Below, one piece after another: positions 1 through 64,000 of a stretch of 64,000 nucleotides of DNA; the first letter of the stretch is position 1, and each line of letters opens with the position of its first letter. Source of the stretch: Asticcacaulis biprosthecium C19. Lineage in GTDB: Bacteria > Pseudomonadota > Alphaproteobacteria > Caulobacterales > Caulobacteraceae. The position numbers and the translations under genes were made by a program. The DNA lies in NCBI RefSeq assembly GCF_000204015.1, contig NZ_GL883077.1, forward strand, positions 231,657 through 295,656. Reading direction: 5' to 3'. The notes beneath the pieces were generated by a model. It was not told where the DNA came from. It did not search any database and saw only the letters and a list, made by a program, of their open reading frames with translations.

Positions 1-133
1 CTCATTCCGCGCTAAGTCGGAATGCGCGGCGCTGAAAAATAATCCAGGTCTCCGGGAATAAAATCTGCCCCGCAAACGTCCTTACTGTATCCGCACCGCT
101 GGGGTTCGGATGTAGGATCAAAGGACACCGACC

Positions 134-298
134 ATGATCAAGAAGATTGCCGCCGCCCTGATTTTCGCTTCCGTTGCCGCATCGGCGATGACCCTCTCCG
201 CGCCGGCTCAGGCGGGCGAAGGCCACTGGTCCATTGGCAAGGGCGTGCAATGCCGCGTAACCAACGGTGTCGTCGTGTGCACCAAGAACCGCCCGTAA
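134..298 (+). CDS. Small secreted peptide, 54 aa, unknown function
   Basis: This short ORF starts at an ATG preceded by an AAAGGA ribosome-binding site. The product opens with MIKK, then a hydrophobic stretch (residues 5-22) and an APAQA|GEG signal peptidase I-like site, leaving a mature peptide of about 27 residues. The mature part has two cysteines (CRV...VVC) that could form one disulphide. A GC-rich hairpin follows the stop at 322-355, so it looks like its own transcription unit ahead of the downstream operon. I recognise no family; secretion to the periplasm is inferred from the signal peptide alone. Confidence 0.7.
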   Translation: MIKKIAAALIFASVAASAMTLSAPAQAGEGHWSIGKGVQCRVTNGVVVCTKNRP

Positions 299-321
299 TT
301 TCTTTCCTGTTTTGACAGATT

Positions 322-360
322 GAGGCCCGGCGCCCCCCCCCTCGCGCCTGGCCTCTCTGT
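322..360 (+). terminator. Hairpin terminator after the small secreted peptide gene
   Basis: A stem of GAGGCC-c-GGCGC (322-333) pairs with GCGCC-t-GGCCTC (344-355) and is followed by a short T-containing tract (tctgttt). It lies 24 bases after the stop codon at 298 and before the pseudokinase gene, so it probably insulates the operon from the small gene. Confidence 0.55.
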
Positions 361-473
361 TTGCCCGATGCGGCGCGCCCACCCGGCATCTTGTTGGCAT
401 TTGTCACGCGCCGGGTGCGTTCCGTGGCCCTTGACGTCAAAAAGACTCAATGCTGCAAGTCTAATCGCGACTC

Positions 474-2381
474 ATGTCGACTTGCCCGCCCCATGCCATA
501 GAAACCGTTGCCGCCTTTGAGGGCGGATTGCGGCTGACCGCGCTGCGGGCGCGGCTGTTCGACCGTTTCCTCTATGACGGCGTCTATGAAGACCAGGCAG
601 TCCTTGTCCACGAATTCGCGCCGCAGGGCCTCGTTCGGCGGACCAAGGGCGGCAGCATTGTGCCGACCGAAGCCCGCTTTGATGCGCCCTACGCGACCGC
701 CCGCGACGCCTGGCAGGGCGTGATGGCCACGCGGCATCCGCATCTGTTGGCGGTTGTCGCTGCCAAGGGCAACTGGGTGATCACCGAGGCGCCCGGTCCG
801 CGGCTGGTCGATGCCACGGGCGACCGGGCCGGCGATTTCGCCGCCGCGCTGAAACCGCTGGCCGAGGCCGGGACCGTGCTTGGGACCCTCTCACCCGACA
901 CCGTGTTTCGCAGCGATGACGGTGTGGTCTTTGCCGGGCGCGCGCCGGATTACCGCGACCTGATCGCACTGACCAGCGATTCCGACCTGGCCGGACCGGC
1001 CGGATACGCCGCGCCGGAAGTCTTCGACGCCAAGAAGCGCGCCGCCATCGGTCCCGAAGCGGATATGTTTGCGGCCAGCGCCTTGATGTTGCGCATGATC
1101 ACCGGGCGCGATCCCGCCGATGTCCGCACCGGGGACCTGAGCATCGAAGCCGCGGGCGCGCCTGAACGCGTGCGTATGGGGCTGGCCCTGTCGCGCAAGG
1201 CGCGCGCCGAATCGCTCAATGCCTGGTTCGACGGCGTCACGCCGGCTGCGCCCGCAAAGCCCGCGCCGACCCCTCCACCCGCGCCGCCGAAACCTGCGCC
1301 CGGGCTGACGATAGATATGCCGCCGGTCAAAAAGACGCGCATCCCCATTGCCGCCTGGGTTATCGGCGCCGTGGTCGCCGTGCCTTTGGCCATCACCGCC
1401 ATGACGGTCGGGCTGGATAGCTGGAAGCAGGCCGCTACCGAACGCCAGACCCGCGAGGCCCGCGAAGCCGTCGATCGCTGCCGCACGGCGGTCACCAGGT
1501 CGGCGTCGGATGCGCCATCGCAATGCACCAAGGCGTTGAGTAAGATCAGCGACACCCAGTCGCCCGACTATAGCTGGGTCGCCTATAACCTGGGGGTCAT
1601 GTGCGAGCGACGGGACGCCTGCGCTCAGGGCAAATCAGCGCTGGACTATTACCGTCTGGCCGCCGTCGACCGGACCACGGTCCCAGGCAAGGTCGCCAAC
1701 TACAAGGTCGCCAAGCTGGACAACGGGCTGAGCCTGGCCGACCGGCACGACCACTTCGCCCCAGCCGCCGGGGTGCTGAAAAAGCCTGACGCGGCCTTTA
1801 TCAAGGGTCATCGCGCCGTCTATGCCGACGCCAATTTCGAGATCGGCAAGATTTTCGACACCTGGAGCCGCCAGGACAGCGTCAATGGCGAGGAGGCCCA
1901 GCGGCTGTCGCCCGGTTCGACACGGGCGCCGCAGAAGATCGCCCTGATCAGCGCCATCAACCGCTTCGAAGTCGCCAAGACCTATGGCGTCGATACCGCC
2001 ACCCGGCTGATGGACCTCTATATCCGCCGCGGCGACGGCGATGCCGAGTCGGAACAGTATGATCAGGCCGTATCGGCCTATAAACGCGCTGGCGCCCTGG
2101 GCAGCGCCGACGCCCGGTTCAAGGCGGCGGAGCTGTACTTTGCCGGACACACGACCTCGGTCAGTCAGGCCGATGCGTTGGACCTGGTCCAGGCGGCGTC
2201 GGAAGCCGGCAACACCGACGCGGAACTTTGCCTGGCCGCCATGCGCTATTTCGGATACCCCGATGAGCGCGATACCATCGGCGGTATGGCGTCGTTTGCG
2301 TCGCTGACCGTGCGCGGGGTGAACAATGCCCGGCTCGACAGCCTGGCATGCCGGGACTGGATTCGCCGCGGGCAGGAGTAG
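474..2381 (+). CDS. Membrane-anchored pseudokinase with periplasmic Sel1/TPR-like repeats
   Basis: This 635-residue protein is the first gene of a seven-gene operon. Residues 1-250 resemble a Ser/Thr kinase: an intact APE motif (A180-P181-E182) followed by a subdomain IX-like segment, D-M-F-A-A-S-A. The catalytic loop reads L136-G-T138-L-S-P-D-T, so the HRD His and Asp are replaced, no DFG is visible, and no clear VAIK lysine is seen. A proline/alanine-rich linker (about 255-280) leads to one membrane segment (about 292-312). The C-terminal 320 residues carry helical Sel1/TPR-like repeats and several cysteines, and are predicted periplasmic. The layout matches PknB-type receptors, but with a dead kinase. 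I infer a regulatory scaffold for the downstream SEDS/PBP pair. The kinase fold is my reading of motifs. Confidence 0.75.
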   Translation: MSTCPPHAIETVAAFEGGLRLTALRARLFDRFLYDGVYEDQAVLVHEFAPQGLVRRTKGGSIVPTEARFDAPYATARDAWQGVMATRHPHLLAVVAAKGNWVITEAPGPRLVDATGDRAGDFAAALKPLAEAGTVLGTLSPDTVFRSDDGVVFAGRAPDYRDLIALTSDSDLAGPAGYAAPEVFDAKKRAAIGPEADMFAASALMLRMITGRDPADVRTGDLSIEAAGAPERVRMGLALSRKARAESLNAWFDGVTPAAPAKPAPTPPPAPPKPAPGLTIDMPPVKKTRIPIAAWVIGAVVAVPLAITAMTVGLDSWKQAATERQTREAREAVDRCRTAVTRSASDAPSQCTKALSKISDTQSPDYSWVAYNLGVMCERRDACAQGKSALDYYRLAAVDRTTVPGKVANYKVAKLDNGLSLADRHDHFAPAAGVLKKPDAAFIKGHRAVYADANFEIGKIFDTWSRQDSVNGEEAQRLSPGSTRAPQKIALISAINRFEVAKTYGVDTATRLMDLYIRRGDGDAESEQYDQAVSAYKRAGALGSADARFKAAELYFAGHTTSVSQADALDLVQAASEAGNTDAELCLAAMRYFGYPDERDTIGGMASFASLTVRGVNNARLDSLACRDWIRRGQE

Positions 2382-2392
2382 GAGAAGCGGAT

Positions 2393-2821
2393 ATGATGTC
2401 GAATGACGAAGAGGCGCAGAAACGCGAACTGGCGCAGGGGTTCCTGCATTTCCTGATCGATGGCGCCGCCTCGAACATGCCGGCCGGCCGCACGCCGACC
2501 CTGGCCGACGCCATCGCCGACCGGGTCAGCCGCGACACGCGCCAGCAGGTCGATACGCTGCTGCCGCAATATCTCAACCAGATCCTGCCCGGCATGGTCG
2601 ATCAGGCCGTGGCCCGTGGCGGCGCCCAGAGCGCTTTCGGCCGCTACGGCCTGATGGCGGTCGTCGCCGCCGGAGTGCTGGCGGTGGCCTGCATCGTGTT
2701 GGCGGTGATGCTGTTCGCGAAGGACGCTTCCAACCCGGCGACCAACGCTCCCATCTCGACCAGCGTGGCCGACGAATCCGTGCTGCCGATCGACGACGCC
2801 GCGAATTCCATCGGCAACTAA
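2393..2821 (+). CDS. Small single-pass membrane protein of the SEDS/GTPase operon
   Basis: This 142-residue protein starts at ATG 2393, behind AGGAGTAGGAGAAG, which is a better start than upstream codons in the same frame because those lie inside the preceding gene. The N-terminal half is charged and helical (DEEAQKRELAQ), followed by a segment containing LPQYLNQILPGMVDQ. One membrane segment covers about residues 85-107, and a short polar tail would face the periplasm. The stop is 5 bases before the next ATG, so it is co-translated with its neighbours. I recognise no family. A role as an adaptor between cytoplasmic and membrane components is inference from context only. Confidence 0.7.
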   Translation: MMSNDEEAQKRELAQGFLHFLIDGAASNMPAGRTPTLADAIADRVSRDTRQQVDTLLPQYLNQILPGMVDQAVARGGAQSAFGRYGLMAVVAAGVLAVACIVLAVMLFAKDASNPATNAPISTSVADESVLPIDDAANSIGN

Positions 2822-2826
2822 GCACC

Positions 2827-4212
2827 ATGGCCGCCTTCTCCACCCTGATGATCGGACCGGACGGACGCGGACGCGATTTCCGCATCCGTGCCCAGGCGCA
2901 GGCGCCCGAAGCCGCCGTCGCTCCGGACGCCCAAGCCGGAGGTGTACCGCTGATCCTGGCGCGGTGGGCCGAAACCGCCGAGCCCGATCTGGTCGCCTGT
3001 CTGCCCGTGCCCGGCGGCGATTGCGTGGTGCTGCGGGCGCGCAACCAGGGCCGCCGTGAAAGCGGTTTTGCCTGTTTCGCCAATGCCGTGGTGGTGCAGG
3101 CGGGTCCGCAGCAGGAACGGATCTGTCTCGCCATGCTGGCGGCCATCCCGGAGCCGGACGGCAGCGATGCCTTTGCCCGCCGTCCCTTGACGGTCGACAG
3201 CCTGAGCGATCCCGCCGTGCCTGCTCATAATTGGGCCAATCATAACTGGGCCAATCATAACTGGGAAGGCCTGGAGCCGCGCTGGCACCGGCGCGTGGTG
3301 ATCAGCGACGGCACGCCGCCGGAAACCGTGCTGGCCTCGATCCTGACCAGCCTGGCGCCGGCGGAAAACACAGTCATGGGCTGGGCAAACTCGGTGCACT
3401 GGGCACCGGCCCTGGGGCCATCGGCACTGATCGTGGTGGCGCCCGGCCGCGACAGCCAGGTCCTGGGCTTTGAGCCCGCCCGGATGACGGCGGCCGGGTT
3501 TGATGGCGCCCGGTACCTGACGCCCCTGCCGTTACGTATCCGCGACCGGTTCCTGACGCTGATGCCCTCTGGCACAGTGATCAAGACCGATGCAATCGAG
3601 GACGAGGCCACGACCCTCGCGTCCCGGCTGCTGGGCCAGATGGATTACGACAACGGCCTCAGCCAGATTCTGCGCTTTGCCGCCGTACCCGCGTCGGAGT
3701 GCGACGGCTTCTTCCTTCACCTGGCGCAACGCCTGTTCGGCGAATTCGTCGCGGCGCACGGGGCGCAGCTCAAGCGGACCCTGGACATTTTCGAAGCCCC
3801 GGAACACCGCGCCTTGATGAGCCCGCTGGGGCCGGTTGCGCCTTATGTGCTGGACAGCTCTGTCCTATGCGCCGCGCTGGATACCGCCACCCTGACCCGG
3901 ATGATGGAGCGCCACAATTTGGCGGCCGTGCTGGGCGAGCGGCGCGACCTGGCGCGGATTCTCACCGATGTCCGCTCCGAGATCGCCGTCGCCATCTACG
4001 ATCGCCTGCTGTCCGGGGACGTGACGCCCGTCGCTGACGGCCTCACCGCCGCGGCGCGCCGCCTGTTCGCCCGCCGCACGCCTTATGGCATGCCGGCCGT
4101 GCTGAACCGGCACCTGACGGCACCGGCGTCATTCGCCAAGACCCGACTTCTCACCGAACTGGTTCTGCTGATCTATCAGCCGGACATGCCCGCGAGTAAA
4201 CGATATGGCTGA
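2827..4212 (+). CDS. Unrecognised cytoplasmic protein preceding the GTPase
   Basis: This 461-residue protein has no signal peptide or membrane segment. Its start ATG is 5 bases after the previous stop, and its TGA (4210-4212) overlaps the next gene by 8 bases, so it should be produced together with the GTPase. The N-terminal 120 residues look like a beta-rich domain, and the rest is mostly helical. Residues around 134-146 contain a short tandem repeat (HNWANHNWANHNW). Partner proteins encoded directly before TRAFAC-type GTPases (GTPase-associated proteins, GAP1-like) have been described in bacterial NTPase systems. This protein could be such a partner, but I see no diagnostic motif. Confidence 0.65.
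   Translation: MAAFSTLMIGPDGRGRDFRIRAQAQAPEAAVAPDAQAGGVPLILARWAETAEPDLVACLPVPGGDCVVLRARNQGRRESGFACFANAVVVQAGPQQERICLAMLAAIPEPDGSDAFARRPLTVDSLSDPAVPAHNWANHNWANHNWEGLEPRWHRRVVISDGTPPETVLASILTSLAPAENTVMGWANSVHWAPALGPSALIVVAPGRDSQVLGFEPARMTAAGFDGARYLTPLPLRIRDRFLTLMPSGTVIKTDAIEDEATTLASRLLGQMDYDNGLSQILRFAAVPASECDGFFLHLAQRLFGEFVAAHGAQLKRTLDIFEAPEHRALMSPLGPVAPYVLDSSVLCAALDTATLTRMMERHNLAAVLGERRDLARILTDVRSEIAVAIYDRLLSGDVTPVADGLTAAARRLFARRTPYGMPAVLNRHLTAPASFAKTRLLTELVLLIYQPDMPASKRYG
3226..3265 (+). repeat. Short in-frame tandem repeat (15 bp, 2.7 copies)
   Basis: The units cataaTtgggccaat, cataaCtgggccaat and cataactggg follow each other without gaps inside the 461-residue protein. The repeat is a multiple of three and encodes HNWAN HNWAN HNW. 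It could expand or contract by slippage without breaking the frame. Confidence 0.85.
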
Positions 4213-5707
4213 CTACCAATGCAGCAATTGCGGCCGCGACATGCCGCCGACTCAGGTGCGATGCGCCATCTGCGAAAGCGTCGATGAGGTCGGCGTGCCG
4301 GTGCTCAAGGCGACCGCTGCGCCCACCAATGTCATACCGCTCAACCGGCCGCCCGAGCCCGAGTCGTCCCAGGCCCGGTCCGAACCCGTGACACCTGCAC
4401 CACCTGCGCCGCCACTGGACCGCGAGGTGACCGAGTTCCTGCGCGACATGAAGGCCTGTCACGACGAGGATATGAAGATCATCACCCTGCTGGGCTTTCC
4501 GACCGCCGGCAAGACCTTCTTCCTCAACCGTTTCAAGTACGAGATCCAGCAGAACGATTCGCCCTACGGCTGCACGCCCGGCTATGCCCAGAACGGCACC
4601 TTCATCGCCAGTACCACCTCCCCCAGCGTGCACGTCTTCGAATTCGATGAAGCCTATGAAAAGTTCGCCATTGTCGACATCCCCGGCGAATATTTCCGCG
4701 AATACCTGGAGCAGGAAGGCGCCACCGACGCCCTGCGGCCCGAGGTCAAGGCGGCGATCGATGAGGTCTTTGCCCGGTCGCGCGGCCTGGTCGTGCTGTT
4801 GCCGGCCGAGGAGATCGCCTTCTCCGGCCACCTGTATGGCGACTTCATCGATGCCGACGGCGTCCTGCCCTGGCTGGCCCAGCATTACGGCGAGGCCCTG
4901 ACGGTTTCAGGCCTGGAGATCCCGCCCCTGCCGGCGGAGGTTCTGGGCTATCTGAACGGGCTGACATCGGAAGTCATCATCCGCGGCAAGGCCCAGCCCC
5001 ACATCGCCGAGGAAAACTATTATGCCGGCCTGGCCGCCTGGCTGGAACACAAGACCCTGGGCGACAGCGAGGACTTCGACCGCGAGGTGTTGGAACAACT
5101 CGATGCCGAAACCCGGCGCGTCCTGGCCCACGCCATACGCCGCATGGCCGATCATTGCCGCGCCGAACGCGAGATGCACACCTTCATTTCCAACATCGTG
5201 CGGCTGCCCTATGCCAAGGCCAAGTCGCCGCCCATCTATGTCGCCCTGTCCAAGGCTGATCAGTTGGAAAGCCGTGTCGCCGCCGCCCGATCCGAGACGC
5301 CGGCGCCGACCCAGATCCGGGCGTTGGAGCAGGCGCTGATGCTGCGCTCACCGGGTGTGGCCGACATGGCGATGCAAAAGCTGCAGGTCGAGTCCAGCGA
5401 CGGCCGGCCGCGCCTGACCGTAGCGCCTGACCAACTCATGGAAAAGGACATCAAGGGGATGAAGCCCCTGGCCAGCAAGTTTTCCAGCCGCAAGTACGGC
5501 TTCGTCACCGCCTTTGCCGGGCTGGACAAGGCGCGCATCAACTACCGACTGCCCCAGGGCGGCGTCTACGACGTTATCGAATGGATCTTTGAAAGCCTGG
5601 ACCTGCACAGCCGCTATAACCGCGACGGCAAGCTGTATGAGTTCATCATGCACATCAAGGGTCGCAAGAACGCCAAGCCGCTGACCCCGCGCAAGGGCCG
5701 TTCGTGA
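4205..5707 (+). CDS. P-loop GTPase with N-terminal zinc ribbon
   Basis: This 500-residue cytoplasmic protein opens with a zinc ribbon (C6-x2-C9 and C20-x2-C23). A proline-rich linker follows, then a GTPase core: G1 GFPTAGKT (97-104), a DxxG G3 (D158-I-P-G161) and a G4-like SKAD (349-352). About 190 mostly helical residues sit between G3 and G4, which is long for a Ras-like domain and suggests an inserted domain. The combination resembles the TRAFAC-clade GTPases (DO-GTPase type) described in bacterial multi-gene NTPase systems; the family name is inference. It overlaps the genes on both sides (8 bases upstream, TGATG downstream), so it is the core of the operon. Because the SEDS and PBP genes follow, I infer that it gates cell-wall synthesis. 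Confidence 0.8.
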   Translation: MADYQCSNCGRDMPPTQVRCAICESVDEVGVPVLKATAAPTNVIPLNRPPEPESSQARSEPVTPAPPAPPLDREVTEFLRDMKACHDEDMKIITLLGFPTAGKTFFLNRFKYEIQQNDSPYGCTPGYAQNGTFIASTTSPSVHVFEFDEAYEKFAIVDIPGEYFREYLEQEGATDALRPEVKAAIDEVFARSRGLVVLLPAEEIAFSGHLYGDFIDADGVLPWLAQHYGEALTVSGLEIPPLPAEVLGYLNGLTSEVIIRGKAQPHIAEENYYAGLAAWLEHKTLGDSEDFDREVLEQLDAETRRVLAHAIRRMADHCRAEREMHTFISNIVRLPYAKAKSPPIYVALSKADQLESRVAAARSETPAPTQIRALEQALMLRSPGVADMAMQKLQVESSDGRPRLTVAPDQLMEKDIKGMKPLASKFSSRKYGFVTAFAGLDKARINYRLPQGGVYDVIEWIFESLDLHSRYNRDGKLYEFIMHIKGRKNAKPLTPRKGRS

Positions 5708-6339
5708 TGGACATGCTCAAAACCGCCGCGGCCTTTTATGGCGAAATCTATCGCGACCGGCGCAACCACCTGGTGCTGTTGGCGTGGTTCCTGGCGGCGC
5801 TGGCACTGGCCTGGTTCCTGCTGATGGCCCAGGACCGGTGGGTCCATGCCGACATCAATGCCGCCGCCTTCGACCGTGAGCCGGCCCACCGCGCCTGCGC
5901 CGGTTATGACACGACAGCCTGCTATGGCTGGCTCGCAGAACTGGACCAGAAAAGGCGCGTCCTGGCCGTACGGTCAGGGTCGTGCCAGATGGAGACCCAG
6001 TGCGCTTCGACCGCGCCCCAGAAGGACCCGCTGGTCAAGCCGGCGCCCTGCGCCCCTAATGGCGGCTGTAGCAGTGACAAGGCGGCCTGGTATACGACAC
6101 AGGTCTGCCCCATGGCGCAGACCCTATGGTCGCGGGCCGAAACCGGCGTCATTCGCCGACTGATCCTGGCCAATGTAACGGCGGCAACCTGCAGCACCGG
6201 CGCGACCCTGATGGCGCGGGCCAGCCTGAAGGAGGTCGGCCTATCGGGCGGCGTGGTGTTTTCGCTGTTCGGCTTGATCGCCATACTGCTGTCGCCCCTG
6301 CCCGTGGCGGTCGCCGCCTTCCGGCGCATCGGCGACTGA
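5707..6339 (+). CDS. Two-pass membrane protein with Cys-rich periplasmic loop
   Basis: This protein is about 210 residues long. I choose ATG 5707 because it forms a TGATG coupling with the GTPase stop; a GTG three bases upstream is also possible. Membrane segments lie at about 22-41 and 185-205. The intervening loop of about 140 residues carries at least nine cysteines, which suggests a disulphide-bonded periplasmic domain. The gene ends 4 bases before the SEDS-like gene. I recognise no family. The same Cys-rich periplasmic character occurs in the pseudokinase, SEDS-like and PBP-like products, hinting that these parts contact each other. Confidence 0.7.
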   Translation: MDMLKTAAAFYGEIYRDRRNHLVLLAWFLAALALAWFLLMAQDRWVHADINAAAFDREPAHRACAGYDTTACYGWLAELDQKRRVLAVRSGSCQMETQCASTAPQKDPLVKPAPCAPNGGCSSDKAAWYTTQVCPMAQTLWSRAETGVIRRLILANVTAATCSTGATLMARASLKEVGLSGGVVFSLFGLIAILLSPLPVAVAAFRRIGD

Positions 6340-6343
6340 GGCC

Positions 6344-8977
6344 GTGGACATCGGGCCGACCTTTGCCGCCTTCTGTGTCTGCACCCTGCTTTTTGTCTGG
6401 GCTCAGGTCGAAAAGCCGCGCCTCGGGTCGTGGATCCGCTCCGCCGCCCTGTTCGGCCTGATCGCCGCCCTGTTCTTCATAGGCTTTGCCAGCCCCAACC
6501 GCGAATCTTTGTCGGTGCACCTGACGCAGATGGCTGCCGACCCCAAAACGCCAGCGCCCGATGCGCTGATTGTCGGCGACCACCACGACTATGCCGACTT
6601 CATCGTCAAACCCTACGCCGCCGAGATGGGCTACAAGCCGGCAACCGGCGACCACCGCAACTTCGTCACCGTGTCGACGGCCACCCGCACGGTCAGCCTG
6701 ACCACAGCGCCGGGCGACCCACAGACCGGTCGCGCCGCCATGGTGGTGGCGTGGCGCGACGGCGATGGCTTGCGCTTCGATCGGGCCATCGCCCTTGGCA
6801 CGTCCGCCCGAATCTGCCTGGACAAGGCCTGCGCCAATCCCTTCGTCTTCGATGCCGCCACCTGGCGCAAAACCTTGAGCGCTACGCCGGTCACCGGCCG
6901 CACTCCGCACTATTACCAGCGCGTCTTCCGCCCGGCGGCCTTTGGCGCCCGTCAGTCGGCGATCTTGCATACACCCGACGGCCGCTGGCACCTGCTGGTG
7001 CTCGACCCCGATGTCCGCGTCGACGGCGCCGCCTTGGCGAAAAGCCAGGTGCCGCTGACCCCGATACAGCCGGTGCGCGTGTCGCTGTTCCGGCTCGACC
7101 TGCCTGACCCGGAACTGGGCGGACCGGTGCGCCTGGTGTCGCGCCAGACCCTGGCGATCGCCGACACCGGCCAGGCTGTGGTCTTGCGCCCGCGCACGCC
7201 TTTGGTGGCGCGTGCCGGCAGTTGCGCCAATCCGCGCATGACCCTGACCCGGGTATCGGCCGACAATCCAGTCGTTGATTATGGCACGCCGGAAAAGGCC
7301 CTGCTTTTCGCCGCGCTAGGCAATGGCAGCCTGGGCGCCGACGGCAGCTATCGCGCCGCATCACCGATGAACCGCGCCGACGACGGTCCTCTGCTGGGCG
7401 GGGCGACCTCGCTGTGTGATTTTCACGGCCGCGATTTCAGCGTCACCGGCCAGAAGCTGAGTGTCGTGAAAAGCCTCTATCCCGACGATGCCGCACTCAG
7501 TTTTTCGGTCCAGGGCATGCGTATTCCGTGGTTGTTGCTGGCCTTTGCCGCCTTCGGCATTCTTGCCGCCGACCGGATCGGCGCCAGAGGCTGGCAGAAC
7601 GACCGCCCCGAATATGTCCTGGTCGGATTGATGCAGTACCTGCTGACCCTGCGGCTGCTGATTGGGGTGCGCGGCAGCCTAATGGACCCGAACATCGTGC
7701 CGTCGGATGTCTATAGCGACGTCGCCGCCGCCTTCGTCGCCCTGCCGCTCGCCCTGATTGCCTTGCGCCCCCTAGCCGAGTTCGGCACCAAATCGCGCCT
7801 GATTCTCGCCGCGGGAATGACGGCCGTTTTCGCCCTGATCTGGCTGTGGACCGGATCGCTCGACCGGCCCTTCATCACCGTGATTGTCATCACCGCCATC
7901 GCCCTCGGCTGGCCTGCCGCGCTGCACGTCTTGCGGACCGTACAGCCGCGCCTGCCGCAAATCACCTTGCCGGCCCGGATGACCCAGTTGGCCGCCCGCT
8001 ACGATCTGCCCGTCCTGGCCATCGCCCTGATCGCCGGCGCCGCCGTGGCGCGGTTGATCGCGTTTTGGGTCTTCGGCATCCGCGAGCGCGCCGTTATCGC
8101 CGTCAGCCTGCCCTACCTGGCGCTGATCCTGCCAGGATTCGGGCTCTATCTTGCACATGTCGGCCGCGCCGTCGTCAAAACCTTGCCTCAGGCTGTAGTG
8201 TTCGGCGTACTGGTTCTGATCGCTGTCATCGTCGTACCCTTCATTACGCGCGACCACGGCTTCGCCATCATCCAGACCTTCCCGATCCTGGCCGTGGCCT
8301 TCGCGGTCGCCTGGTCGTGGCCGGCGGGCGGTCATCGCTGGCCATGGTTTGCCGCCCTGCCGGCCGCCGCAGCGGGGTTTGCCGCCCTGCTGTGGCTGTT
8401 TCCCTATATCCACGGCGCGCCGCCGACCGGTAACCTGCTCGAAACTCTGCGCTATGCCCTGAAGTTCCAGGACAGCAATGATATTCGCCTGCTGCATCAG
8501 TTCCATGGCGACCTGGTGGCGAGCTTCCCGACCCGCGTGGCCACAGCCAACAGCCAATTCTGGCGCGACATCGGCACCTTTACCGCCTCCCTGACCGGCA
8601 CGGGGTTCCTGACCGACCAGGGCCTGGGCGTCTTCGGTTATCAGTCGCTGCACTTTTCCGACAACCTGTCAGCGGTGCATATCATGCACCCCTTCGGCCG
8701 AATCGGCGCGGTGTTGTTCCTCGGCGCCGTGCTGGTCAGCGTCCATCACGCGACGCGGCCTTCGGGTCAAACCGCTGCGGGCCGGCTGACGGCGCGCCTG
8801 GCGCTGTGGACCATCGCCTTCTCCGCCATCTACATGGTCCTGGCCAATCTCGGCTGGGTGCCGTTCACCGGCCGCAACATCTACCTGCTGGCCGTGTCCT
8901 CGGGCAGCGACCTGGCCGAAGGTTTCGCCCTTCTGACCATGGCCCTTATCGGCCTTCGTCTGGTGAGGCCGTCATGA
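6344..8977 (+). CDS. Divergent SEDS (FtsW/RodA-like) membrane protein with large periplasmic insertion
   Basis: This 877-residue protein starts at a GTG. Two N-terminal membrane segments (about 6-21 and 32-48) flank a positive loop (EKPRLGSWIR), placing residues 50-391 in the periplasm. That roughly 340-residue domain has paired cysteines and no counterpart in FtsW or RodA. From about 392 the chain is polytopic. Its end matches SEDS polymerases: TGTGFLTDQGLG resembles the G-rich GxGL region, FSD773NLSAVHIMHPFGRIG aligns with the loop holding the catalytic Asp, and NLGWVPFTGRNIYLLAVSSG aligns with the N-x-G...LPFTGIPLPFxSYGGS motif. The usual EE after the Asp loop is HP here. Known SEDS proteins polymerise lipid II glycan strands. 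The pairing with a PBP-like gene by an ATGA overlap supports the call. Confidence 0.8.
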   Translation: MDIGPTFAAFCVCTLLFVWAQVEKPRLGSWIRSAALFGLIAALFFIGFASPNRESLSVHLTQMAADPKTPAPDALIVGDHHDYADFIVKPYAAEMGYKPATGDHRNFVTVSTATRTVSLTTAPGDPQTGRAAMVVAWRDGDGLRFDRAIALGTSARICLDKACANPFVFDAATWRKTLSATPVTGRTPHYYQRVFRPAAFGARQSAILHTPDGRWHLLVLDPDVRVDGAALAKSQVPLTPIQPVRVSLFRLDLPDPELGGPVRLVSRQTLAIADTGQAVVLRPRTPLVARAGSCANPRMTLTRVSADNPVVDYGTPEKALLFAALGNGSLGADGSYRAASPMNRADDGPLLGGATSLCDFHGRDFSVTGQKLSVVKSLYPDDAALSFSVQGMRIPWLLLAFAAFGILAADRIGARGWQNDRPEYVLVGLMQYLLTLRLLIGVRGSLMDPNIVPSDVYSDVAAAFVALPLALIALRPLAEFGTKSRLILAAGMTAVFALIWLWTGSLDRPFITVIVITAIALGWPAALHVLRTVQPRLPQITLPARMTQLAARYDLPVLAIALIAGAAVARLIAFWVFGIRERAVIAVSLPYLALILPGFGLYLAHVGRAVVKTLPQAVVFGVLVLIAVIVVPFITRDHGFAIIQTFPILAVAFAVAWSWPAGGHRWPWFAALPAAAAGFAALLWLFPYIHGAPPTGNLLETLRYALKFQDSNDIRLLHQFHGDLVASFPTRVATANSQFWRDIGTFTASLTGTGFLTDQGLGVFGYQSLHFSDNLSAVHIMHPFGRIGAVLFLGAVLVSVHHATRPSGQTAAGRLTARLALWTIAFSAIYMVLANLGWVPFTGRNIYLLAVSSGSDLAEGFALLTMALIGLRLVRPS

Positions 8978-11118
8978 AGCTGCCCGCCCTTAAACCCTGG
9001 CTGATCGGGCCCCTGCCGCTGATTGCCGTTCTGGCAGGCCTGATCGTGGCACCGCGGCCCGACGATCTGAAACCCGCCAGCCGCGGCACAGCCTACACCG
9101 ACACCGTCAACCGGCTGTTCGAAGCAGGCCATCTCGAGGGCACGCGCCGTAGCGCCAATGCCGTCCGCATCAGCGCTGCCTGCCGCAGCGACGAAGCCTG
9201 CCAGACGGCCGTGCGCGACTTCGCCGTCCAGTCCTATCTCAAGGACGATATGAAACAGACGGGCGGCGACACCTGGATCTTCCGCGGCGGTCGTATCACC
9301 GGTCTCCAGGCCTTTACGCGCCTCTATTACGATAACGATGTTGACCTGGCCGTCATACCGCCGCGCATTGTCTATGCCTCGGCGGGCGTCGGCGCGGACG
9401 ATAATGACCGTGTACAGGTGGTCGATCTCGACCGTGGCCGCAGTTGCGACGTAGGCGCCGGAGAGAGCCGATCCGTGGTGGCGGGCGGATTGTGCAGCGC
9501 CGCCCCGGCCTCCGGGTGCGACCTGACGCTGAAGACGACCGTCGCGGGCGGTGTCCAGGCCTATGTCGCCGCGCTCACGCCGGCCCAGTGCGGCCGCCTC
9601 TATGCCGACGGCAAGGCGGTAACCCATGCCACGATCGCGTCAGGCACGGTCCTGCGCATCGACACCGGCCCGGCGGGTACACGGCCGGCGCGGCTGCTGG
9701 TCGCCGGGGCCTCGGGCACGATGGCGGCGACCGACAGCCAGGGCGTGCGCTACTACGATCACGGCTTCGGCGAGCTGGCGCGCTATCTCGAACGCTCGGC
9801 GCCGGACCTGGCGCCGCAACTGAAAAGCGGCAATGAAATCCGTCTGTCCCTGCGCCGGCGCCTGAACCTCCAGGCCAATACCCTGCTGGCCGGTCAGATG
9901 CGCCCACAGGTCGCCGCCGCCAGCCGCAACATCCTGGCCGCCGCCGTGTTGATGGACGGCGTCACCGGCGAAGTCGCGGCCGTGCCCACCTTCCCGTTTG
10001 TCAGCGACGACCTTCTGGATGCCATTCCCGGCTACGATCCCCGGCTCGACCGCAACGCCAACTTCATGAACCTGTCGATCGGCTCAGCCGCCAAGGTGCC
10101 CTTCGCCACAGCCATTGCGGCGCGCTGGCCGGAACTGCGCGAGATGAAGGTGGCGGACAATGAAGCGACCGTCGGGCGTGTCCTGGGCTATCCGGCAGAC
10201 TTCGATTCGCACAGTCACGGCGCACCAGTCGATTTCAGCCGCTTCATTGCCGAATCGAGCAACCGCTACGCCATAGCCCTTATGGCGGCCGGCCTGCGCA
10301 CCGGCTCGCCGCTGACCTGCGAACGCAACTGCAAGGCGTTGCAGGGCGAACAGGGCATCTGGCTGGGCGGCCGGCGGATAACGACCGTGGCGCCCGCCAT
10401 GATGAAGAACCCGACCGTCGCCGGCGAATGGCGTGGCTACCTGCAGGACTATTTCGACATTCCGCCCGGCCATTGCCTGACCGCGCCGGACTATGGCACC
10501 GCGACCTTATGGGGCAGCCGCCGCCTCGGCTCGGCCTATGAGCTGAACCCGCCGTCGCTCTGCCTGACCCAGGTCAAGACCGTCACGCCGGACTACTATA
10601 TGAGCATCCTGGGTGGCAGCCGTTCCTTGTGGTCGACCCTGTTCCTGGCCCAGACCTATGGCCGCATCGTCAGCAACCAGAGGATCGAAACCACCCTGTT
10701 GGCGCGCGACGGCTTCCGCGACGGCTACCACCGCGTGCCCTTCCCGCCGCTTGGGATGGACGACGGGCTGCACCAGACCCTGCGGGCCGGCATGCAGGGC
10801 ACCCTCACCCAGCCCGCCGGCACCGCTCGGCGCATGATGGCCGAGGCAACCCTGTGCAACCAAGCGTCGGAAGACGGGCTCTATCTCTATACCTGCTTCG
10901 CCAAGACCGGGACCGGCCGCATCCGGGCCGGTGAGGACGTGCATAGCCTGGCCCTGGTCATCGAAAAGACGCGAGTCGATCAGACCCTGTGTTCGCGCAG
11001 CGTCGTGGCCATCAACATCCAACACCGCAAGGCCGACGCCACGCCTGCCATAACCTACGCCATCTCGCTGCTGAAGGATCCTCTGGTCCGCACCTGGCTG
11101 GATCGCCCCTGCAGTTAG
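8974..11118 (+). CDS. Penicillin-binding-protein-like transpeptidase paired with the SEDS-like protein
   Basis: This 714-residue protein starts at ATG 8974, overlapping the SEDS stop by 4 bases (ATGA). A signal anchor covers about residues 6-27. Residues 28-300 form a Cys-containing N-terminal domain. The transpeptidase region begins with AAAVLMDGVTGEVAAVP and carries the three catalytic motifs in order: S371-A-A-K374, S428-S-N430 and K644-T-G-T647. The spacings, 57 and 216 residues, fit class B PBPs and related acyl-serine transpeptidases. Class B PBPs cross-link the glycan made by their cognate SEDS partner (PBP2-RodA, FtsI-FtsW). This looks like such a pair, but diverged. It ends one base before the convergent LysR gene. 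Confidence 0.85.
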   Translation: MKLPALKPWLIGPLPLIAVLAGLIVAPRPDDLKPASRGTAYTDTVNRLFEAGHLEGTRRSANAVRISAACRSDEACQTAVRDFAVQSYLKDDMKQTGGDTWIFRGGRITGLQAFTRLYYDNDVDLAVIPPRIVYASAGVGADDNDRVQVVDLDRGRSCDVGAGESRSVVAGGLCSAAPASGCDLTLKTTVAGGVQAYVAALTPAQCGRLYADGKAVTHATIASGTVLRIDTGPAGTRPARLLVAGASGTMAATDSQGVRYYDHGFGELARYLERSAPDLAPQLKSGNEIRLSLRRRLNLQANTLLAGQMRPQVAAASRNILAAAVLMDGVTGEVAAVPTFPFVSDDLLDAIPGYDPRLDRNANFMNLSIGSAAKVPFATAIAARWPELREMKVADNEATVGRVLGYPADFDSHSHGAPVDFSRFIAESSNRYAIALMAAGLRTGSPLTCERNCKALQGEQGIWLGGRRITTVAPAMMKNPTVAGEWRGYLQDYFDIPPGHCLTAPDYGTATLWGSRRLGSAYELNPPSLCLTQVKTVTPDYYMSILGGSRSLWSTLFLAQTYGRIVSNQRIETTLLARDGFRDGYHRVPFPPLGMDDGLHQTLRAGMQGTLTQPAGTARRMMAEATLCNQASEDGLYLYTCFAKTGTGRIRAGEDVHSLALVIEKTRVDQTLCSRSVVAINIQHRKADATPAITYAISLLKDPLVRTWLDRPCS

Positions 11119-11119
11119 A

Positions 11120-12016
11120 CTAGACGATCCGCGGCGCGACATCGCGGCACAGGTCGCGCATGGCGCCCAGGGCCGGATTGGCGTTGTCGCGGCGCCAGCA
11201 CATGTACAACTCCACCGGCTTTTCCGGCACGGTGGCAATGTCGCGGTACTGCACCCCCGCCAGATGCAGGCTGGTTGCCGTGCGCGGTACGATCGCGACG
11301 CCAAGACCCGCGCTGACGAGGCCCAGCATGGAGTGAATCTGCGTCACCTGCTGGATATAGTCCGGCCGGGCCTGGGCCTCGGCGAACAGCCCCACCAGCA
11401 TGGCATGGAAATAGCCAGCCCCTTCGCGCGAATACATGATCAGCGGCGAGCCATCAAAGTCGCGCATGGTCAGTTCCGCCTGGGTCAGGCGTGCATCCCC
11501 CGCTGGTAAGGCGGCCACCAGACCTTCGCACACCACGCGTTCGCTCTCGAAATCCTGACGCTCCATCGGCTGGCGCACGAATCCGATATCGATCAGGCCG
11601 GTTTGCAGCGCCTCGGCCTGCTGGTTCGACACCATTTCGCGCAGTTCCAGCTCGATATTGGGCAGGCGTGCCCGAGCCTGGGCGACCACCTGCGGCAGGA
11701 AGCTGTAGCCCGACACGGCGGTAAAGCCGATGCCGATGCGGCCGGCGTCGCCCTGGGCCACTTTACGCGCCGCCAGCGTTGCGCTTTCGGCCAGCCAGAC
11801 GATGCGCCGCGCCTCGGGCAGGAAAACCCGCCCGGCCGGGGTCAGTTTAACGCTGCGGCTGGTGCGTTCGAACAGGGGCACGCCCAGGATCCGTTCCAGT
11901 ACCTGGATCTGACGGCTCAAGGGCGGTTGGGTCATATTCAGCCGCGCCGCTGCCCGGCCAAAGTGCAGCTCTTCGGCAGCGATGACGAAACAGCGGATCT
12001 GGCTGAGCTCGAACAT
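11120..12016 (-). CDS. LysR-family transcriptional regulator
   Basis: This 298-residue protein is counted from MFELSQIRCF; the longer in-frame extension runs into a terminator hairpin and is not believable. The N-terminal winged HTH contains the classic TQPPLSRQIQVLE recognition segment (about residues 25-45). The C-terminal two-lobe effector domain follows from about residue 90 (GRIGIGFTAVSGYSFLP). It is closest in feel to the CatM/BenM-like branch, which binds small aromatic or dicarboxylic acids, but the inducer cannot be told. The gene is convergent with the PBP gene and lies downstream of a TonB receptor with a terminator between, so its target is not obvious from context. Confidence 0.9.
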   Translation of the reverse strand: MFELSQIRCFVIAAEELHFGRAAARLNMTQPPLSRQIQVLERILGVPLFERTSRSVKLTPAGRVFLPEARRIVWLAESATLAARKVAQGDAGRIGIGFTAVSGYSFLPQVVAQARARLPNIELELREMVSNQQAEALQTGLIDIGFVRQPMERQDFESERVVCEGLVAALPAGDARLTQAELTMRDFDGSPLIMYSREGAGYFHAMLVGLFAEAQARPDYIQQVTQIHSMLGLVSAGLGVAIVPRTATSLHLAGVQYRDIATVPEKPVELYMCWRRDNANPALGAMRDLCRDVAPRIV

Positions 12017-12088
12017 GTTTCCCTGAACGCCCAAAGGCTTCTTTGTATCCGACGTGAAGGCTAACAAGGCTATCCTTTCGAAGCAAAG

Positions 12089-12125
12089 CAAAAAAAGAAG
12101 CACGGCTGCGGGGACAGCCGTGCTT
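12089..12125 (-). terminator. Rho-independent terminator, minus strand
   Basis: A perfect 10-bp stem, AAGCACGGCT (12098-12107) with AGCCGTGCTT (12116-12125), is followed on the minus strand by CTTTTTT. It is placed to end transcripts from the TonB receptor gene after they cross the 12182-12363 repeat, and it also shields the LysR gene. Confidence 0.8.
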
Positions 12126-12181
12126 TGGGAGGTCTGCCGGACACGGGGAGAGCCCGGCAGGTCGCAGGGGAGGGTTTTAAG

Positions 12182-12363
12182 AGGACCCCTCCGTCTCGAC
12201 TTGCTACGCCTTCGGCTTCGCTCGCTCGCCACCTCCCCATTGAAGAAATGGGGAGGAGAAGAAAGAATAGACGTTTACTTCCTTCTCCTCCCCATCTTGA
12301 TGGGGAGGTGGCAGCGCGCAGCCGGAGACGAAGTCGGAGGCAAGTCGCTGACGGAGGGGTCCT
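12182..12363. repeat. Dispersed palindromic repeat, family A, copy 1 (182 bp)
   Basis: Outer ends are inverted copies of AGGACCCCTCCGTC (12182-12195 and 12350-12363). Inside are two more palindromes based on CCTCCCCAT/ATGGGGAGG. The second copy in the window is at 21374-21532 with the same ends and the same internal plan but a diverged core. It sits between the TonB receptor stop and the LysR gene. No ORF of its own is visible. The structure fits a REP/MITE-like non-autonomous element. Confidence 0.8.
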
Positions 12364-12370
12364 ATTCGTG

Positions 12371-15148
12371 TTAGAAGCTATACCTTCCGCTCAGGAAGAA
12401 CTGGCGGCCGGTGTGGGTGCGCACGTGCAGCCGGTTGGAGGCATCGACATATTGGTCGTTGAACTCGTCTGTCAGGTTGATGCCTTCGATCGACAGCTTG
12501 AACTTGGGCGTGAGGTTGTACGACGCGCTGATATCGTAGTTGGTCGTCGCATTGGTCCCGGCGACCGAGTTGCCGTCGTTGGACGGCACCGCCGTCAGAT
12601 AGCCTTCGCGATAGGCGACCGAACCACGCACCGAGAATTTTTCTGTCTCATAATACAGGGTGAAGTTGGCGGCGTTTTTCGACAGCCCGACCAGGGTCTC
12701 GTTAATGGTGGGCGCGCCCGGCGTGGTCGAGGTCAGATATTCGATGTTTGAATCGACGAAGGTGTAGTTGAATAACACACCGAAATGGCTGGCCCAGCCC
12801 GGCAGGAAGTCGAGGTCACGCTGGATGTTCAGCTCCATCCCCTTCAGCTCACCGCCCGGTGAATTGATCGGCTGGCTGACCGCGAAGATATCGTTCGGGG
12901 TCGCCGTCGTCCCGACCAGCAGCGAGTCCGGCAGGCCCAGTTGATTGAACGGAATATCCTGACGCAGGGTCTGAACGAAGGTGTTGATCTCCTTGTAGAA
13001 GAAGCCCACCGCGTAGATCGAGCTGCGCGTGGGATACCATTCCAGCGACAGGTCGACATTGTTCGACTTGGTCGGTTCGATGAACGGGTTGCCCGAGGAA
13101 AAGCCGCGGTTCGCGCCCTGGATGGCGACGTCGCCGCCTGGCGTCAGGGACGAGATCGACGGCCGGGCTATGGTCTGGGCGGCGCTGACCCGCAACAGCA
13201 CGTCATCGCTCACGTCCATGGCCAGGTTGGCCGACGGCAGAGTCATATCATAGGTCCGTTCGGCCTCGACCCATTTGATGGTCGAACCAACCGCGGCGTA
13301 ACCGCCGGAATGCTGCTCGGTCTGAACGTGACGCAGACCGGCATCACCGCGTATCGGCTTGCCGAACAGGCTGGTGCGGAACTCGGCCATCACATAGACG
13401 CCGAGATCGGCTTCGTCGACCGTGATGAACTGGCCCCGCGCTGACGAATTGCCGGTGCCGGTCAGGGCATAGATGCCGCAATTGCAGTAGATGTCGTAAA
13501 GGTCAGCGAACTTTTGCAGGTCGGGACGCAGCCAGCCGGTGACCACGCCGTCCGGACCGTCCAGACCGCGGCCAAACCCGGTATATTGCGTCGAGACATT
13601 GGCCAGGTCGGCGGGACTTAAGGTGTTCACCACCGTCTCGCTGGTCCGGTAATAGCCTTCGGAGTCGAGCGCGAACTTGCGGTAGTCGATGCCGGCCTTG
13701 ATCTTCAGCCCGTCATTGACCGTGTATTCGGCGCCCATCTGCGCCGAGTCGAAGCGGTTGGTCACCGCGTTGGGGCGAATGCGCACTTCCGATGTGCCGG
13801 TATTCATCGTCCAGGCGGCCGGGTCCTTGACGTCAAAGCCCCAGTCGATCAGCGGCATGCGCGAGCGGAAATCGTAACTGAAGTCCTGGGTGTTGGCGCG
13901 GTCGAAGGTGACGATGGTCGAGACCGGGTTGCTGAACTTCGACACTGCCGTGCCCAGCAGGAGGGTGCCACGCAGACGATCGGTAAAGTCGTGGCGCACC
14001 GACAGGCTGACCTGGCTGAATTCGGTCTCCAGCTCGTCCCAGGCCGATTGGGTGCGAACATCGACATTGTCGAGTTCGGCATAGATCAGGTTGCGGCCTT
14101 CGACGACGCCATCACGGATGATGGTCTGGGGCTTGCCGGAGCCGGCGCGGCTGAGGCCGATGGCCTGGAACTGGGCTTCGTCGCGGGTCGTTTTGACGTC
14201 GGAATACAGTGCGTCGATGGTGATCAGGGTCTGTTCGGTCGGCCGCATCTGGAACGAGCCGGTCAGGCCCAGGCGTTCCGATTCGATATCATAACTGACA
14301 TAGGACGGGATGCGCGGATGATAGAGGGCGGTCGCCGTATTGGTGTCGTTGATCTGGGCGATGGTGTAGTTTGGCAGGGTCGAGGCCGCGTTGAAGCCGC
14401 CATTGGCGCCGCCATAGGTCCAGCGCGTTATGTTGGCGCCCTCTTCCTTGATATGGCGCTTTTCATAGGCGACCGAAGCCAGGGCGCCCAGCTTGCCGTC
14501 GGCCCAGCGTTGCGAGGCCAGCATGGTGAAACGCGGGGTGACGTCGCGCGCCAGGTCATTGTAGCTGGCCTGGGCCGAAACCACCAACTGACCGCCCTTG
14601 AAATCGAACGGGCGAGCGGTCTGCAGATCGACCGTGGCGCCCAGAGACCCCTCCTCGACATCGGCCGAGGCGGATTTACGCACACTCAGGGAATTGAACA
14701 GTTCCGAGGCGAACATGTTGAAGTCGAAGCCTCGCGTCCGGTTGGTGCCGCCGGAATTGACCGTGCCGCCCGTGGTGGCGATGGCTTCCATGCCGTTAAT
14801 GCGGACGCGGGTATATTCGGAGCCCAGACCGCGGACGCTGATCTGGCGGCCTTCGCCATTGGCGCGGGTGATGGCAACACCGGGAACCCGTTGCAGGGAT
14901 TCGGCCAGGTTCAGGTCGGGGAAGTCGGCGATGTCCTCAGCCTTGATGACGTCGACAATGCCGCTTTCGTTGCGCTTGGTGGAGATAGCGCTTTGCAGGC
15001 TGCCGCGAAAACCGGTGACGACGACGACATCGTCCTCGGCCGGCGGCGCATCCTGAGCGGAGGTGGTGGTGGCTGTCATCGTCAACAGAGCCACCAGGGA
15101 CGCTGCGGACATCAGGCTGCTGCGAGCCGAAACCCTTTTTCTGGACAT
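12371..15148 (-). CDS. TonB-dependent receptor
   Basis: This 925-residue outer-membrane protein has a signal peptide ending in TTSAQ (about residue 31). The region after VVVVTGFRGSL is the plug domain, with LNLAESLQRVPGVAITR and RQISVRGLG characteristic of the TIGR01782-type receptors of Caulobacterales and Xanthomonadales. The remainder is the 22-strand barrel, ending in the usual terminal aromatic (GRYSF). The RBS AAGGAAG precedes ATG 15148. These receptors import oligosaccharides or other large nutrients using TonB energy. No glycosidase or transporter is adjacent, so the substrate is unknown. A family A repeat and a terminator lie just downstream. Confidence 0.93.
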   Translation of the reverse strand: MSRKRVSARSSLMSAASLVALLTMTATTTSAQDAPPAEDDVVVVTGFRGSLQSAISTKRNESGIVDVIKAEDIADFPDLNLAESLQRVPGVAITRANGEGRQISVRGLGSEYTRVRINGMEAIATTGGTVNSGGTNRTRGFDFNMFASELFNSLSVRKSASADVEEGSLGATVDLQTARPFDFKGGQLVVSAQASYNDLARDVTPRFTMLASQRWADGKLGALASVAYEKRHIKEEGANITRWTYGGANGGFNAASTLPNYTIAQINDTNTATALYHPRIPSYVSYDIESERLGLTGSFQMRPTEQTLITIDALYSDVKTTRDEAQFQAIGLSRAGSGKPQTIIRDGVVEGRNLIYAELDNVDVRTQSAWDELETEFSQVSLSVRHDFTDRLRGTLLLGTAVSKFSNPVSTIVTFDRANTQDFSYDFRSRMPLIDWGFDVKDPAAWTMNTGTSEVRIRPNAVTNRFDSAQMGAEYTVNDGLKIKAGIDYRKFALDSEGYYRTSETVVNTLSPADLANVSTQYTGFGRGLDGPDGVVTGWLRPDLQKFADLYDIYCNCGIYALTGTGNSSARGQFITVDEADLGVYVMAEFRTSLFGKPIRGDAGLRHVQTEQHSGGYAAVGSTIKWVEAERTYDMTLPSANLAMDVSDDVLLRVSAAQTIARPSISSLTPGGDVAIQGANRGFSSGNPFIEPTKSNNVDLSLEWYPTRSSIYAVGFFYKEINTFVQTLRQDIPFNQLGLPDSLLVGTTATPNDIFAVSQPINSPGGELKGMELNIQRDLDFLPGWASHFGVLFNYTFVDSNIEYLTSTTPGAPTINETLVGLSKNAANFTLYYETEKFSVRGSVAYREGYLTAVPSNDGNSVAGTNATTNYDISASYNLTPKFKLSIEGINLTDEFNDQYVDASNRLHVRTHTGRQFFLSGRYSF

Positions 15149-15303
15149 CTTGTTCTTCCTTGCCTGTCAGGCAGGGTCTTTGATGCCGTTTACGCATCCC
15201 TGCCGCCTTGTTATGGCGGGATAGTACGCAGCTTTTTAAGACGCCCGCGAATTCCAATCAGGCATGAATCGATGCGCAAAGTGGAATGAACGGGGGAGTG
15301 GCC

Positions 15304-15876
15304 TCACCCCTCCAGCCGGTCGATTTCCTTCTGCAGGCCGCGGGCGCCCAGCAGGTTGACTGCGATCACCCCGCCAAAGAAAACTAAGGCGATGCCCAGA
15401 TAGATCCAGACCGTCACCCCCTTGTCGCCGGCGGAATTCTGGATTGCCGGAATCATGAACAGGACAAACCCCGGCACGAACGGCATCACGTACCACAGCC
15501 ACGCGCTGCTCAGCAGGTTGCGTTGCCGGATCAGGGCGCGGCGATGGAAGTCAAGACAATCCTCGGCGCCATCGCTGACCGGTGCCGCCCGCCCACGCAC
15601 GACAAGGATCAGGCTGACCAGCAGGGTGGCGGCGACGATCAGGATTGAGCCAAGCCGCATAAGCGGAGGATCCAGAAAAATGGCATAGCCGGAAAACACC
15701 ACGACCACCAAAGCGCTGGCGGCGTGTTCGAGTCGGTTGCGCCATTGGATTTGTGATTTGAAGGCGCGGGCACGGGTATGGACCTGGTCGAGGGACATGA
15801 CGGTCATCTCCTTGGGTTGCGATTGCCAGAGGTTCTGGAAGTCAGGATTGGTCATATCGTCGGGGGCTTCGCTCAT
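15304..15876 (-). CDS. Membrane protein co-encoded with ECF sigma factor, possible anti-sigma factor
   Basis: This 190-residue protein starts at ATG 15876, overlapping the sigma factor stop by 4 bases (ATGA). The N-terminal 55 residues are cytoplasmic and helical (NLWQSQP...HTRARAFKSQIQWRN). Four membrane segments follow as two pairs (about 57-95 and 125-180). Position and topology suggest a membrane-bound partner that holds the sigma factor, but no zinc-binding anti-sigma HxxxCxxC motif is present. The anti-sigma role is inference. Confidence 0.7.
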   Translation of the reverse strand: MSEAPDDMTNPDFQNLWQSQPKEMTVMSLDQVHTRARAFKSQIQWRNRLEHAASALVVVVFSGYAIFLDPPLMRLGSILIVAATLLVSLILVVRGRAAPVSDGAEDCLDFHRRALIRQRNLLSSAWLWYVMPFVPGFVLFMIPAIQNSAGDKGVTVWIYLGIALVFFGGVIAVNLLGARGLQKEIDRLEG

Positions 15877-16391
15877 GACCGCCCTCCTGCGTGGAAACGG
15901 CGGCTGAGCAGCGCCTTGATGCGGTGGATACGGGTGGCAACGTGGCCGGATTTCAGGCCGGTGATCTCAGCCATGGCGGCGGCGTCCAGACCTTCGAGAT
16001 AGAGCAGCATGATCTGGCGGTCGGACGGTTCCAGGCTCTGGATCAGGGCCATCAGTTTCTGCAGCGCCCGGGCATGGCTGGTGTCGGCTTCGATATCGCT
16101 GCCGTCGTTGATTTCGGCGGCGGCATCCAGCGTGACCCAGGCGCCGCGGCGGCGTTCCTTCAGGACATGTGACGTGGCGGTGTTGTGCGCGACGCGATAG
16201 ACCCAGGTGCGCGTGGAACAGCGGCCGTCGAACAGAGCCAGACTCTTCCACACGGCGACGTGGATGTCCTGGACCAGGTCGCGGCAGCGTTCGGGATGGG
16301 CTTCGTAGCCGCGGGCGAGGCGTTCCAGGGCCGGGCCGAACTCGGCGGCGGCCTCCTGGTAGCGTCGATCCTGTTCAGCGGTTGCGGTCAT
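15873..16391 (-). CDS. ECF-family RNA polymerase sigma factor
   Basis: This 172-residue protein has a sigma region 2 (about residues 20-85, with DLVQDIHVAVWKSL and TWVYRVAHNTATSH) and a sigma region 4 HTH (about 115-165, with LEPSDRQIMLLYLEGLD and SGHVATRIHRIKALL). Regions 1.1 and 3 are absent, as in group 4 sigma factors. It is translationally coupled to the membrane protein downstream. No ECF promoter could be assigned with confidence in front of the pair, so the signal and regulon are unknown. Confidence 0.9.
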   Translation of the reverse strand: MTATAEQDRRYQEAAAEFGPALERLARGYEAHPERCRDLVQDIHVAVWKSLALFDGRCSTRTWVYRVAHNTATSHVLKERRRGAWVTLDAAAEINDGSDIEADTSHARALQKLMALIQSLEPSDRQIMLLYLEGLDAAAMAEITGLKSGHVATRIHRIKALLSRRFHAGGRS

Positions 16392-16428
16392 GAACAGATA
16401 GTCGCCGCGCTTTCGGACTTATTACAGG

Positions 16429-16824
16429 TCAGCCGCGGAAATTCAGTTCCAGCAACACATTATTCGGATCGGTGACGAACAACTGGCGCAGCTTGATCGA
16501 GGGGATTTCGGCGAAACCGTAGTCGAGATTGCGGGCTTTCAGGCGCCGGACCATCTCGTCGAAGCCGTCGCACTCGAAGGCGACATGGTGGATGGCACCG
16601 GTATGGCCGCCCGGAACGACCTCGCGGGCGATGGTGTTGTCCGTGCCCCACAGATTGAGGTGGATCACGGCCATGTCGCGGCTGTCGTAGAGCCACTGGC
16701 GCAGGGACGGATCACGCTCAGGGGCGACGCGGGCTTCCAGGCCCAGCAGCTCTTCGTAAAACGCGATGGTTTGCGCCATATCACGGGTCTGGATGTTGAT
16801 ATGGTTCAGGTTTTTGACGATCAT
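16429..16824 (-). CDS. VOC (glyoxalase/dioxygenase fold) family protein
   Basis: This 131-residue protein has the paired beta-alpha-beta-beta-beta modules of the vicinal oxygen chelate fold: LNHINIQTRDMAQTIAFYEE at residues 6-25, IHHVAFECDGFDEMV in the middle, and FVTDPNNVLLELNF at the end. Histidines in the first and third strands and the final glutamate are in place for a metal site. The reaction cannot be deduced; relatives are glyoxalases, bleomycin-resistance proteins and dioxygenases. It stands alone between the ECF sigma gene and polA. Confidence 0.85.
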   Translation of the reverse strand: MIVKNLNHINIQTRDMAQTIAFYEELLGLEARVAPERDPSLRQWLYDSRDMAVIHLNLWGTDNTIAREVVPGGHTGAIHHVAFECDGFDEMVRRLKARNLDYGFAEIPSIKLRQLFVTDPNNVLLELNFRG

Positions 16825-16843
16825 GGTGGGCTCGCGCTGTCAT

Positions 16844-16973
16844 CCCCTCTCCCCGTTTACGGGAGAGGTTAGGGTGAGGGGCTTCTTCGGTGCTCAATCG
16901 TCCTCGGATGGCCCCTCACCCGATCGCCTTCACTTCGTTCGGCTCTCGTCCTCTCCCCGCAGGCGGGGAGAGG
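16844..16973. repeat. Palindromic intergenic repeat of the CCTCTCCCC type
   Basis: Two hairpins, CCTCTCCCCgtttacGGGAGAGG near 16846-16868 and CCTCTCCCCgcaggCGGGGAGAGG near 16950-16973, flank an inverted GGTGAGGGGC...GCCCCTCACC pair (around 16875 and 16911). The whole block can fold into one long cruciform. It fills the gap between the VOC start and the polA stop. Such CTCTCCCC palindromes are common between genes in alphaproteobacteria. Confidence 0.7.
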
Positions 16974-16983
16974 CAAGAACGCA

Positions 16984-19863
16984 TCAATGCGCCTCGTCCC
17001 AGTTGTTGGCGGCTTTGGCTTCGACCACCAAAGGCACGCTGATCTGAACCGCCGGCAGGGCCGCGTTCTGCATCACCTCCTGGATCAGCGGAATCACCGC
17101 CGCGACCTCGGCCTCGGGCGCCTCGAAAATCAGTTCGTCGTGGACCTGAAGCAGCATCCTGGTCGTAAACCCAGCGGCATCCAACCGGGGCTGCATGCGC
17201 ATCATGGCGCGGCGGATGATGTCGGCGGCCGTGCCCTGGATCGGGGCGTTGATCGCCGCCCGCTCGGCAAAGGCCTTGATGGCTCCACCCTTGCCGTTGA
17301 TTTCCGGGATATGGATCTTGCGGCCCATCAGGGTCTGCACGAAGCCGTTGTCGCGCAGGAACTGTTTGGTTGCGTCCATATAGTCCTTGATGCCAGGGAA
17401 GCGCTCGAAATAGGTCTTGATGTAGCGTGACGCCTCGCCCTGGTCGATGCCGAGCTGGTTGGCCAGGCCGAAGCCGGAAATGCCGTAGATGATGCCGAAA
17501 TTGATCGCCTTGGCACGGCGGCGGATCTCGGACGTCATGTCGGCCATCGGCACGCCAAACATTTCCGACGCCGTCATGGCGTGGATGTCCTGGCCGTCCG
17601 AAAACGCCTTCTTCAACTGCTCGATGTCGCCGATATGGGCCAGCAGGCGCAGCTCGATCTGCGAATAGTCGGCCGAGATCAGTTTACAGCCCGGTTTGGC
17701 AATAAAGGCCGTGCGGATCTTTCTGCCTTCGCCGGTGCGGATCGGGATGTTCTGCAGGTTGGGCTCGTTCGAGGCCAGGCGCCCGGTCGTGGTTGAGGCC
17801 AGGTGGAACGAGGTGTGGATGCGCTGGGTTTGCGGATCGGCATACTCGACCAGTGCATCGGTATAGGTGCCCTTCAGCTTGGCCATCTGGCGGTAGTCGA
17901 GCAGCAGTTTCGCCAGGGTCTGGCCGGCGCCGGTGCCGTTCTTGCCCTCGGCGATATCCTCCAGAACCTTGACGTCGGTCGCCCATTGGCCCGAAGCTGT
18001 GCGCTTGCCGCCGGGCAGTTTCATCTCGTCGAAGAAGACGACACCCAGTTGCTGCGGCGAGTTCAGATTGAACGGCCGGCCAAGGTGAGCGTGGGCCTCC
18101 TGCTCGATGGCGTTCATGCGCGTGCCGAAATCCTGGCTGAGATTGCGCAGGACCTGCGGGTCAACGCGGATGCCGTTCAGTTCCATCTCCGACAGCGCTT
18201 TGGGCATGCCGCGTTCCAGGGTCTCATAAACGGTGTTCAGCCGGTCGCGGACCAGGCGCGGCTTCAGGACATGCCACAGGCGAAGCGTGACATCGGCGTC
18301 TTCGGCAGCGTATTGCGTGGCCTCCTTTAGCGCGACGAACTTGAACGATTTGAGCGTCTTGCCGCTGCCGGCGACCTGCTTGAACGGGATCGGGGTGTGC
18401 CCCAGATGCAGTTGCGACAGCTCGTCCATGCCGTGGCCGTGCAGCCCACCTTCGACGACATAGGACATCAGCATGGTGTCATCGTACGGCGCGACATCGA
18501 TGCCGTAACGCTTCAGAACGCTGAGGTCGTACTTGATGTTCTGGCCGACCTTGAGGATGTTGCGGTTTTCCAGCACCGGTTTCAACAGGGCAATCGCCTG
18601 GTCCAGCGGGATCTGTTTCAGGTCGTCTCCGCCGCCGAAATCGAGCCCGTCGCTAGCCAGGTGGCCTAGCGGAATATAACAGGCGCAGTTGGTGTCGGTG
18701 CTGAGCGAGATACCACACAGCTTGGCGTGGGTGGCCGACAGGTCGTCGGTTTCGGTGTCGACGGCGATGACCTGGGCCTGTTCGCAACGGCGCACCCAGG
18801 TCTGAAGCTGCTCGATCGTCTGGACGCATTCGTAGGCATCGAGGTCGAAAGGCTGCTTTTCGCCCAGTTCAGTCTTGACGCCGTACAGCGGCCGCGAAAT
18901 CGGGGCGGTCGGAATTTGCGCCAGGGCGGTCGTGCTTTCCAGGCTCAGCGAACCGCCGATACGCCTGGCCAGGCTGTTGAACTCCATGGCGGCCAGGAAA
19001 GCCGCCAGGATGTCGGCCTCCGGCTGTTTCAGCACGAAGGTGGCGATCTCGGCCGGCACCGGCGTGTCACAGCGCAGCCGGACCAGCTCGCGCGACATCA
19101 GAATCTGGTCCTTGAAGTCGATCAGGGTCTGGCGGCGCTTTTCCTGTTTGATCTCGCCGGCGCGGGCCAGGACGCTGTCAAGGTCGCCGTATTCGATGAG
19201 TAGTTGGGCGGCGGTCTTGACGCCGATGCCGGGGGCGCCGGGAACGTTGTCGACGGAATCACCGATCAGGGCCTGGGCATCGACGACCAGCTCCGGCGGT
19301 ACACCGAACTTTTCGATGACCTGTTCACGGCCGACCGGGGTGCCCTTGACCGGGTCCATCATGGTGACCTTGTCGTTGACCAGTTGCATCAGGTCCTTGT
19401 CGGACGAGATGACGGTGACCTCAAAACCCTGTTGCACGGCCAGATGGGCATAGGTGCAGATCAGGTCGTCGGCTTCAAAACCGGCCAGTTCAATCGCGGG
19501 CAGGCCAAAGGCACGGGTGGCGTCACGGACCAGGGGGAATTGCGGGATCAGGTCTTCGGGCGGGGGCGGCCGGTTGGCCTTGTAGCCGTCGTAGAGGTCG
19601 TTGCGAAAGGTCTTGGACCCGGCGTCGAAAATGACGGCCAGGTGCGACGGCGCATCATCGCCGCGGTTCTCCTTGATCAGCTTGACCAGCATATTGCAGA
19701 AGCCGGAGACGGCGCCGACCGGCAGGCCGTCGGACTTGCGCGTCAGGGGCGGCAAGCCGTGATAGGCCCGGAAGATATAGCCCGACCCGTCGATCAGGAC
19801 CAGGCGCTTGGCCTTGCCGGTGGCGTCTGCCGTGGTTTCGGGAGCGTTCGAAGTATCGTCCAT
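16984..19863 (-). CDS. polA: DNA polymerase I
   Basis: This 959-residue protein is full length. The N-terminal 5'-3' exonuclease runs to about 300 (LVLIDGSGYIFRAYHGLPP; GDSVDNVPGAPGIGVKTAA for the H3TH). A 3'-5' exonuclease domain follows (IAVDTETDDL keeps the D-x-E pair, so proofreading is probably active). The polymerase domain occupies the last 400 residues with motif A (ADYSQIELRLLAHI), the O helix (RRAKAINFGIIYG) and motif C (LLQVHDELIFEAPE). It matures Okazaki fragments and fills repair gaps. The gene is monocistronic between repeat elements. Confidence 0.98.
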   Translation of the reverse strand: MDDTSNAPETTADATGKAKRLVLIDGSGYIFRAYHGLPPLTRKSDGLPVGAVSGFCNMLVKLIKENRGDDAPSHLAVIFDAGSKTFRNDLYDGYKANRPPPPEDLIPQFPLVRDATRAFGLPAIELAGFEADDLICTYAHLAVQQGFEVTVISSDKDLMQLVNDKVTMMDPVKGTPVGREQVIEKFGVPPELVVDAQALIGDSVDNVPGAPGIGVKTAAQLLIEYGDLDSVLARAGEIKQEKRRQTLIDFKDQILMSRELVRLRCDTPVPAEIATFVLKQPEADILAAFLAAMEFNSLARRIGGSLSLESTTALAQIPTAPISRPLYGVKTELGEKQPFDLDAYECVQTIEQLQTWVRRCEQAQVIAVDTETDDLSATHAKLCGISLSTDTNCACYIPLGHLASDGLDFGGGDDLKQIPLDQAIALLKPVLENRNILKVGQNIKYDLSVLKRYGIDVAPYDDTMLMSYVVEGGLHGHGMDELSQLHLGHTPIPFKQVAGSGKTLKSFKFVALKEATQYAAEDADVTLRLWHVLKPRLVRDRLNTVYETLERGMPKALSEMELNGIRVDPQVLRNLSQDFGTRMNAIEQEAHAHLGRPFNLNSPQQLGVVFFDEMKLPGGKRTASGQWATDVKVLEDIAEGKNGTGAGQTLAKLLLDYRQMAKLKGTYTDALVEYADPQTQRIHTSFHLASTTTGRLASNEPNLQNIPIRTGEGRKIRTAFIAKPGCKLISADYSQIELRLLAHIGDIEQLKKAFSDGQDIHAMTASEMFGVPMADMTSEIRRRAKAINFGIIYGISGFGLANQLGIDQGEASRYIKTYFERFPGIKDYMDATKQFLRDNGFVQTLMGRKIHIPEINGKGGAIKAFAERAAINAPIQGTAADIIRRAMMRMQPRLDAAGFTTRMLLQVHDELIFEAPEAEVAAVIPLIQEVMQNAALPAVQISVPLVVEAKAANNWDEAH

Positions 19864-19963
19864 GTCGGGGATTCGCCTCGTCGGAGTGTTGGCCTCTTCT
19901 TACGGCCATCTGACGGTTCTGCCAAACAAAAGCGACAGGGGATGGCAGCGATAAGGGACGCTA

Positions 19964-20022
19964 CTTTCCTCTCCCGCCCCGTTCTTCACGGGGAGGGGGG
20001 ACCGCGAAGCGGTGGGAGGGGC
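19964..20022. repeat. Left inverted repeat of the DUF559 cassette
   Basis: It consists of a GCCCCGTTCTTCACGGGG-type hairpin followed by an ACCGCgaaGCGGT hairpin and GGGAGGGGC. Its reverse complement matches 20406-20461 nearly base for base, with a few single-base changes or gaps in the hairpin loop and G tract. Confidence 0.85.
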
Positions 20023-20023
20023 T

Positions 20024-20401
20024 TTAGGTGGGTTTGGCCGTTCGCTGACGGGCTAAAAGAATCACGCTGGCCGCGGCTTCGTCGGGATCGGCCAGAAGAT
20101 CGGCAGAACCTATTCTATGAACATGAATGCCGCGTTCCATCAGCCAAGCATCGCGAATTTCGTCGCGGCGCATCTTGTCATGATATTCATGAACCTCACC
20201 GTCCACCTCAACGCACAGGCGCGCCTTTGCACAGTAGAAATCGAGAATGTAGGGGCCAATCGGATGCTGACGACGAAACACGGGCGTATCCTTGGCCCTG
20301 GCTTTCAGCCGCGCCCATAGCCAAAGTTCCGATTTCGTGAGGTTTCTGCGAAATCGCCTCGCAGCTTCTATCTTTGCGTCTTGCCGTATTGACGGCGCCA
20401 T
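20024..20401 (-). CDS. DUF559 protein, PD-(D/E)XK nuclease-fold (Vsr-like)
   Basis: This 125-residue protein is counted from MAPSIRQD at 20401; the longer frame starts with TTG inside the palindrome and its extra residues are translated repeat. Family signatures are RRNLTKSELWLWARLK (about 19-34), FRRQHPIGPYILDFYC (about 42-57) and LCVEVDGEVHEYHDK (about 63-77). The Asp in ILDF and the E-V-D of VEVDG are the expected metal-binding positions of the PD-(D/E)XK/Vsr-like fold. The biochemical role of DUF559 is not established. Because the gene fits exactly between inverted palindromes, a role in maintaining or moving the repeat is plausible. Confidence 0.9.
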   Translation of the reverse strand: MAPSIRQDAKIEAARRFRRNLTKSELWLWARLKARAKDTPVFRRQHPIGPYILDFYCAKARLCVEVDGEVHEYHDKMRRDEIRDAWLMERGIHVHRIGSADLLADPDEAAASVILLARQRTAKPT

Positions 20402-20405
20402 TTTT

Positions 20406-20461
20406 GCCCCTCCCACCGCTTCGCGGTCCCCCTCCCCGTAAACGGGGCGGGAGAAGTAAAG
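20406..20461. repeat. Right inverted repeat of the DUF559 cassette
   Basis: It reads GCCCCTCCCACCGCTTCGCG and continues through CCCCGtaaaCGGGG to GTAAAG. It is the inverted partner of 19964-20022 and lies immediately upstream of the DUF559 start codon. Confidence 0.85.
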
Positions 20462-20482
20462 AAAGCTCAAATTACAAACAGA

Positions 20483-20947
20483 TTACCACGTGCCCACGTT
20501 TGGCATACTCACCCACGGTTCGGCCGGCGGCAGGGCATCGCCTTTCTGCAGCAGCTCAACCGAAATCCCATCTGGCGAGCGCACAAAGGCCATAACACCG
20601 TCGCGCGGCGGGCGGTTGATCAGCACGCCCATGCCCTGCAAATGGGCGCAGACGGCATAGACGTCATCAACCTCATAGGCCAGGTGACCGAAATTGCGTC
20701 CGCCGGTATAGGTCTCGACCTCGCCGTTCTCATCCGGCCAGTTATAGGTCAGCTCAACCTCGGCCTGGCCACGCAAACCCTCCGTTGCACCCATATGGGC
20801 GTCTTCATCGGCCGACAGGAAGATCAGGCTGAACCGGCCCTTTTCGCTGTCCATGCGGCGGACCTGCCGAAGACCCAGACCGTCGCAAAAGAAATGCAGG
20901 GCGGCCTCCAGGTTCTTCACCCGCACCATGGTGTGCAGGAAACGCAT
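20483..20947 (-). CDS. gloA: Lactoylglutathione lyase (glyoxalase I)
   Basis: This 154-residue VOC-fold protein converts the methylglyoxal-glutathione hemithioacetal to S-lactoylglutathione. Typical glyoxalase I features are [20 protein letters not shown] at the N-terminus, ELTYNW with the metal Glu, [14 protein letters not shown] with the metal His, and [10 protein letters not shown] with the final Glu. Residues 1-135 cover the family; the last 19 ([15 protein letters not shown]) form a short extension. It sits alone between the DUF559 cassette and a small zinc-finger gene. Confidence 0.92.
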
Positions 20948-20975
20948 GGCATTCTCCTTTGTCGCGCAGCATAAT

Positions 20976-21000
20976 CCAAAAAGTGGCGACCACTTTTTGG
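20976..21000. terminator. Perfect hairpin between the zinc-finger gene and gloA
   Basis: CCAAAAAGTGG (20976-20986) pairs perfectly with CCACTTTTTGG (20990-21000) around a 3-base loop. It lies just after the zinc-finger gene on the minus strand and just before the gloA start, so it may end the first transcript. Similar AAAAAGTGG palindromes recur between genes in other alphaproteobacteria. Confidence 0.55.
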
Positions 21001-21010
21001 GCTGCGCTTG

Positions 21011-21226
21011 TTAATGCTCGCCTTCGGGACGCGGCGACGGATCGTGATATTCGTGGGCGTGGTCCTTGTGGACGAACTTGCGGTCGCAATAGCCGCATTC
21101 GGCCGTGCCTTCCGCACCCAGTTCAATATAGACCAGAGGGTGGCCCAACGCACCGCCGCCGCCGTTGCAGGCGACCTTGTGCGTGTCGACGTAGATAACT
21201 TCGGGGGGCGGGACAGTGTCGTTCAT
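21011..21226 (-). CDS. Small zinc-finger protein (zf-CHCC, NDUFS6-like)
   Basis: This 71-residue protein has a core of VACNGGGGALGHPLVYI followed by ECGYCDRKFV, giving one Cys, one His and a CxxC pair as ligands. This pattern matches the small CHCC zinc-finger proteins related to the NDUFS6 subunit of respiratory complex I; bacterial versions are encoded away from the nuo operon. The C-terminus is acidic and His-rich (HKDHAHEYHD). A function in complex I assembly is known only for the mitochondrial relatives. Confidence 0.85.
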   Translation of the reverse strand: MNDTVPPPEVIYVDTHKVACNGGGGALGHPLVYIELGAEGTAECGYCDRKFVHKDHAHEYHDPSPRPEGEH

Positions 21227-21373
21227 GACGCCGGAAACCTTTGCGGAGAAACCAAGCCAGCCTTAAATCAAACCGCCTTGCTTCGTCAATTGAAGTGTGA
21301 AAGCTTGGAGGCTTGTAAGCGTGATATCAGGCGGCCAGGCCGGGGCCTGAAACGTATGCGACTTCGTTCGAAG

Positions 21374-21532
21374 GGACCCCTCCGTCTCGACGCGCTACGA
21401 TCTTCGATCTCCGCTTGCTCGCCACCTCCCCATCTAGATGGGAAGGAGAAGAATTCAAGGTTCTTCATCCTACTCCTCCCCATTGTAAATGGGGAGGTGG
21501 ATGCGGGCGCAGCGAAGCAGACGGAGGGGTCC
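21374..21532. repeat. Dispersed palindromic repeat, family A, copy 2 (159 bp)
   Basis: Ends GGACCCCTCCGTC (21374-21386) and GACGGAGGGGTCC (21520-21532) are inverted and match copy 1 at 12182-12363. Internal CACCTCCCCAT...CCTCCCCATtgtaaATGGGGAGGTGG palindromes are also shared. The right end stops 3 bases before the apparent TTG start of the transporter gene. The remaining 21227-21373 between the zinc-finger gene and the repeat shows no gene. Confidence 0.8.
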
Positions 21533-21535
21533 TCT

Positions 21536-22807
21536 TTGGCCAAACACAGCAAACTCGGGTCCATCCTGGGCGGATCGGTCGGTAACCTGGTCGAATGGTA
21601 CGACTGGTACGCCTATGCGGCCTTCACCCTCTATTTCTCCAGCGCCTTCTTCCCCAAGGACGATCCCCTTACCCAGCAGCTCAATGCCGCCGCCATCTTT
21701 GCGCTCGGCTTCTTCATGCGGCCGATCGGTGGGTGGCTGCTCGGGATCTATGCCGACCGCTACGGTCGAAAGACGGCACTGACGGCGTCAATCCTGCTAA
21801 TGTGCACTGGATCGCTGATCATCGCCCTGATCCCGACCTATGAGACCATCGGCCTGCTGGCGCCAATTCTGCTGCTGTTTGCCCGCATGCTTCAGGGCCT
21901 GAGTGTCGGCGGCGAATATGGCGCCTCGGCGACCTATCTGTCGGAAATGGCCGGCAACCATGACCGCGGCTTCTGGTCCAGTTTTCAGTATGTCACCCTG
22001 ATCATGGGGCAACTGACCGCGCTGGGCGTACTGATCCTGCTGCAGAACCTGCTGACGGCGGAGCAACTGACCGCCTGGGGCTGGCGCATTCCGTTCGCAA
22101 TCGGCGCCGCCCTGGCCATCGTCGCCATGTTCATCCGCCGCCACATGGAAGAAACCGACGCCTTCGAGACCTCGGCGAAATTTGCCGCCAACCGCACCCT
22201 GACCCTGCTGCGAAACCATCCGTGGCAGGCGCTCCAGGTGGTCGGCCTGACCCTGGGCGGCACGGCGGCGTTTTACACCTACACCACCTACATGCAGAAG
22301 TTCATGGTCGGATCGGCCGGTTGGACCAAGGAGCAGGCGACACTTCTGTCGGCGGCGACCTTGTTCATCTACATGCTGCTTCAGCCCGTATTCGGCGCTC
22401 TATCCGACCGGATCGGGCGCAAGCCTTTGCTGATCGGGTTCGGCGTGCTGGGTGTTTTGGGAACCGTGCCGATCATGACGGCTTTGACCCAGACCGACAG
22501 CTTCTGGCCGGCCTTTATTCTGGTGATGATGGCCCTGGTCATCGTCAGCGGCTACACCTCGATCAACGCCGTGGTGAAGGCCGAGCTGTTCCCGCCCCAT
22601 GTCCGGGCCTTGGGCGTCGCTCTGCCCTATGCGATCACGGTGTCACTGTTCGGCGGCTCAGTCGAACTGGTGGCGCAGTGGCTGAAGAAGATCGGCTATG
22701 AGTCGCTGTTCTTCTGGTACATCACCGGCTGTATCGGGGTGTCGCTGCTGGTCTATCTGTTCACCGCGGACACGAAGAAGACGTCGAGCTTCCATTCAGA
22801 ACCGTGA
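21536..22807 (+). CDS. MHS-family MFS transporter, KgtP/dicarboxylate-proton symporter-like
   Basis: This 423-residue, 12-helix membrane protein resembles the alpha-ketoglutarate permease branch of the MFS: GNLVEWYDWYAYAAFTLYF in helix 1, FFMRPIGGWLLGIYADRYGR with the A-like motif, LQGLSVGGEYGASATYLSE, and SDRIGRKPLL in the second half. The only sensible start is TTG 21536 (LAKHSKLGSILGG), because everything upstream in frame is the family A repeat. The N-terminus is therefore about 10-20 residues shorter than usual. Substrate is probably an organic acid; this is by family only. Confidence 0.88.
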   Translation: MAKHSKLGSILGGSVGNLVEWYDWYAYAAFTLYFSSAFFPKDDPLTQQLNAAAIFALGFFMRPIGGWLLGIYADRYGRKTALTASILLMCTGSLIIALIPTYETIGLLAPILLLFARMLQGLSVGGEYGASATYLSEMAGNHDRGFWSSFQYVTLIMGQLTALGVLILLQNLLTAEQLTAWGWRIPFAIGAALAIVAMFIRRHMEETDAFETSAKFAANRTLTLLRNHPWQALQVVGLTLGGTAAFYTYTTYMQKFMVGSAGWTKEQATLLSAATLFIYMLLQPVFGALSDRIGRKPLLIGFGVLGVLGTVPIMTALTQTDSFWPAFILVMMALVIVSGYTSINAVVKAELFPPHVRALGVALPYAITVSLFGGSVELVAQWLKKIGYESLFFWYITGCIGVSLLVYLFTADTKKTSSFHSEP

Positions 22808-22815
22808 GTACGAAA

Positions 22816-22841
22816 CAGGGCCCCGGAAATCCGGAGCCCTG
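22816..22841. terminator. Hairpin between convergent genes
   Basis: CAGGGCCCCGG (22816-22826) pairs with CCGGAGCCCTG (22831-22841) with one mismatch and a 4-base loop. It lies between the transporter (+) and the secreted methyltransferase (-) and could end both transcripts. Confidence 0.65.
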
Positions 22842-22865
22842 AAAACACTTTCACGACACAAGCCC

Positions 22866-23681
22866 TTACGCCGGCTTGCGGAAACGCAGCGTCATCCGGT
22901 CACTTTCACCGATGGCATCATAGGCCGCCCGTTCTTCGTCCGTCAGGGTACGGGTATCGTTCTTGCTGCTGCGGATGGGCTTCAGCGTCCAGACACCGAA
23001 GGGATGGTCGCGCGTATCCTTCGGATTGGCATTGATCTCCGACCGATCTTCCAGCACGAAACCGGCCTTCTTTGCGGCGGCAATGACATAGGATTCCGGC
23101 ACATAGCCGGTGCCGGCCATCGGGTCGGACCCTTCCGGCGCGCGGTGCTGTTCGACGGCCAGAATGCCGCCGGGCTTCAGTGCGCCGTAAAAGGCAGTCA
23201 TGAAGTTGTCGGTCGTCTCGCCTTGACGCACCCAGTTGTGGAAGGCGCGGGCCACCAGGATCATGTCGGCCGAATTGGCCGGCAGGCTGGTGAAGTTGCT
23301 ACCGCTAAACGGATAGGCCTTGACCTCACCATAGATGCTTTTATCGGCGACTTCGGCCCAGAAGGCCGGATCGTCGGTCTTGCCCATGGCGGCGGCATAG
23401 GTACCACCGGTGGCCTTGGCGTAGGGAGCGAGGATTTCGGTCCACCACCCCTTGGCGCCGGGATTGACCTCGATGATGGTCATGCCAGGTTTCAATCCCC
23501 AGAAGGTCAGGGCCTCGACGGGATGGCGGTATTGGTCGCGCGCCTTGTTGTCGGCCGAGCGCCACGACCCGGCGACGGCGTCGTGCAGGGGATTGTCTCC
23601 GTGATGATTGGCCAGGGCCGGGGTCGCCATAAAGGCGAGGCCGGCGAAGGCGATCAGCAGGTGGCGGCGGATAGTGGACAT
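22866..23681 (-). CDS. Exported SAM-methyltransferase-like protein (COG4798 type)
   Basis: This 271-residue protein has a clear signal peptide (residues 1-24, ending in ATPALA) and then a Rossmann methyltransferase core: LKPGMTIIEVNPGAKGWWTE is motif I, followed by FSGSNFTSLPANSADMILVA and ALKPGGILAVEQHRAPEGSD as later strands. A secreted protein with a SAM-binding fold is odd, because SAM is not expected in the periplasm; known relatives share the signal peptide. The substrate is unknown. It is divergent from amn. Confidence 0.85.
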   Translation of the reverse strand: MSTIRRHLLIAFAGLAFMATPALANHHGDNPLHDAVAGSWRSADNKARDQYRHPVEALTFWGLKPGMTIIEVNPGAKGWWTEILAPYAKATGGTYAAAMGKTDDPAFWAEVADKSIYGEVKAYPFSGSNFTSLPANSADMILVARAFHNWVRQGETTDNFMTAFYGALKPGGILAVEQHRAPEGSDPMAGTGYVPESYVIAAAKKAGFVLEDRSEINANPKDTRDHPFGVWTLKPIRSSKNDTRTLTDEERAAYDAIGESDRMTLRFRKPA

Positions 23682-23929
23682 GACAGGACCCTCGTTTGTT
23701 TGTGCTTATACGCGCCAAACTCAACATCCCGCCGCCCACTTCAAGAAATAGGTGTCCATTTTCTATAGCGGCCGTTCCGTTCCGGCCGGCGAAGTACGTC
23801 CGACGCCGGGAACACATTCTGATCACCCTATCAGAAAACCTTCCGCCTTCCTCGCATGACAAGGATTCGGTTGCAAAAAGTGACCCTTCCGCTCTTGGCG
23901 GAACTGGCGGAGGCTGTTACGTTCCAATC

Positions 23930-25441
23930 ATGAACAAGCATGTGAAAAACAAGGATGCGACGTTGAATTCCGCATCCGCCATCGTCGGGCAACTGAAAAC
24001 CCTCTACGCCCAGGCCGTCACCGCGTTGCAGCAGGACCTGCACGCTTATCTGGAACAGCGCACGATTCCGTCAAAAAACCTGCGCGCAGCCGGCCGGTAT
24101 TGCTACCCGAAACTGACCGTCACCTGGAAGGGCACGCATCTCGACGAGGCCGACGAACTGGCCATCCTGAACAACCGCCACCCCCAAGTGAACCGCGCCT
24201 TCGCCCGCTTCTCGCGACCCGGCACCTATTCGTCCTCGATAACCCGGCCTGACCTGTTCAGCGACCATATCGAAGAACAGCTCGAACTTCTGATCCGCGA
24301 CTACAATGCCGACTGTTCTGTAAGCGTGTCGAACCAGGAAATCCCCTACCCCTACGTGCTGGACGGGGCCGGTCTGGACCTCAACAGCGTCTCCGCACTG
24401 GACCTGATGCGGCATTTCCCTGCCACCGAACTGGCGTTGATCGGCAACGAAGTCGCCGATGGTCTGGACATGAAGGATGAAAGCGGACATAGGCCGCTGG
24501 CCCTGTTCGACGGTTTGCGCACCGACTTCTCTCTGGCCCGGCTGCGCCATTACACCGGGACGCCGGCCGAACATACCCAAAGCTACATCCTGATGACGAA
24601 CTACAATCGCTATGTCGATGTCTTCGTCGCCTGGGCTGTGGAACAGCTCAAGAAACCCGACAGTCCGTATACAGCCTTGTCGTGCTGCGGTTACTTCACC
24701 ATCACCAAGGATACGGCCAATCCGGAAGAGCTGATCGCCAATTCGCCATGGCGCAAGCACCAGATGCCGGCCTACCACCTGATGCGCGAAGGTCGCCAGG
24801 GTATCACCTTGGTCAATATCGGCGTCGGCCCGTCCAATGCCAAGAATATCACCGACCACCTGGCCGTGATGCGTCCGCACGTCTGGCTGATGATCGGTCA
24901 CTGCGGCGGCCTGCGTCCGTCGCAAAGCATCGGCGACTACGTCCTGGCCCACGCCTATCTGCGTGATGACCACATCATGGACGATGTCTTGCCACGCGAG
25001 ATTCCGATCCCACCTATCGCTGAAGTCCAGCAGGCGCTGCATGAAGCGGCCGTTCGGGTCACCGGCGAGGATGGTGATGCGTTGAAGAAACGGTTGCGCA
25101 CCGGCACGGTGGTCACCACCGACGACCGCAACTGGGAACTGCGCTATACCTTGAGCGCCTTGCGCTTTTCGCAATCACGCGCGGTCGCCATCGACATGGA
25201 GTCGGCGACACTGGCCGCCCAGGGTTATCGTTTCCGGGTACCGTACGGGACACTGTTGTGCGTGTCGGACAAGCCTTTGCACGGCGAACTGAAGCTGCCG
25301 GGTCAGGCCAATCACTTCTATGAACGCGCCATCCGCGAACATATCGATATCGGGATCGAAGCCGCCAATATCCTGCGCGACTACGGCACAAAGCTGCATA
25401 GCCGCAAACTGCGGGCGTTTGACGAGCCGCCGTTCCGGTAA
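23930..25441 (+). CDS. amn: AMP nucleosidase
   Basis: This 503-residue enzyme is counted from MNKHVKNKDATL; the frame is open further upstream but lacks support. The N-terminal AMP nucleosidase-specific domain (about residues 20-180) is followed by the nucleoside phosphorylase-like catalytic domain (GITLVNIGVGPSNAKNITDH, WLMIGHCGGLRPSQ, VAIDMESATLAAQGYRF). It hydrolyses AMP to adenine and ribose 5-phosphate, adjusting adenylate pools. The gene is preceded by a 248-base divergent gap with no operator I can name. Confidence 0.96.
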   Translation: MNKHVKNKDATLNSASAIVGQLKTLYAQAVTALQQDLHAYLEQRTIPSKNLRAAGRYCYPKLTVTWKGTHLDEADELAILNNRHPQVNRAFARFSRPGTYSSSITRPDLFSDHIEEQLELLIRDYNADCSVSVSNQEIPYPYVLDGAGLDLNSVSALDLMRHFPATELALIGNEVADGLDMKDESGHRPLALFDGLRTDFSLARLRHYTGTPAEHTQSYILMTNYNRYVDVFVAWAVEQLKKPDSPYTALSCCGYFTITKDTANPEELIANSPWRKHQMPAYHLMREGRQGITLVNIGVGPSNAKNITDHLAVMRPHVWLMIGHCGGLRPSQSIGDYVLAHAYLRDDHIMDDVLPREIPIPPIAEVQQALHEAAVRVTGEDGDALKKRLRTGTVVTTDDRNWELRYTLSALRFSQSRAVAIDMESATLAAQGYRFRVPYGTLLCVSDKPLHGELKLPGQANHFYERAIREHIDIGIEAANILRDYGTKLHSRKLRAFDEPPFR

Positions 25442-25457
25442 ACTGGGGCTTGGGGCT

Positions 25458-25502
25458 CCCGCTCCGCCGCCTTCGGCGACACCTCCCCCCTGCGGGGAAG
25501 GA
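25458..25502. repeat. Solo REP-like palindrome related to the DUF559 flanks
   Basis: It contains a GCCGcctTCGGCG-type hairpin followed by CCTCCCCCCTGCGGGGAAGG, the same order of parts (pyrimidine block, GC hairpin, CCTCCCC block, hairpin) as 20406-20461. It lies just after amn. The rest of the 250-base gap before pabB shows nothing else I can name. Confidence 0.5.
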
Positions 25503-25692
25503 TAAAAAATGGAGCGGAAGGCCGGCAGGGTCTGCTCCAACCCGTGGCCATCCGCTCCAGTACGATCAATGGACCTCCATCCATAGGGTTTGGACCTGAC
25601 GTCAATCGGTCGTCGACCGCCTTGAAACTACGGGTCAAATCCTGATATCAGCATAGTCCCTTAACCCCTGCAATCGAATCAAGTTGCTGTGA

Positions 25693-27084
25693 ATGTTGCG
25701 GTTTTCGCCCCGGCTTCAAGAGATCGTGACGGTTGCTCTCCCATTCGAGAGCATCCGTGAACGGCTGGCCGGATGGATGCGGCAACCGACCGCGGCCGGC
25801 ATGGTGTCCGACGGTGGAAAGCTTGGGCGATACAGCTATCTGATGACGTCGCCCGAGGCGGTCGCTGTGCTCGACTACGACGACCCGCGCGATGTGGCGA
25901 CGTTTCTCACCGAGGCCACAGCCTTCGTCAACCCCGACGATGCCGTAGCGAGCTTGCCGCCGTTCACAGGGGGGCTGGTCGGCATGGCGTCGTTCGAACT
26001 GGGGCTGAAGCTGGAACGCATGAAGCGCCGCCCCTTCCGCATCGAAGGCCGCAGCGCCTGGCCGGAACTGGTGGTGATGCGTTTTGCCGCTGTCCTGGCC
26101 TTCGACCATCATGCCGGAACCTTGACCGCCATCGGACGGGGGGAAACCAAGGCTGCGGCTCAGCATGCCGTCGATAACCTGGTGGCGACCTGGCAGGCAA
26201 CGCCTGCCCTGGAGGTGCCTCCGGATTTGCTGGAGGGGGCCTTGCGGCTGGAAACCGCCGATGAGATTCATGAGGACAAGGTCGCGGCCCTGGTCCGCCA
26301 GATCCACGCCGGCGATCTGTTTCAGGCAAACCTGGCGCGTGGCTGGACCGGGCGGCTGCGTCGTGATGTCGAGCCGGGCCATGTCTTGCAGGCCTTGCAG
26401 ACCGCGGGTCCGGCGCCGTTCGGTGGCTTTTTCCGGTGGGGCGATCGCGCGGTGGTGTCGAACAGTCCGGAACGGTTTATCCGGCTGGATATCGACGGCC
26501 TGATGGAGACCCGGCCCATCAAGGGCACGCGACGTCGGGGCGCATCGATCGCTGAGGATGAGGCCCTGGGTCGGGAATTGCTGGCCAGCCCTAAGGACCG
26601 GGCCGAGAATTTGATGATCGTCGACCTGATGCGGCACGATCTGTCGAAAGTGGCGCAGGTCGGCAGCGTGGCGGTAACCGCCTTGCAGGCGTTAGAAAGC
26701 TATCCGAACGTGCATCATCTGGTGTCAACGGTGATCGGGCGCCTGGCACCGGGCCGGACGGCGGCGGACGTGCTGAGCGCGACCCTGCCGCCAGGGTCGA
26801 TTTCCGGCGCGCCCAAGGTCCAGGCCATGAAGGTCATCAGCGAGATGGAAGCAGCGCGCGGACCCTACTGCGGGTCCTTGTTCTTCATCGATGCCGGCGG
26901 GGCCATGGATTCCAATGTGTTGATCCGGACCCTGGCCTGTGAGCGCGATGACGGCGGCCACTGGCACATCCGCCTTGCCGCCGGCGGCGGGATCGTGGCG
27001 GACAGCGAGCCCGTGGCCGAGCGCGTGGAAACAGAGACGAAGGTGTCGTTGATACGGAAGGTGTTGACGGGTGCCGTCGAGTAA
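25693..27084 (+). CDS. pabB: Aminodeoxychorismate synthase component I
   Basis: This 463-residue enzyme adds ammonia to chorismate in para-aminobenzoate and folate synthesis. The chorismate-binding domain occupies the last 260 residues with DLFQANLARGW, ETRPIKGTRRRG, ENLMIVDLMRHDLSKVAQVG and PPGSISGAPKVQAM. The Lys of PIKGT is the active-site lysine typical of PabB rather than TrpE. The N-terminal part matches the smaller amino domain. No pabA or pabC gene is adjacent in the window. Confidence 0.93.
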   Translation: MLRFSPRLQEIVTVALPFESIRERLAGWMRQPTAAGMVSDGGKLGRYSYLMTSPEAVAVLDYDDPRDVATFLTEATAFVNPDDAVASLPPFTGGLVGMASFELGLKLERMKRRPFRIEGRSAWPELVVMRFAAVLAFDHHAGTLTAIGRGETKAAAQHAVDNLVATWQATPALEVPPDLLEGALRLETADEIHEDKVAALVRQIHAGDLFQANLARGWTGRLRRDVEPGHVLQALQTAGPAPFGGFFRWGDRAVVSNSPERFIRLDIDGLMETRPIKGTRRRGASIAEDEALGRELLASPKDRAENLMIVDLMRHDLSKVAQVGSVAVTALQALESYPNVHHLVSTVIGRLAPGRTAADVLSATLPPGSISGAPKVQAMKVISEMEAARGPYCGSLFFIDAGGAMDSNVLIRTLACERDDGGHWHIRLAAGGGIVADSEPVAERVETETKVSLIRKVLTGAVE

Positions 27085-27109
27085 CGGGGTCCGCGGCCCC
27101 TCGGACTTA

Positions 27110-27670
27110 CTAGCTCGGTCCGGTCACCGCCGCGCCGTTTCGCGGATGGTGGAAGAAGGTGTCCTTGAACTTCGTCTCGCCCGGAAGGAAGTTGCCGATC
27201 GGCGAATCATAGTCATACTCGACCTCGGTCACGATCAGGCTTTCATTGGCCGAGATCTGCGCCGTCGTCACCGTTGCGAGTGTAGCACCATTTGTATACT
27301 CCGCCAGCCCGTTGCCGTTGTCGACGCTCCAGATGACCTTGGCCTGGTTCGAAGAATTCATCGTCACGCAGGTCAAACGCATCTTAAGATTGGTACCCGT
27401 CGAGAAGGGCTGTAGCATCGAAGTGCCAATCGCCCACAGATCGGTGATATTGGCGCTGGACAAGGTTTCCGACTGCGCCGCCAGATCGCCGATCGTGGCC
27501 GCCAGATGCGACGTCCGGCGCGACGCCATCATGCCCAGGGTCAACTCGGCCAGGCTGAGATAAGCCATGATCAGCAGCGGCGCCACCATAGCGAATTCAA
27601 TGGCGGACACGCCGCGTTTGTCAGCTAAAAAGGCCTTGAGCGAGAACAGTTGGTTCAGACGACGTAACAT
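27110..27670 (-). CDS. TadE/TadF-like pilus pseudopilin
   Basis: This 186-residue protein has a short basic N-terminus, then DKRGVSAIEFAMVAPLLIMAYLS, a pseudopilin-like helix with the G-x-x-x-x-E pattern at about residues 17-40. The rest is a predicted extracytoplasmic beta-rich domain with one or two cysteines. TadE/F proteins are minor pseudopilins of the Flp/Tad system. It overlaps the upstream TadE-like gene by one base, so the pair is co-translated. It is divergent from the main cpa operon. Confidence 0.82.
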   Translation of the reverse strand: MLRRLNQLFSLKAFLADKRGVSAIEFAMVAPLLIMAYLSLAELTLGMMASRRTSHLAATIGDLAAQSETLSSANITDLWAIGTSMLQPFSTGTNLKMRLTCVTMNSSNQAKVIWSVDNGNGLAEYTNGATLATVTTAQISANESLIVTEVEYDYDSPIGNFLPGETKFKDTFFHHPRNGAAVTGPS

Positions 27671-28215
27671 CAGAAGGGCTCATTCCGGAAGACGACCTTG
27701 GACGTGATCACCGCATCCTGGTTGCTCAGGGTCGTCAGACCCGCGTTCAGGAAGGGCGTAAATAGCGGCCATTCATAGTAGGCGCGGACCAGTTGTATCT
27801 TGGAAGCACCCCCGATATTGAAATTGAACTTGCTCTCGTCGAATTCGCCGTCCTTGATCAGGTCCGTCGTCGGGATTTCCGAGAAGTTGTTGTAGGTTGT
27901 CACATCGATCTTCAGGCTGCTCATACAACTGCCCGACAGCCAACCCATCTTGTCGCAAACCTTCTGCTTGAAGACCGTCAACGACGTGTTGCCCGTTGTC
28001 GCAATCCCGGTCCGGATCTGGCGCGATGCCACATCCGTCGCATTGTCCAGGCTCACCGACAGCAGGATCACCAGGGCCAGCTCGATACAGGCACAAATCA
28101 GGAAGACCAGCGGCCCCGCGATCAGCGCGAATTCCACCGCAGCCGCGCCCTTATGGTCGCGGCAAAAACTCTGAAGACGGTTACGAACGGTAGGGATGGC
28201 CATAGCTGAGGTCAT
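27670..28215 (-). CDS. TadE-like pilus pseudopilin
   Basis: This protein of about 181 residues starts at ATG 28215 behind GAGAAAG; a TTG 12 bases upstream and an ATG at 28203 are alternatives. Residues 20-50 read DHKGAAAVEFALIAGPLVFLI, a TadE-type prepilin segment with Glu five residues after the processing Gly. The extracytoplasmic part has a Cys pair (KVCDKMGWLSGSCMSS) likely to form a disulphide. It is expected to be a minor component of the Flp pilus encoded next door. Confidence 0.82.
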   Translation of the reverse strand: MTSAMAIPTVRNRLQSFCRDHKGAAAVEFALIAGPLVFLICACIELALVILLSVSLDNATDVASRQIRTGIATTGNTSLTVFKQKVCDKMGWLSGSCMSSLKIDVTTYNNFSEIPTTDLIKDGEFDESKFNFNIGGASKIQLVRAYYEWPLFTPFLNAGLTTLSNQDAVITSKVVFRNEPF

Positions 28216-28287
28216 GCGCTTTCTCAATTCATCGGCAACTCTTACACCGCCGGGGTCAACAGTCCGTTAAACTACGCCCAGAAATGC

Positions 28288-28324
28288 AAAATCCGTGCCG
28301 TACACAGGGCACGACACGGATTTT
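28288..28324 (-). terminator. Terminator after the pilus N-domain gene
   Basis: AAAATCCGTGCCG (28288-28300) pairs with CGACACGGATTTT (28312-28324) with one mismatch, giving a U-rich 3' side on the minus strand. It lies 22 bases after the stop of the gene at 28346-28834. Confidence 0.65.
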
Positions 28325-28345
28325 CTGTCTCACAAACAATTATTC

Positions 28346-28834
28346 TTACTGAGCCGCCATGGCTGTCGGCGCTGGCGCAGCCCCGGCCGAATTCGAAGCC
28401 GGCGCCATCACCATCGGCGACGGACCGGAAGCGCCCGCCGTTGTCGGCGTTGGCTCTTCGGAAATGCAGACATTGGTACACACCATCAACGAGGGCTTCA
28501 AACCCTTGTAGACCGTGATTGCGCCCCTTTTCGGCGCCGTCACCGTCACCTCGCCGTCAAACAGCGAGCGGCCGTCACGTCCGGCGACATTGACCGCGCT
28601 GCTGCCGAAACCCTTCCCCACTATATAGAGGGTGCGCGAATCCACCACTGTCACGTCGGCAATGTCCGGATTGCCAACTACGACCGTACCTGCCGGCGCC
28701 ACCAGAGTAACACGCAGCGTATGGTTCTTTTCCACCGTCACCGGCTGGCCGGCCAGGGCCGGCACCGCCGCCATCAGGCCAAATGCCGTCACGCTCAAGG
28801 CCGCTCTGATCGAAAATGTCATCTTCTTTGTCAT
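28346..28834 (-). CDS. Secreted pilus assembly N-terminal-domain protein (secretin N-domain paralogue)
   Basis: This 162-residue protein has a signal peptide ending in VPALAG (about residue 28). Residues 30-110 match the T2SS/T3SS pilus N-terminal domain (TLRVTLVAPAGTVVVGNPDI and DVTVVDSRTLYIVGKGFGSS), the module that also opens the CpaC secretin in this locus. The remaining tail is Ala/Pro/Thr-rich and low in complexity, with a Cys pair (CTNVC). A periplasmic accessory role at the secretin is inferred. Confidence 0.82.
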   Translation of the reverse strand: MTKKMTFSIRAALSVTAFGLMAAVPALAGQPVTVEKNHTLRVTLVAPAGTVVVGNPDIADVTVVDSRTLYIVGKGFGSSAVNVAGRDGRSLFDGEVTVTAPKRGAITVYKGLKPSLMVCTNVCISEEPTPTTAGASGPSPMVMAPASNSAGAAPAPTAMAAQ

Positions 28835-29214
28835 CGTGCAGGTCCACGCTCTATATATAGATGGGCCTCAAGCGCCCGGGTGCATACCTAAACTAGGACC
28901 CAGGCATGAGGGTCGCGTTAGGAAACAAGGTATAAAAGAAATCTTTAAAATTGCTGAACATAATACTAACAAAAAAAATGCCGTTTTAATTCAATCATCA
29001 CCAAGGTTAATCGTAGTTAAGGTTAATTCAAATTTACAGTAAAAAAGAATTAACTATAGAAAATTTTTAGCAACATCGAGTTGTTTACTTCGTTTTAATC
29101 AAGGCGCGCTAATTTGATCTCGTGTTCGGGAGCATTTGAGCCGTTCTAACCGGTCCCCCCGATACGATGAATGTCTCAACTGCTTTACTTTTTTGACCAA
29201 CTAGGAGAAATACC
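28835..29214. promoter_or_regulatory. AT-rich pilA upstream region with TTAA half-sites
   Basis: This gap is much richer in A+T than its surroundings and holds no gene. TTAA occurs at 29007-29010, 29017-29020 and 29023-29026, with 6, then 2, bases between them. CtrA, the Caulobacter cell-cycle regulator that activates pilA, binds TTAA-N7-TTAA; here the spacing is 6. An AGGAGA ribosome-binding site precedes the pilA ATG. The CtrA assignment is inference from the family and the gene order. Confidence 0.45.
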
Positions 29215-29394
29215 ATGACCAAGTTTTTCAACCGCTTTGCCAAGGACGAATCCGGCGCGACTGCCATTGAATATGGCCTGATCGCCGCTCTGATCGCCGT
29301 CGCGCTCATCTCGATCCTCGGCACCCTGTCGGGCTCGCTGACCGGCACCTTCCAGCGCGTCTCGGACGACCTGACCGCCGCCAACGGCGCCTAA
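29215..29394 (+). CDS. pilA: Flp-type major pilin
   Basis: This 59-residue prepilin has a short basic leader (MTKFFNRFAKDESG), CpaA-type cleavage after Gly14, then ATAIEYGLIAALIAVALI with the conserved Glu-Tyr of Flp pilins. One hydrophobic helix forms the pilus core; the short C-terminus is polar. The RBS is strong (AGGAGA) and a perfect terminator follows 45 bases after the stop, as expected for a very abundant product. It is the likely subunit of the adhesive polar pilus. Confidence 0.95.
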   Translation: MTKFFNRFAKDESGATAIEYGLIAALIAVALISILGTLSGSLTGTFQRVSDDLTAANGA

Positions 29395-29439
29395 TAATCA
29401 CCGACAGTCAAAGCGTACCGATCGAAAGACCGGACCTTG

Positions 29440-29473
29440 GGGCCGCAGATAAGCAGTTATCTGCGGCCCTTTT
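29440..29473 (+). terminator. Strong terminator/attenuator between the two pilin genes
   Basis: A perfect 13-bp stem, GGGCCGCAGATAA (29440-29452) with TTATCTGCGGCCC (29457-29469), has a 4-base loop and is followed by TTTTC. It would end most pilA transcripts and let a fraction continue into the second pilin and cpaA. Confidence 0.9.
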
Positions 29474-29496
29474 CTATCCGAAAGACACCAATAGCC

Positions 29497-29667
29497 ATGT
29501 TACGCCGATTTATTGCTGACGAACGGGGGGCCACAGCCATTGAATACGGGCTGGTCGCAGGCCTTTTGTTCCTCGGCGTAGTTGGCGCCATCACCGCCTA
29601 CGGTGATGCTTTCACCACTATGTACGAGGGTATCCGCGATTCTACGGAAGCCGTGATGGGCGGCTAA
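29497..29667 (+). CDS. Second Flp-type pilin
   Basis: This 56-residue prepilin starts at ATG 29497; the frame is open further upstream, but through the terminator. The leader MLRRFIADERG is followed by ATAIEYGLVAGLLFLGVVGAI, giving the same cleavage site and Glu-Tyr pair as pilA. The C-terminus (YGDAFTTMYEGIRDSTEAVMG) is acidic and unlike that of pilA. Being downstream of a strong terminator, it is probably made at lower levels and may be a minor pilin. Confidence 0.85.
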   Translation: MLRRFIADERGATAIEYGLVAGLLFLGVVGAITAYGDAFTTMYEGIRDSTEAVMGG

Positions 29668-29748
29668 TGCTGCCGTCCTGTAAGCAGATTTTAAGCTTGC
29701 TGGTTTAACCTGACAGACATCCGTTCCGTCGCCATCGAGGCCGCCCCC

Positions 29749-30267
29749 GTGTCCATTCCGCTGATTTTCGCCCTGACCTACCCGGCCTACCTGTTGTGGG
29801 CCGCTGTCAGCGACCTGGTCAGGATGACCATCTCCAACCGGCTGAACCTGATCCTGGCCGGCGCCTTCTTTCCGGCCGCCCTTCTGCTGGGCCTGAGCCT
29901 CGGCGATATCGGCATCCACACCGCCGTCGCGGCAGGTGGCCTGGTGCTGGGCATGGTCTTGTTTGCCCTGCGCTTTATGGGAGGTGGCGATGCCAAGCTT
30001 ATCGCGGCAACCGCCCTGTGGCTCGGTCTGGACGGCTTCATTGCCCTGCTATTCTACACAGCGCTCGCTGGCGGTGCCCTGACCTTGGGTATCGTCATAG
30101 CCCGCAAGTTCTTCTGGGCCCTGGCGCCCAAACTGCCCAAATGGCTGGGCCAGCATCTCGAAGCCAAGACCGGCATTCCCTATGGCATTGCCATCTGCGC
30201 CGGCGGCCTCCTGGCCATTCCGCACGGCGATCTGTGGGCCCGACTCACGCCGCTTTTAAACGTCTGA
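29749..30267 (+). CDS. cpaA: Prepilin peptidase CpaA/TadV
   Basis: This polytopic protein of about 172 residues starts at GTG. It belongs to the A24 aspartic prepilin peptidases: the first Asp is in AVSDLVRMTISNRL (about residue 22), and the second is in the GxGD motif (FMGGGDAKL, about residue 80). It should cleave both pilins and the TadE/F pseudopilins after Gly. It lacks the N-terminal methylase domain of PilD, as usual for Flp systems. Confidence 0.92.
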   Translation: MSIPLIFALTYPAYLLWAAVSDLVRMTISNRLNLILAGAFFPAALLLGLSLGDIGIHTAVAAGGLVLGMVLFALRFMGGGDAKLIAATALWLGLDGFIALLFYTALAGGALTLGIVIARKFFWALAPKLPKWLGQHLEAKTGIPYGIAICAGGLLAIPHGDLWARLTPLLNV

Positions 30268-30374
30268 CAAACCGCCCTACCCGGCAGGTTTATCCAGGTT
30301 TTTGGCACATTTTGAGAAATAGCACCCGCAAATTGGCCGAAAACGACACACGCCCCGGTTTCCTTAGGTGAACG

Positions 30375-30388
30375 TTAACTAACCTTAA
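30375..30388. promoter_or_regulatory. TTAA-N6-TTAA site upstream of cpaB
   Basis: TTAACTAACCTTAA lies about 95 bases before cpaB in the 214-base gap after cpaA. Spacing and sequence resemble the pair upstream of pilA (29007-29020), suggesting the same regulator, possibly CtrA. The gap otherwise shows no feature. Confidence 0.4.
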
Positions 30389-30481
30389 GCCAAGAATTTC
30401 CGGAGTTATATCCACGCCGACCTGGCAGCGCCCGCCCCAACCTCTTCGGCGCACCGGTCACAACGAGGGAAGATTTCGGTC

Positions 30482-31417
30482 ATGAAGGCGTCACGCTACG
30501 TCGTAATGGGAGTCGCGGCCATCGCCGCCATACTGCTGGCCTTTCTGGTCCGCGGTATGATCGCCGGAGGCGGTGCCCAGGAAGCTAAGGCTACCGTCGA
30601 TAAGACGCCAGCCGTGGCGACCGCCCGCGTCCTGATCGCTGCCCGCGAGCTCAAGGCCGGCACCCGCATCAGCGAAGCCGACCTCACCTGGCAGGAATGG
30701 CCGGTCGCGTCACTCAACGCCGCCTATATCGTCGACGGCGGTATGCCGGCAGGCGCCCCGGGCATGGAAGGCGCCGCCAAGCCGGCTGCCGACAAGCCCA
30801 AGAGCGATGTCGAAGAAAAGGTCGGCGACGTTACCCAGGCCGTCGCCGACAAGATCGCCCCCTCTCCTACCAAGGAAGCCTATGTCGGCGGTGTCGCCCG
30901 TGAAGACATCCTGGCCAATGAACCCATCATCGACGCCAAAATCGTTCGTTCTGACGAAGGCGGTTTCATGGCCGTCATGCTTCAGCCGGGTATGCGCGCC
31001 CTGGCCGTCCCGGTCAGCGTCGACAACACCGCAGGCGGCTTTATCCTGCCCGGCGACCGCGTCGACATCCTGGTCACGCACCAGCTGCCGTCGGCGACGG
31101 GCCGCGGCACGATCGACAGCGTCCAGCCGGTCCTGCGCAATATCCGCGTCCTGGCCATCGACCAGTCTGTCGCCGCCGAGCAGGACAAGCAAACCGTCAT
31201 CGGCGCCACGGCGACCCTGGAAGTGTCGCCCGGCGACGGCCAGGTCGTGACCCTGGCCAAGGCTTCGGGTACCCTGTCGCTGATGCTGCGTTCCTACGCC
31301 GACGCCCAGGGACCTTCCGGCGCGGTGACTACGTCGCCCACAGGCGGCGCCAGCGAAGATTTGCCGGTCCGTGTCTATCGCAACGGCCAGGCCACTGAGG
31401 TGACGGTATCCCGATGA
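30482..31417 (+). CDS. cpaB: Flp pilus assembly protein CpaB/RcpC
   Basis: This 311-residue protein has an N-terminal signal anchor (ASRYVVMGVAAIAAILLAFL) and an SAF-like domain beginning VLIAARELKAGTRISEADL. The second half holds RcpC/CpaB-typical LQPGMRALAVPVSVDNTAGG and FILPGDRVDILVTHQ. An Ala/Lys/Pro-rich insert at about 95-135 is longer than usual. CpaB supports the secretin in the periplasm. The stop overlaps the cpaC start by 4 bases. Confidence 0.95.
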   Translation: MKASRYVVMGVAAIAAILLAFLVRGMIAGGGAQEAKATVDKTPAVATARVLIAARELKAGTRISEADLTWQEWPVASLNAAYIVDGGMPAGAPGMEGAAKPAADKPKSDVEEKVGDVTQAVADKIAPSPTKEAYVGGVAREDILANEPIIDAKIVRSDEGGFMAVMLQPGMRALAVPVSVDNTAGGFILPGDRVDILVTHQLPSATGRGTIDSVQPVLRNIRVLAIDQSVAAEQDKQTVIGATATLEVSPGDGQVVTLAKASGTLSLMLRSYADAQGPSGAVTTSPTGGASEDLPVRVYRNGQATEVTVSR

Positions 31418-33021
31418 GCTCTTTCCTGACACCCTCCCGGGCCCTGCTGCCCGCCACCGCTCTGGCCGGGTTGATGACCCTGCTGGCCACCGGCGCCCAC
31501 GCTACGGGTGAGCCCAAGCCTTATAACAGCCTGAAGTCCGGCGGCGGAGGCGGCATGGCCGTCCAGACCCAGACCAGCCAGGCCCGGGTTCAGGTGTTGC
31601 GGCTGCCCAAGGGACGTTCGGCCGTGGTGGACCTGCCGACCGACGCTGCCGACGTCTTCGTCTCCAATCCCGCCGTCGCCGACGCCGTGCTGCGCACGCC
31701 GCGTCGTATCTTCGTTCTGGGTGTCGAAGGCGGACAAAGCGACGCCATCTTCTTCGATGCCCAGGGCCGCCAGATCCTGAACCTCTCGATCCGCGTCGAA
31801 GCCGCCACCGACGAACTGACCGACACCGTCCACCGCCTGTTCCCGACCAGCAAGGTCGAGGTCCAGTCGCTGAACGGCCGCGTCGTCCTGTCGGGACTGG
31901 CCCAGAACAACGCCCAGGCCGACCAGATCGCCCGCTTGGCCGCCAGCTATGTCACCAAGCCTGAAGACGTCATCAACCTGATGTCGATCGCCGGGAAGGA
32001 TCAGGTCACGCTGAAGGTCCGCGTCATCGAAGTTCAACGCTCGGCGATCAAGCAGTTGGGCCTGTCCTCGGACATCGTCTACAACAACGGCTCCCAGTCC
32101 TATTCCTATGGTCGCGGCAATACCTACGGCACCAACGGCACCAGCTATGGCGGCCGCGGCCTCTGCTACGGCCAGAACAATGTCGTCACGAACAACTTCA
32201 CCGACTCCAACAGCGTCACCGACCAGACCGCGGTTACGCTGGAAGACACACCTGTCGTCAACCGGACGCTGACCGCCACCATCGGCTCGGCCGTCAACAC
32301 CACCTGGCGGACCCTGACAGGTTCTTCCAACGCGACCTGTCTGCAGGCCTTTGAGCGGGTCGGGCTGATCCGCACCCTGGCCGAGCCCAACCTGACCGCC
32401 GTGTCGGGTGAAGCCGCCAAGTTCCTGGCCGGTGGCGAATTCCCCGTGCCCGTGGCCGAAGACGATGCCGGCCGCATCACCGTCGAGTTCAAGCCCTTCG
32501 GTGTCGGTCTCGGCTTTACGCCGGTCGTCCTGTCGGAAGGTCGCATTTCTATGAAGATCTCGACCGAGGTGTCCGAGATCACCAATGTCGGCGCCTTTAC
32601 CAGCAACGGCAGCAACCTGACCATTCCGGGCCTTTCGGTGCGCCGCGCCGAAACTACGGTCGAAATGCAGTCGGGCGGATCGCTGATGATCGCCGGCCTG
32701 CTGCAATCCAAGTACAAGCAGTCGATCGACAGCCTGCCGGGCATGACCTCGCTGCCGATCCTGGGCAGCCTGTTCCGGTCGCGTGACTTCCTGAACGAAG
32801 ACACAGAACTGGTGGTTATGGTCACGCCCTACATCGTCGACCCGGTCCATCCCGACCAGTTGCAAACGCCCGCCGACAATCTGGAATTCGCCGACGACAT
32901 GAGCACCGTCTTCATGGGCCGCCTGAATAAGGTCGTCGATGGTGACGCCGTTGCTGCCGGCGTCCCCGCCAGCGGACCTACAGGTCCCTATGTGGCCCCC
33001 ATCGGCTACGTGATTGAATAG
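31414..33021 (+). CDS. cpaC: Flp pilus secretin CpaC/RcpA
   Basis: This 535-residue outer-membrane secretin has a signal peptide (to about residue 30), a pilus N-terminal domain (VQVLRLPKGRSAVVDLPTDA), a BON-like module (about 120-180) and the secretin core with GLIRTLAEPNLTAVSGEAA and VEFKPFGVGLGFTPVVL. It ends with LPILGSLFRSRDF and a VVMVTPYIVDP strand. A Gly/Ser/Tyr/Asn-rich insert lies at about 222-250. It forms the pore for the Flp pilus. Confidence 0.96.
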   Translation: MSSFLTPSRALLPATALAGLMTLLATGAHATGEPKPYNSLKSGGGGGMAVQTQTSQARVQVLRLPKGRSAVVDLPTDAADVFVSNPAVADAVLRTPRRIFVLGVEGGQSDAIFFDAQGRQILNLSIRVEAATDELTDTVHRLFPTSKVEVQSLNGRVVLSGLAQNNAQADQIARLAASYVTKPEDVINLMSIAGKDQVTLKVRVIEVQRSAIKQLGLSSDIVYNNGSQSYSYGRGNTYGTNGTSYGGRGLCYGQNNVVTNNFTDSNSVTDQTAVTLEDTPVVNRTLTATIGSAVNTTWRTLTGSSNATCLQAFERVGLIRTLAEPNLTAVSGEAAKFLAGGEFPVPVAEDDAGRITVEFKPFGVGLGFTPVVLSEGRISMKISTEVSEITNVGAFTSNGSNLTIPGLSVRRAETTVEMQSGGSLMIAGLLQSKYKQSIDSLPGMTSLPILGSLFRSRDFLNEDTELVVMVTPYIVDPVHPDQLQTPADNLEFADDMSTVFMGRLNKVVDGDAVAAGVPASGPTGPYVAPIGYVIE

Positions 33022-33031
33022 GAAAGCGACC

Positions 33032-33718
33032 ATGACCCCGCGCTTCACATCCCGCTCTATGGCCCTGGTCGCCCTCTTGGCCGCCTCCGCCCTGACCGCG
33101 TGCGCCACCGGCAATCAGGCCCGCCTGGAGCCTGCACCGGCGGTAACGCCGACCGCCCAGTTCGCCCTGACCGCCGAATCACGCGTCGAGCCCATTCATC
33201 TGCGCATCAACCCGACCGGCATTTCGGCCAACCAGGCGCGCGCCCTCGACCAGGTCGCCTCCCAGGCCGCCTGGACCGCCGGTCAGCCGGTCGACGTCCA
33301 GATCATCACCAGCCCCGACCCGGCCTCCATGGCGGCGGGCAACGCCATTGCCGGCTATCTGGCCGGCCGCGACGTTTCGCGCGACGCCGTCAGCCAATTC
33401 AGCGTGCAAAGCCAGCCTGTTGAGATCGTAACCGTCAACGTCGTCAGCTATCGCGCCTCCGTCCCCGGCTGCGGTCAGACGTGGGAAAACCTGGCGGCGA
33501 CGCGCAAGAATACGCCCCATGCCAATTTCGGCTGCGCCATCACGGCGAACCTCGCCGCTCAGGTGGCCGATCCGCGCGACCTGGTCGACCCGGCGACGGC
33601 CACCCCCAGCGACGCCGGCCGCAAGTCGGTGGTCCTCGATAAATACCGCAGAGGTGAAGTGACCTCGGCGGCCAAGGACGAGCAAAGCACCGGCGCCATT
33701 TCGCAGGCGATTAAGTAA
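33032..33718 (+). CDS. cpaD: Flp pilus lipoprotein CpaD
   Basis: This 228-residue protein starts at ATG 33032 behind AGGAAAG. A lipobox LTAC at about residues 21-24 predicts a lipoprotein. The body contains RVEPIHLRINPTGISANQAR and NFGCAITANLAAQVADPRDL, signatures of the CpaD family. CpaD/TadB-associated lipoproteins help localise or stabilise the secretin. It is embedded in the cpa operon with an 11-base gap from cpaC. Confidence 0.92.
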   Translation: MTPRFTSRSMALVALLAASALTACATGNQARLEPAPAVTPTAQFALTAESRVEPIHLRINPTGISANQARALDQVASQAAWTAGQPVDVQIITSPDPASMAAGNAIAGYLAGRDVSRDAVSQFSVQSQPVEIVTVNVVSYRASVPGCGQTWENLAATRKNTPHANFGCAITANLAAQVADPRDLVDPATATPSDAGRKSVVLDKYRRGEVTSAAKDEQSTGAISQAIK

Positions 33719-33763
33719 TTCGGCACATAATCGGCCAAGAATCGGAACTTTAGAGAGACGACC

Positions 33764-35263
33764 ATGCCCCAGGCGAAACATTCCGATCCGTTCGACAATC
33801 TCGACGATCTCGACGACGAGTTCGTAGATTTCCGCGCCAAGCTGGACGCGGCGGACGAATTCGAACTGGACCAGCCGGCAGCCTACGCGCCGGACGCGGA
33901 TCCGTTTGCCGATGATTATTCGCCGCAGGAGAGCGGCCCGGTCCGGCAACAGGCCCTGGCCCAGCCCCCGTCTCTGGCCAAGCGCGACCTTGGTCTGCGG
34001 GAAACGCTGGCGGCGGGCGCGAGCCTTGGTGGCGGTTTGGGTGACGATGATATCGGCGCCATCTCGATCCCGCGTATCAACATCCACTTCTTCCCGGATT
34101 CAGAAGCCTCGCTGCAGGCCTGCGACACAGCCGCCCTCGACCGCCGCATGAGCCGCGCCCAGTGCACCGTCAAGCGCGGCGGCATCTTCGAAGCCATGGA
34201 CACCTATCGCCATGAGCCGACCCCGTCCCTGATCGTCGTCGAAAGCGGCGCCCGCGGCCGCGACCTGCTGGACCAGTTGGGCCAGCTGGCTGAGGTCTGC
34301 GATGGCAACACCAAGGTCGTCGTCGTCGGCGCCCACAACGACATCTCGCTGTACCGCGAACTGATCCGCCAGGGCGTATCGGAATACGTCGTCTCCCCGC
34401 TGCAACCGCTGTCGCTGATCAAGACCATTGCCGGTCTGTTCAACGACCCGGAGACCCCCTTTGTCGGCCGCACCATCGCCTTTGTCGGCGCCCGTGGCGG
34501 CGCCGGATCGTCGTCGATCGCGCACAACTTCGCCTTCAACCTGTCGGAGTCGATGTCGTCCAATACGGTCATCGTCGACTACGACCTACCCTTCGGTACG
34601 GCTGGCCTGGACTTCAACCAGGATCCGCCCCACGGCCTGGCCGACGCGCTCAACGAGCCCGACCGCCTCGACTCGGTATTGTTGGACCGCATGCTGACCA
34701 AGTGCACGGAACGCCTGTCGCTGTTCTCGTCGCCGGCGGCCCTCGACCAGGACTACACCGCCGATCCGGACGCCTTCGACGAGGTGACCCGCAAAATCCG
34801 TTCGGCCGCGCCGTTTATCGTCATGGACCTGCCGCACGTCTGGACACCGTGGCTGCGCCAAAATCTCGTCGCCGCCGACGACGTCGTTATCGTCGCCACG
34901 CCGGACCTGGCCAGCTTACGCAACGCCAAGAACATCATCGACCTGCTGAAGCACAGCCGGCCGAACGATACCCCGCCGCGTCTGGTATTGAACCAGATGG
35001 AAACCCCGGGCCGTCCCGAAATCCCGGTCAAGGACTTCACCGCCGCCCTGGGCATCGAGCCTTCCGCCCTCATCCCGTTCGACGCCAAGCTGTTCGGCAG
35101 CGCGGCCAATAACGGCCAGATGATTGCCGAGGTCGGACCGACGTCCAAGGCCGCCGAGGCCTTGGGTCACCTGACTGCCGCCATCACCGGGCGCACCCCG
35201 GAGCCGACCAAGGCCAAGAAGGCCAGCTCTTCGTCTTTCCTGAGCAACCTCTTCAAAAAGTGA
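33764..35263 (+). CDS. cpaE: Flp pilus localisation ATPase CpaE/TadZ
   Basis: This 499-residue protein has an acidic N-terminal extension (about 1-95), a receiver-like domain (about 100-220, PSLIVVESGARGRDLLDQL) and a MinD/ParA-like ATPase domain (about 225-480). Its deviant Walker A reads GARGGAGSSSIAHN, keeping the glycines but with Arg at the signature Lys position; this is seen in other CpaE proteins. In Caulobacter, CpaE sets the polar position of the pilus machine. Confidence 0.94.
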   Translation: MPQAKHSDPFDNLDDLDDEFVDFRAKLDAADEFELDQPAAYAPDADPFADDYSPQESGPVRQQALAQPPSLAKRDLGLRETLAAGASLGGGLGDDDIGAISIPRINIHFFPDSEASLQACDTAALDRRMSRAQCTVKRGGIFEAMDTYRHEPTPSLIVVESGARGRDLLDQLGQLAEVCDGNTKVVVVGAHNDISLYRELIRQGVSEYVVSPLQPLSLIKTIAGLFNDPETPFVGRTIAFVGARGGAGSSSIAHNFAFNLSESMSSNTVIVDYDLPFGTAGLDFNQDPPHGLADALNEPDRLDSVLLDRMLTKCTERLSLFSSPAALDQDYTADPDAFDEVTRKIRSAAPFIVMDLPHVWTPWLRQNLVAADDVVIVATPDLASLRNAKNIIDLLKHSRPNDTPPRLVLNQMETPGRPEIPVKDFTAALGIEPSALIPFDAKLFGSAANNGQMIAEVGPTSKAAEALGHLTAAITGRTPEPTKAKKASSSSFLSNLFKK

Positions 35264-35273
35264 GCCGCCTCAC

Positions 35274-36908
35274 GTGTTTGGTAAACGTCCGACAGATGGG
35301 GGAGCAGCCCCCGCAGGCGCCGGCCGCACAGGCTTTGGCGGCGCCCCGAAGGGAGCACCAGCCGCACCTGCGTCCGGTGAAGCGCGTCCTCAGGCCTTAA
35401 GCAAAGTCAATGGCGCGCCGCCACCCGCCGCAGCCACATCGGACATCGCCACCCGTCCGCAGCAAGCCGATGCCCGTCCGCGTAAGGAAGCGCCGGCCGG
35501 CGGCGGCATGCCCATGCCCGAACTGTCCCAGGAAAAGCGCGTCGACAAGAACACCGCTGCCGCCAAATCCAAGCTGGCCGCCGGTCTGGATCAGATGCAC
35601 AAGGCGCAGGTGGTCACCGAGATCGTTCGTGAGCAGTCGGACTATTACCACGCCACCAAGACGGCGATATTCAACGCCCTGCTCAACACCATCGACCTGA
35701 GCCAGCTGGCCCAGCTTGACCACAAGGCAGCGTCCGAGGAAATCCGCGACATCGTCGCCGAACTGGTGGCGATCAAGAACGTCTCCATGTCGGTGGCGGA
35801 ACAGGACAACCTGGTCCAGGACATCATCAATGACGTCCTCGGCTACGGCCCGCTGGAGCCCCTGCTGGCGCGCGACGACATCGCCGATATCATGGTCAAC
35901 GGCGCCCAGCGCGTCTTCATCGAAGTCAACGGCAAGGTCCAGCTGACCAATGTCCGTTTCCGCGACAATCAGCAGCTGATGAACATCTGTCAGCGCATCG
36001 TGTCGCAGGTCGGCCGTCGCGTCGACGAAAGTTCACCGATCTGCGACGCCCGCCTCCCCGACGGTTCCCGCGTCAACGTCATCGCCCCGCCCCTGGCTCT
36101 GGACGGTCCCACCCTGACCATCCGGAAGTTCAAGAAGGACAAGCTGACCATGCGCAACCTGGTGGAGTTCAACTCCATCAGTCCCGAAGGCGCCCGCGTC
36201 CTGGGCGTTATCGGCGCCTCGCGTTGTAACGTCCTGATCTCCGGCGGTACCGGCTCGGGCAAGACGACCCTGCTCAATACCATGACGGCCTTCATCGATC
36301 CGACCGAACGCGTCGTGACCTGCGAAGACGCCGCCGAACTGCAGTTGCAACAGCCGCACGTGGTGCGCCTGGAAACCCGGCCGCCGAACCTGGAAGGCCA
36401 GGGCACGATCACCATGCGCGACTTGGTCAAGAACTGTCTGCGGATGCGTCCCGAACGTATAATCGTCGGCGAAGTCCGCGGACCGGAAGCCTTCGACCTG
36501 TTGCAGGCGATGAACACCGGCCACGACGGTTCGATGGGCACGCTGCACGCCAACAGTCCGCGGGAAGCCGTTTCGCGTCTGGAATCGATGATCACCATGG
36601 GGGGCTACGGTCTGCCGTCGCGGACCATTCGCGAAATGATCGTCGGCTCCATCGACCTGATCATTCAGGCTGCCCGTCTGCGCGATGGTTCGCGCCGCAT
36701 CACCCACATCACCGAGGTCCTGGGCCTGGAAGGCGATGTCATCGTCACCCAGGATCTGTTCCTCTATGAGATCGAAGGCGAGGACAAGCAGGGCAAGATT
36801 ATCGGCCGTCACCGCTCCACCGGCATCGGCCGGCCACGATTCTGGGACCGGGCGAAATATTACGGACTCGAGCGCGAGCTCGCTGAAGCGCTGGACGCTT
36901 CGGAATAG
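35274..36908 (+). CDS. cpaF: Flp pilus assembly ATPase CpaF/TadA
   Basis: This 544-residue secretion ATPase starts at GTG. A low-complexity N-terminal 85 residues precede the family core: YGPLEPLLARDDIADIMVNG, Walker A ISGGTGSGKTTLLN, the Asp box ERVVTCEDAAELQL, Walker B RPERIIVGEVRGPEAFDLL, and MGTLHANSPREAVSRLE. It powers both assembly and retraction in known Tad systems. Ten bases separate it from both cpaE and tadB. Confidence 0.97.
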   Translation: MFGKRPTDGGAAPAGAGRTGFGGAPKGAPAAPASGEARPQALSKVNGAPPPAAATSDIATRPQQADARPRKEAPAGGGMPMPELSQEKRVDKNTAAAKSKLAAGLDQMHKAQVVTEIVREQSDYYHATKTAIFNALLNTIDLSQLAQLDHKAASEEIRDIVAELVAIKNVSMSVAEQDNLVQDIINDVLGYGPLEPLLARDDIADIMVNGAQRVFIEVNGKVQLTNVRFRDNQQLMNICQRIVSQVGRRVDESSPICDARLPDGSRVNVIAPPLALDGPTLTIRKFKKDKLTMRNLVEFNSISPEGARVLGVIGASRCNVLISGGTGSGKTTLLNTMTAFIDPTERVVTCEDAAELQLQQPHVVRLETRPPNLEGQGTITMRDLVKNCLRMRPERIIVGEVRGPEAFDLLQAMNTGHDGSMGTLHANSPREAVSRLESMITMGGYGLPSRTIREMIVGSIDLIIQAARLRDGSRRITHITEVLGLEGDVIVTQDLFLYEIEGEDKQGKIIGRHRSTGIGRPRFWDRAKYYGLERELAEALDASE

Positions 36909-36917
36909 GTTGAACCC

Positions 36918-37931
36918 ATGTTGATGACGCTCCTCATTGCCTTTCTCGGCTTCGTGGTTATCGCGAGCGTCGGCTTTGCCTTTATCGGCGGCGGCGGTGG
37001 TGGTAACAGTGGCGGCGGCGCGGCCCTGACCAAACGCACCCAGACCATTGGGCTGGGCACCAATATGCGCGGTAAGCGCGGCGGCAAGTCCGCCGCCAAG
37101 TCGCCGGAAGAGCGCCGCAAACAGATCACCGAACAGCTCAAGGAAGCCGAAAAGCGGGAACGCAAGGCGCGCTTGACCCTGCGTTCGCGTATGCTGCATG
37201 CTGGCCTGACACCGAACGTCACCCAGTTCTGGATCATCACGGCCGTCCTTGGCGTGGTTGCCTTCGTCGTGCCCCTGGTCCTGCTGGGCAAGATGGACTT
37301 CATGTTGCGTCTGCTGGTGGCGCTCGGCGCGGGCTTCGCCCTTTCCTACGGCGCCCCGCGGTGGGTCCTGGGCATGATGGCGACCGGCCGCCTCAAGAAG
37401 TTCACCGAAGAATTCCCCAATGCGATGGACATCCTGGTCCGCGGCATCAAGTCCGGCCTGCCCGTGCACGACGGTCTGAAAATCATCTCCAAGGAAAGCC
37501 CGGCGCCACTGGGCCCCGAATTTCTGCGCCTGGTCGAAAACGTCGGCGTCGGCATGTCGGTCGAAGGCGCTTTGGAAAAGATGTCCGAGCGCATCCCCTC
37601 GCCCGAACTGCGCTTCTTCACCATTGTCATCGCCATCCAGGCCAAGACCGGCGGCAACCTGGCCGAGGCCCTGAACAACCTGTCGACCGTTCTGCGCGCC
37701 CGCAAGATGATGCGCGAAAAGATCAAGGCGCTGTCATCGGAAGCCATTGCATCGGCCTCGATCATCGGCGTCTTGCCCCCTGGCGTCGGCGTCATGATTT
37801 CGTTGACCCGGCCGGAATATATCGGCGGCATGTTCACCGATCCGCGCGGCCAGATCATGCTGCTGGGCGGCGCGATATGGATGGCGCTGGGCATCTTCAT
37901 GATGCGCAAAATGATCAACTTCAAATTCTGA
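36918..37931 (+). CDS. tadB: Flp pilus inner-membrane platform protein TadB/CpaG
   Basis: This 337-residue protein has an N-terminal membrane segment, a Gly-rich stretch (IGGGGGGNSGGGAAL, about 24-38), a basic cytoplasmic region, and a T2SS-F domain (about 165-300, with FPNAMDILVRGIKSGLPVHD and FFTIVIAIQAKTGGNLAEAL). Two further membrane segments close the protein. TadB and TadC form the platform that couples the CpaF ATPase to pilin. Confidence 0.94.
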   Translation: MLMTLLIAFLGFVVIASVGFAFIGGGGGGNSGGGAALTKRTQTIGLGTNMRGKRGGKSAAKSPEERRKQITEQLKEAEKRERKARLTLRSRMLHAGLTPNVTQFWIITAVLGVVAFVVPLVLLGKMDFMLRLLVALGAGFALSYGAPRWVLGMMATGRLKKFTEEFPNAMDILVRGIKSGLPVHDGLKIISKESPAPLGPEFLRLVENVGVGMSVEGALEKMSERIPSPELRFFTIVIAIQAKTGGNLAEALNNLSTVLRARKMMREKIKALSSEAIASASIIGVLPPGVGVMISLTRPEYIGGMFTDPRGQIMLLGGAIWMALGIFMMRKMINFKF

Positions 37932-37946
37932 CGGGGAGGCCTTTCC

Positions 37947-38978
37947 ATGACCGAATTCGCTTCCACCATCATGAACCCATCGAACCTGATCGCCATTGCG
38001 GTGGCGGTTCTGGTGTTCTTCACCGTGATCACGCTCGGCAAGAGCATGACCTCGGGCGAGCAGCTCGACAAGCGCCTCAAGGCCGTCGCCCAGCGCCGCG
38101 AAGAGCTGCGCCGCCAGTCGCGGCAGCAGATCGTCAAGGAACAGTCCGGTGGCCTGCGCCACAAGGACGACGGCATGGCGCGCGGCTTCGTCGACAAGTT
38201 CAACCTGCGCAAGCTGCTCGAAGACCCGAAGGTGGCCGAAAACCTGGCCATGGCCGGTTTCCGCGGCCCCAAGCCGATCTCGACCTTCTACTTCTTCCGC
38301 TTCCTGATGCCGTTCGTGCTGGGCGCGCTGGCGACCTTCTACATCTTCGTGGTCAACGACTTCGGCCAGAAGATGAACATGAAGATCCTGATCTGCGTGG
38401 CCATGTTCGTTGCCGGCTACTACGCGCCGAACATCTACATCTCGAACACGGCCTCCAAGCGTCGCCAGTCGATCGTCGCCGCTTTCCCGGATGCGCTGGA
38501 CCTGCTGCTGATCTGCGTTGAAGCGGGCATGTCCATCGAGACCGCGCTTCACAAGGTGTCGCAGGAAATCGGTGGCACCTCGATCCCGCTGGCCGAAGAA
38601 ATGTCGCTGCTGGTGGCGGAACTGTCCTACCTGCCCGAACGACGGCAGGCCTATGAGGGCTTTTCCAAACGCACCAGCCACCCCGGCATCAAGTCGGTCT
38701 GTACGGCGATGATCCAGGCGGAAAAGTACGGTACGCCGCTGGGGACCGCCCTGCGTGTCATGGCCAAGGAAAACCGGGAATTGCGCCTGTCGGCGGCGGA
38801 AAAGAAAGCAGCGGCCCTGCCGGCACAGCTGACCGTGCCGATGATCGTCTTTTTCCTGCCGGTGCTGTTCGTGGTCATTCTGGGTCCGGCGGCGCTGAAG
38901 GTCATCGACCTGCAATCGGCCAACGCCAAGGGCGGCGAAGAAGCCGCGCAAAAGGAAGCCGGGAAAGGCGATATTTAA
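37947..38978 (+). CDS. tadC: Flp pilus inner-membrane platform protein TadC/CpaH
   Basis: This 343-residue membrane protein has a T2SS-F domain at about 170-310 (FPDALDLLLICVEAGMSIET and FSKRTSHPGIKSVCTAMIQ) and membrane segments at both ends (about 14-32, 110-150, 290-315). It is the last gene of the operon. Its TAA stop is also the first three bases of a perfect palindrome (38976-39006). Confidence 0.94.
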   Translation: MTEFASTIMNPSNLIAIAVAVLVFFTVITLGKSMTSGEQLDKRLKAVAQRREELRRQSRQQIVKEQSGGLRHKDDGMARGFVDKFNLRKLLEDPKVAENLAMAGFRGPKPISTFYFFRFLMPFVLGALATFYIFVVNDFGQKMNMKILICVAMFVAGYYAPNIYISNTASKRRQSIVAAFPDALDLLLICVEAGMSIETALHKVSQEIGGTSIPLAEEMSLLVAELSYLPERRQAYEGFSKRTSHPGIKSVCTAMIQAEKYGTPLGTALRVMAKENRELRLSAAEKKAAALPAQLTVPMIVFFLPVLFVVILGPAALKVIDLQSANAKGGEEAAQKEAGKGDI

Positions 38979-39006
38979 GGCCAGGGGCCTCGGGCCCCTG
39001 GCCTTA
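38976..39006. repeat. Family C palindromic end, solo copy, acting as terminator of the cpa operon
   Basis: TAAGGCCAGGGGCC (38976-38989) pairs perfectly with GGCCCCTGGCCTTA (38993-39006) around a 3-base loop. The TAA is the tadC stop codon. The sequence matches the terminal palindromes of the two full family C copies at 42086 and 47748. There is no U-tract, so if it terminates it does so by an atypical mechanism. Confidence 0.75.
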
Positions 39007-39013
39007 AGTCTTC

Positions 39014-39442
39014 CTACTCCGGGCTCCAATTGATGACATGGTAAACTGCGGGTTTATCCCCGACGTTGCGTAGCGCATGCGGGCTGTTCGACGCGTTGAA
39101 CACGATCGAGCCCGCCCCTATCCGCACCCATTTGCCGTCGGACAGCACTTCGACCGTGCCCTCCTTGATGATAACCAGTTCCTCATTCACATGTGTATGC
39201 GGCGCATGAGAGCTAAGCCCCGGATTGAGCGTGGTGATATGCATCTCCAGTTCATCCAGAGTGGCCGTCGGTTGCCGCACGACATGGCGGTACGCGCCCA
39301 CATCGGTCGCCTTGGCTTCGATCGTCTCCCAGTTATAGACCGCGGGGCCGAGTATCGCCTTGTCGGCATGGGCGAACCCGACCGCCCCCAGGGTCAAAAC
39401 CACCGCACCTGCCGCTATGCAGATATCGCGCTTGGTGATCAT
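39014..39442 (-). CDS. Exported cupin-domain protein
   Basis: This 142-residue protein is counted from MITKRDICIAAGAVV, which gives a signal peptide ending near GFAHA (about residue 26). The cupin barrel has the HTHVNEELVIIKEG motif 1 (two His and one Glu metal ligands) and the motif 2 segment NSPHALRNVGDKPAVYHV. The activity is unknown. It follows a Gfo/Idh/MocA-type oxidoreductase gene by 8 bases on the same strand, so it probably works with it, perhaps on a sugar derivative. Confidence 0.85.
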   Translation of the reverse strand: MITKRDICIAAGAVVLTLGAVGFAHADKAILGPAVYNWETIEAKATDVGAYRHVVRQPTATLDELEMHITTLNPGLSSHAPHTHVNEELVIIKEGTVEVLSDGKWVRIGAGSIVFNASNSPHALRNVGDKPAVYHVINWSPE

Positions 39443-39450
39443 GGCCGGCC

Positions 39451-40815
39451 TCAGATCGTGTAGGGCGCGCGCATCGGGCGCGACAGCATGGCATTGGCTT
39501 CGTCGTCGTTCTTGAAGCGCTCCAGCACCGGATCCCAATGGACCTTGCGCTTCAGCATCATGGCGATGTCATGCACCAGGCAGGTCGAACAGCCGCGATG
39601 ACCCAGTTCGGCCGGTGAGATCGGCGCGTCGCGGCTGAGGATGCAGTCCAGCCAGTTGCCGTGCTGTTCATCGGCCTTGTACAGATGGATCTCGTTCGGC
39701 CCGATCACCGAGGTCAGGATCTTCGGATCGGAGGCCGCCAGTTTGGGTGACGGCGCCGATTTCGGATCGCTGGCCGTCGCCGCCGACTCACCGCGCGACA
39801 CGAACAACCATCCCTTGGTCCCGATATATTTGATGCCGTTGGGATAATCGCCCGACACGCTCATGCGCATGCCATTGGCATAGAGGGCTTCGGTGCGGAA
39901 CTTGCCATGGACGTCCCACAGGCCGGCCTGCGGGTACTCGACATGGTCGCACCACACCTCGACCGGACCGGTATGTTCGGTATCCATGCCCCAATGGGCG
40001 CTGTCGATATGGTGCGAACCCCAGCCGGTGATCATGCCGGCGCCGAACTGACGCAGACGCAGCCAGCCCGGCCGGTCGTAACCGACCCGCGGATGGACGC
40101 GGTCCAGCGTGTAGGGCACATAGGGCGTCGAGCCCAGCCAGGCATCATAGTTGAAACCTTCCGGAACCGGCATGGGCGTCGGATTACCGCCGGCCGGGTC
40201 GCCCGGCAGACCGACCTCGACCCGCTGGAGGTCGCCGATGCGACCGTTGCGGACCAGTTCGGCGGCGGTACGGAACTGCGGCATGTTGGTGCGTTGCTGG
40301 CTGCCGATCTGCAGGATGCGGCCCGAAGCCAGGACAGCATTGCTCAATGCGCGGCCTTCGGCGACGGTCAGCGACGCCGGCTTTTGCAGGTAGACGTCCT
40401 TGCCGGCACGAACCGCGTGGATCGCCTGGATGGCGTGCCAGTGATCCGGCGTCGAGATGATGACGGCATCGATGTCCTTATTGGCCAGGACCTCGTGATA
40501 GTCGGTATAGATCTTCACGCCGTCATAGGACTTGCCGGTCTTCTTGGTGTAAAAGTCGTTGACCAGAACCTTAGCCTCTTCGGCGCGGTGAGGGTCGACG
40601 TCGCAAACGGCGGTGATCAGGGCGCGGTCATATTGCATAACGCCGGGCATATCGTGGCCGCGCGAAATGCGGCCCGTGCCGATGGCGGCGACGTTGATGC
40701 GCTTCGACGGGGCATATTGTCCGAACACGGACGATGGTAGAATGGCGGGGAAGCCTGCGGCCACGGCGGTCGCCAGCCCGGCCTTCAAGAACCCGCGTTT
40801 GGAAAGCTTAGCCAT
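39451..40815 (-). CDS. Gfo/Idh/MocA-family oxidoreductase, exported
   Basis: This 454-residue protein is counted from MAKLSKRGFLKAG with a strong AAGGAGAAG site. The N-terminus is Tat-like, but with KR in place of the RR pair. The Rossmann part starts RINVAAIGTGRISRGHDMPG, with the family EKP-equivalent in DVYLQKPASLTVAEG and an H-x-x-H-like GWGSHHIDSAHWGMD. Late cysteines (GHRGCSTCLVHDIAMM) are typical of the secreted branch. Such enzymes oxidise or rearrange sugars with NAD(P). It is co-transcribed with the neighbouring paralogue and a cupin. Confidence 0.88.
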   Translation of the reverse strand: MAKLSKRGFLKAGLATAVAAGFPAILPSSVFGQYAPSKRINVAAIGTGRISRGHDMPGVMQYDRALITAVCDVDPHRAEEAKVLVNDFYTKKTGKSYDGVKIYTDYHEVLANKDIDAVIISTPDHWHAIQAIHAVRAGKDVYLQKPASLTVAEGRALSNAVLASGRILQIGSQQRTNMPQFRTAAELVRNGRIGDLQRVEVGLPGDPAGGNPTPMPVPEGFNYDAWLGSTPYVPYTLDRVHPRVGYDRPGWLRLRQFGAGMITGWGSHHIDSAHWGMDTEHTGPVEVWCDHVEYPQAGLWDVHGKFRTEALYANGMRMSVSGDYPNGIKYIGTKGWLFVSRGESAATASDPKSAPSPKLAASDPKILTSVIGPNEIHLYKADEQHGNWLDCILSRDAPISPAELGHRGCSTCLVHDIAMMLKRKVHWDPVLERFKNDDEANAMLSRPMRAPYTI

Positions 40816-40834
40816 GCGCTTCTTCTCCTTGTTT

Positions 40835-42019
40835 TTAGCCGAGGCCATTGATCCGTTTGGCGTTCTTTTGCGCTGTTATGGACAGTTCGGCGGCCAGCAG
40901 GGCCTGATCCTGGTCCTGGGCCGTATGGGTGCGGTTGACGACGTCCTTGACGAACTGCGGCCCGAACGGCAACGGGCCGTTGGTGCAGTCGATGACGCGC
41001 GTGCCTTGCTGGTTGACGACGATCAGCAGGTTGCCCTTCTTTTCAACGCCGACATTGATGTATTTGCGCGCCTCGATATAGCCGTCTGTCCCTAAGATAA
41101 ACAGCCGGCCGTCGCCCCAGGTGCCCAGACCCTTCGGCGTAAACCAGTCGAGGCGAATATAGCCAAAGCCCTTGTCGCTGCGCAGCATCATGTCGCCAAA
41201 GTCCTGGAACTTGGGACGGTCGGGATGCTTCAGATTGGCAACCTGCGAGGTCACGATCTCGGCCTTGGTCGAGCCGGTGTAATAGAGAAACTGATCGACC
41301 TGGTGCGAGCCGATATCGGCCAAGATGCCGCCAAAACGGGCGTCGTCCCAGAACCAGTCCGGGCGCCCGCCACCACCGCCAGCGTCGCCCCCGTTCTGGA
41401 AGATCTGGTGCGGCGCCAGGTTGATGGTCTGGATCACCGTGCCGATGGCGCCCTGCTTGATCAGCTCGCCGGCATGGACCGCGGCGCGCACGTCCAGGCG
41501 CTCGGAATACTGGATCTTGTACATCCTGCCCGTCGATTTGATCGCCTTGCGGACATCGGCCAGCTCTTTCAGCGTGATGATGCCGGGCTTGTCGGCCAGG
41601 ACGTCCTTGCCGGCCCGCATGGCGCGCAGGCCGATCTGAGTCCGCTCGTTGGGAACCTGGGAGGTCAGGATGACCTGGAGCGACGGATCGTTGATGATCT
41701 CGTCCTGTGTCGCCTTGATCGGCACATTGGGAAAGCGTTTCGTGAAGTTGGCCAGCTTGTCGGGCTCGGAGCCCCAGGCCGAGACCAGCTCACCGCCACC
41801 GCGCATCACCGCCGCCGCCATGCCGTAGATATGGTCGTGGCTCATGCCGACGACGCCGAAGCGGATCTTGTGTTTGGGTTGCTCCTCGGGCAGCATCGGC
41901 AGGGTCTCGATGGCCGTCTGACCGGCCGCCAGAGCGGCCTCGGGTACGCCGGCGCCCATCATCGCCACCGGTGTCAAACCCGCCGCCATCAGAAACTCAC
42001 GTCGTCCGGTACGCTGCAT
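40835..42019 (-). CDS. Gfo/Idh/MocA-family oxidoreductase, Tat-exported
   Basis: This 394-residue protein has a Tat signal (TGRREFLMAAGLTPVAMMG). The Rossmann domain starts IRFGVVGMSHDHIYGMAAA, and KDVLADKPGIITLKE supplies the KP motif. The substrate domain holds a Gly-rich segment (NGGDAGGGGGRPDWF) followed by GGILADIGSHQVDQFLYY with the catalytic-type D-x-x-x-H. It is the first gene of a three-gene unit, with a 19-base gap to the next. Substrate unknown; sugar or glycoside metabolism is likely by family. Confidence 0.88.
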   Translation of the reverse strand: MQRTGRREFLMAAGLTPVAMMGAGVPEAALAAGQTAIETLPMLPEEQPKHKIRFGVVGMSHDHIYGMAAAVMRGGGELVSAWGSEPDKLANFTKRFPNVPIKATQDEIINDPSLQVILTSQVPNERTQIGLRAMRAGKDVLADKPGIITLKELADVRKAIKSTGRMYKIQYSERLDVRAAVHAGELIKQGAIGTVIQTINLAPHQIFQNGGDAGGGGGRPDWFWDDARFGGILADIGSHQVDQFLYYTGSTKAEIVTSQVANLKHPDRPKFQDFGDMMLRSDKGFGYIRLDWFTPKGLGTWGDGRLFILGTDGYIEARKYINVGVEKKGNLLIVVNQQGTRVIDCTNGPLPFGPQFVKDVVNRTHTAQDQDQALLAAELSITAQKNAKRINGLG

Positions 42020-42085
42020 GGGGTCCTCCTGTGTGGCATGGTCATTGGTCTGACCTTTTCGGCCATGATGGCCTGATCAGAAGGG

Positions 42086-42253
42086 TAAGGCAAGGGGCCT
42101 CGGGCCCCTGGACCCCATAACATGTTCGGGATTGGACTTCCTTTATAGCCAAAATAAAAGGGGCTCCGAAGTGGGCCCCTTCTATTTTGGCTATGTAGAA
42201 AATTCAAACTCTGACGCGTTACGGGGTCCAGGGGTCCGAGGCCCCTTGCCTTA
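42086..42253. repeat. Dispersed repeat family C, copy 1 (168 bp)
   Basis: Inverted ends TAAGGCAAGGGGCCTCGGGC and its counterpart ending in GGCCCCTTGCCTTA each form hairpins. The centre carries a terminator-like hairpin, AAAAGGGGCTCC-gaagt-GGGCCCCTT, within a larger AGCCAAAATA...TATTTTGGCT stem. The last three bases are the complement of the nrdA TAA stop. The copy at 47748-47914 aligns end to end. No ORF is present. Confidence 0.88.
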
Positions 42254-44122
42254 CTGACACGCCAGACATTCCTCATAATCCGTCTTCGGCGTCGACATCT
42301 TTTCCACGATTTCCTTGGTTTCGCTGCCGGCGTGCGAGGCGCGCTGGACCGACTTGGAGCGCAGATAGTACATCGACTTCAGGCCCTGTTCCCAAGCCGT
42401 CCAGTGCAGCATGTGCAAGTCCCATTTGTCGACATCACCGGGCAAGAAGATGTTCAGCGACTGCGACTGGCAGATTTCTGGCGTGCGGTCGGCCGCCAGT
42501 TCCACCACCCAGCGCTGGTCGATTTCGAACGCTGTCTTGAACACGAACTTTTCGTCTTCGCTCAATTCGTCCAGATGCTGCACCGAACCTTCGTGCTGGA
42601 CGATGTTGTCCCACACCTCGGCCGTGTTGATGCCCTTGGTTTCCAGCAGGCGCTCCAGGTATGGGTTCTTCACCGCAAACGAACCCGACAGGGTCTTGTG
42701 CGTGTAGATATTGGCCGGGATCGGTTCGATGCCGGCCGAGGTGCCGCCACAGATGATCGAGATCGACGCCGTCGGGGCGATGGCCAGCTTGTGCGAGAAG
42801 CGCTCCATGACACCACGCTCTTCGGCGTCGCGGCACGGTCCGCGCTCCTGACCGAGCTTGATCGACGCCTTGTCGGCTTCGCGGCGCAGGTGCTTGAACA
42901 GACGCATGTTCCACGACTTGGCCATGGCGGATTCGAAGGCCACGCCCTGAGCCTGCAGGAAGGAGTGGAAGCCCATCAGGCCCAGGCCGACGGAACGTTC
43001 GCACAGGGCGGAATAGACGGCCGAATCCATCGAACCCGGGGCACACTGGATGAAGTCTTCCAGCACGTTGTCGAGGAAGCGCATGACATCCTCGATAAAG
43101 CCCGGCGCGTCGCGCCATTCCATAAAGGTTTCGGCATTGACCGACGACAGGCAGCACACCGCCGTGCGGTCCTGGCCGCGATGGTCCGGGCCCGTGTGCA
43201 GCATGATTTCCGAGCACAGGTTCGACTGGGTCACCTTCAGGCCCAGTTCGCGCTGATGCTGCGGCATAGAGCGGTTGATGGTGTCGTTAAAGATTAGATA
43301 GGGCTCGCCGGTTTGCAGGCGGATTTCCAGGATCTTCTGCCACAGGTTACGGGCGTCGATGTAGCGCACGACCTCGTCGTTCTTCGGCGAACGCAGGCCG
43401 AACGGCGTCCCATCGCGCACGGCCTCCATGAATTCGTCGGTAATGCCGATACCATGGTGCAGGTTCAGGCTCTTGCGGTTGAAGTCGCCCGACGGCTTGC
43501 GAATTTCCAGGAACTCTTCGATTTCCGGGTGGAAGACGTCGAGATAGACGGCCGCCGAACCGCGGCGCAGGGAGCCCTGCGAAATCGCCAGGGTCAGCGA
43601 GTCCATCACGCGGATGAAGGGGATGATGCCTGAGGTTTGACCGGCGCCCTTGACCTTTTCACCGATCGAGCGGACGCGGCCCCAATAGGTGCCGATGCCG
43701 CCGCCATTGCTGGCCAGGGCGACGTTCTCGTTCCAGGTGCCGACTATGCCTTCCAGGCTGTCCGGCACGGCATTCAAAAAGCAGGAGATCGGCAAGCCGC
43801 GCGAGGCGCCGCCATTGCTCAGCACCGGGGTCGCCGGCATGAACCACAGTCTGGAGATATAGTCGTAAATGCGTTGGGCATGCTCGCTGTCGTCGGCATA
43901 GGTGGTGGCCACACGGGCAAACATGTCCTGATAGGACTCGCCGGGCATCAGATACCGGTCGTCCAGGGTCGTCTTGCCAAAATCGGTCAGGAGGGCATCA
44001 CGCGAAGGGTCGGTAACCACATGCTTATGCAGCTTGAACTCAGGACGCACCTTTGGGCGAACAGCCATGTTCGCCTTAAAGGGTACAGAAACCTCACGCT
44101 TGACCGCTTCACTCGCTGACAT
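42251..44122 (-). CDS. nrdA: Ribonucleoside-diphosphate reductase, alpha subunit (class I)
   Basis: This 623-residue protein is shorter than E. coli NrdA and appears to lack the N-terminal ATP-cone activity domain; residues 1-60 are linker-like. Catalytic landmarks are ATPVLSNGGASRGLPISCFL with the first active Cys, SNLCSEIML (N-x-C-x-E) and TAVCCLSSVNAE. The C-terminus ends CLACQ, giving the mobile CxxC that is reduced by thioredoxin or glutaredoxin. It makes dNDPs. No nrdB is in the window. The stop codon is part of the family C repeat. Confidence 0.93.
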   Translation of the reverse strand: MSASEAVKREVSVPFKANMAVRPKVRPEFKLHKHVVTDPSRDALLTDFGKTTLDDRYLMPGESYQDMFARVATTYADDSEHAQRIYDYISRLWFMPATPVLSNGGASRGLPISCFLNAVPDSLEGIVGTWNENVALASNGGGIGTYWGRVRSIGEKVKGAGQTSGIIPFIRVMDSLTLAISQGSLRRGSAAVYLDVFHPEIEEFLEIRKPSGDFNRKSLNLHHGIGITDEFMEAVRDGTPFGLRSPKNDEVVRYIDARNLWQKILEIRLQTGEPYLIFNDTINRSMPQHQRELGLKVTQSNLCSEIMLHTGPDHRGQDRTAVCCLSSVNAETFMEWRDAPGFIEDVMRFLDNVLEDFIQCAPGSMDSAVYSALCERSVGLGLMGFHSFLQAQGVAFESAMAKSWNMRLFKHLRREADKASIKLGQERGPCRDAEERGVMERFSHKLAIAPTASISIICGGTSAGIEPIPANIYTHKTLSGSFAVKNPYLERLLETKGINTAEVWDNIVQHEGSVQHLDELSEDEKFVFKTAFEIDQRWVVELAADRTPEICQSQSLNIFLPGDVDKWDLHMLHWTAWEQGLKSMYYLRSKSVQRASHAGSETKEIVEKMSTPKTDYEECLACQ

Positions 44123-44172
44123 AATCGCCTTAACCCTTGGGTAGAAACTGAACCATGCGGGGCGCCGCCAAA

Positions 44173-44184
44173 ACTACATGTAGT
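44173..44184. promoter_or_regulatory. Putative NrdR box upstream of nrdA
   Basis: A 12-base perfect palindrome, ACTACATGTAGT, lies 50 bases before the nrdA start. NrdR boxes are short AT-centred palindromes near reductase promoters, usually in pairs about three helical turns apart. I see only one convincing copy, so the assignment is tentative. Confidence 0.35.
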
Positions 44185-44367
44185 GTCTAGGCTGCCCCGT
44201 TCGTCGATATATGGGGCTTAATCCGGTGAGTCCGTCAAGCGGCCAACACCCTGTTCAGGCGAACTTTTTCGTTAATGAGACGTAAATTTTTTTTCTTTTT
44301 TCAAGAGCCTCAAGGGTTTGGACGATCTTTACACAAATTAACCAACATCACGATTTCTGTGAACGAA

Positions 44368-44736
44368 TCAGACGACGATTTGGGACTCGGTTTCCGACAG
44401 ATAGCGGTCAAGTCGATTGTGCCGGTCAACCAGCACGACTCTGGGGACAATCGGGGCCTGCGTGAGCTCAAATCCCATAATGATGATCTGTTCGCCCTCG
44501 CCGATAAGATGCGCTGCGGCGCCATTCATGGCGATGGTGCCCGAATCCCGGTCGCCCTTGATGACGTAGGTTTCCAGCCGAGCGCCCGAGGTGTTGGAGA
44601 CAACGAGCACGCGTTCACCTTCCCAAAGGCCAACGGCGTCCATCAGGCTTTCATCAATGGTGATCGACCCGACATAGGCCAGGTTGGCTTCGCTGACATA
44701 GGCGTTGTGGATTTTGGAACGGAGGCAATGACGCAT
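44368..44736 (-). CDS. panD: Aspartate 1-decarboxylase
   Basis: This 122-residue proenzyme makes beta-alanine for pantothenate. The self-cleavage site is YVG23-S24-ITID, where Ser becomes the pyruvoyl group; other family marks are LEGERVLVVSNTSGARLET-like strands and NGAAAHLIGEGEQIIIMGF. I start at ATG 44736; GTG 44754 is an alternative. The upstream DNA is replaced 26 bases before the ATG by the GxxExxY cassette, so its native promoter may be displaced. Confidence 0.93.
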   Translation of the reverse strand: MRHCLRSKIHNAYVSEANLAYVGSITIDESLMDAVGLWEGERVLVVSNTSGARLETYVIKGDRDSGTIAMNGAAAHLIGEGEQIIIMGFELTQAPIVPRVVLVDRHNRLDRYLSETESQIVV

Positions 44737-44761
44737 GGGCGGTTCTTTTGACACTTTGGAA

Positions 44762-44822
44762 GAGGAACACGGAAAACACTGAAAGACGCTCGCAAGCGAG
44801 CGCCGACACGGAAAACACGAAA
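44762..44822. repeat. Left inverted repeat of the GxxExxY cassette
   Basis: Conserved arms flank the hairpin CGCTCGC-aa-GCGAGCG (about 44788-44803). Its arms match the reverse complement of 45201-45262 at nearly every position, while the hairpin itself is different. Confidence 0.9.
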
Positions 44823-44823
44823 G

Positions 44824-45201
44824 TCAGAGAACAACCCGGTCGATCTGCACCTTTCCCGGCGCCCCGAAATTGACAACGAGACCGAGGCGCAGCCCTGTAG
44901 CTTTCAGGTAATGAAGCAGTTGCAACTTGTGCTCTGGAGCGATGCTTTGCATCACCTTCAATTCGAGAATGATCTTGTTAAAACAGACAAAGTCAGCGCG
45001 ATAGAACTGGTTAAGGGCTTCGCCCTTGTAGGTCAGGTTAAGAGCACGGTGCGCAACATAATCGATGCCGAGTTTCTGAAACTCCCGTTCCAGGCATTCC
45101 TGGTAGACCGCCTCGAGAAACCCGGAACCCATTTCTCGATAAACTTCAAACACCGCGCCACGGACGCGAAAGACTTCGTCTTCAAACAGCAGTTCCGCCA
45201 T
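44824..45201 (-). CDS. GxxExxY-family protein, PD-(D/E)XK nuclease superfamily
   Basis: This 125-residue protein contains G27-F-L-E-A-V-Y, the motif naming the family, then LNQFYRADFVCFNKIILELK, which supplies the Asp and the E-x-K of a PD-(D/E)XK-type metal site, and QLLHYLKATGLRLGLVVNFG towards the end. Length is normal for the family and all key residues are present. The physiological role of the family is unknown. It sits exactly between inverted repeats and directly upstream of panD. Confidence 0.92.
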   Translation of the reverse strand: MAELLFEDEVFRVRGAVFEVYREMGSGFLEAVYQECLEREFQKLGIDYVAHRALNLTYKGEALNQFYRADFVCFNKIILELKVMQSIAPEHKLQLLHYLKATGLRLGLVVNFGAPGKVQIDRVVL

Positions 45202-45262
45202 TTCGTGTTTTCCGTGTTGAGGTTCGCGAAGCGAACATCCTTCGGTGTTTTCCGTGTTCCTC
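45201..45262. repeat. Right inverted repeat of the GxxExxY cassette
   Basis: Conserved arms flank the hairpin GTTCGC-ttc-GCGAAC (in the minus sense, about 45222-45236). It is the inverted partner of 44762-44822 and includes the first base of the gene's start codon. Confidence 0.9.
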
Positions 45263-45301
45263 TTAAACGCTCAACGGGAAAGCGCCAAGACTTACCAATG
45301 C

Positions 45302-45325
45302 AAAAAGGCCCGGACAAGCCGGGCC
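45302..45325 (-). terminator. Rho-independent terminator after the DUF883 gene
   Basis: GGCCCGG (45307-45313) pairs with CCGGGCC (45319-45325), and the minus-strand transcript then reads UUUUU. It lies 22 bases after the stop of the minus-strand gene at 45348-45656. Confidence 0.8.
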
Positions 45326-45347
45326 GAGAAAAGAAACGCTACTAACC

Positions 45348-45656
45348 TCAATACGCCCGTTCGCTGCGGTGGGTCAGGATAAAGCCCAAAACCACGCCGA
45401 CAGCCAAAGCCACCGCCGTCGAGGAAAGCGGGTGGTCGTCCACGGCGCTCACCGCCCGCTTGCTGGCCGTCGACAGTTCGTCCGTCGCCATATCGGTGAA
45501 CTGTTTGATACGCGCCTCGGCGACACGGGCCTTCTTGGCCAACTGGCCATAGACGTGCTCGACCTCGTACTTGATGGTCTCGGCCAGAGACTGGACATCG
45601 TCTTCACTGAACGATTTGATCTTGTCGGCAGCCGCCTTGGCTTTCGGGGACAGCAT
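45348..45656 (-). CDS. DUF883 (YqjD/ElaB-like) membrane-anchored protein
   Basis: This 102-residue protein is mostly amphipathic helix (residues 1-70, rich in Ala, Lys and Glu), followed by a C-terminal membrane helix (TAVALAVGVVLGFILTHRSE). The layout matches YqjD/ElaB, which bind ribosomes and anchor them to the inner membrane in stationary phase in E. coli. The short basic end (HRSERAY) fits the family's C-terminal R-x-E/R-x pattern. Stress or stationary-phase expression is expected, but not shown here. Confidence 0.8.
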   Translation of the reverse strand: MLSPKAKAAADKIKSFSEDDVQSLAETIKYEVEHVYGQLAKKARVAEARIKQFTDMATDELSTASKRAVSAVDDHPLSSTAVALAVGVVLGFILTHRSERAY

Positions 45657-45756
45657 GACAGACTCCTTGCGTTGAACACAGAAGAAAGGACTCTACGCCG
45701 ATCGCCACGAGTCCGCCGTCACATTTTACCCGCGCGGCAGTAATTTTTCCGTATGT

Positions 45757-46446
45757 TTATTCCGACCACAGATCAGTGATGTCGCCCTTGCGGTTCAGCA
45801 TGTGCACCGCCTTCTTGATGACGGCGAGAACGTTTTCGATCCGCGCCTCGCTCTCATAGGTCAGGGCCGAGCGATGCATGCCATCCAGCGCAAACCGTGC
45901 GAGGTCACGCGACGCCTGGAACCGCGCGTCGTTGCCGGCCATGATAAAGCCCGGCGTCGCCCGCCCCATCGCCGCCTTGTCGAAAGCCTCCTGAGCCGGG
46001 GCGATCGCCTTGGCGACCTCGGCATCCTGGCGGCCGGCGCGTTCCAGCGCCAGAAACGCCGAGAACGGTATCGAACTCAGCAGGCGCCAATAGGCCTCGA
46101 TCGCGCCGTCCAGCGCGTCCTGACCCGGCTTCAACTTCTTGGCCTCAGCTTCAAAAGCGGCCTCACGCGCGGCATGGATATGCCAGGCCGCTGCTTCGAC
46201 CAGATCCTCGCGCGTCGGGAAATGGTACAGCATGGCGCCGCGGGTCAGGCCGCAGGCCTCGGCGATGGCGGCATTGCCGGCACGGAAATAGCCAAGTTCC
46301 GCAAACAGCCGCATGGCCGTGTCGAGGATCTGAACCCGCGTGCGGCGCGACTTTGGCGTATCACGCGTAGGTGGGGGGGTGTCGCGCGCAGGAGGATCCT
46401 TCGCCGAACTATCCCGCACCTGCGCTGGTTTACCACGCTCGTTCAT
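45757..46446 (-). CDS. TetR-family transcriptional regulator
   Basis: This 229-residue protein has an N-terminal polar tail (residues 1-32, Pro/Thr-rich), then a TetR HTH domain (TRVQILDTAMRLFAELGYFR and IAEACGLTRGAMLYHFPTRE, about 35-80). The C-terminal ligand domain is family-poor. No obvious efflux or enzyme gene is adjacent: DUF883 follows and a glycosyltransferase is divergent with a 233-base gap, which is the most likely place for its operator. The ligand is unknown. Confidence 0.9.
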   Translation of the reverse strand: MNERGKPAQVRDSSAKDPPARDTPPPTRDTPKSRRTRVQILDTAMRLFAELGYFRAGNAAIAEACGLTRGAMLYHFPTREDLVEAAAWHIHAAREAAFEAEAKKLKPGQDALDGAIEAYWRLLSSIPFSAFLALERAGRQDAEVAKAIAPAQEAFDKAAMGRATPGFIMAGNDARFQASRDLARFALDGMHRSALTYESEARIENVLAVIKKAVHMLNRKGDITDLWSE

Positions 46447-46679
46447 TCTACTCTTCCGCCGTCAACTACACCGACGGTCATATCGGCTACTCCCCGTCAT
46501 TTAAAAATAAGGCATTTTGCCAGTTAGGCAAGCCAGAACTCGCGAATTCTTCGCAAGTTTCAGCGGCTTCCACTTTTTGTGCGTAGCAAAATGCAACAGC
46601 CGTTGAGCGCTGGCACCTTGCCAAGCCCTCATGAAGCGGGCAAAGGGAATTTACGGATTTCCTTTATAGGACAAAACAC

Positions 46680-47750
46680 GTGCGTATCTTGCTGGCCACC
46701 GACGCGTGGGAGCCTCAGGTCAATGGTGTCGTGACGACACTTCGGCGGACCATGGCGGAATGCGAAAAGCTGGGCCACGAGTTCAAGGTCATCGAATATA
46801 ATCAGTTCAAGACCGTGTCCTGGCCGGATTATCCCGAGGTCAAGCTGGCCCTGGGCTGTTACGAAGAAGTCCGCGAAATCATCCAGGACTACGAACCCGA
46901 CGCCATCCACATTGCGACCGAAGGCTTTGTCGGCCTGGCGGCACGGCGGGTCTGCCAGGAATGGAAGCTGCCGTTTACCACCAGCTATCACACCAAGTTT
47001 CCGGAATATGTCTCGGCGCGCCTGCCGATACCGCTGTCGTGGGGCTATGCCTTCATGCGCTGGTTCCATAAGCCATCCGGCCGGGTCATGGTGGCGACCG
47101 CGACCCTGGCGCGCGACCTGGAATCGCGCGGCTTTATCAATATCTCGCCGTGGACCCGCGGAGTCGACACCGAAACCTTCCGGCCGGGGCTGGAACCCAT
47201 TTTCGGTGACCTGCCACGACCCATCATGACGTATGTCGGTCGGGTGGCGGTCGAAAAGAATATCGAAGCCTTCCTGAAGCTGAACCTGCCCGGCACAAAG
47301 GTGGTGGTGGGCAAGGGGCCGCAACTGGAAGAGTTGCGGACGAAGTATCCGAACGTCGTGTTTACCGGCCCGCGCTTTGGCGAGGATCTGGCGCGGTCCT
47401 ATGCCGACTCGGATGTGTTCGTCTTCCCGTCTCTGACCGATACGTTTGGCCTGGTGATCACCGAAGCCATGGCCGCTGGCACGCCGGTCGCCGCCTTCCC
47501 GGCGCACGGTCCGATCGATATCATACCGGGCTCCGGGGCCGGCGCCATCAACGATGACCTGGCCGTGGCCATCACCGAAGCGCTGAAGATCGACCGCAAG
47601 GACGTCCGCGCCTACGCCGAGAAGTTCTCCTGGCCGGAATGCGCCGCCGAATTCATCCGCAACCTGGAACCCTATCCGGAACCGGCCAAGACCAAGCTGT
47701 GGAACAAGCTGCGGCATCTGACGCGGAAGCGTGGCAGTAAGAAGGTTTAA
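46680..47750 (+). CDS. GT4-type glycosyltransferase
   Basis: This 356-residue protein starts at GTG. The N-terminal Rossmann domain begins MRILLATDAWEPQVNGVVTT, and the C-terminal domain has the GT4 E-x7-E region (DVFVFPSLTDTFGLVITEAMAAGTPVAA) and KNIEAFLKLNLPGTKVVVGK. It resembles the GDP-mannose- or UDP-glucuronate-using transferases that glycosylate diacylglycerol or phosphatidylinositol-type acceptors. The acceptor here is unknown. The TAA stop coincides with the first bases of the family C repeat. Confidence 0.88.
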   Translation: MRILLATDAWEPQVNGVVTTLRRTMAECEKLGHEFKVIEYNQFKTVSWPDYPEVKLALGCYEEVREIIQDYEPDAIHIATEGFVGLAARRVCQEWKLPFTTSYHTKFPEYVSARLPIPLSWGYAFMRWFHKPSGRVMVATATLARDLESRGFINISPWTRGVDTETFRPGLEPIFGDLPRPIMTYVGRVAVEKNIEAFLKLNLPGTKVVVGKGPQLEELRTKYPNVVFTGPRFGEDLARSYADSDVFVFPSLTDTFGLVITEAMAAGTPVAAFPAHGPIDIIPGSGAGAINDDLAVAITEALKIDRKDVRAYAEKFSWPECAAEFIRNLEPYPEPAKTKLWNKLRHLTRKRGSKKV

Positions 47751-47914
47751 GGCAAGGGGCCGCAGGCCCCTGGACCCCGTAACTCGTTCAGGATTGGGCT
47801 TCTAAAAAACCAAATAAAAAAGGGCTCCGAAGTGGGCCCTTTTTTATTTGGCTATGTAGAAATCTCAAGCTCGAACAGGTTGTGGGGTCCAGGGGTCTGT
47901 GACCCCTGGTCTTA
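47748..47914. repeat. Dispersed repeat family C, copy 2 (about 167 bp)
   Basis: It begins at the glycosyltransferase TAA (TAAGGCAAGGGGCCGCAGGC) and ends GACCCCTGGTCTTA at 47914. The centre has a terminator hairpin AAAAAAGGGCTCC-gaagt-GGGCCCTTTTTT. It aligns with copy 1 at 42086-42253 over the full length; the flanking linkers are diverged. It separates the convergent glycosyltransferase and phnE genes. Confidence 0.88.
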
Positions 47915-47922
47915 AGACCCTT

Positions 47923-48729
47923 TTACAACAATCGCTTACGGATCTGCGCCGAGACCATATCGATCAGCATCACAGTGACCACGATGACGATGACGATCGC
48001 CGCTGTGACCGGATAATCGAAGCTCTTGATATTTTCGAACAGCACGAACCCGATACCGCCGGCGCCAATCAGGCCCAGTATGGTCGACGACCGCACGTTC
48101 GATTCGAACCGGTACAAGGCAAACGACGTCCACAGCGGCGCCACCTGCGGGATGACACCCCAGATCACCTCATGCAGCCGCGATCCGCCCGTGGCGCGCA
48201 CGCCTTCGACCGGCGCCTTGTCGATAGCCTCGACCGCTTCGGAGAAAAGCTTGGCCAACACACCGGCATTATGCAGCGCCATGGCCAGCACCCCGGCTAG
48301 AGCGCCAGGTCCGACCGCAACGAAAAAGGCCGTCGCCAGCACGATTTCGTTCATCGACCGCAGCAGGTCCATGAAACGACGCACCGGTTGGACGATCCAC
48401 TGCGGCGCGATGTTCGAGGACCCCAACAGGGCCAGCGGGATCGCCAGGAACACCGACAGCACCGTGCCCCATACAGCGATCGCGATGGTCACCCACATTT
48501 CCGGCAGGTAGATCTTGAACAGGTCTTTGAAATTGGGGTGCAGATAACCCTTGGTGTACTCGACCGTATTGGGCCAGTTTTCGACCAGCAAGCCCAGCTC
48601 CGCGATCTTGGCGGGTTTGAAAGCCATGAACAGCAAGATGACGACGGCAATCGTCAGACCCCAATTGGTCGCACGCGTACCGACCGATGGCGACGGCGGC
48701 GTCAGGGCGGTGGCGTCACCTTGGCTCAT
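47923..48729 (-). CDS. phnE: Phosphonate-type ABC transporter permease
   Basis: This 268-residue inner-membrane protein has about six membrane helices. The permease EAA loop is VEAIDKAPVEGVRATGGSRL followed by HEVIWGVIPQVAPLW, and the end reads STILGLIGAGGIGFVLFENI, all typical of PhnE. It overlaps the phnD stop by 4 bases. With phnC and phnD it forms a complete importer for phosphonate, phosphite or a related phosphorus ester. No C-P lyase or phosphonatase gene is in view. Confidence 0.92.
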   Translation of the reverse strand: MSQGDATALTPPSPSVGTRATNWGLTIAVVILLFMAFKPAKIAELGLLVENWPNTVEYTKGYLHPNFKDLFKIYLPEMWVTIAIAVWGTVLSVFLAIPLALLGSSNIAPQWIVQPVRRFMDLLRSMNEIVLATAFFVAVGPGALAGVLAMALHNAGVLAKLFSEAVEAIDKAPVEGVRATGGSRLHEVIWGVIPQVAPLWTSFALYRFESNVRSSTILGLIGAGGIGFVLFENIKSFDYPVTAAIVIVIVVTVMLIDMVSAQIRKRLL

Positions 48730-49781
48730 GATGCGGACGACGACATGGCAGGCAATTTGGGATCGGCCGGGGCCTGTTTAAAGGTCTGGGCGTCATGGTC
48801 CACCTTTTCCTTTTCGACCGCCGCGTAATCATCCTGGGCCTTCTTGATGGCCTCGGCGTCACCCGACTGCTGCGCTACCATCAACTTGCTGGCGGCTTCC
48901 ATCAGGCGCACCGGAATGAAGTGGCTGTTGTCGCCGGGAATGAAGCCCCCCAGGACCAGAGGTTTGAGAACATTGAGCTGGCGTTCGCCTTCAGCGCCCG
49001 GCGCCCGGCCATAGGACAGGAAAAACGAACGCAGCTTCTCCTTGATCACCGGATCCAGATCCTTGCGGTAGATGATCACGTCGTTGGGGAGGGCCTCGGG
49101 CGACTGCCAGATCACCTTGACCTTCTTGCGCAATTCGGGATCGCGGCTTTCCAGGTCGACCAGGGCCGTGGTGTTATTGGTCGCTGCATCCAGCACGCCA
49201 TTGGCGACGGCCTGGATGTTCTGACCATGGCCCGATTGCAGCACGGTCTTGAAACAGGTCTTGGGTTCGACCTTCTTCGGCAGAAACAGGTAATAAAGCG
49301 GCGCCTGGGTGCCCGAGGTCGACTTGGCGTCGCCCATACCGAAATTCAGGCTCTTGTCGCACTTCAACACGTCGTCAATGGTCAGCTTCGAATCGGCCTT
49401 GACGATGATGATCGAGTAATAACCCGCAAACCCTTCGGGATAGGTGGTCTCAGCAAACACCTCGCCGTCAGCCAGGCGGATGGCGTCCAGGCCCGGCACG
49501 TTGGAGAACCAACCCGCCTGCACCTTCTTGAAGCGCATGGCCTCGATCAGGGCGGTGTAGTCCGGCGCGAAATAGGGATTGATCTCCAGACCGGTCTGCT
49601 TGCGCATATCGTCGAAGAACGGCATCCACAGATCGTTCAGGGTCTGCGACTTTTCGACCGACAGAACCGAAAAATTGACGACCTGTTTGCCGCCGGCAGA
49701 GGGCTTGTCGCAGCCCACCAAAGTGGCGCCGGCAGCTCCGAACAGGCCCGTCAGAACGAATTGGCGCGTAAATTGGGTCAT
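48726..49781 (-). CDS. phnD: Phosphonate-type ABC transporter substrate-binding lipoprotein
   Basis: This 351-residue binding protein has a lipobox LVGC24 after a short signal. The body carries NFSVLSVEKSQTLNDLWMPF, ALIEAMRFKKVQAGWFSNVP and NFGMGDAKSTSGTQAPLYY, the last matching the PhnD substrate loop (D-x-x-S-T-S-G). The C-terminal 40 residues are Lys/Asp-rich and may be disordered. It is coupled to phnC by a 4-base overlap. Lipid anchoring of PhnD is less usual in Proteobacteria than a plain signal peptide. Confidence 0.92.
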   Translation of the reverse strand: MTQFTRQFVLTGLFGAAGATLVGCDKPSAGGKQVVNFSVLSVEKSQTLNDLWMPFFDDMRKQTGLEINPYFAPDYTALIEAMRFKKVQAGWFSNVPGLDAIRLADGEVFAETTYPEGFAGYYSIIIVKADSKLTIDDVLKCDKSLNFGMGDAKSTSGTQAPLYYLFLPKKVEPKTCFKTVLQSGHGQNIQAVANGVLDAATNNTTALVDLESRDPELRKKVKVIWQSPEALPNDVIIYRKDLDPVIKEKLRSFFLSYGRAPGAEGERQLNVLKPLVLGGFIPGDNSHFIPVRLMEAASKLMVAQQSGDAEAIKKAQDDYAAVEKEKVDHDAQTFKQAPADPKLPAMSSSAS

Positions 49782-50599
49782 GCCTTGGCCTCTCCCCAGA
49801 AGGCGTCCTCGAATTCGGCGCCGTAAATGTTTTTCAAAGTTTCGTCGTCCAGGCCCGATGCGGGCCCGTCATAAACGACCTTGCCCTCTTTAAGCGCCAG
49901 GATGCGGTCGCAGTAGAGCTTGGCGTAGTCGACCTGGTGCAGGGTGACGATGACGCCGACACCGTCTGCTTCATTGAGATTGACCAGGAGCTTCATCACC
50001 TTGCGCGCGGTGACGGGGTCCAGGGACGCAACAGGCTCATCAGCCAGGACGATCTGTGCCCCCTGAACGATAGCACGGGCAATGGCACCCCGCTGTTGCT
50101 GGCCGCCTGAGAGCGTATTCGCGCGCTGGCCGGCGAACTGCGCCACCCCGACATGGTCCAGGGCGCGCATGACGGCCTGCTTTTCGTCCGCCGTCCACAT
50201 CCCCAGAAAGCCACGCAGGCCCGACACCTTGCCCAGGAACCCCAGCGCGGCATTGGTGAACAGCGACAGGCGGCCGACCAGATTAAACTGCTGGGCGATC
50301 ATGCCCATGCGCGAACGGGTGGCGCGGACATCGGAAGCCAGCGAACCATTCTTCTGCACCACACGGCCCATGACCGAAACGGCGCCCTTGCCTTTGTCGA
50401 TGGTATGCAGGCCGGAAATCGAGCGCAAAAGCGTCGACTTGCCCGAACCCGACGGCCCGATCAGCGCCACGCGCTCTGGCTTCGTCATCACGAAGGAGAC
50501 ATTGTCGAGGGCTTTGAAAGTCGTGTTACCACCCGCGGCGGCCGCCTTGCGGGTGAAGGTCTTGCTGACCGATGTCACTTCGACGAGAGGCGCCGTCAT
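49778..50599 (-). CDS. phnC: Phosphonate-type ABC transporter ATP-binding protein
   Basis: This 273-residue ATPase starts at ATG 50599; two codons earlier is a GTG. Walker A is LIGPSGSGKSTLLRSI, the signature is NTLSGGQQQRGAIARAI, and Walker B is GAQIVLADEPVASLDPVTAR. It is first in the phnCDE operon. A sequence resembling one half of a Pho box (CAGTCAT, 50665-50671, reverse ATGACTG) lies 66 bases upstream; only the half-site is convincing, so phosphate control is tentative. Confidence 0.94.
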   Translation of the reverse strand: MTAPLVEVTSVSKTFTRKAAAAGGNTTFKALDNVSFVMTKPERVALIGPSGSGKSTLLRSISGLHTIDKGKGAVSVMGRVVQKNGSLASDVRATRSRMGMIAQQFNLVGRLSLFTNAALGFLGKVSGLRGFLGMWTADEKQAVMRALDHVGVAQFAGQRANTLSGGQQQRGAIARAIVQGAQIVLADEPVASLDPVTARKVMKLLVNLNEADGVGVIVTLHQVDYAKLYCDRILALKEGKVVYDGPASGLDDETLKNIYGAEFEDAFWGEAKA

Positions 50600-50911
50600 C
50601 CACACTACCCTTGGCCGTTGTTGGCGGCACGCACACCACTAATCCGCATACACGGACCTTGTAACAGTCATATTAACGATTTGGCCGCAGGGCAATGGGG
50701 GAAGCGCTGCACACGGCAATTTTGTTGCGATGCAAATCACCAGACAGCACGGAAAATAGGGAACATGGCGTCCATCCGTGGAAATTTGACTTTTGATGAT
50801 GCCTCATGCTTTTCAGGAAAGTGCCCGTTTCTGGCAGTTTTGGGCAAGAGGCTTGGTCTCGCTAATCTTCCTGCAATTCGCGACGGATGCCGTCCATCCC
50901 ATGAGGCAAGC
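50600..50911. other. Intergenic region between phnC and the GH43 gene
   Basis: This 312-base gap separates two divergent genes. Apart from the weak Pho-like half-site at 50665-50671, I see no repeat, RNA or ORF with support. Both promoters should lie here. Confidence 0.5.
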
Positions 50912-51949
50912 ATGCGCAGACTCCTGATTCCCCTGATGCTCGCACTGTCCGCCACCGCGGCGCATGCCGGTAACCCCATCGTGCCGGGGTGGTACGCCGA
51001 TCCCGAGATCCGCATCTTTGAGGGCAGGTACTGGATCTATCCGACCTATTCCAACCACTTTGGCGCGTCGGATGTGTCGAACGGTTTCACCGCCGGCCAG
51101 GCGTGGCAGCGCAACCAGCCCGGCATCTGGTCGCCCTTCCTAGCGCAGACCTTCCTCAACGTCTTTTCGTCGGACGACCTGGTGCATTGGAACAAGCATT
51201 CGCACGCTCTGGACATCAAGGACGTGGCGTGGGCGGCCTATGCCGTCTGGGCACCGTCGGCGATTGCGCACAATGGCAAGTATTATCTCTTCTTCGGCGC
51301 CAACGATATCAAGACCAACAACCAACTGGGCGGGATCGGTGTTGCCGTATCTGACCGCCCGGAAGGCCCCTTCAGGGACGCTTTGGGCCGGCCACTGATC
51401 GGCCAGATCCATAACGGCGCCCAGCCGATCGACCAGATGGTCTTTCGCGACGACGACGGCCAGTTTTACTTGTATTACGGCGGCTGGAAACACTGCAACG
51501 TGGTCAAGCTGGCCGATGACCTGCTCAGCGTCGTGCCCTTTCCCGACGGAGAGCTTTACAAGGAGATCACGCCCGACCCGGCCTATGTCGAGGGCTCCTT
51601 CATGGTCAAGCGCAAGGGCGTCTACTACCTGACGTGGTCGGAAGGCGACTGGACCGGGCCGGACTACAGGGTTGCCTATGCCATGAGTGCGTCACCGTTC
51701 GGACCGTTCAAGCGCGTCGGCACCATCCTGGAGCAGGATACGCACATCGCAAAAGGCGCGGGCCATCACTCGGTCGTCAATATTCCGGGTACGGACGATT
51801 GGTATATTGCCTGTCACCGCCGGCCGCTGGGTAAGGACGACGGCAATGATCGCGAACTGGCAATCGAGCATCTCTATTTTAACGACGACGGCACGATCAA
51901 GCCGGTTGTGATGACGAATGAAGGGGTTGCGGCGCGGCCGTTGAAGTAA
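50912..51949 (+). CDS. Secreted GH43-family glycosidase
   Basis: This 345-residue protein is counted from MRRLLIPLMLALSA with a signal peptide ending AHAG. The five-bladed beta-propeller of GH43 begins PGWYADPEIRIFEGRYWIY, where the Asp of ADPE is the expected base; YAVWAPSAIAHNGKYYLFF supplies the second Asp-region strand, and YVEGSFMVKRKGVYYLTWS carries the acid Glu in VEGS. GH43 enzymes cleave arabinose- or xylose-containing polysaccharides. It stands alone, without a receptor beside it. Confidence 0.9.
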   Translation: MRRLLIPLMLALSATAAHAGNPIVPGWYADPEIRIFEGRYWIYPTYSNHFGASDVSNGFTAGQAWQRNQPGIWSPFLAQTFLNVFSSDDLVHWNKHSHALDIKDVAWAAYAVWAPSAIAHNGKYYLFFGANDIKTNNQLGGIGVAVSDRPEGPFRDALGRPLIGQIHNGAQPIDQMVFRDDDGQFYLYYGGWKHCNVVKLADDLLSVVPFPDGELYKEITPDPAYVEGSFMVKRKGVYYLTWSEGDWTGPDYRVAYAMSASPFGPFKRVGTILEQDTHIAKGAGHHSVVNIPGTDDWYIACHRRPLGKDDGNDRELAIEHLYFNDDGTIKPVVMTNEGVAARPLK

Positions 51950-51960
51950 GCAAGAAAGAT

Positions 51961-52010
51961 ACCCCTCCACCGCTTCGCGGTTCCCCTCCCCACTTCGTGG
52001 AGAGGAGGGC
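51961..52010. repeat. Solo REP-like palindrome, homologous to DUF559 cassette ends
   Basis: It reads CCCCTCCACCGCTTCGCGGT then TCCCCTCCCC and a CTTCG hairpin, matching 20406-20461 through the ACCGCttcGCGGT hairpin and the CCCCTCCCC block. It lies 11 bases after the GH43 stop and no nuclease gene is attached. The rest of the 254-base gap before the decarboxylase gene has no gene. Confidence 0.7.
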
Positions 52011-52203
52011 GCTTGGAACTTCTATAGGCGATAACCGGGAAAAAGCGTAAAATCGTGATCGCAGCGGTCACAAAAAATCCCAAATAAGTCTTTACATACG
52101 GGCCTATATCACTATGTTCCCCGTTCTTCCGGCGGACCCCTAGAGTTCATTGTAACGCTGCTAACGCCGGTCTGGGTTTCAACACGAAAATCGGGGAACC
52201 GAA

Positions 52204-53475
52204 GTGGATCACATCACTTCCGCCCTGGACCTGGTCCGCAAGCAGCCACCGGAACGACCCGTCGCCCTCGTGCGCCGTCGTCCCGTTACAACTGCCGCGC
52301 ATTGGTTCCAGCAAAATTTCAAAGGCGACGTCTTTTACGCCGTCAAAGCCAATCCGTCACCCTGGGTCCTGGAAACCCTTTGGGCGGCCGGTGTGCGCTC
52401 CTTCGATGTCGCCTCGCTGAATGAGGTCGAGCTGGTCCGTTCGACCCTGCCGACCGCGCGCCTGGCCTTCATGCACCCGGTCAAGAGCCGCGTCTCGATC
52501 GCCCAGGCCTATTTCGATTTCGGTGTCCGCACGTTCAGCCTGGATACCCACGAGGAACTGCGCAAGATCCTCGACGCCACCGGCGGTGCCCGTGACCTCA
52601 ACCTGATCGTCCGCCTGGCCACATCGGGCGAAGGCTCCAATCTGCCGCTGACCAACAAGTTCGGCGTTCAGGCCCACGACGCCCCGTCCCTGTTGATGGC
52701 GGCACGCCAGGCCACCCAGGATCTGATGGGCGTCAGCTTCCATGTCGGCTCGCAATGCATGCGTCCGACCGCCTATGCCGCCGCCATGGCCGCCGCCTCG
52801 CGCGCCCTGGTCCGCGCCGGCGTCTTCGCCGACGTCGTCGATGTCGGTGGCGGCTTCCCGTCGGTCTATCCCGGCATGGTGCCCCCGGCCCTGTCGGAAT
52901 ATATGGACGTCATCAACCGCGCCTTTGACGAGATGAAGGTGCACGAAGAAACCCAACTGTGGGCCGAACCCGGCCGCGCTCTGGTCGCCGAGTCGACCTC
53001 GGTGCTGACCAAGGTCGAACTGCGCAAGGGCGATGCGCTGTATCTGAACGACGGTTCGTACGGAAATCTGTTCGACGCCACCCATGCGAAATGGCCCTTC
53101 CCAGTGCGCCTGCATCGTCAGGATGAGGCCGAGACCGATACGTTGAAGCCGTTCCGCTTCTACGGCCCGACCTGTGATTCCATCGACTCCATGCCGGGGC
53201 CGTTCTGGCTGCCGGACGACGTCAACGAAGGCGACTATGTCGAAATCGGCATGCTGGGCGCCTATGGCGTCACCATGGGCACGCGCTTCAACGGCTATGG
53301 CGAAACGGACACCGTGTTTCTCGACGATGCGCCGATGGCGTCGCTGTTCGGCCTGGGGCCGCGCAGCGTCAACTACCCGCGCCCCTTCGACGCCGTCGAG
53401 GAAAACAAGGTGGTGCGCCTGAACCGTCCCAAGGGCGGCAAGCGCGGCAAGAAGCGGGTCAAGGCGAAGGCCTAA
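52204..53475 (+). CDS. Ornithine/lysine-type PLP decarboxylase (fold type III)
   Basis: This 423-residue enzyme starts at GTG. The PLP Lys is K48 in DVFYAVKANPSPWVLETLW; other marks are FHVGSQC (about 179), VVDVGGGFPS (the PLP phosphate loop), LWAEPGRALVAES and FYGPTCDSIDSM with the C-terminal catalytic Cys-Asp. The shape matches alphaproteobacterial ornithine decarboxylases that make putrescine, often also using lysine. The basic tail (GGKRGKKRVKAKA) is extra. A terminator follows. Confidence 0.92.
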   Translation: MDHITSALDLVRKQPPERPVALVRRRPVTTAAHWFQQNFKGDVFYAVKANPSPWVLETLWAAGVRSFDVASLNEVELVRSTLPTARLAFMHPVKSRVSIAQAYFDFGVRTFSLDTHEELRKILDATGGARDLNLIVRLATSGEGSNLPLTNKFGVQAHDAPSLLMAARQATQDLMGVSFHVGSQCMRPTAYAAAMAAASRALVRAGVFADVVDVGGGFPSVYPGMVPPALSEYMDVINRAFDEMKVHEETQLWAEPGRALVAESTSVLTKVELRKGDALYLNDGSYGNLFDATHAKWPFPVRLHRQDEAETDTLKPFRFYGPTCDSIDSMPGPFWLPDDVNEGDYVEIGMLGAYGVTMGTRFNGYGETDTVFLDDAPMASLFGLGPRSVNYPRPFDAVEENKVVRLNRPKGGKRGKKRVKAKA

Positions 53476-53505
53476 CCTCGAAGGGCTTTGACCATAATCG
53501 ACACG

Positions 53506-53540
53506 AACAGGCACGGACTTCGGGACGCGCCTGTTTTTTT
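53506..53540 (+). terminator. Rho-independent terminator after the decarboxylase
   Basis: AACAGGC (53506-53512) pairs with GCCTGTT (53529-53535), with an inner hairpin in the loop, followed by a run of T to 53540. It lies 31 bases after the decarboxylase stop. Confidence 0.85.
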
Positions 53541-53638
53541 GTCTCACGGCCTTGTGTAGCCATGCCGTCGGTTGCTGACTGTTTCTGACCGCCCCGCCGG
53601 CCTAAGACAGGGCTCCACCCAACCAAGGAGACTGTGCC

Positions 53639-53987
53639 ATGACCTATATCGACGGCTTTCTGATCCCGATCCCCACCGCCAACAAGGACGTCTACAAGGC
53701 TGGCTCAAAGGTCTACAACGAACTCGCCAAGGCCCATGGCGCCTTGCGCGTCGTGGAATGCTGGGGTGACGACGTGCCCGACGGCAAGGTCACGTCCTTT
53801 CCCATGGCGGTAAAACTGGAGCCCGGTGAAACCGTGCTGTTTTCCTGGGTCGAATGGCCCGACAAGGCCACCCGCGACGCCGGCAACAAAAAAAATGATG
53901 GAAGACCCCGCCATGGCCAGCATGGACATGCCATTTGACGGCAAGCGCCTGATCATGGGCGGCTTTGAGGTTCTGGCCGAGTACTAA
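53639..53987 (+). pseudogene. DUF1428-family gene with a one-base frameshift in an A8 run
   Basis: The first 83 codons (MTYIDGFLIPIPTANKD... FSWVEWPDKATRDAGNKK) match the DUF1428 family. At 53888-53895 a run of eight A shifts the frame, and translation stops at 53936. With seven A the frame continues KKMMEDPAMASMDMPFDGKR to a TAA at 53985-53987, giving the normal length of about 115 residues and the family C-terminus. It may be a real mutation, a sequencing error, or slippage-controlled expression. RBS AAGGAG is intact. Function of the family is unknown. Confidence 0.85.
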
Positions 53988-55489
53988 ACCACTGCCGGGC
54001 AGTTTTGCTTCACGAAGGCGGCATGATCCGGCATGCCGCTGACCGTCCGGTCCAGGATGATCCGCAGGTTCGTCATGAACTCGCTCAGGTCATCCTCGCC
54101 GATCGCGCCGGTCAGCGGCGCCGAAGCGCCCGGCATCACGCCCTGGCCGATCAGCACCTGGGCCCAGTTGGTTTCCTTGAACAGGTCCTCGTCCTCGATC
54201 AGCAGCCGGCCGTGCTGGCGGAAATACTCGATCTTGTGCGCCAGGGTGTCCGGAATCTCCATAGTCCGACAATAGTCCCAGAACGGCGTGTCGTTGCGCG
54301 TCGTCGACTTGTAATGCAGCACCAGGAAGTCGCGGATCAGCTCATACTCATGCGCCGTCTGGCGGTTGTATTCGGCGATTTCCAACGGATTGAACCGCCG
54401 GTCCGGGAACAACCGCAAAAACCGCGTCATGCCCGATTGCACTAGATGGATGCTGGTGGATTCCAGCGGCTCCATAAAGCCCGATGCCAGCCCTAAGGAC
54501 AGGCAGTTCTTGACCCAGGACTGTTTGCGCCGGCCGGTGACGAACTTCAAAACCCGTGGTTCGGCCAGGGCGTCGCCGGTGACATGGTCCAGCAGGGTTT
54601 TCGTGGCATCGTCGTCGCTCAGATACTGACTGCAAAAGACGTGGCCGTTGCCGACGCGGTGTTGCAGCGGGATCCGCCACTGCCAGCCGCAACCATGGGC
54701 GCGCGCCTGGGTATAGGGTTTCAGCGGCCCGACCGAGGTCGTCGGCATCGCCACCGCGCGATCGCACGGCAACCAATGCTGCCAGTTGACATATCCAGCT
54801 TTGAGCGCGTCCTCGATCAGCACACCGCGAAAGCCCGAGCAGTCAATGAACATCTCGCCCTCGACGACCTGGCCGCTTTCCAGGGTCAGCGACTCGATAA
54901 AGCCGTCCTCGGAACGCAGATTGACGCCCGAGACCTTGCCTTCGATCCGTTTGACGCCGGAATTCTCGCAACCCATACGCAGGAACTGCGCCATCAGGCC
55001 GGCGTCGAACTGGAAAGCATAGTCGATGCCCTCCATGGAGGTGTTGGGCACCTGTTTGAGGCGGGCAAAGCGGTTTTGCCGCGCCGCCAGGGTGTTGAGG
55101 GAATAGTCCCACAGATTGATGTCGTGACCACGCAGCTTTTGCACCAGCCAGTACTGGTAGAAGGGCAGGATGCCCAGGGCCTGACCGGGCGCCCCGAAGG
55201 CATGCATGTAGCTCTGGCCTTTTTCGTACCAGTCGATGAATTCGATGCCCAGCTTGAAGGTCCCCTGGACCCGCGACAGGAACTGGTTCTCGTCGATGCC
55301 GAGATACATCAAAAGCTTGGTGAGCGGCGGTATGGTGGCTTCACCGACCCCGACCGTGCCGATGTCGTCGGATTCGACGACCGTGAGATTAATCGACCGG
55401 CCCCACGTCTTGGCCAGCATGGCCGCGCTCAGCCAGCCGGCGGTGCCGCCACCCAGAACGACGACGTTTTTGATCAGATGTTCGCTCAT
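53984..55489 (-). CDS. Tryptophan-halogenase-family flavoprotein
   Basis: This 501-residue protein is counted from MSEHLIKNVVVLGG. It has the FAD motif GGGTAGWLSAAML (GxGxxG), the GTVGVGEATIPPL segment and the WQWRIPLQH version of WxWxIP, both hallmarks of flavin-dependent halogenases. In Caulobacterales, paralogues of this family lie beside TonB receptors of carbohydrate loci, as here, and their true reaction is unsettled. The stop TAG overlaps the restored stop of the convergent DUF1428 gene by 2 bases. Confidence 0.9.
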   Translation of the reverse strand: MSEHLIKNVVVLGGGTAGWLSAAMLAKTWGRSINLTVVESDDIGTVGVGEATIPPLTKLLMYLGIDENQFLSRVQGTFKLGIEFIDWYEKGQSYMHAFGAPGQALGILPFYQYWLVQKLRGHDINLWDYSLNTLAARQNRFARLKQVPNTSMEGIDYAFQFDAGLMAQFLRMGCENSGVKRIEGKVSGVNLRSEDGFIESLTLESGQVVEGEMFIDCSGFRGVLIEDALKAGYVNWQHWLPCDRAVAMPTTSVGPLKPYTQARAHGCGWQWRIPLQHRVGNGHVFCSQYLSDDDATKTLLDHVTGDALAEPRVLKFVTGRRKQSWVKNCLSLGLASGFMEPLESTSIHLVQSGMTRFLRLFPDRRFNPLEIAEYNRQTAHEYELIRDFLVLHYKSTTRNDTPFWDYCRTMEIPDTLAHKIEYFRQHGRLLIEDEDLFKETNWAQVLIGQGVMPGASAPLTGAIGEDDLSEFMTNLRIILDRTVSGMPDHAAFVKQNCPAVV

Positions 55490-55607
55490 AAGACAGCCTG
55501 GAGCCTCATGCCAAAGGTGGAGGTTCACTTTCCACGCGGCATCTTAAAAAGCCAGCGCAACCGTAAACGTCTGTCGATGAATACGATTACCTGGCGAATT
55601 CCGCACA

Positions 55608-55641
55608 GAAAAACACCTGCCGGTCGCGAAACCGGCAGGTG
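55608..55641 (-). terminator. Rho-independent terminator after the TonB receptor
   Basis: CACCTGCCGGT (55614-55624) pairs perfectly with ACCGGCAGGTG (55631-55641), and the minus-strand transcript continues UUUUU. It lies between the TonB receptor and the halogenase gene, so the halogenase is either separately transcribed or made by read-through. Confidence 0.85.
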
Positions 55642-55663
55642 TCGTTTTCGACGACAGATCGGC

Positions 55664-58483
55664 TTAGTAGAACTTGTAGTTCACGCCGAACAGGTAGGTC
55701 GAGCCATAGAGTTCATGGCGCATGATGTTGGCCGGGTTGCCCTGGGTATACAGGACGAACGGCTCGTTGGTCAGGTTGGTGCCCGAGAAGGACAGGGTCA
55801 GGCCCTTCAGGGAACCTTCCTGGAACTCGTAGCTGACCTGGGCGTCGATCAGCGATTCTTCGGCGACATAACGGCTTTGCAGGCTGTTGGTGTAGTCCGG
55901 CACTTCGCCGAGGAACTCGCCGCGGTAACGGTTGGAGATCCGGGCCGAGAAGCCGTGGTTTTCGTAATAGATGGTCGTGTTGACCACCTTTTCCGAAAGG
56001 CCCGGCAGCTGAATCGGGTTGGTGCCCGACGGGTTGATCTCGCTGTCGTTAAAGGCCGCAGACATGACGATGCCGAAGCCGTTCAGCGGTTGCCAGATCA
56101 TTTCACCCGGGATGGAGGCCGACAGTTCCAGACCCTTGATCCAGCCGCCCGTACCGTTCTGCATCACCGAGACGGTGCCTGTGCGCTTGGCGTCGGCCTG
56201 GGTACAGACAAACACGTTGTTATTAAAGCAGTTGGCGTTCGTCAGCGGCACGCCTGAATAGTCGCGCAGGATGGTCTGGTTGAAGATGTAGGAGGTCAGG
56301 TCCTTGTGGAAGATCGCCGCCGAGACATAGCCCTTACGCCCGAAATATTTTTCCAGCGACATGTCGAAGGCGTTGGCCTTCCACGGCTTCAGACCGGGGT
56401 TACCGCCGCTGCCCGACCAGTAGTACTGCTGGCCGTTGAAGATAACCGGTTGCGCATTGTCCGAGGTCGGACCGTAGCCGACACCCGCGGCCATGTCGTC
56501 CATCCGCGGACGGACGATGGTGGTGCCGGCGCCGATACGCAGGGTCATATCGTCTGCCACGGCGAAGTTCAGCGAGACGGACGGCAGCAGGTCGTCATAC
56601 TCGGCACTTTCTTGGCGAAGCTTCGTCCCGGAGGCGGTGCCGTCCGTGAAATACGACTTCGCTGTCTGTTCGGCCTTCTGATGCATCAGGCCGATATTGC
56701 CGGTCAGCGGCACGCCAAACAGTTCGCTGTCAATGTCGGCCTTGACGAACAGGGTGGTGACGGTTTCATCGACGTTCCACGTCTTCTTGACCGCATCCTG
56801 GCTGGTGTCCTGCTGGAAGTTGAAGAAGCCGTCCTTCCACATGGCCAGGCCGTCATAGGAGATCATGCCCGAGACACCGCCCAGGAAAGAGGCGTCGGTC
56901 ACACCCAGGCGGTACTTTTCCGGAACCACAACGGCCGGGGCGGTCTTCAGCATGATGAAGCCTTCGACGCCCTTCTTGTCCTTGGTGCGGTGGTTCTGGT
57001 TGACACCGAAGGCCACGCCCGAGAAGAAGCCGTCATCGATGCGGCGCTTGGCTGCCAGCTTGATGGTCGTCAGCTCGTCTTCGATATGTGGCGCCTTGAC
57101 ATAGCCGGCGCGATTGGCCGGACCACCCCAACCACCCGGATCGGTCAGGAAGACGGTGTTGAAGTTGGAATAGTCGATCACGCCCTTCAGGGTCGACAAA
57201 CCGTAGCTATCCGGTGTGTCGAAGGTGATGGTGTCGGTGGCGCCCTGGCCCGACGGGCCGGTGCCGGCGGTCGATTCCAGGATCAGGTCGTCGCGTTCGA
57301 CTTTCGACACGGCGACATCGGCCACCAGGTTCCAGTGATCGTTCAGGTCGTAGTCGACATTGAAGCCCAGCGAGTCGAGCTTGGCCTCGCGTTCGTTGGT
57401 GTAGTTTTCGACCACGGCCTTGACGCCGGTAAAGACGCCATGGGTGATGAAGGTATTGCCGGCCGTGTAACCGGGCTGCAGGGTCGCGCCGCTCCAACGC
57501 AGCGGATATTCGAGACGGGCGATCTTTTGCAGTTCGCGGAAGTCAGAGTGGTAGGCGTCGATGGTGATATGAAGCTGGTCGTTCGGCTTGAACTCCAGGA
57601 CGCCCATATAGCCGTCACGGGTCAGGTTGGACGAAATGATGCCGTCCTTTTCACCGCCCAGGATCAGCTTGTTCTGATCCGCCGGCAGGCAGGGGCCACC
57701 GTTGTTCGGATTTAGCGGCGTGCCGCAGGTCGGATAGCCGCCGTCACCCCAGGGCTCCTTCTTCTGGACCTGATAGGGCGAGTCGGTGTGAGCAAAGCCC
57801 AGGGCCAGACCGACCTTACCGTCCATGAACTGGTCGATGTAGGTGGCCGAGAAGCGATTGCCGCTATTCTTCATGCCGCCGATGGCGGCCTCTTCGCTGT
57901 TCAGTTCGCCGCGCAGGTTGATGGCGGCGGCGCGCTTGCCATAGGCCAGCGGACGGACGGTCAGCAGGTCGGCGGTACCCGCCAGGCCCTGGCTGACCAT
58001 GCCGGCGTTCGGCGTCTTATAGACCAGCACCTGCGAAATCAGTTCCGACGGATACTGGTCGAATTCGACCGAGCGGTTGTCCGACGTCGAAACCTGCTCA
58101 CGGCCGTTTAGGGTCGTGACCGTATAGTCGGGACCCAGGCCGCGGATCGACAGCGACTGGGCGCGGCCGTTGGTGCGCTGGGCGGCGATGCCGGGCAGGC
58201 GGGCGATGGATTCGGCGATCGAGGCGTCGGGCAGCTTGCCGATGTCTTCGGCCGAGACGGCTTCGACGATCTGCGACGAGCGCTTCTTGACCGAAATGGC
58301 GTCCTGGATACCGCGGCGAATGCCGCTGATGACGATAGCCTGGCCTTCATCGGGCGCGGCCGCCGGAGCGTCCTGCGCCATGGCCGGTGCCGCGAAGACG
58401 CAGGCGGTCAGAAGGGCCGCCGTTGCGCCGCAGGTCAGGAGGCGTGCACGCAGCGCCCCGGAGTGACCCTTAGAATTTTTCAT
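55664..58483 (-). CDS. TonB-dependent receptor of a carbohydrate locus
   Basis: This 939-residue protein is counted from MKNSKGHSGALRA with an AGGAGGAAG site. Signal peptide ends near PAMAQ (about 38). The plug opens QAIVISGIRRGIQDAISVKK and holds KLPDASIAESIARLPGIAAQ, the TIGR01782-like signature. The barrel ends in LFGVNYKFY with the terminal aromatic. Beside a LacI regulator, an esterase and a GH15 glucoamylase it probably imports maltooligosaccharides or another glucan; the substrate is inference. Operator-like sites lie in the long upstream gap. Confidence 0.93.
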   Translation of the reverse strand: MKNSKGHSGALRARLLTCGATAALLTACVFAAPAMAQDAPAAAPDEGQAIVISGIRRGIQDAISVKKRSSQIVEAVSAEDIGKLPDASIAESIARLPGIAAQRTNGRAQSLSIRGLGPDYTVTTLNGREQVSTSDNRSVEFDQYPSELISQVLVYKTPNAGMVSQGLAGTADLLTVRPLAYGKRAAAINLRGELNSEEAAIGGMKNSGNRFSATYIDQFMDGKVGLALGFAHTDSPYQVQKKEPWGDGGYPTCGTPLNPNNGGPCLPADQNKLILGGEKDGIISSNLTRDGYMGVLEFKPNDQLHITIDAYHSDFRELQKIARLEYPLRWSGATLQPGYTAGNTFITHGVFTGVKAVVENYTNEREAKLDSLGFNVDYDLNDHWNLVADVAVSKVERDDLILESTAGTGPSGQGATDTITFDTPDSYGLSTLKGVIDYSNFNTVFLTDPGGWGGPANRAGYVKAPHIEDELTTIKLAAKRRIDDGFFSGVAFGVNQNHRTKDKKGVEGFIMLKTAPAVVVPEKYRLGVTDASFLGGVSGMISYDGLAMWKDGFFNFQQDTSQDAVKKTWNVDETVTTLFVKADIDSELFGVPLTGNIGLMHQKAEQTAKSYFTDGTASGTKLRQESAEYDDLLPSVSLNFAVADDMTLRIGAGTTIVRPRMDDMAAGVGYGPTSDNAQPVIFNGQQYYWSGSGGNPGLKPWKANAFDMSLEKYFGRKGYVSAAIFHKDLTSYIFNQTILRDYSGVPLTNANCFNNNVFVCTQADAKRTGTVSVMQNGTGGWIKGLELSASIPGEMIWQPLNGFGIVMSAAFNDSEINPSGTNPIQLPGLSEKVVNTTIYYENHGFSARISNRYRGEFLGEVPDYTNSLQSRYVAEESLIDAQVSYEFQEGSLKGLTLSFSGTNLTNEPFVLYTQGNPANIMRHELYGSTYLFGVNYKFY

Positions 58484-58620
58484 TTGAACTTCCTCCTGGT
58501 GTCGTTTCGACGATATCGGCGTGCGCCGGCGTATGAGCCGCGGCGCTGCGCCATGTATCTCAACCCTAAAACACACTCTTCCGGTGCTGTTGGCTGACTA
58601 TCACTACAACACGGTTCTTT

Positions 58621-58646
58621 TTGCAAGGCTTTGCAAAATTTTGCAG
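58621..58646. promoter_or_regulatory. Phased TTGCA array 1
   Basis: TTGCA occurs at 58621, 58631 and 58641, exactly 10 bases apart and so on one face of the helix. It lies 138-163 bases upstream of the TonB receptor start. A second array with the same spacing is at 58795-58820. Confidence 0.5.
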
Positions 58647-58794
58647 TCGTTTGTTTAAACAAATCGTAATGTTGTGACTTTCAGGTGACGCATTTGCAGC
58701 AAAAGAGCCCTTATGTCCGAGTTTTACGGCACAAAGGCCTGAGTTCGCGCACGCCTTGCACGAAAAGGCCTCGCGGCAGAATTTTTGACGAAAA

Positions 58795-58820
58795 TTGCAA
58801 AAAATTGCAAATTAATGCAA
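58795..58820. promoter_or_regulatory. Phased TTGCAA array 2
   Basis: TTGCAA at 58795 and 58805 and ATGCAA at 58815 repeat every 10 bases in an A-rich stretch. The array is 174 bases from array 1 and close to the AGCGCT operators. No known regulator is assigned. Confidence 0.5.
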
Positions 58821-58850
58821 ACTTGAGGAGTTTGTCGGCCTTTTTGGCTT

Positions 58851-58896
58851 TGACAGCGCTTACCCGGGATCATTTCGGCAAATGTTAGCGCTACCC
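58851..58896. promoter_or_regulatory. Two AGCGCT-centred operator-like sites
   Basis: TGACAGCGCTTACC (58851-58864) and TGTTAGCGCTACCC (58883-58896) share a TGNNAGCGCTNNCC pattern, centred 32 bases apart (three helical turns). TGTTAGCGCTACCA-type palindromes are bound by LacI-family regulators such as XylR in Caulobacter. The LacI gene next door is the obvious candidate to bind them. Confidence 0.55.
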
Positions 58897-58971
58897 TTTT
58901 AGCGCGATGGATACGCGCCGAAAGTGGCAGGCGGTATGCCTTGGATGATTCTGGCTGCAAACGATTGTTAA

Positions 58972-59018
58972 AGCGGGCTGCACTCTGATAGAAACGTTTG
59001 GGCGGAACGCAGCCCGCT
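58972..59018. other. Long-loop inverted repeat enclosing an AAACGTTT site
   Basis: AGCGGGCTGC (58972-58981) pairs with GCAGCCCGCT (59009-59018), and the 27-base loop contains GAAACGTTTGG. It could be an RNA hairpin downstream of the LacI gene or a DNA-binding site pair. I cannot decide. Confidence 0.4.
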
Positions 59019-59045
59019 CTAATTTTAAGTTTGCACGCTCCGCCC

Positions 59046-59070
59046 GTTTACACGGTGATTCCGTGTAAAC
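59046..59070 (-). terminator. Perfect inverted repeat after the LacI gene
   Basis: GTTTACACGG (59046-59055) and CCGTGTAAAC (59061-59070) flank a 5-base loop, 10 bases beyond the LacI stop. It may end the LacI transcript, although no U-tract follows; the GTTTAC ends also resemble the LacI-type palindrome at 61330, so an operator is possible. Confidence 0.45.
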
Positions 59071-59080
59071 GTGCTTTGCT

Positions 59081-60100
59081 CTAGCCGCCGCAGGATTCGC
59101 GGACAACCAGCTCCGTTGCGACAATCTCGGAATGGGTCTCGTCGTTGGAGATCGAACCGATCAGCTTGGACACCATCAGCTTGCCAGCCCGGGCCAGGTC
59201 CTGCGAGATCGTCGTCAGGGACGGATGGGTCAGGCTCGCGAGCTGGATATTGTCATAACCGACCACCGACACGTCCTTGGGTACCTTGAGGCCGGCGCGC
59301 ATCAATCCACGGATGGCCCCGAAGGCGATGATGTCGGAACAGGCGAAGAGGCCGTCGAAGGTGACACCCTTGTTCAGCAGGTTCAGCACGGCGGCTTCGG
59401 CCGAGGCCATTTCGAAATGGGTCGGGACCACCAGGCGCGGATCGTAATCCAGACCGCTTTCCGCCAACACATTGAGATAGCCCTGGAAGCGCAGCTTCAT
59501 CTCGATGCCTTCGGTTTCACCGAAATAGGCGATGCGGGTGCGCCCCAGCCGCGCCAGGTGCGCCGTCGCCCGGGCCCCGCCCTGCAGGTTGTTGGACCCC
59601 ACCGTGCAGTATTTCTGACCCGGCAGTTCCTGGCCCCAGACGATGAACTTGTTGGTCGAGCCGGCCAGATGGTTGAAGCGGTCGTGCAGGTAGCTCTGGC
59701 CCAGGAAGATGACGCCATCGGCCTTGATGTTCTGCATCAGAGTGACGAGGTCGTTCTGCGACCGCGGCGTCAGGTGCGACAGCAGCAGGTCGCAGCCCAT
59801 GTCGCGCGCCGCCTCACCGACGCCCGAGATCATTTCGAGGTAGAAGGGATCAGAAAACCGGCCTTCGCGGCCATGGGGCGGCGGGATCACAATGGCGATG
59901 GTGGCCTGGGATCCCGACATCGACATCGGCATGTCCTGGTTCAGGACGTAATTGTGGTCGCGGGCGATCTTCCAGACGCGGCGCTTGGTGACACGGTTGA
60001 CGGCCGGCGAGTCATTGAGGGCGCGCGACACGGTCGCCACCGAAACCCCGGCGATCTTCGCCAGATCTTCCAGCCGGATCTTGCCCTTGTTCGCGTCCAT
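59081..60100 (-). CDS. LacI-family transcriptional regulator
   Basis: This 339-residue protein has a LacI HTH at residues 9-30 (LEDLAKIAGVSVATVSRALN) with the hinge helix region after it, and a periplasmic-binding-protein-like sugar domain (ATIAIVIPPPHGREGRFSDP to the end, with GLFACSDIIAFGAIRGLM). It most likely represses the flanking TonB receptor, esterase and glucoamylase genes. Candidate operators are the AGCGCT pair at 58851-58896 and the palindrome at 61330-61345. Its sugar ligand is unknown. Confidence 0.94.
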   Translation of the reverse strand: MDANKGKIRLEDLAKIAGVSVATVSRALNDSPAVNRVTKRRVWKIARDHNYVLNQDMPMSMSGSQATIAIVIPPPHGREGRFSDPFYLEMISGVGEAARDMGCDLLLSHLTPRSQNDLVTLMQNIKADGVIFLGQSYLHDRFNHLAGSTNKFIVWGQELPGQKYCTVGSNNLQGGARATAHLARLGRTRIAYFGETEGIEMKLRFQGYLNVLAESGLDYDPRLVVPTHFEMASAEAAVLNLLNKGVTFDGLFACSDIIAFGAIRGLMRAGLKVPKDVSVVGYDNIQLASLTHPSLTTISQDLARAGKLMVSKLIGSISNDETHSEIVATELVVRESCGG

Positions 60101-60185
60101 CTTACGCCACCCTGCCTTTGATTAGGCGCAAAGGAGCCTGATTTACCCTTCCAAAGCAAGTGCTTTCCTATTTATGAAAAAATTT

Positions 60186-61088
60186 TCATCGATTTAGAAC
60201 GAAGACCAAAGGGATGGCGATGCGCTTACGCCAGTCCTTTTCGCTATGCTTGGTGCCGGGGAAAACCCGGCTCTGGAAATGCACCGCGTCCCACCCCCGG
60301 TTGAGGAACATCGTGGTCACGCCCTCCATGTAGGGGGTGAACTCGTCGTCCAGCCCAAGCGTGCCCTGATCGGTATAGATGCGATTGCGCCCCGCCTGCA
60401 GACGGCTGGACGCCAGCCACGCCCGCCAGCCCTCCGTGACGGTCCGGCGATCGGCGGCGACACCGGCCGCGTCCTTCGCCCAGCCAGCCATCAGCCATGG
60501 CATGGACAGTGAGGCCGAGGCGCCAAAAACGTCCGGATATTCGCCCTGGGCATACAGTGCGATATGACCGCCCATGGACGAGCCCATGATCACCGTGCCC
60601 TCCGGCCCGGTCACAGTCGGATAGGTTTTGTCGATAAAGGGTTTGAGCTCGGTGACCAGAAATTTCAGGAAGGCATCGGAATTGGGCGGCTGGTCGCCTT
60701 CGAAGGCGCGGATACGCGCCTGGTAGTCCGTTGGCATCAGATCATAGACCCTCTGCGGCATATATTCGCGCGTCCGCGCCTCGATGTTGTCGACCGCCAC
60801 GACAATGGTCGGCGGCACCTTGTGCTCCGCCATCAGTTTCGGCAGGGCATCGGCAACCCCCCAGTCGGCGCCGCTGTACGGTGAGAGCGTAAAGACGTTC
60901 TGCCCGTCCATCATATAGAGCACCGAACAACGGATCACCCCCTGGCAGGCATCGGGCACCCACACCGTGATGTCGCGCGGCTCGACATTTTGCGATGGTA
61001 CCCTGGCATGGTGGTCGAGCCGCGGGGCCGCCTCAACACCCGTGGCCAGCAGCGACAACAGCCCACCCAAAATCACGCTGAAACGCAT
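60186..61088 (-). CDS. Secreted alpha/beta-hydrolase esterase (putative esterase family)
   Basis: This 300-residue protein is counted from MRFSVILGGLLSLLA with a GGAGGA site. Signal peptide ends VEAAP (about residue 21). The core begins ARVPSQNVEPRDITVWVP, continues CSVLYMMDGQNVF, and has the nucleophile elbow GSSMGG (Ser) after TVTGPEGTVIM; late TKHSEKDWRKR provides the His. Relatives include feruloyl and acetyl esterases and siderophore esterases. In this locus it may remove ester groups from a polysaccharide. Confidence 0.87.
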   Translation of the reverse strand: MRFSVILGGLLSLLATGVEAAPRLDHHARVPSQNVEPRDITVWVPDACQGVIRCSVLYMMDGQNVFTLSPYSGADWGVADALPKLMAEHKVPPTIVVAVDNIEARTREYMPQRVYDLMPTDYQARIRAFEGDQPPNSDAFLKFLVTELKPFIDKTYPTVTGPEGTVIMGSSMGGHIALYAQGEYPDVFGASASLSMPWLMAGWAKDAAGVAADRRTVTEGWRAWLASSRLQAGRNRIYTDQGTLGLDDEFTPYMEGVTTMFLNRGWDAVHFQSRVFPGTKHSEKDWRKRIAIPLVFVLNR

Positions 61089-61329
61089 GCTGGATCCTCC
61101 GGTCCCGTCCTGACGACAGGTGCGAATTAACCAAAGCGGGAAAGGCTTTGACTGTCCAGCTGCATACGTATTCACCGCAAGATTCTGAAATTTCGTAAAT
61201 CTTGGACGTTGCATTGCAAACTGATCCATGCAAATGTGGGGACGAATTTGTAAGCTTTTTTGCCGTTTGGCCTACAAGAAGCGTCTGGCGCAAGCCAAAC
61301 ATAGGCGCTTCTTTCGTTTTGGGGTCCGA

Positions 61330-61345
61330 CTGTAAACGTTTACAG
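61330..61345. promoter_or_regulatory. Perfect 16-bp palindrome, LacI-type operator
   Basis: CTGTAAACGTTTACAG is perfectly symmetric with a central CG pair, as in LacI/CcpA/PurR-type operators. It lies in the divergent gap between the esterase and glucoamylase genes and just before the candidate small RNA. Confidence 0.65.
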
Positions 61346-61516
61346 CGAGTTTCAGGTGCGGTTTTCGGCTGTTCGAGCGTCGCAAGTCACACCTGTCCGA
61401 CATTCCGGTTGTTGTGACGCAACCGGAATACGCCAATTACAGGGTGCAGACTTTGTAAGTGGTATCTTCTCAACACAAACTTCCCCTTGTCCGGTTTCGG
61501 GCAAGGGGATTTTTTT
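61346..61516 (+). ncRNA. Candidate small RNA, about 170 nt
   Basis: The segment has a perfect 10-bp hairpin, ATTCCGGTTG (61402-61411) with CAACCGGAAT (61420-61429), and ends with a strong terminator at 61483-61516. There is no plus-strand protein gene in front of the terminator. An operator-like palindrome sits at its 5' edge. The 5' end is a guess; no promoter was identified with confidence. Confidence 0.5.
61483..61516 (+). terminator. Orphan Rho-independent terminator
   Basis: CCCCTTG (61483-61489) pairs with CAAGGGG (61502-61508), with a CCGGtttcGG inner stem, and is followed by A and seven T. It lies 204 bases before the glucoamylase ATG and has no protein gene upstream on this strand, so it ends either a small RNA or an attenuated leader. 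Confidence 0.85.
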
Positions 61517-61719
61517 ATGCTTTTTCAGAAACTTAAGTCGTGTGCATAAATATTTGACGGCGTGAATACGTATGCATCGCGACTCAGCGGTCAAATTTGC
61601 ATACTATCGCAAAAAACAGAGCGGGACCGGATGTATGGCCCCGCCCGACCAACATAATCAGACCCGACACAAACGAACGGCCAGAAAGGCCGCGATGAGG
61701 ACGGGTGCAGGAGAGGCGT

Positions 61720-64000
61720 ATGTCTAAACGGATTTCAAGCTGGTGGGCCGCGGCGGTCAGTCTGATCGCCCTGACGGCGGCAGGCTTTGCCGCACCAGGC
61801 TTTGCGGCTGAGGATGAGGTCATCCCCAACCACAATCCGACGCTCAATGCCGGCGGCAAGGCGACCGACGGACCGGGCAAACCTTCGCCCTGGGCCTATG
61901 CCGCCAAGACCGGCATCGGCACGTCCTACGAAGCTTACAAGAATTTTCAGTTCACTGACAAGGCGGCCACCGGCAAGGTCTCCAAGGTGTGGTTCTCTTT
62001 GGCGGATGGCATCGTAACCGAGACCATGTACGGCCTGATCCACCACGCCCAGATTCGTGAGATGCAGATTGCCGTCACCGGCGACGGCTGGACGGCGTTC
62101 GAAAAAACCGACACCACCTCGCAGATTGCCTACATCCATACCGACAAGGACGGACGCCCGCTGTCGCCCGCCTATCGCCTGACCAATACCGACAAGCAGG
62201 GTCGCTTCGTCATTATCAAAGAGATCTTCACCGATCCGGATCATCAGACCCTGGTGACCCGCGTGACGGTCAAGGCGCTGAAAGGTCCGGTGACACCCTG
62301 GGTCGTCCTCGACCCGTCGGCTGCCAACACTTCGGGTGACGATGAAGGCAAGGCCAATGTCGATGTCCTGTCGGCCTGGCAGGGCAAGGTCGCTCTGGCC
62401 ATGACCGCCAGCGTCCCCTTCAAAAAGGCAAGCGTCGGCTATACCGGCGTCACCGACGGCTTGAAGGATCTGAGCAATCACCAGCAACTGTTCGCCCTGC
62501 ACAGCACGGCCGAGCACAAGGGCAATATCGTCTTGCTGGGTCAGTTGCCTGTCGTGACGAAAAGCAGCACCTTCGACCTGTTCGTCGGCTTCGGCGCCGA
62601 CGCCGATGCGGCTTTTGACGAGGCTCAGGCGACACGCAAGACCGGCTATGCCAAGACCCTGGCCAACTACAATGGCACGGGCGCCGCCATCGGCTGGGAA
62701 GACTATCTGGCTTCGCTGTCCGAGCTGAAGAGCCTGGTCCCTGTGTCGGAAGACAACGGCAAGCTGCTCTATGCCTCAGCCCTGACGCTGAAGGTGCAGG
62801 AAGACAAGACCAAGGCCGGCGGGCTGATCGCCTCGCTCAGCAATCCATGGGGCGACACCGTCTATACTGACGTTTCGGCCACCGGTTATAAGGGCGTGTG
62901 GCCGCGCGACTTCTATCAGGTCGCCATGGCGATGGCCGCCCTGGGTGACCGGGAAACGCCGGTTGCCGCGTATCGCTACCTTCCGACCGTCCAGGTGACC
63001 AAGGACACGCCGGGCAATACCGGCGCCACGGGCTGGTTCCTGCAAAAAGCCCATGTCGACGGCACGCCGGAATGGGTCGGAATTCAGCTCGACCAGACCG
63101 CCATGCCCATCCTGCTTGGCGCCCGTCTGGCCGAGCTGAACCTGATCTCGAAAGATGAACTGCTGTCGTCCTACAGTTCGATGCTGAAGCCGGCTGCTGA
63201 GTTCCTGTCGCGCGGCGGCACGATTGGGCTGGATTGGAATCACGCCACCATCACCCCGCCCTACGCCCAACAGGAACGCTGGGAAGAGCAGGAAGGTCAT
63301 TCGCCGTCGACCACCGCTGCGTTGATTGCCGGCCTGGCCGCTGCCGCCGATATCGCCACCGAGGCCGGCGACACAGCCGGCGCGGCGGAGTTCTCGGCGA
63401 AGGCGGCCGACTACTCGCAAAAACTGGAACAGCGGCTGTTTACGACCTCGGGCAAGATCCGCGGTGCCGACAAACCGGCCAGCTATTATCTGCGCATTTC
63501 GCGTTCGGACGATGCCAACAATCCGGGGGTCCAGGACGAGCGCAACGGCCGCGCCGGGCTAGCTTCCGACCTGATGGTCGACCAGGGTTTTATTGAACTG
63601 GTGCGCTATGGCGTGCGCAAGGCCGACGATGCGCATATCGTCCAGTCTCTGACCATTATCGACGACCAGAACCTGCCGGAAAACCTGAGAGTCCGTTATG
63701 ATTTCAAGTTCGCAGGCTCGGACGTGGCCGTGCCCGGCTTCCGCCGCTACGGCAACGACGGCTATGGCGATCGCACCGAAGGCGGTAATTACTCCGTGAA
63801 CGGACAAATGCACCCCAGCCAGCGTGGCCGGATATGGCCTATCTTCACCGGCGAGCGCGGTCACTACGATCTGGCGGTTGCGGCGATGAAGCCGGGCGGC
63901 GCTACACAAGGCGATGTCGACGCCATCCGTGGCGTCTATGTCAAGGGCATGGAGCTCTTCGCCAATGACGGGCTGATGATCCCTGAGCAGGTGTTCGACG
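61720..64000 (+). CDS. Glucan 1,4-alpha-glucosidase, GH15, cut at the window end
   Basis: The first 760 codons are present and the gene runs off the window. The RBS CAGGAGAGG precedes ATG 61720. A signal peptide ends GFAAEDE (about residue 30). The N-terminal beta-sandwich domain (about 40-290) begins IPNHNPTLNAGGKATDGPGK, as in bacterial glucoamylases and glucodextranases. The (alpha/alpha)6 barrel holds GVWPRDFYQVAMAMAALGD, QERWEEQEGHSPSTTAALIA with the acid Glu, and RIWPIFTGERGHYDLAVA. It releases glucose from starch-like oligosaccharides in the periplasm and probably feeds from the nearby TonB receptor. Confidence 0.93.
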   Translation, partial: MSKRISSWWAAAVSLIALTAAGFAAPGFAAEDEVIPNHNPTLNAGGKATDGPGKPSPWAYAAKTGIGTSYEAYKNFQFTDKAATGKVSKVWFSLADGIVTETMYGLIHHAQIREMQIAVTGDGWTAFEKTDTTSQIAYIHTDKDGRPLSPAYRLTNTDKQGRFVIIKEIFTDPDHQTLVTRVTVKALKGPVTPWVVLDPSAANTSGDDEGKANVDVLSAWQGKVALAMTASVPFKKASVGYTGVTDGLKDLSNHQQLFALHSTAEHKGNIVLLGQLPVVTKSSTFDLFVGFGADADAAFDEAQATRKTGYAKTLANYNGTGAAIGWEDYLASLSELKSLVPVSEDNGKLLYASALTLKVQEDKTKAGGLIASLSNPWGDTVYTDVSATGYKGVWPRDFYQVAMAMAALGDRETPVAAYRYLPTVQVTKDTPGNTGATGWFLQKAHVDGTPEWVGIQLDQTAMPILLGARLAELNLISKDELLSSYSSMLKPAAEFLSRGGTIGLDWNHATITPPYAQQERWEEQEGHSPSTTAALIAGLAAAADIATEAGDTAGAAEFSAKAADYSQKLEQRLFTTSGKIRGADKPASYYLRISRSDDANNPGVQDERNGRAGLASDLMVDQGFIELVRYGVRKADDAHIVQSLTIIDDQNLPENLRVRYDFKFAGSDVAVPGFRRYGNDGYGDRTEGGNYSVNGQMHPSQRGRIWPIFTGERGHYDLAVAAMKPGGATQGDVDAIRGVYVKGMELFANDGLMIPEQVFD

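Follow-up and report, generated by a model that had tools for sequence, protein, structure and literature searches.

SEDS proteins and class B PBPs act in pairs that represent conserved engines of elongation, division and sporulation. In the actinobacterial pknB-pbpA-rodA cluster, the genes for a kinase, a SEDS protein and a class B PBP lie close together. DO-GTPase/GAP1 systems (Kaur et al. 2020, PMC7159879) feature a zinc ribbon, a Walker-B Glu and membrane partners; some carry a kinase gene, and these kinases are described as active. A word search of the main text of the same paper returned no FtsW, SEDS, RodA, penicillin, transpeptidase or lactamase. Here, we analyze a locus of Asticcacaulis biprosthecium that puts a SEDS-like gene and a PBP gene next to the gene of a zinc-ribbon GTPase. 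The earlier note on this DNA knew of no described system with such a gene set, and we likewise found no description of such a module in the open-access literature searched.

Organization of the locus

Seven plus-strand ORFs span positions 474–11118 of the window (the whole analyzed stretch of 64 000 nt). The set and the order of genes, as computed from the sequence, are as follows.

474..2381, plus strand: gene 1, kinase-like domain lacking the catalytic lysine, one TM segment, Sel1-type C-terminus (PF00069 below cut-off; Sel1 PDB match; counterparts in 11 other loci)
2393..2821 (or from 2348), plus strand: gene 2 (gene A), N-terminal part, one TM segment, short tail (TM prediction; positional counterparts)
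2827..4212, plus strand: gene 3 (gene B), putative soluble partner protein, no known domain (family of seven; profile matches in further loci)
4205..5707, plus strand: gene 4, zinc-ribbon GTPase (P-loop, DxPGE, (S/T)KAD)
5704..6339, plus strand: gene 5 (gene C), two TM segments with a Cys-rich domain between them (sequence, TM prediction)
6344..8977, plus strand: gene 6, putative divergent SEDS-fold protein with an extra periplasmic domain (model, topology, conserved residues)
8974..11118, plus strand: gene 7, predicted divergent class B PBP-type transpeptidase (SAAK, SSN, KTGT; model; relatives)

With the inner ATG at 2393 taken as the start of gene 2, neighboring ORFs either overlap or are separated by no more than 11 bases, just as had been claimed at the outset. 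The listed ORF of gene 7 opens at 8806, and its likely start is the ATG at 8974, giving a 4-base overlap with the stop of gene 6. Short overlaps of the SEDS and PBP genes are also seen in relatives with an unambiguous ORF start (e.g. loci L016, L018, L019, L105, L109, L110 and L111). The products of genes 1, 4, 5, 6 and 7 are 71–80% identical to those of the closest relative; the gene 2 product reaches 63% and the gene 3 product 58%. The dN/dS ranges from 0.15 to 0.39 (six genes computed; gene 5 left out). Because of these values and a gene order that recurs in distant loci, the arrangement is more than chance, and the operon is confirmed as real.

To see which genes belong together we used 21 loci, which correspond to about 10 lineages, as many are close relatives (L103–L109 share 78–88% DNA identity). 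The PBP gene follows the SEDS gene in 20 of them, and in the remaining one the contig ends there. The GTPase gene precedes the SEDS gene in all 18 loci with sequence. The 11 loci recovered by the SEDS profile alone have the PBP gene next in every case (11/11) and the GTPase gene upstream wherever there is sequence (9/9).

The SEDS–PBP pair

The transpeptidase motifs of gene 7 (SAAK, SSN and KTGT) are those read in the earlier note, and SxxK, SxN and KTGT are kept in all 20 PBPs of the loci examined. On its own, the window PBP has no Pfam match and no relevant PDB match by sequence, so its recognition rests on relatives and the model. Among nine PBP members seven match PF00905 at E ≤ 1 (best 7.2e-6; the window protein itself is unmatched), and the best PDB match of the family profile is 6pl5_B (E 4.5e-7). 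The model, of medium confidence (pLDDT 59), has the class B PBP fold, with a best Foldseek E-value of 1.1e-12. Of its 50 listed matches, which we take to be class B PBPs, 48 bear the title PBP3 or PBP2; the other two are a divisome complex (chain B) and an entry titled peptidoglycan glycosyltransferase. As in class B PBPs, a hydrophobic segment is located near the N-terminus of the gene 7 product, and none of the three Pfam families that the nine PBP members match is GT51. Prediction of gene 7 as a divergent class B PBP-type transpeptidase is thereby supported by both motifs and model.

The gene 6 product has 15 predicted TM segments. Its topology fits a SEDS protein, with the core starting from about residue 482, plus an extra periplasmic domain of about 350 residues (residues 48–396), and loops expected to lie inside have 0.173 K+R per residue, vs 0.065 in short loops expected to lie outside. 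A large periplasmic loop (691–777) is followed by three helices; near its end lies Asp773, which corresponds in position to the catalytic Asp of SEDS proteins. R570, E581 and D773 are identical in 10/10 members. When the model (medium confidence, pLDDT 67) was compared with 350 542 PDB chains using Foldseek, FtsW/RodA structures took ranks 1, 3, 5 and 10 (E 0.015–0.68): 8p1u_A of the FtsWIQLB complex and 6pl5_A, both with a probability of 0.99, then RodA structures 6bas and 6bar. The 6pl5 complex is common to both proteins, chain A being third for the SEDS-like model and chain B best for the PBP family profile. No PDB chain reached E ≤ 0.001 (best 0.015), and TM-scores across the whole model were low; because these E-values are weak, the SEDS fold has moderate support.

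Sequence comparison places the protein far from known SEDS families. PF01098 matches none of the 10 members (in the genome of the window two other genes match it at E ≤ 0.001), and no PDB relative of the gene 6 product was found by sequence. Comparison of the SEDS-like profile with 30 FtsW/RodA sequences gave E-values of 0.23–0.33, with reversed-profile controls scoring higher; the C-terminal alignment is nevertheless collinear, with D773 opposite the HTDF Asp. We consider the gene 6 product, with moderate confidence, to be a very divergent SEDS-fold protein and a putative lipid II polymerase, and the structure search did not refute the SEDS-like identity proposed earlier. An FHA domain in its N-terminal region, an idea that first arose by eye, was unsupported in comparison with 10 FHA sequences retained from 21 places (the first half gave E 0.048 across 13 columns vs 0.64 when reversed, the second E 0.34 vs 0.49) and is also countered by the predicted topology, which puts the region outside the cell.

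The pair thus compares with RodA-PBP2 and FtsW-FtsI as follows. Common to all are the folds, the adjacent gene pair, the transpeptidase motifs, the Asp at the SEDS catalytic position and a large periplasmic loop ahead of the last three TM segments. In contrast to the known pairs, the SEDS protein of the module is unrecognized by PF01098 and has extra TM segments and the periplasmic domain, the PBP has a large additional N-terminal region, and the genes are accessory, patchy and linked with a GTPase operon. Built-in activation is one possible role of the extra periplasmic domains. Such extreme divergence from FtsW/RodA, together with an extra TM hairpin, three further TM segments, the large periplasmic domain and QPSE not being kept as such, might also suggest that the two folds acquired new chemistry and make or modify another undecaprenyl-linked glycan in place of peptidoglycan. 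However, the transpeptidase motifs kept throughout the PBPs argue for substrates of the D-Ala-D-Ala type, and the catalytic-position Asp is the same in 10/10 members, making this explanation improbable.

The GTPase and its neighbors

By its motifs, gene 4 is a zinc-ribbon GTPase, distantly DO-GTPase-like. It carries the ribbon, the P-loop (GFPTAGKT), DIPGE and SKAD, in agreement with the original identification. The P-loop is present in 18/18 loci and DxPGE in 16/18, while the paired N-terminal Cys/His occur in seven of nine aligned GTPases (the L018 GTPase is cut by the contig end). In L107 the GTPase is split across two ORFs. The family profile matches DO-GTPase2 (E 7e-6; reversed control 0.71) and DO-GTPase1 (E 4.5e-5; reversed control 0.95), each represented by two sequences. 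DO-GTPase2 is also the commonest Pfam match of individual members (5/9 at E ≤ 1), the best of them scoring 19.1 bits (E 0.0011) vs a cut-off of 27.

Read from 2348, gene A has its TM segment at residues 105–123; counterparts by position occur in six other loci (20–63% identity), and three of nine further loci have matches at E < 0.01. Gene B belongs to a family of seven, with matches at E < 0.01 in seven of nine further loci and assignments by position and by eye in L110 and L111; no relevant Pfam match was found for it. Its possible identity as GAP1 was rejected: hhalign gave E-values of 0.89 and 0.24, vs 0.39 and 0.23 when the profile was reversed, and the best of 30 column shuffles scored 12.7 vs 13.1 for the real alignment. 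The N-terminus looks alike by eye, and a 7-bit hmmsearch match to one of just two sequences was not counted. GAP1-N2 was found in none of the 150 genomes searched. Gene C had been described as a two-TM Cys-rich protein; prediction returned both TM segments, with the Cys-rich domain between them. In L016 it was missed by automated detection, and a 124-aa ORF there was judged by eye to have two TM segments.

The module shares with DO-GTPase/GAP1 systems the zinc ribbon, the P-loop, the Walker-B Glu (DxPGE), membrane-associated partners, patchy occurrence and, in some cases, a kinase gene (PMC7159879). These likenesses and the profile matches raise the possibility of an envelope defence or repair system akin to the ‘GTPase-centric’ conflict systems, in which the GTPase and gene B product would sense an attack on the envelope (phage, toxin or wall-damaging compound) and turn on a specialized synthase for patching or sealing the wall. 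We regard this as rather unlikely, since the module differs in having a single diverged GTPase below the Pfam cut-off, a gene B with no supported GAP1 relation, window genes that match no domain of the GASH, FNIII or effector kind, and a SEDS–PBP output that is constant across loci.

The kinase-like protein

The gene 1 product matches Pkinase (PF00069) weakly, at E 0.0043, which is below the cut-off; all four kinase-like proteins scanned stay below it, and no PASTA match was found in these four. As read from the alignment, the VAIK lysine is missing in all 10 aligned kinase-like sequences, and none of the nine that reach the DFG site has it intact. With one TM segment and a C-terminus of Sel1 type, whose best PDB match has E 1.1e-8, gene 1 has the architecture originally proposed and reads as a pseudokinase.

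A kinase-like gene without the catalytic lysine was detected in 12 of the 21 loci, using tblastn against all of them and a profile search of the rest. It stands at the front of the module in the window, L012 and L100 and behind the PBP gene in nine loci; in L009 and L019, both with flanking sequence, it was not found. A view based on tblastn against L007, L008 and L009 and on ORFs of L016 and L017 had put the pseudokinase outside the system, and was overturned by this recurrence. The pseudokinase thus appears to be a frequent partner of the module. Of the claim that the seven genes stay together, the part concerning SEDS, PBP and GTPase genes holds in every locus with enough sequence; the pseudokinase joins them in 12/21, at either end.

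Kinase-like, SEDS and class B PBP genes placed close together (12/21 loci) are reminiscent of the pknB-pbpA-rodA cluster. To our knowledge, the GTPase gene and genes A, B and C have no counterpart there. The kinase-like protein of the module, unlike its counterparts in DO-GTPase systems, looks inactive, which together with the PASTA result also sets it apart from pknB-pbpA-rodA.

Proposed function

We consider it probable that the six-gene module (A, B, GTPase, C, SEDS and PBP), often with a pseudokinase at one end, is an accessory peptidoglycan synthase controlled by a G protein. The extra synthase under a G protein and pseudokinase put forward in the earlier note is partly supported: the identity of the pair and its association with the GTPase stood, and the pseudokinase was narrowed to a frequent association. 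The enzymatic activity, complex formation, direction of control and trigger that we infer would be as follows. The SEDS-like protein would act as the lipid II polymerase and the class B PBP as the cross-linking enzyme, in the manner of RodA-PBP2 and FtsW-FtsI. An on/off switch would consist of the cytosolic GTPase and its soluble partner B, with the pseudokinase as a possible scaffold or sensor. A (one TM) and C (two TM) might pass the signal through the membrane to the synthase's periplasmic domains, a role filled in known systems by MreC or FtsQLB.

The pair has diverged past Pfam recognition of the polymerase, is carried as an accessory cassette and is tied to a GTPase and often a pseudokinase. 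It is conceivable, and we suggest it tentatively, that it represents a further deeply divergent SEDS–class B PBP lineage beside RodA-PBP2 and FtsW-FtsI, the dedicated output of a DO-GTPase-like switch and a pseudokinase, transferable and used on demand in envelope defence or repair. Should the GTPase gate the synthase, this would be nucleotide-switch control of wall synthesis, of which we found no report in the literature searched. As the module is accessory, SEDS–PBP activation is open to dissection by simple deletion.

Genomic distribution

Conserved synteny across Caulobacterales had been named as potential support for a single system. The order does recur in distant loci, but the module is patchy, being present in 18 of 390 genomes of the host's family (including a marginal one, G1076, with E 2.7e-4, 111 aa and two stops), and it also extends beyond Caulobacterales to Sphingosinicella, Sphingomonadales and Beijerinckiaceae. 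The patchiness, flanks that are unlike each other in the one pair compared and, in L009, a divergently oriented gene with a trypsin fold would suit the defence explanation. Against it, a pattern scan confirmed no viral relative among 25 stretches, and the two proteins tried (6 and 4) had no plasmid match. A phage or plasmid origin was rejected on the same results and on the genes for DNA polymerase I, ribonucleotide reductase and Tad-type proteins elsewhere in the window.

A module that shapes prosthecae or other zones of local growth would accord with the host genus and with localized growth dependent on PBP2 in A. excentricus (PMC12130487). We find this very improbable: the GTPase occurs in 2 of 25 Asticcacaulis genomes, and members are found in Sphingosinicella, Brevundimonas and Beijerinckiaceae records. 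The same-genus relative (G052) corresponds to contig NZ_AWGC01000021.1.

The GTPase tree is poorly resolved, with L009 joined to the window by long branches. The trees of the SEDS and PBP proteins agree in the main groups, though L016 is placed differently, and mirror-tree correlations, which include shared species history, range from 0.87 to 0.95.

Gene order and distribution of the module

A run of seven genes extends over 474-11118 on the plus strand, and the operon claimed in the earlier note is confirmed. The genes code, in order, for a kinase-like protein (pseudokinase) with a Sel1-type C-terminus, protein A (one TM), soluble protein B, a zinc-ribbon GTPase, protein C (two TMs), a SEDS-like protein and a PBP-type transpeptidase. 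The operon is followed, on the minus strand, by genes for a LysR protein and a TonB-dependent receptor; its G+C content is 0.665 compared to 0.610 in the remaining window. Pfam, NCBIfam and PADLOC gave only weak matches for the seven proteins, none above the curated cut-off where one exists. The entire operon is also present in Asticcacaulis sp. AC402 (L012), with protein identities of 71-80% for genes 1, 4, 5, 6 and 7, 63% for gene 2 and 58% for gene 3; the flanks of these two operons share no DNA similarity. For six operon genes (gene 5 left out) dN/dS is 0.15-0.39.

A profile of four SEDS-like proteins (the four-member profile), run over genome contigs, produced 32 pattern stretches, from which seven loci were obtained; others were added through genome searches. 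In total, 21 distinct loci were examined: the window, L009, L012-L019, L100 and L102-L111 (L007, L008, L099 and L101 duplicate L012, L018, L014 and L015, respectively). Since L103-L109 belong to a single genus (78-88% DNA identity to each other) and there are four related pairs (window/L012, L013/L017, L014/L100 and L015/L102), the loci represent about ten lineages and are not independent. Among 390 host-family genomes, 18 match the ten-member SEDS profile (one marginally); they are spread over 5 of 22 genera, or four without the marginal genome. With the four-member profile, two of 385 genomes drawn from the class match, counting the window's own, which is the only match among 398 drawn from the phylum. 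Of 25 genomes from the host genus two encode the GTPase, and these are also the two with the SEDS gene. The pattern scan revealed no viral relatives, and proteins 6 and 4 had no plasmid matches.

The SEDS gene is followed by the PBP gene in 20 of 21 loci, the contig stopping after the SEDS gene in L014. The GTPase gene lies upstream in all 18 loci whose contigs reach that far; L015, L108 and L109 are outside this count, as their contigs stop before its position. Profiles of the other module genes already existed when 11 of the loci were found by the SEDS profile alone, and these 11 show the same order (PBP next in 11/11, GTPase upstream in 9/9 with sequence). Gene C stands between the GTPase and SEDS genes in 8/9 loci, as identified by a script. 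Gene B was aligned from seven loci, and of nine further loci seven have it at E<0.01; gene A is conserved more weakly (20-63% identity; 3/9 further loci).

Several loci show local peculiarities. The GTPase frame of L107 is seemingly split into two overlapping ORFs (5472-6290 and 6221-7030, oriented locus). In two distant loci (L009:15097-15471 and L016:14238-14684) the PBP gene is followed by a small gene, perhaps a further module member there; both products have a hydrophobic segment and motifs alike by eye (TWEQLKKYYG and NWDEFKTLYG). A trypsin-fold gene (L009:803-2674, minus strand; PF13365, E 2.5e-11) adjoins the module divergently; peptidases of this class are among the components of described conflict systems (PMC7159879, in excerpt).

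The SEDS-PBP pair

PF01098 matches none of the ten SEDS-like members, and comparison of their profile with 30 FtsW/RodA proteins gave E-values of 0.23-0.33, with reversed controls scoring higher; judged by sequence, the protein is unrecognisable. The structural model (pLDDT 67, pTM 0.73) was ranked against 350,542 chains. Rank 1 is 8p1u_A (FtsWIQLB) and rank 3 is 6pl5_A (chain A of a peptidoglycan synthase complex, which we take to be RodA), both with probability 0.99, and RodA structures 6bas and 6bar hold ranks 5 and 10; E-values of the FtsW/RodA matches range from 0.015 to 0.68. The C-terminal alignment with FtsW/RodA is collinear over 140 columns and pairs Asp773 (HxSDN) with the Asp of FtsW HTDF. 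According to an excerpt of PMC10449877, D262 of E. coli RodA is central in the modelled reaction and is surrounded by R109-Q111, E258-F263 and S340-G343. We read Asp773 as the counterpart of D262, taking the HTDF Asp to be the same residue. R570, E581 and D773 are identical in all ten proteins. Topology was assigned backwards, starting at the large loop (691-777); loops expected inside contain 0.173 K+R per residue, versus 0.065 for short loops expected outside. On this basis the protein is predicted to have 15 TMs, a periplasmic domain (residues 48-396) and a SEDS-like core that begins near residue 482.

The window PBP protein alone has no Pfam match; PF00905 matches seven of nine family members at E<=1 (best 7.2e-6), and the best solved structure for the family profile is 6pl5_B (PBP2/FtsI; E 4.5e-7). 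Of the PDB matches to the AlphaFold model (pLDDT 59, the catalytic part better), 319 have E<=0.001 (best 1.1e-12), and 48 of the best 50 of these are titled PBP3 or PBP2. SxxK, SxN and KTGT are present in 20/20 proteins.

GTPase and pseudokinase

The GTPase P-loop is kept in 18/18 sequences and DxPGE in 16/18. The best solved match of the GTPase profile is Der (E 2.8e-5); the profile also aligns to proteins of DO-GTPase2 (E 7e-6, reversed control 0.71) and DO-GTPase1 (E 4.5e-5, reversed control 0.95). Kaur et al. 2020 (PMC7159879, in excerpt) place the DO-GTPases among the TRAFAC GTPases; they have a Walker-B Glu, often carry zinc ribbons and are paired with GAP1. In the main text of that paper a word find for FtsW, SEDS, RodA, penicillin, transpeptidase and lactamase gave no hits. 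No link could be made between gene B and GAP1.

Using residues 1-258 of protein 1, tblastn against the 21 loci detected a kinase-like gene, besides that of the window, in L012 and, behind the PBP gene, in L016, L017 and L104-L109. Among the other eleven loci, a profile search yielded two more, L103 (again behind PBP, E 5.6e-93) and L100 (before gene A, E 3.4e-26), giving 12 of 21 loci and about five of ten lineages. Neither search found the gene in L009 and L019 despite several kb of flank, or in L102, L110 and L111, where the searchable flank is about 1 kb behind PBP and 1-3 kb before gene A or the first assigned ORF; contig ends truncate L013, L014, L015 and L018. As read by eye, the alignment lacks the VAIK lysine in 10/10 rows; no row has an intact DFG (nine reach the site; L017 has DIA) and seven keep an HxD-like Asp. 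None of the four proteins scanned reaches the PF00069 cut-off. The Sel1 C-terminus is matched by tblastn only in L012 among the 21 loci. The protein behind PBP in L017 (15776-17557) instead has a weak PPC-type domain (E 6.1e-5, below cut-off); the C-terminal part differs among these proteins.

Proposed mechanism

For the observed gene set, order, folds, motifs, topology and selection, the most economical reading is an accessory peptidoglycan synthase gated by a G protein, with the pseudokinase as a frequent partner. The SEDS-like protein would polymerise lipid II and the PBP-type protein would cross-link; the GTPase may act as the switch, proteins A and C as the connection across the membrane, and the pseudokinase as scaffold or sensor. 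The earlier note's proposal of an extra synthase under a G protein and pseudokinase is partly supported: the SEDS-PBP pair and its association with the GTPase stand, and the pseudokinase is borne out as a recurring partner; control over the synthase is what we infer. The recurrence strengthens the association, not the mechanism. Patchy occurrence and kinship with DO-GTPases make a role in envelope stress or defence plausible. In open-access literature on SEDS-PBP, GTPase, pseudokinase and DO-GTPase, no title or displayed abstract among the matches listed describes such a system.

Other genes in the window

At 12371-16391 on the minus strand, the TonB-dependent receptor gene has close by a gene for a sigma-70 family factor, probably of the ECF type, a usual cell-surface signalling arrangement. 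Tad/Flp pilus-type genes lie at 27670-35263, with TadE on the minus strand; the plus strand carries CpaB/RcpC and a ParA-like ATPase.
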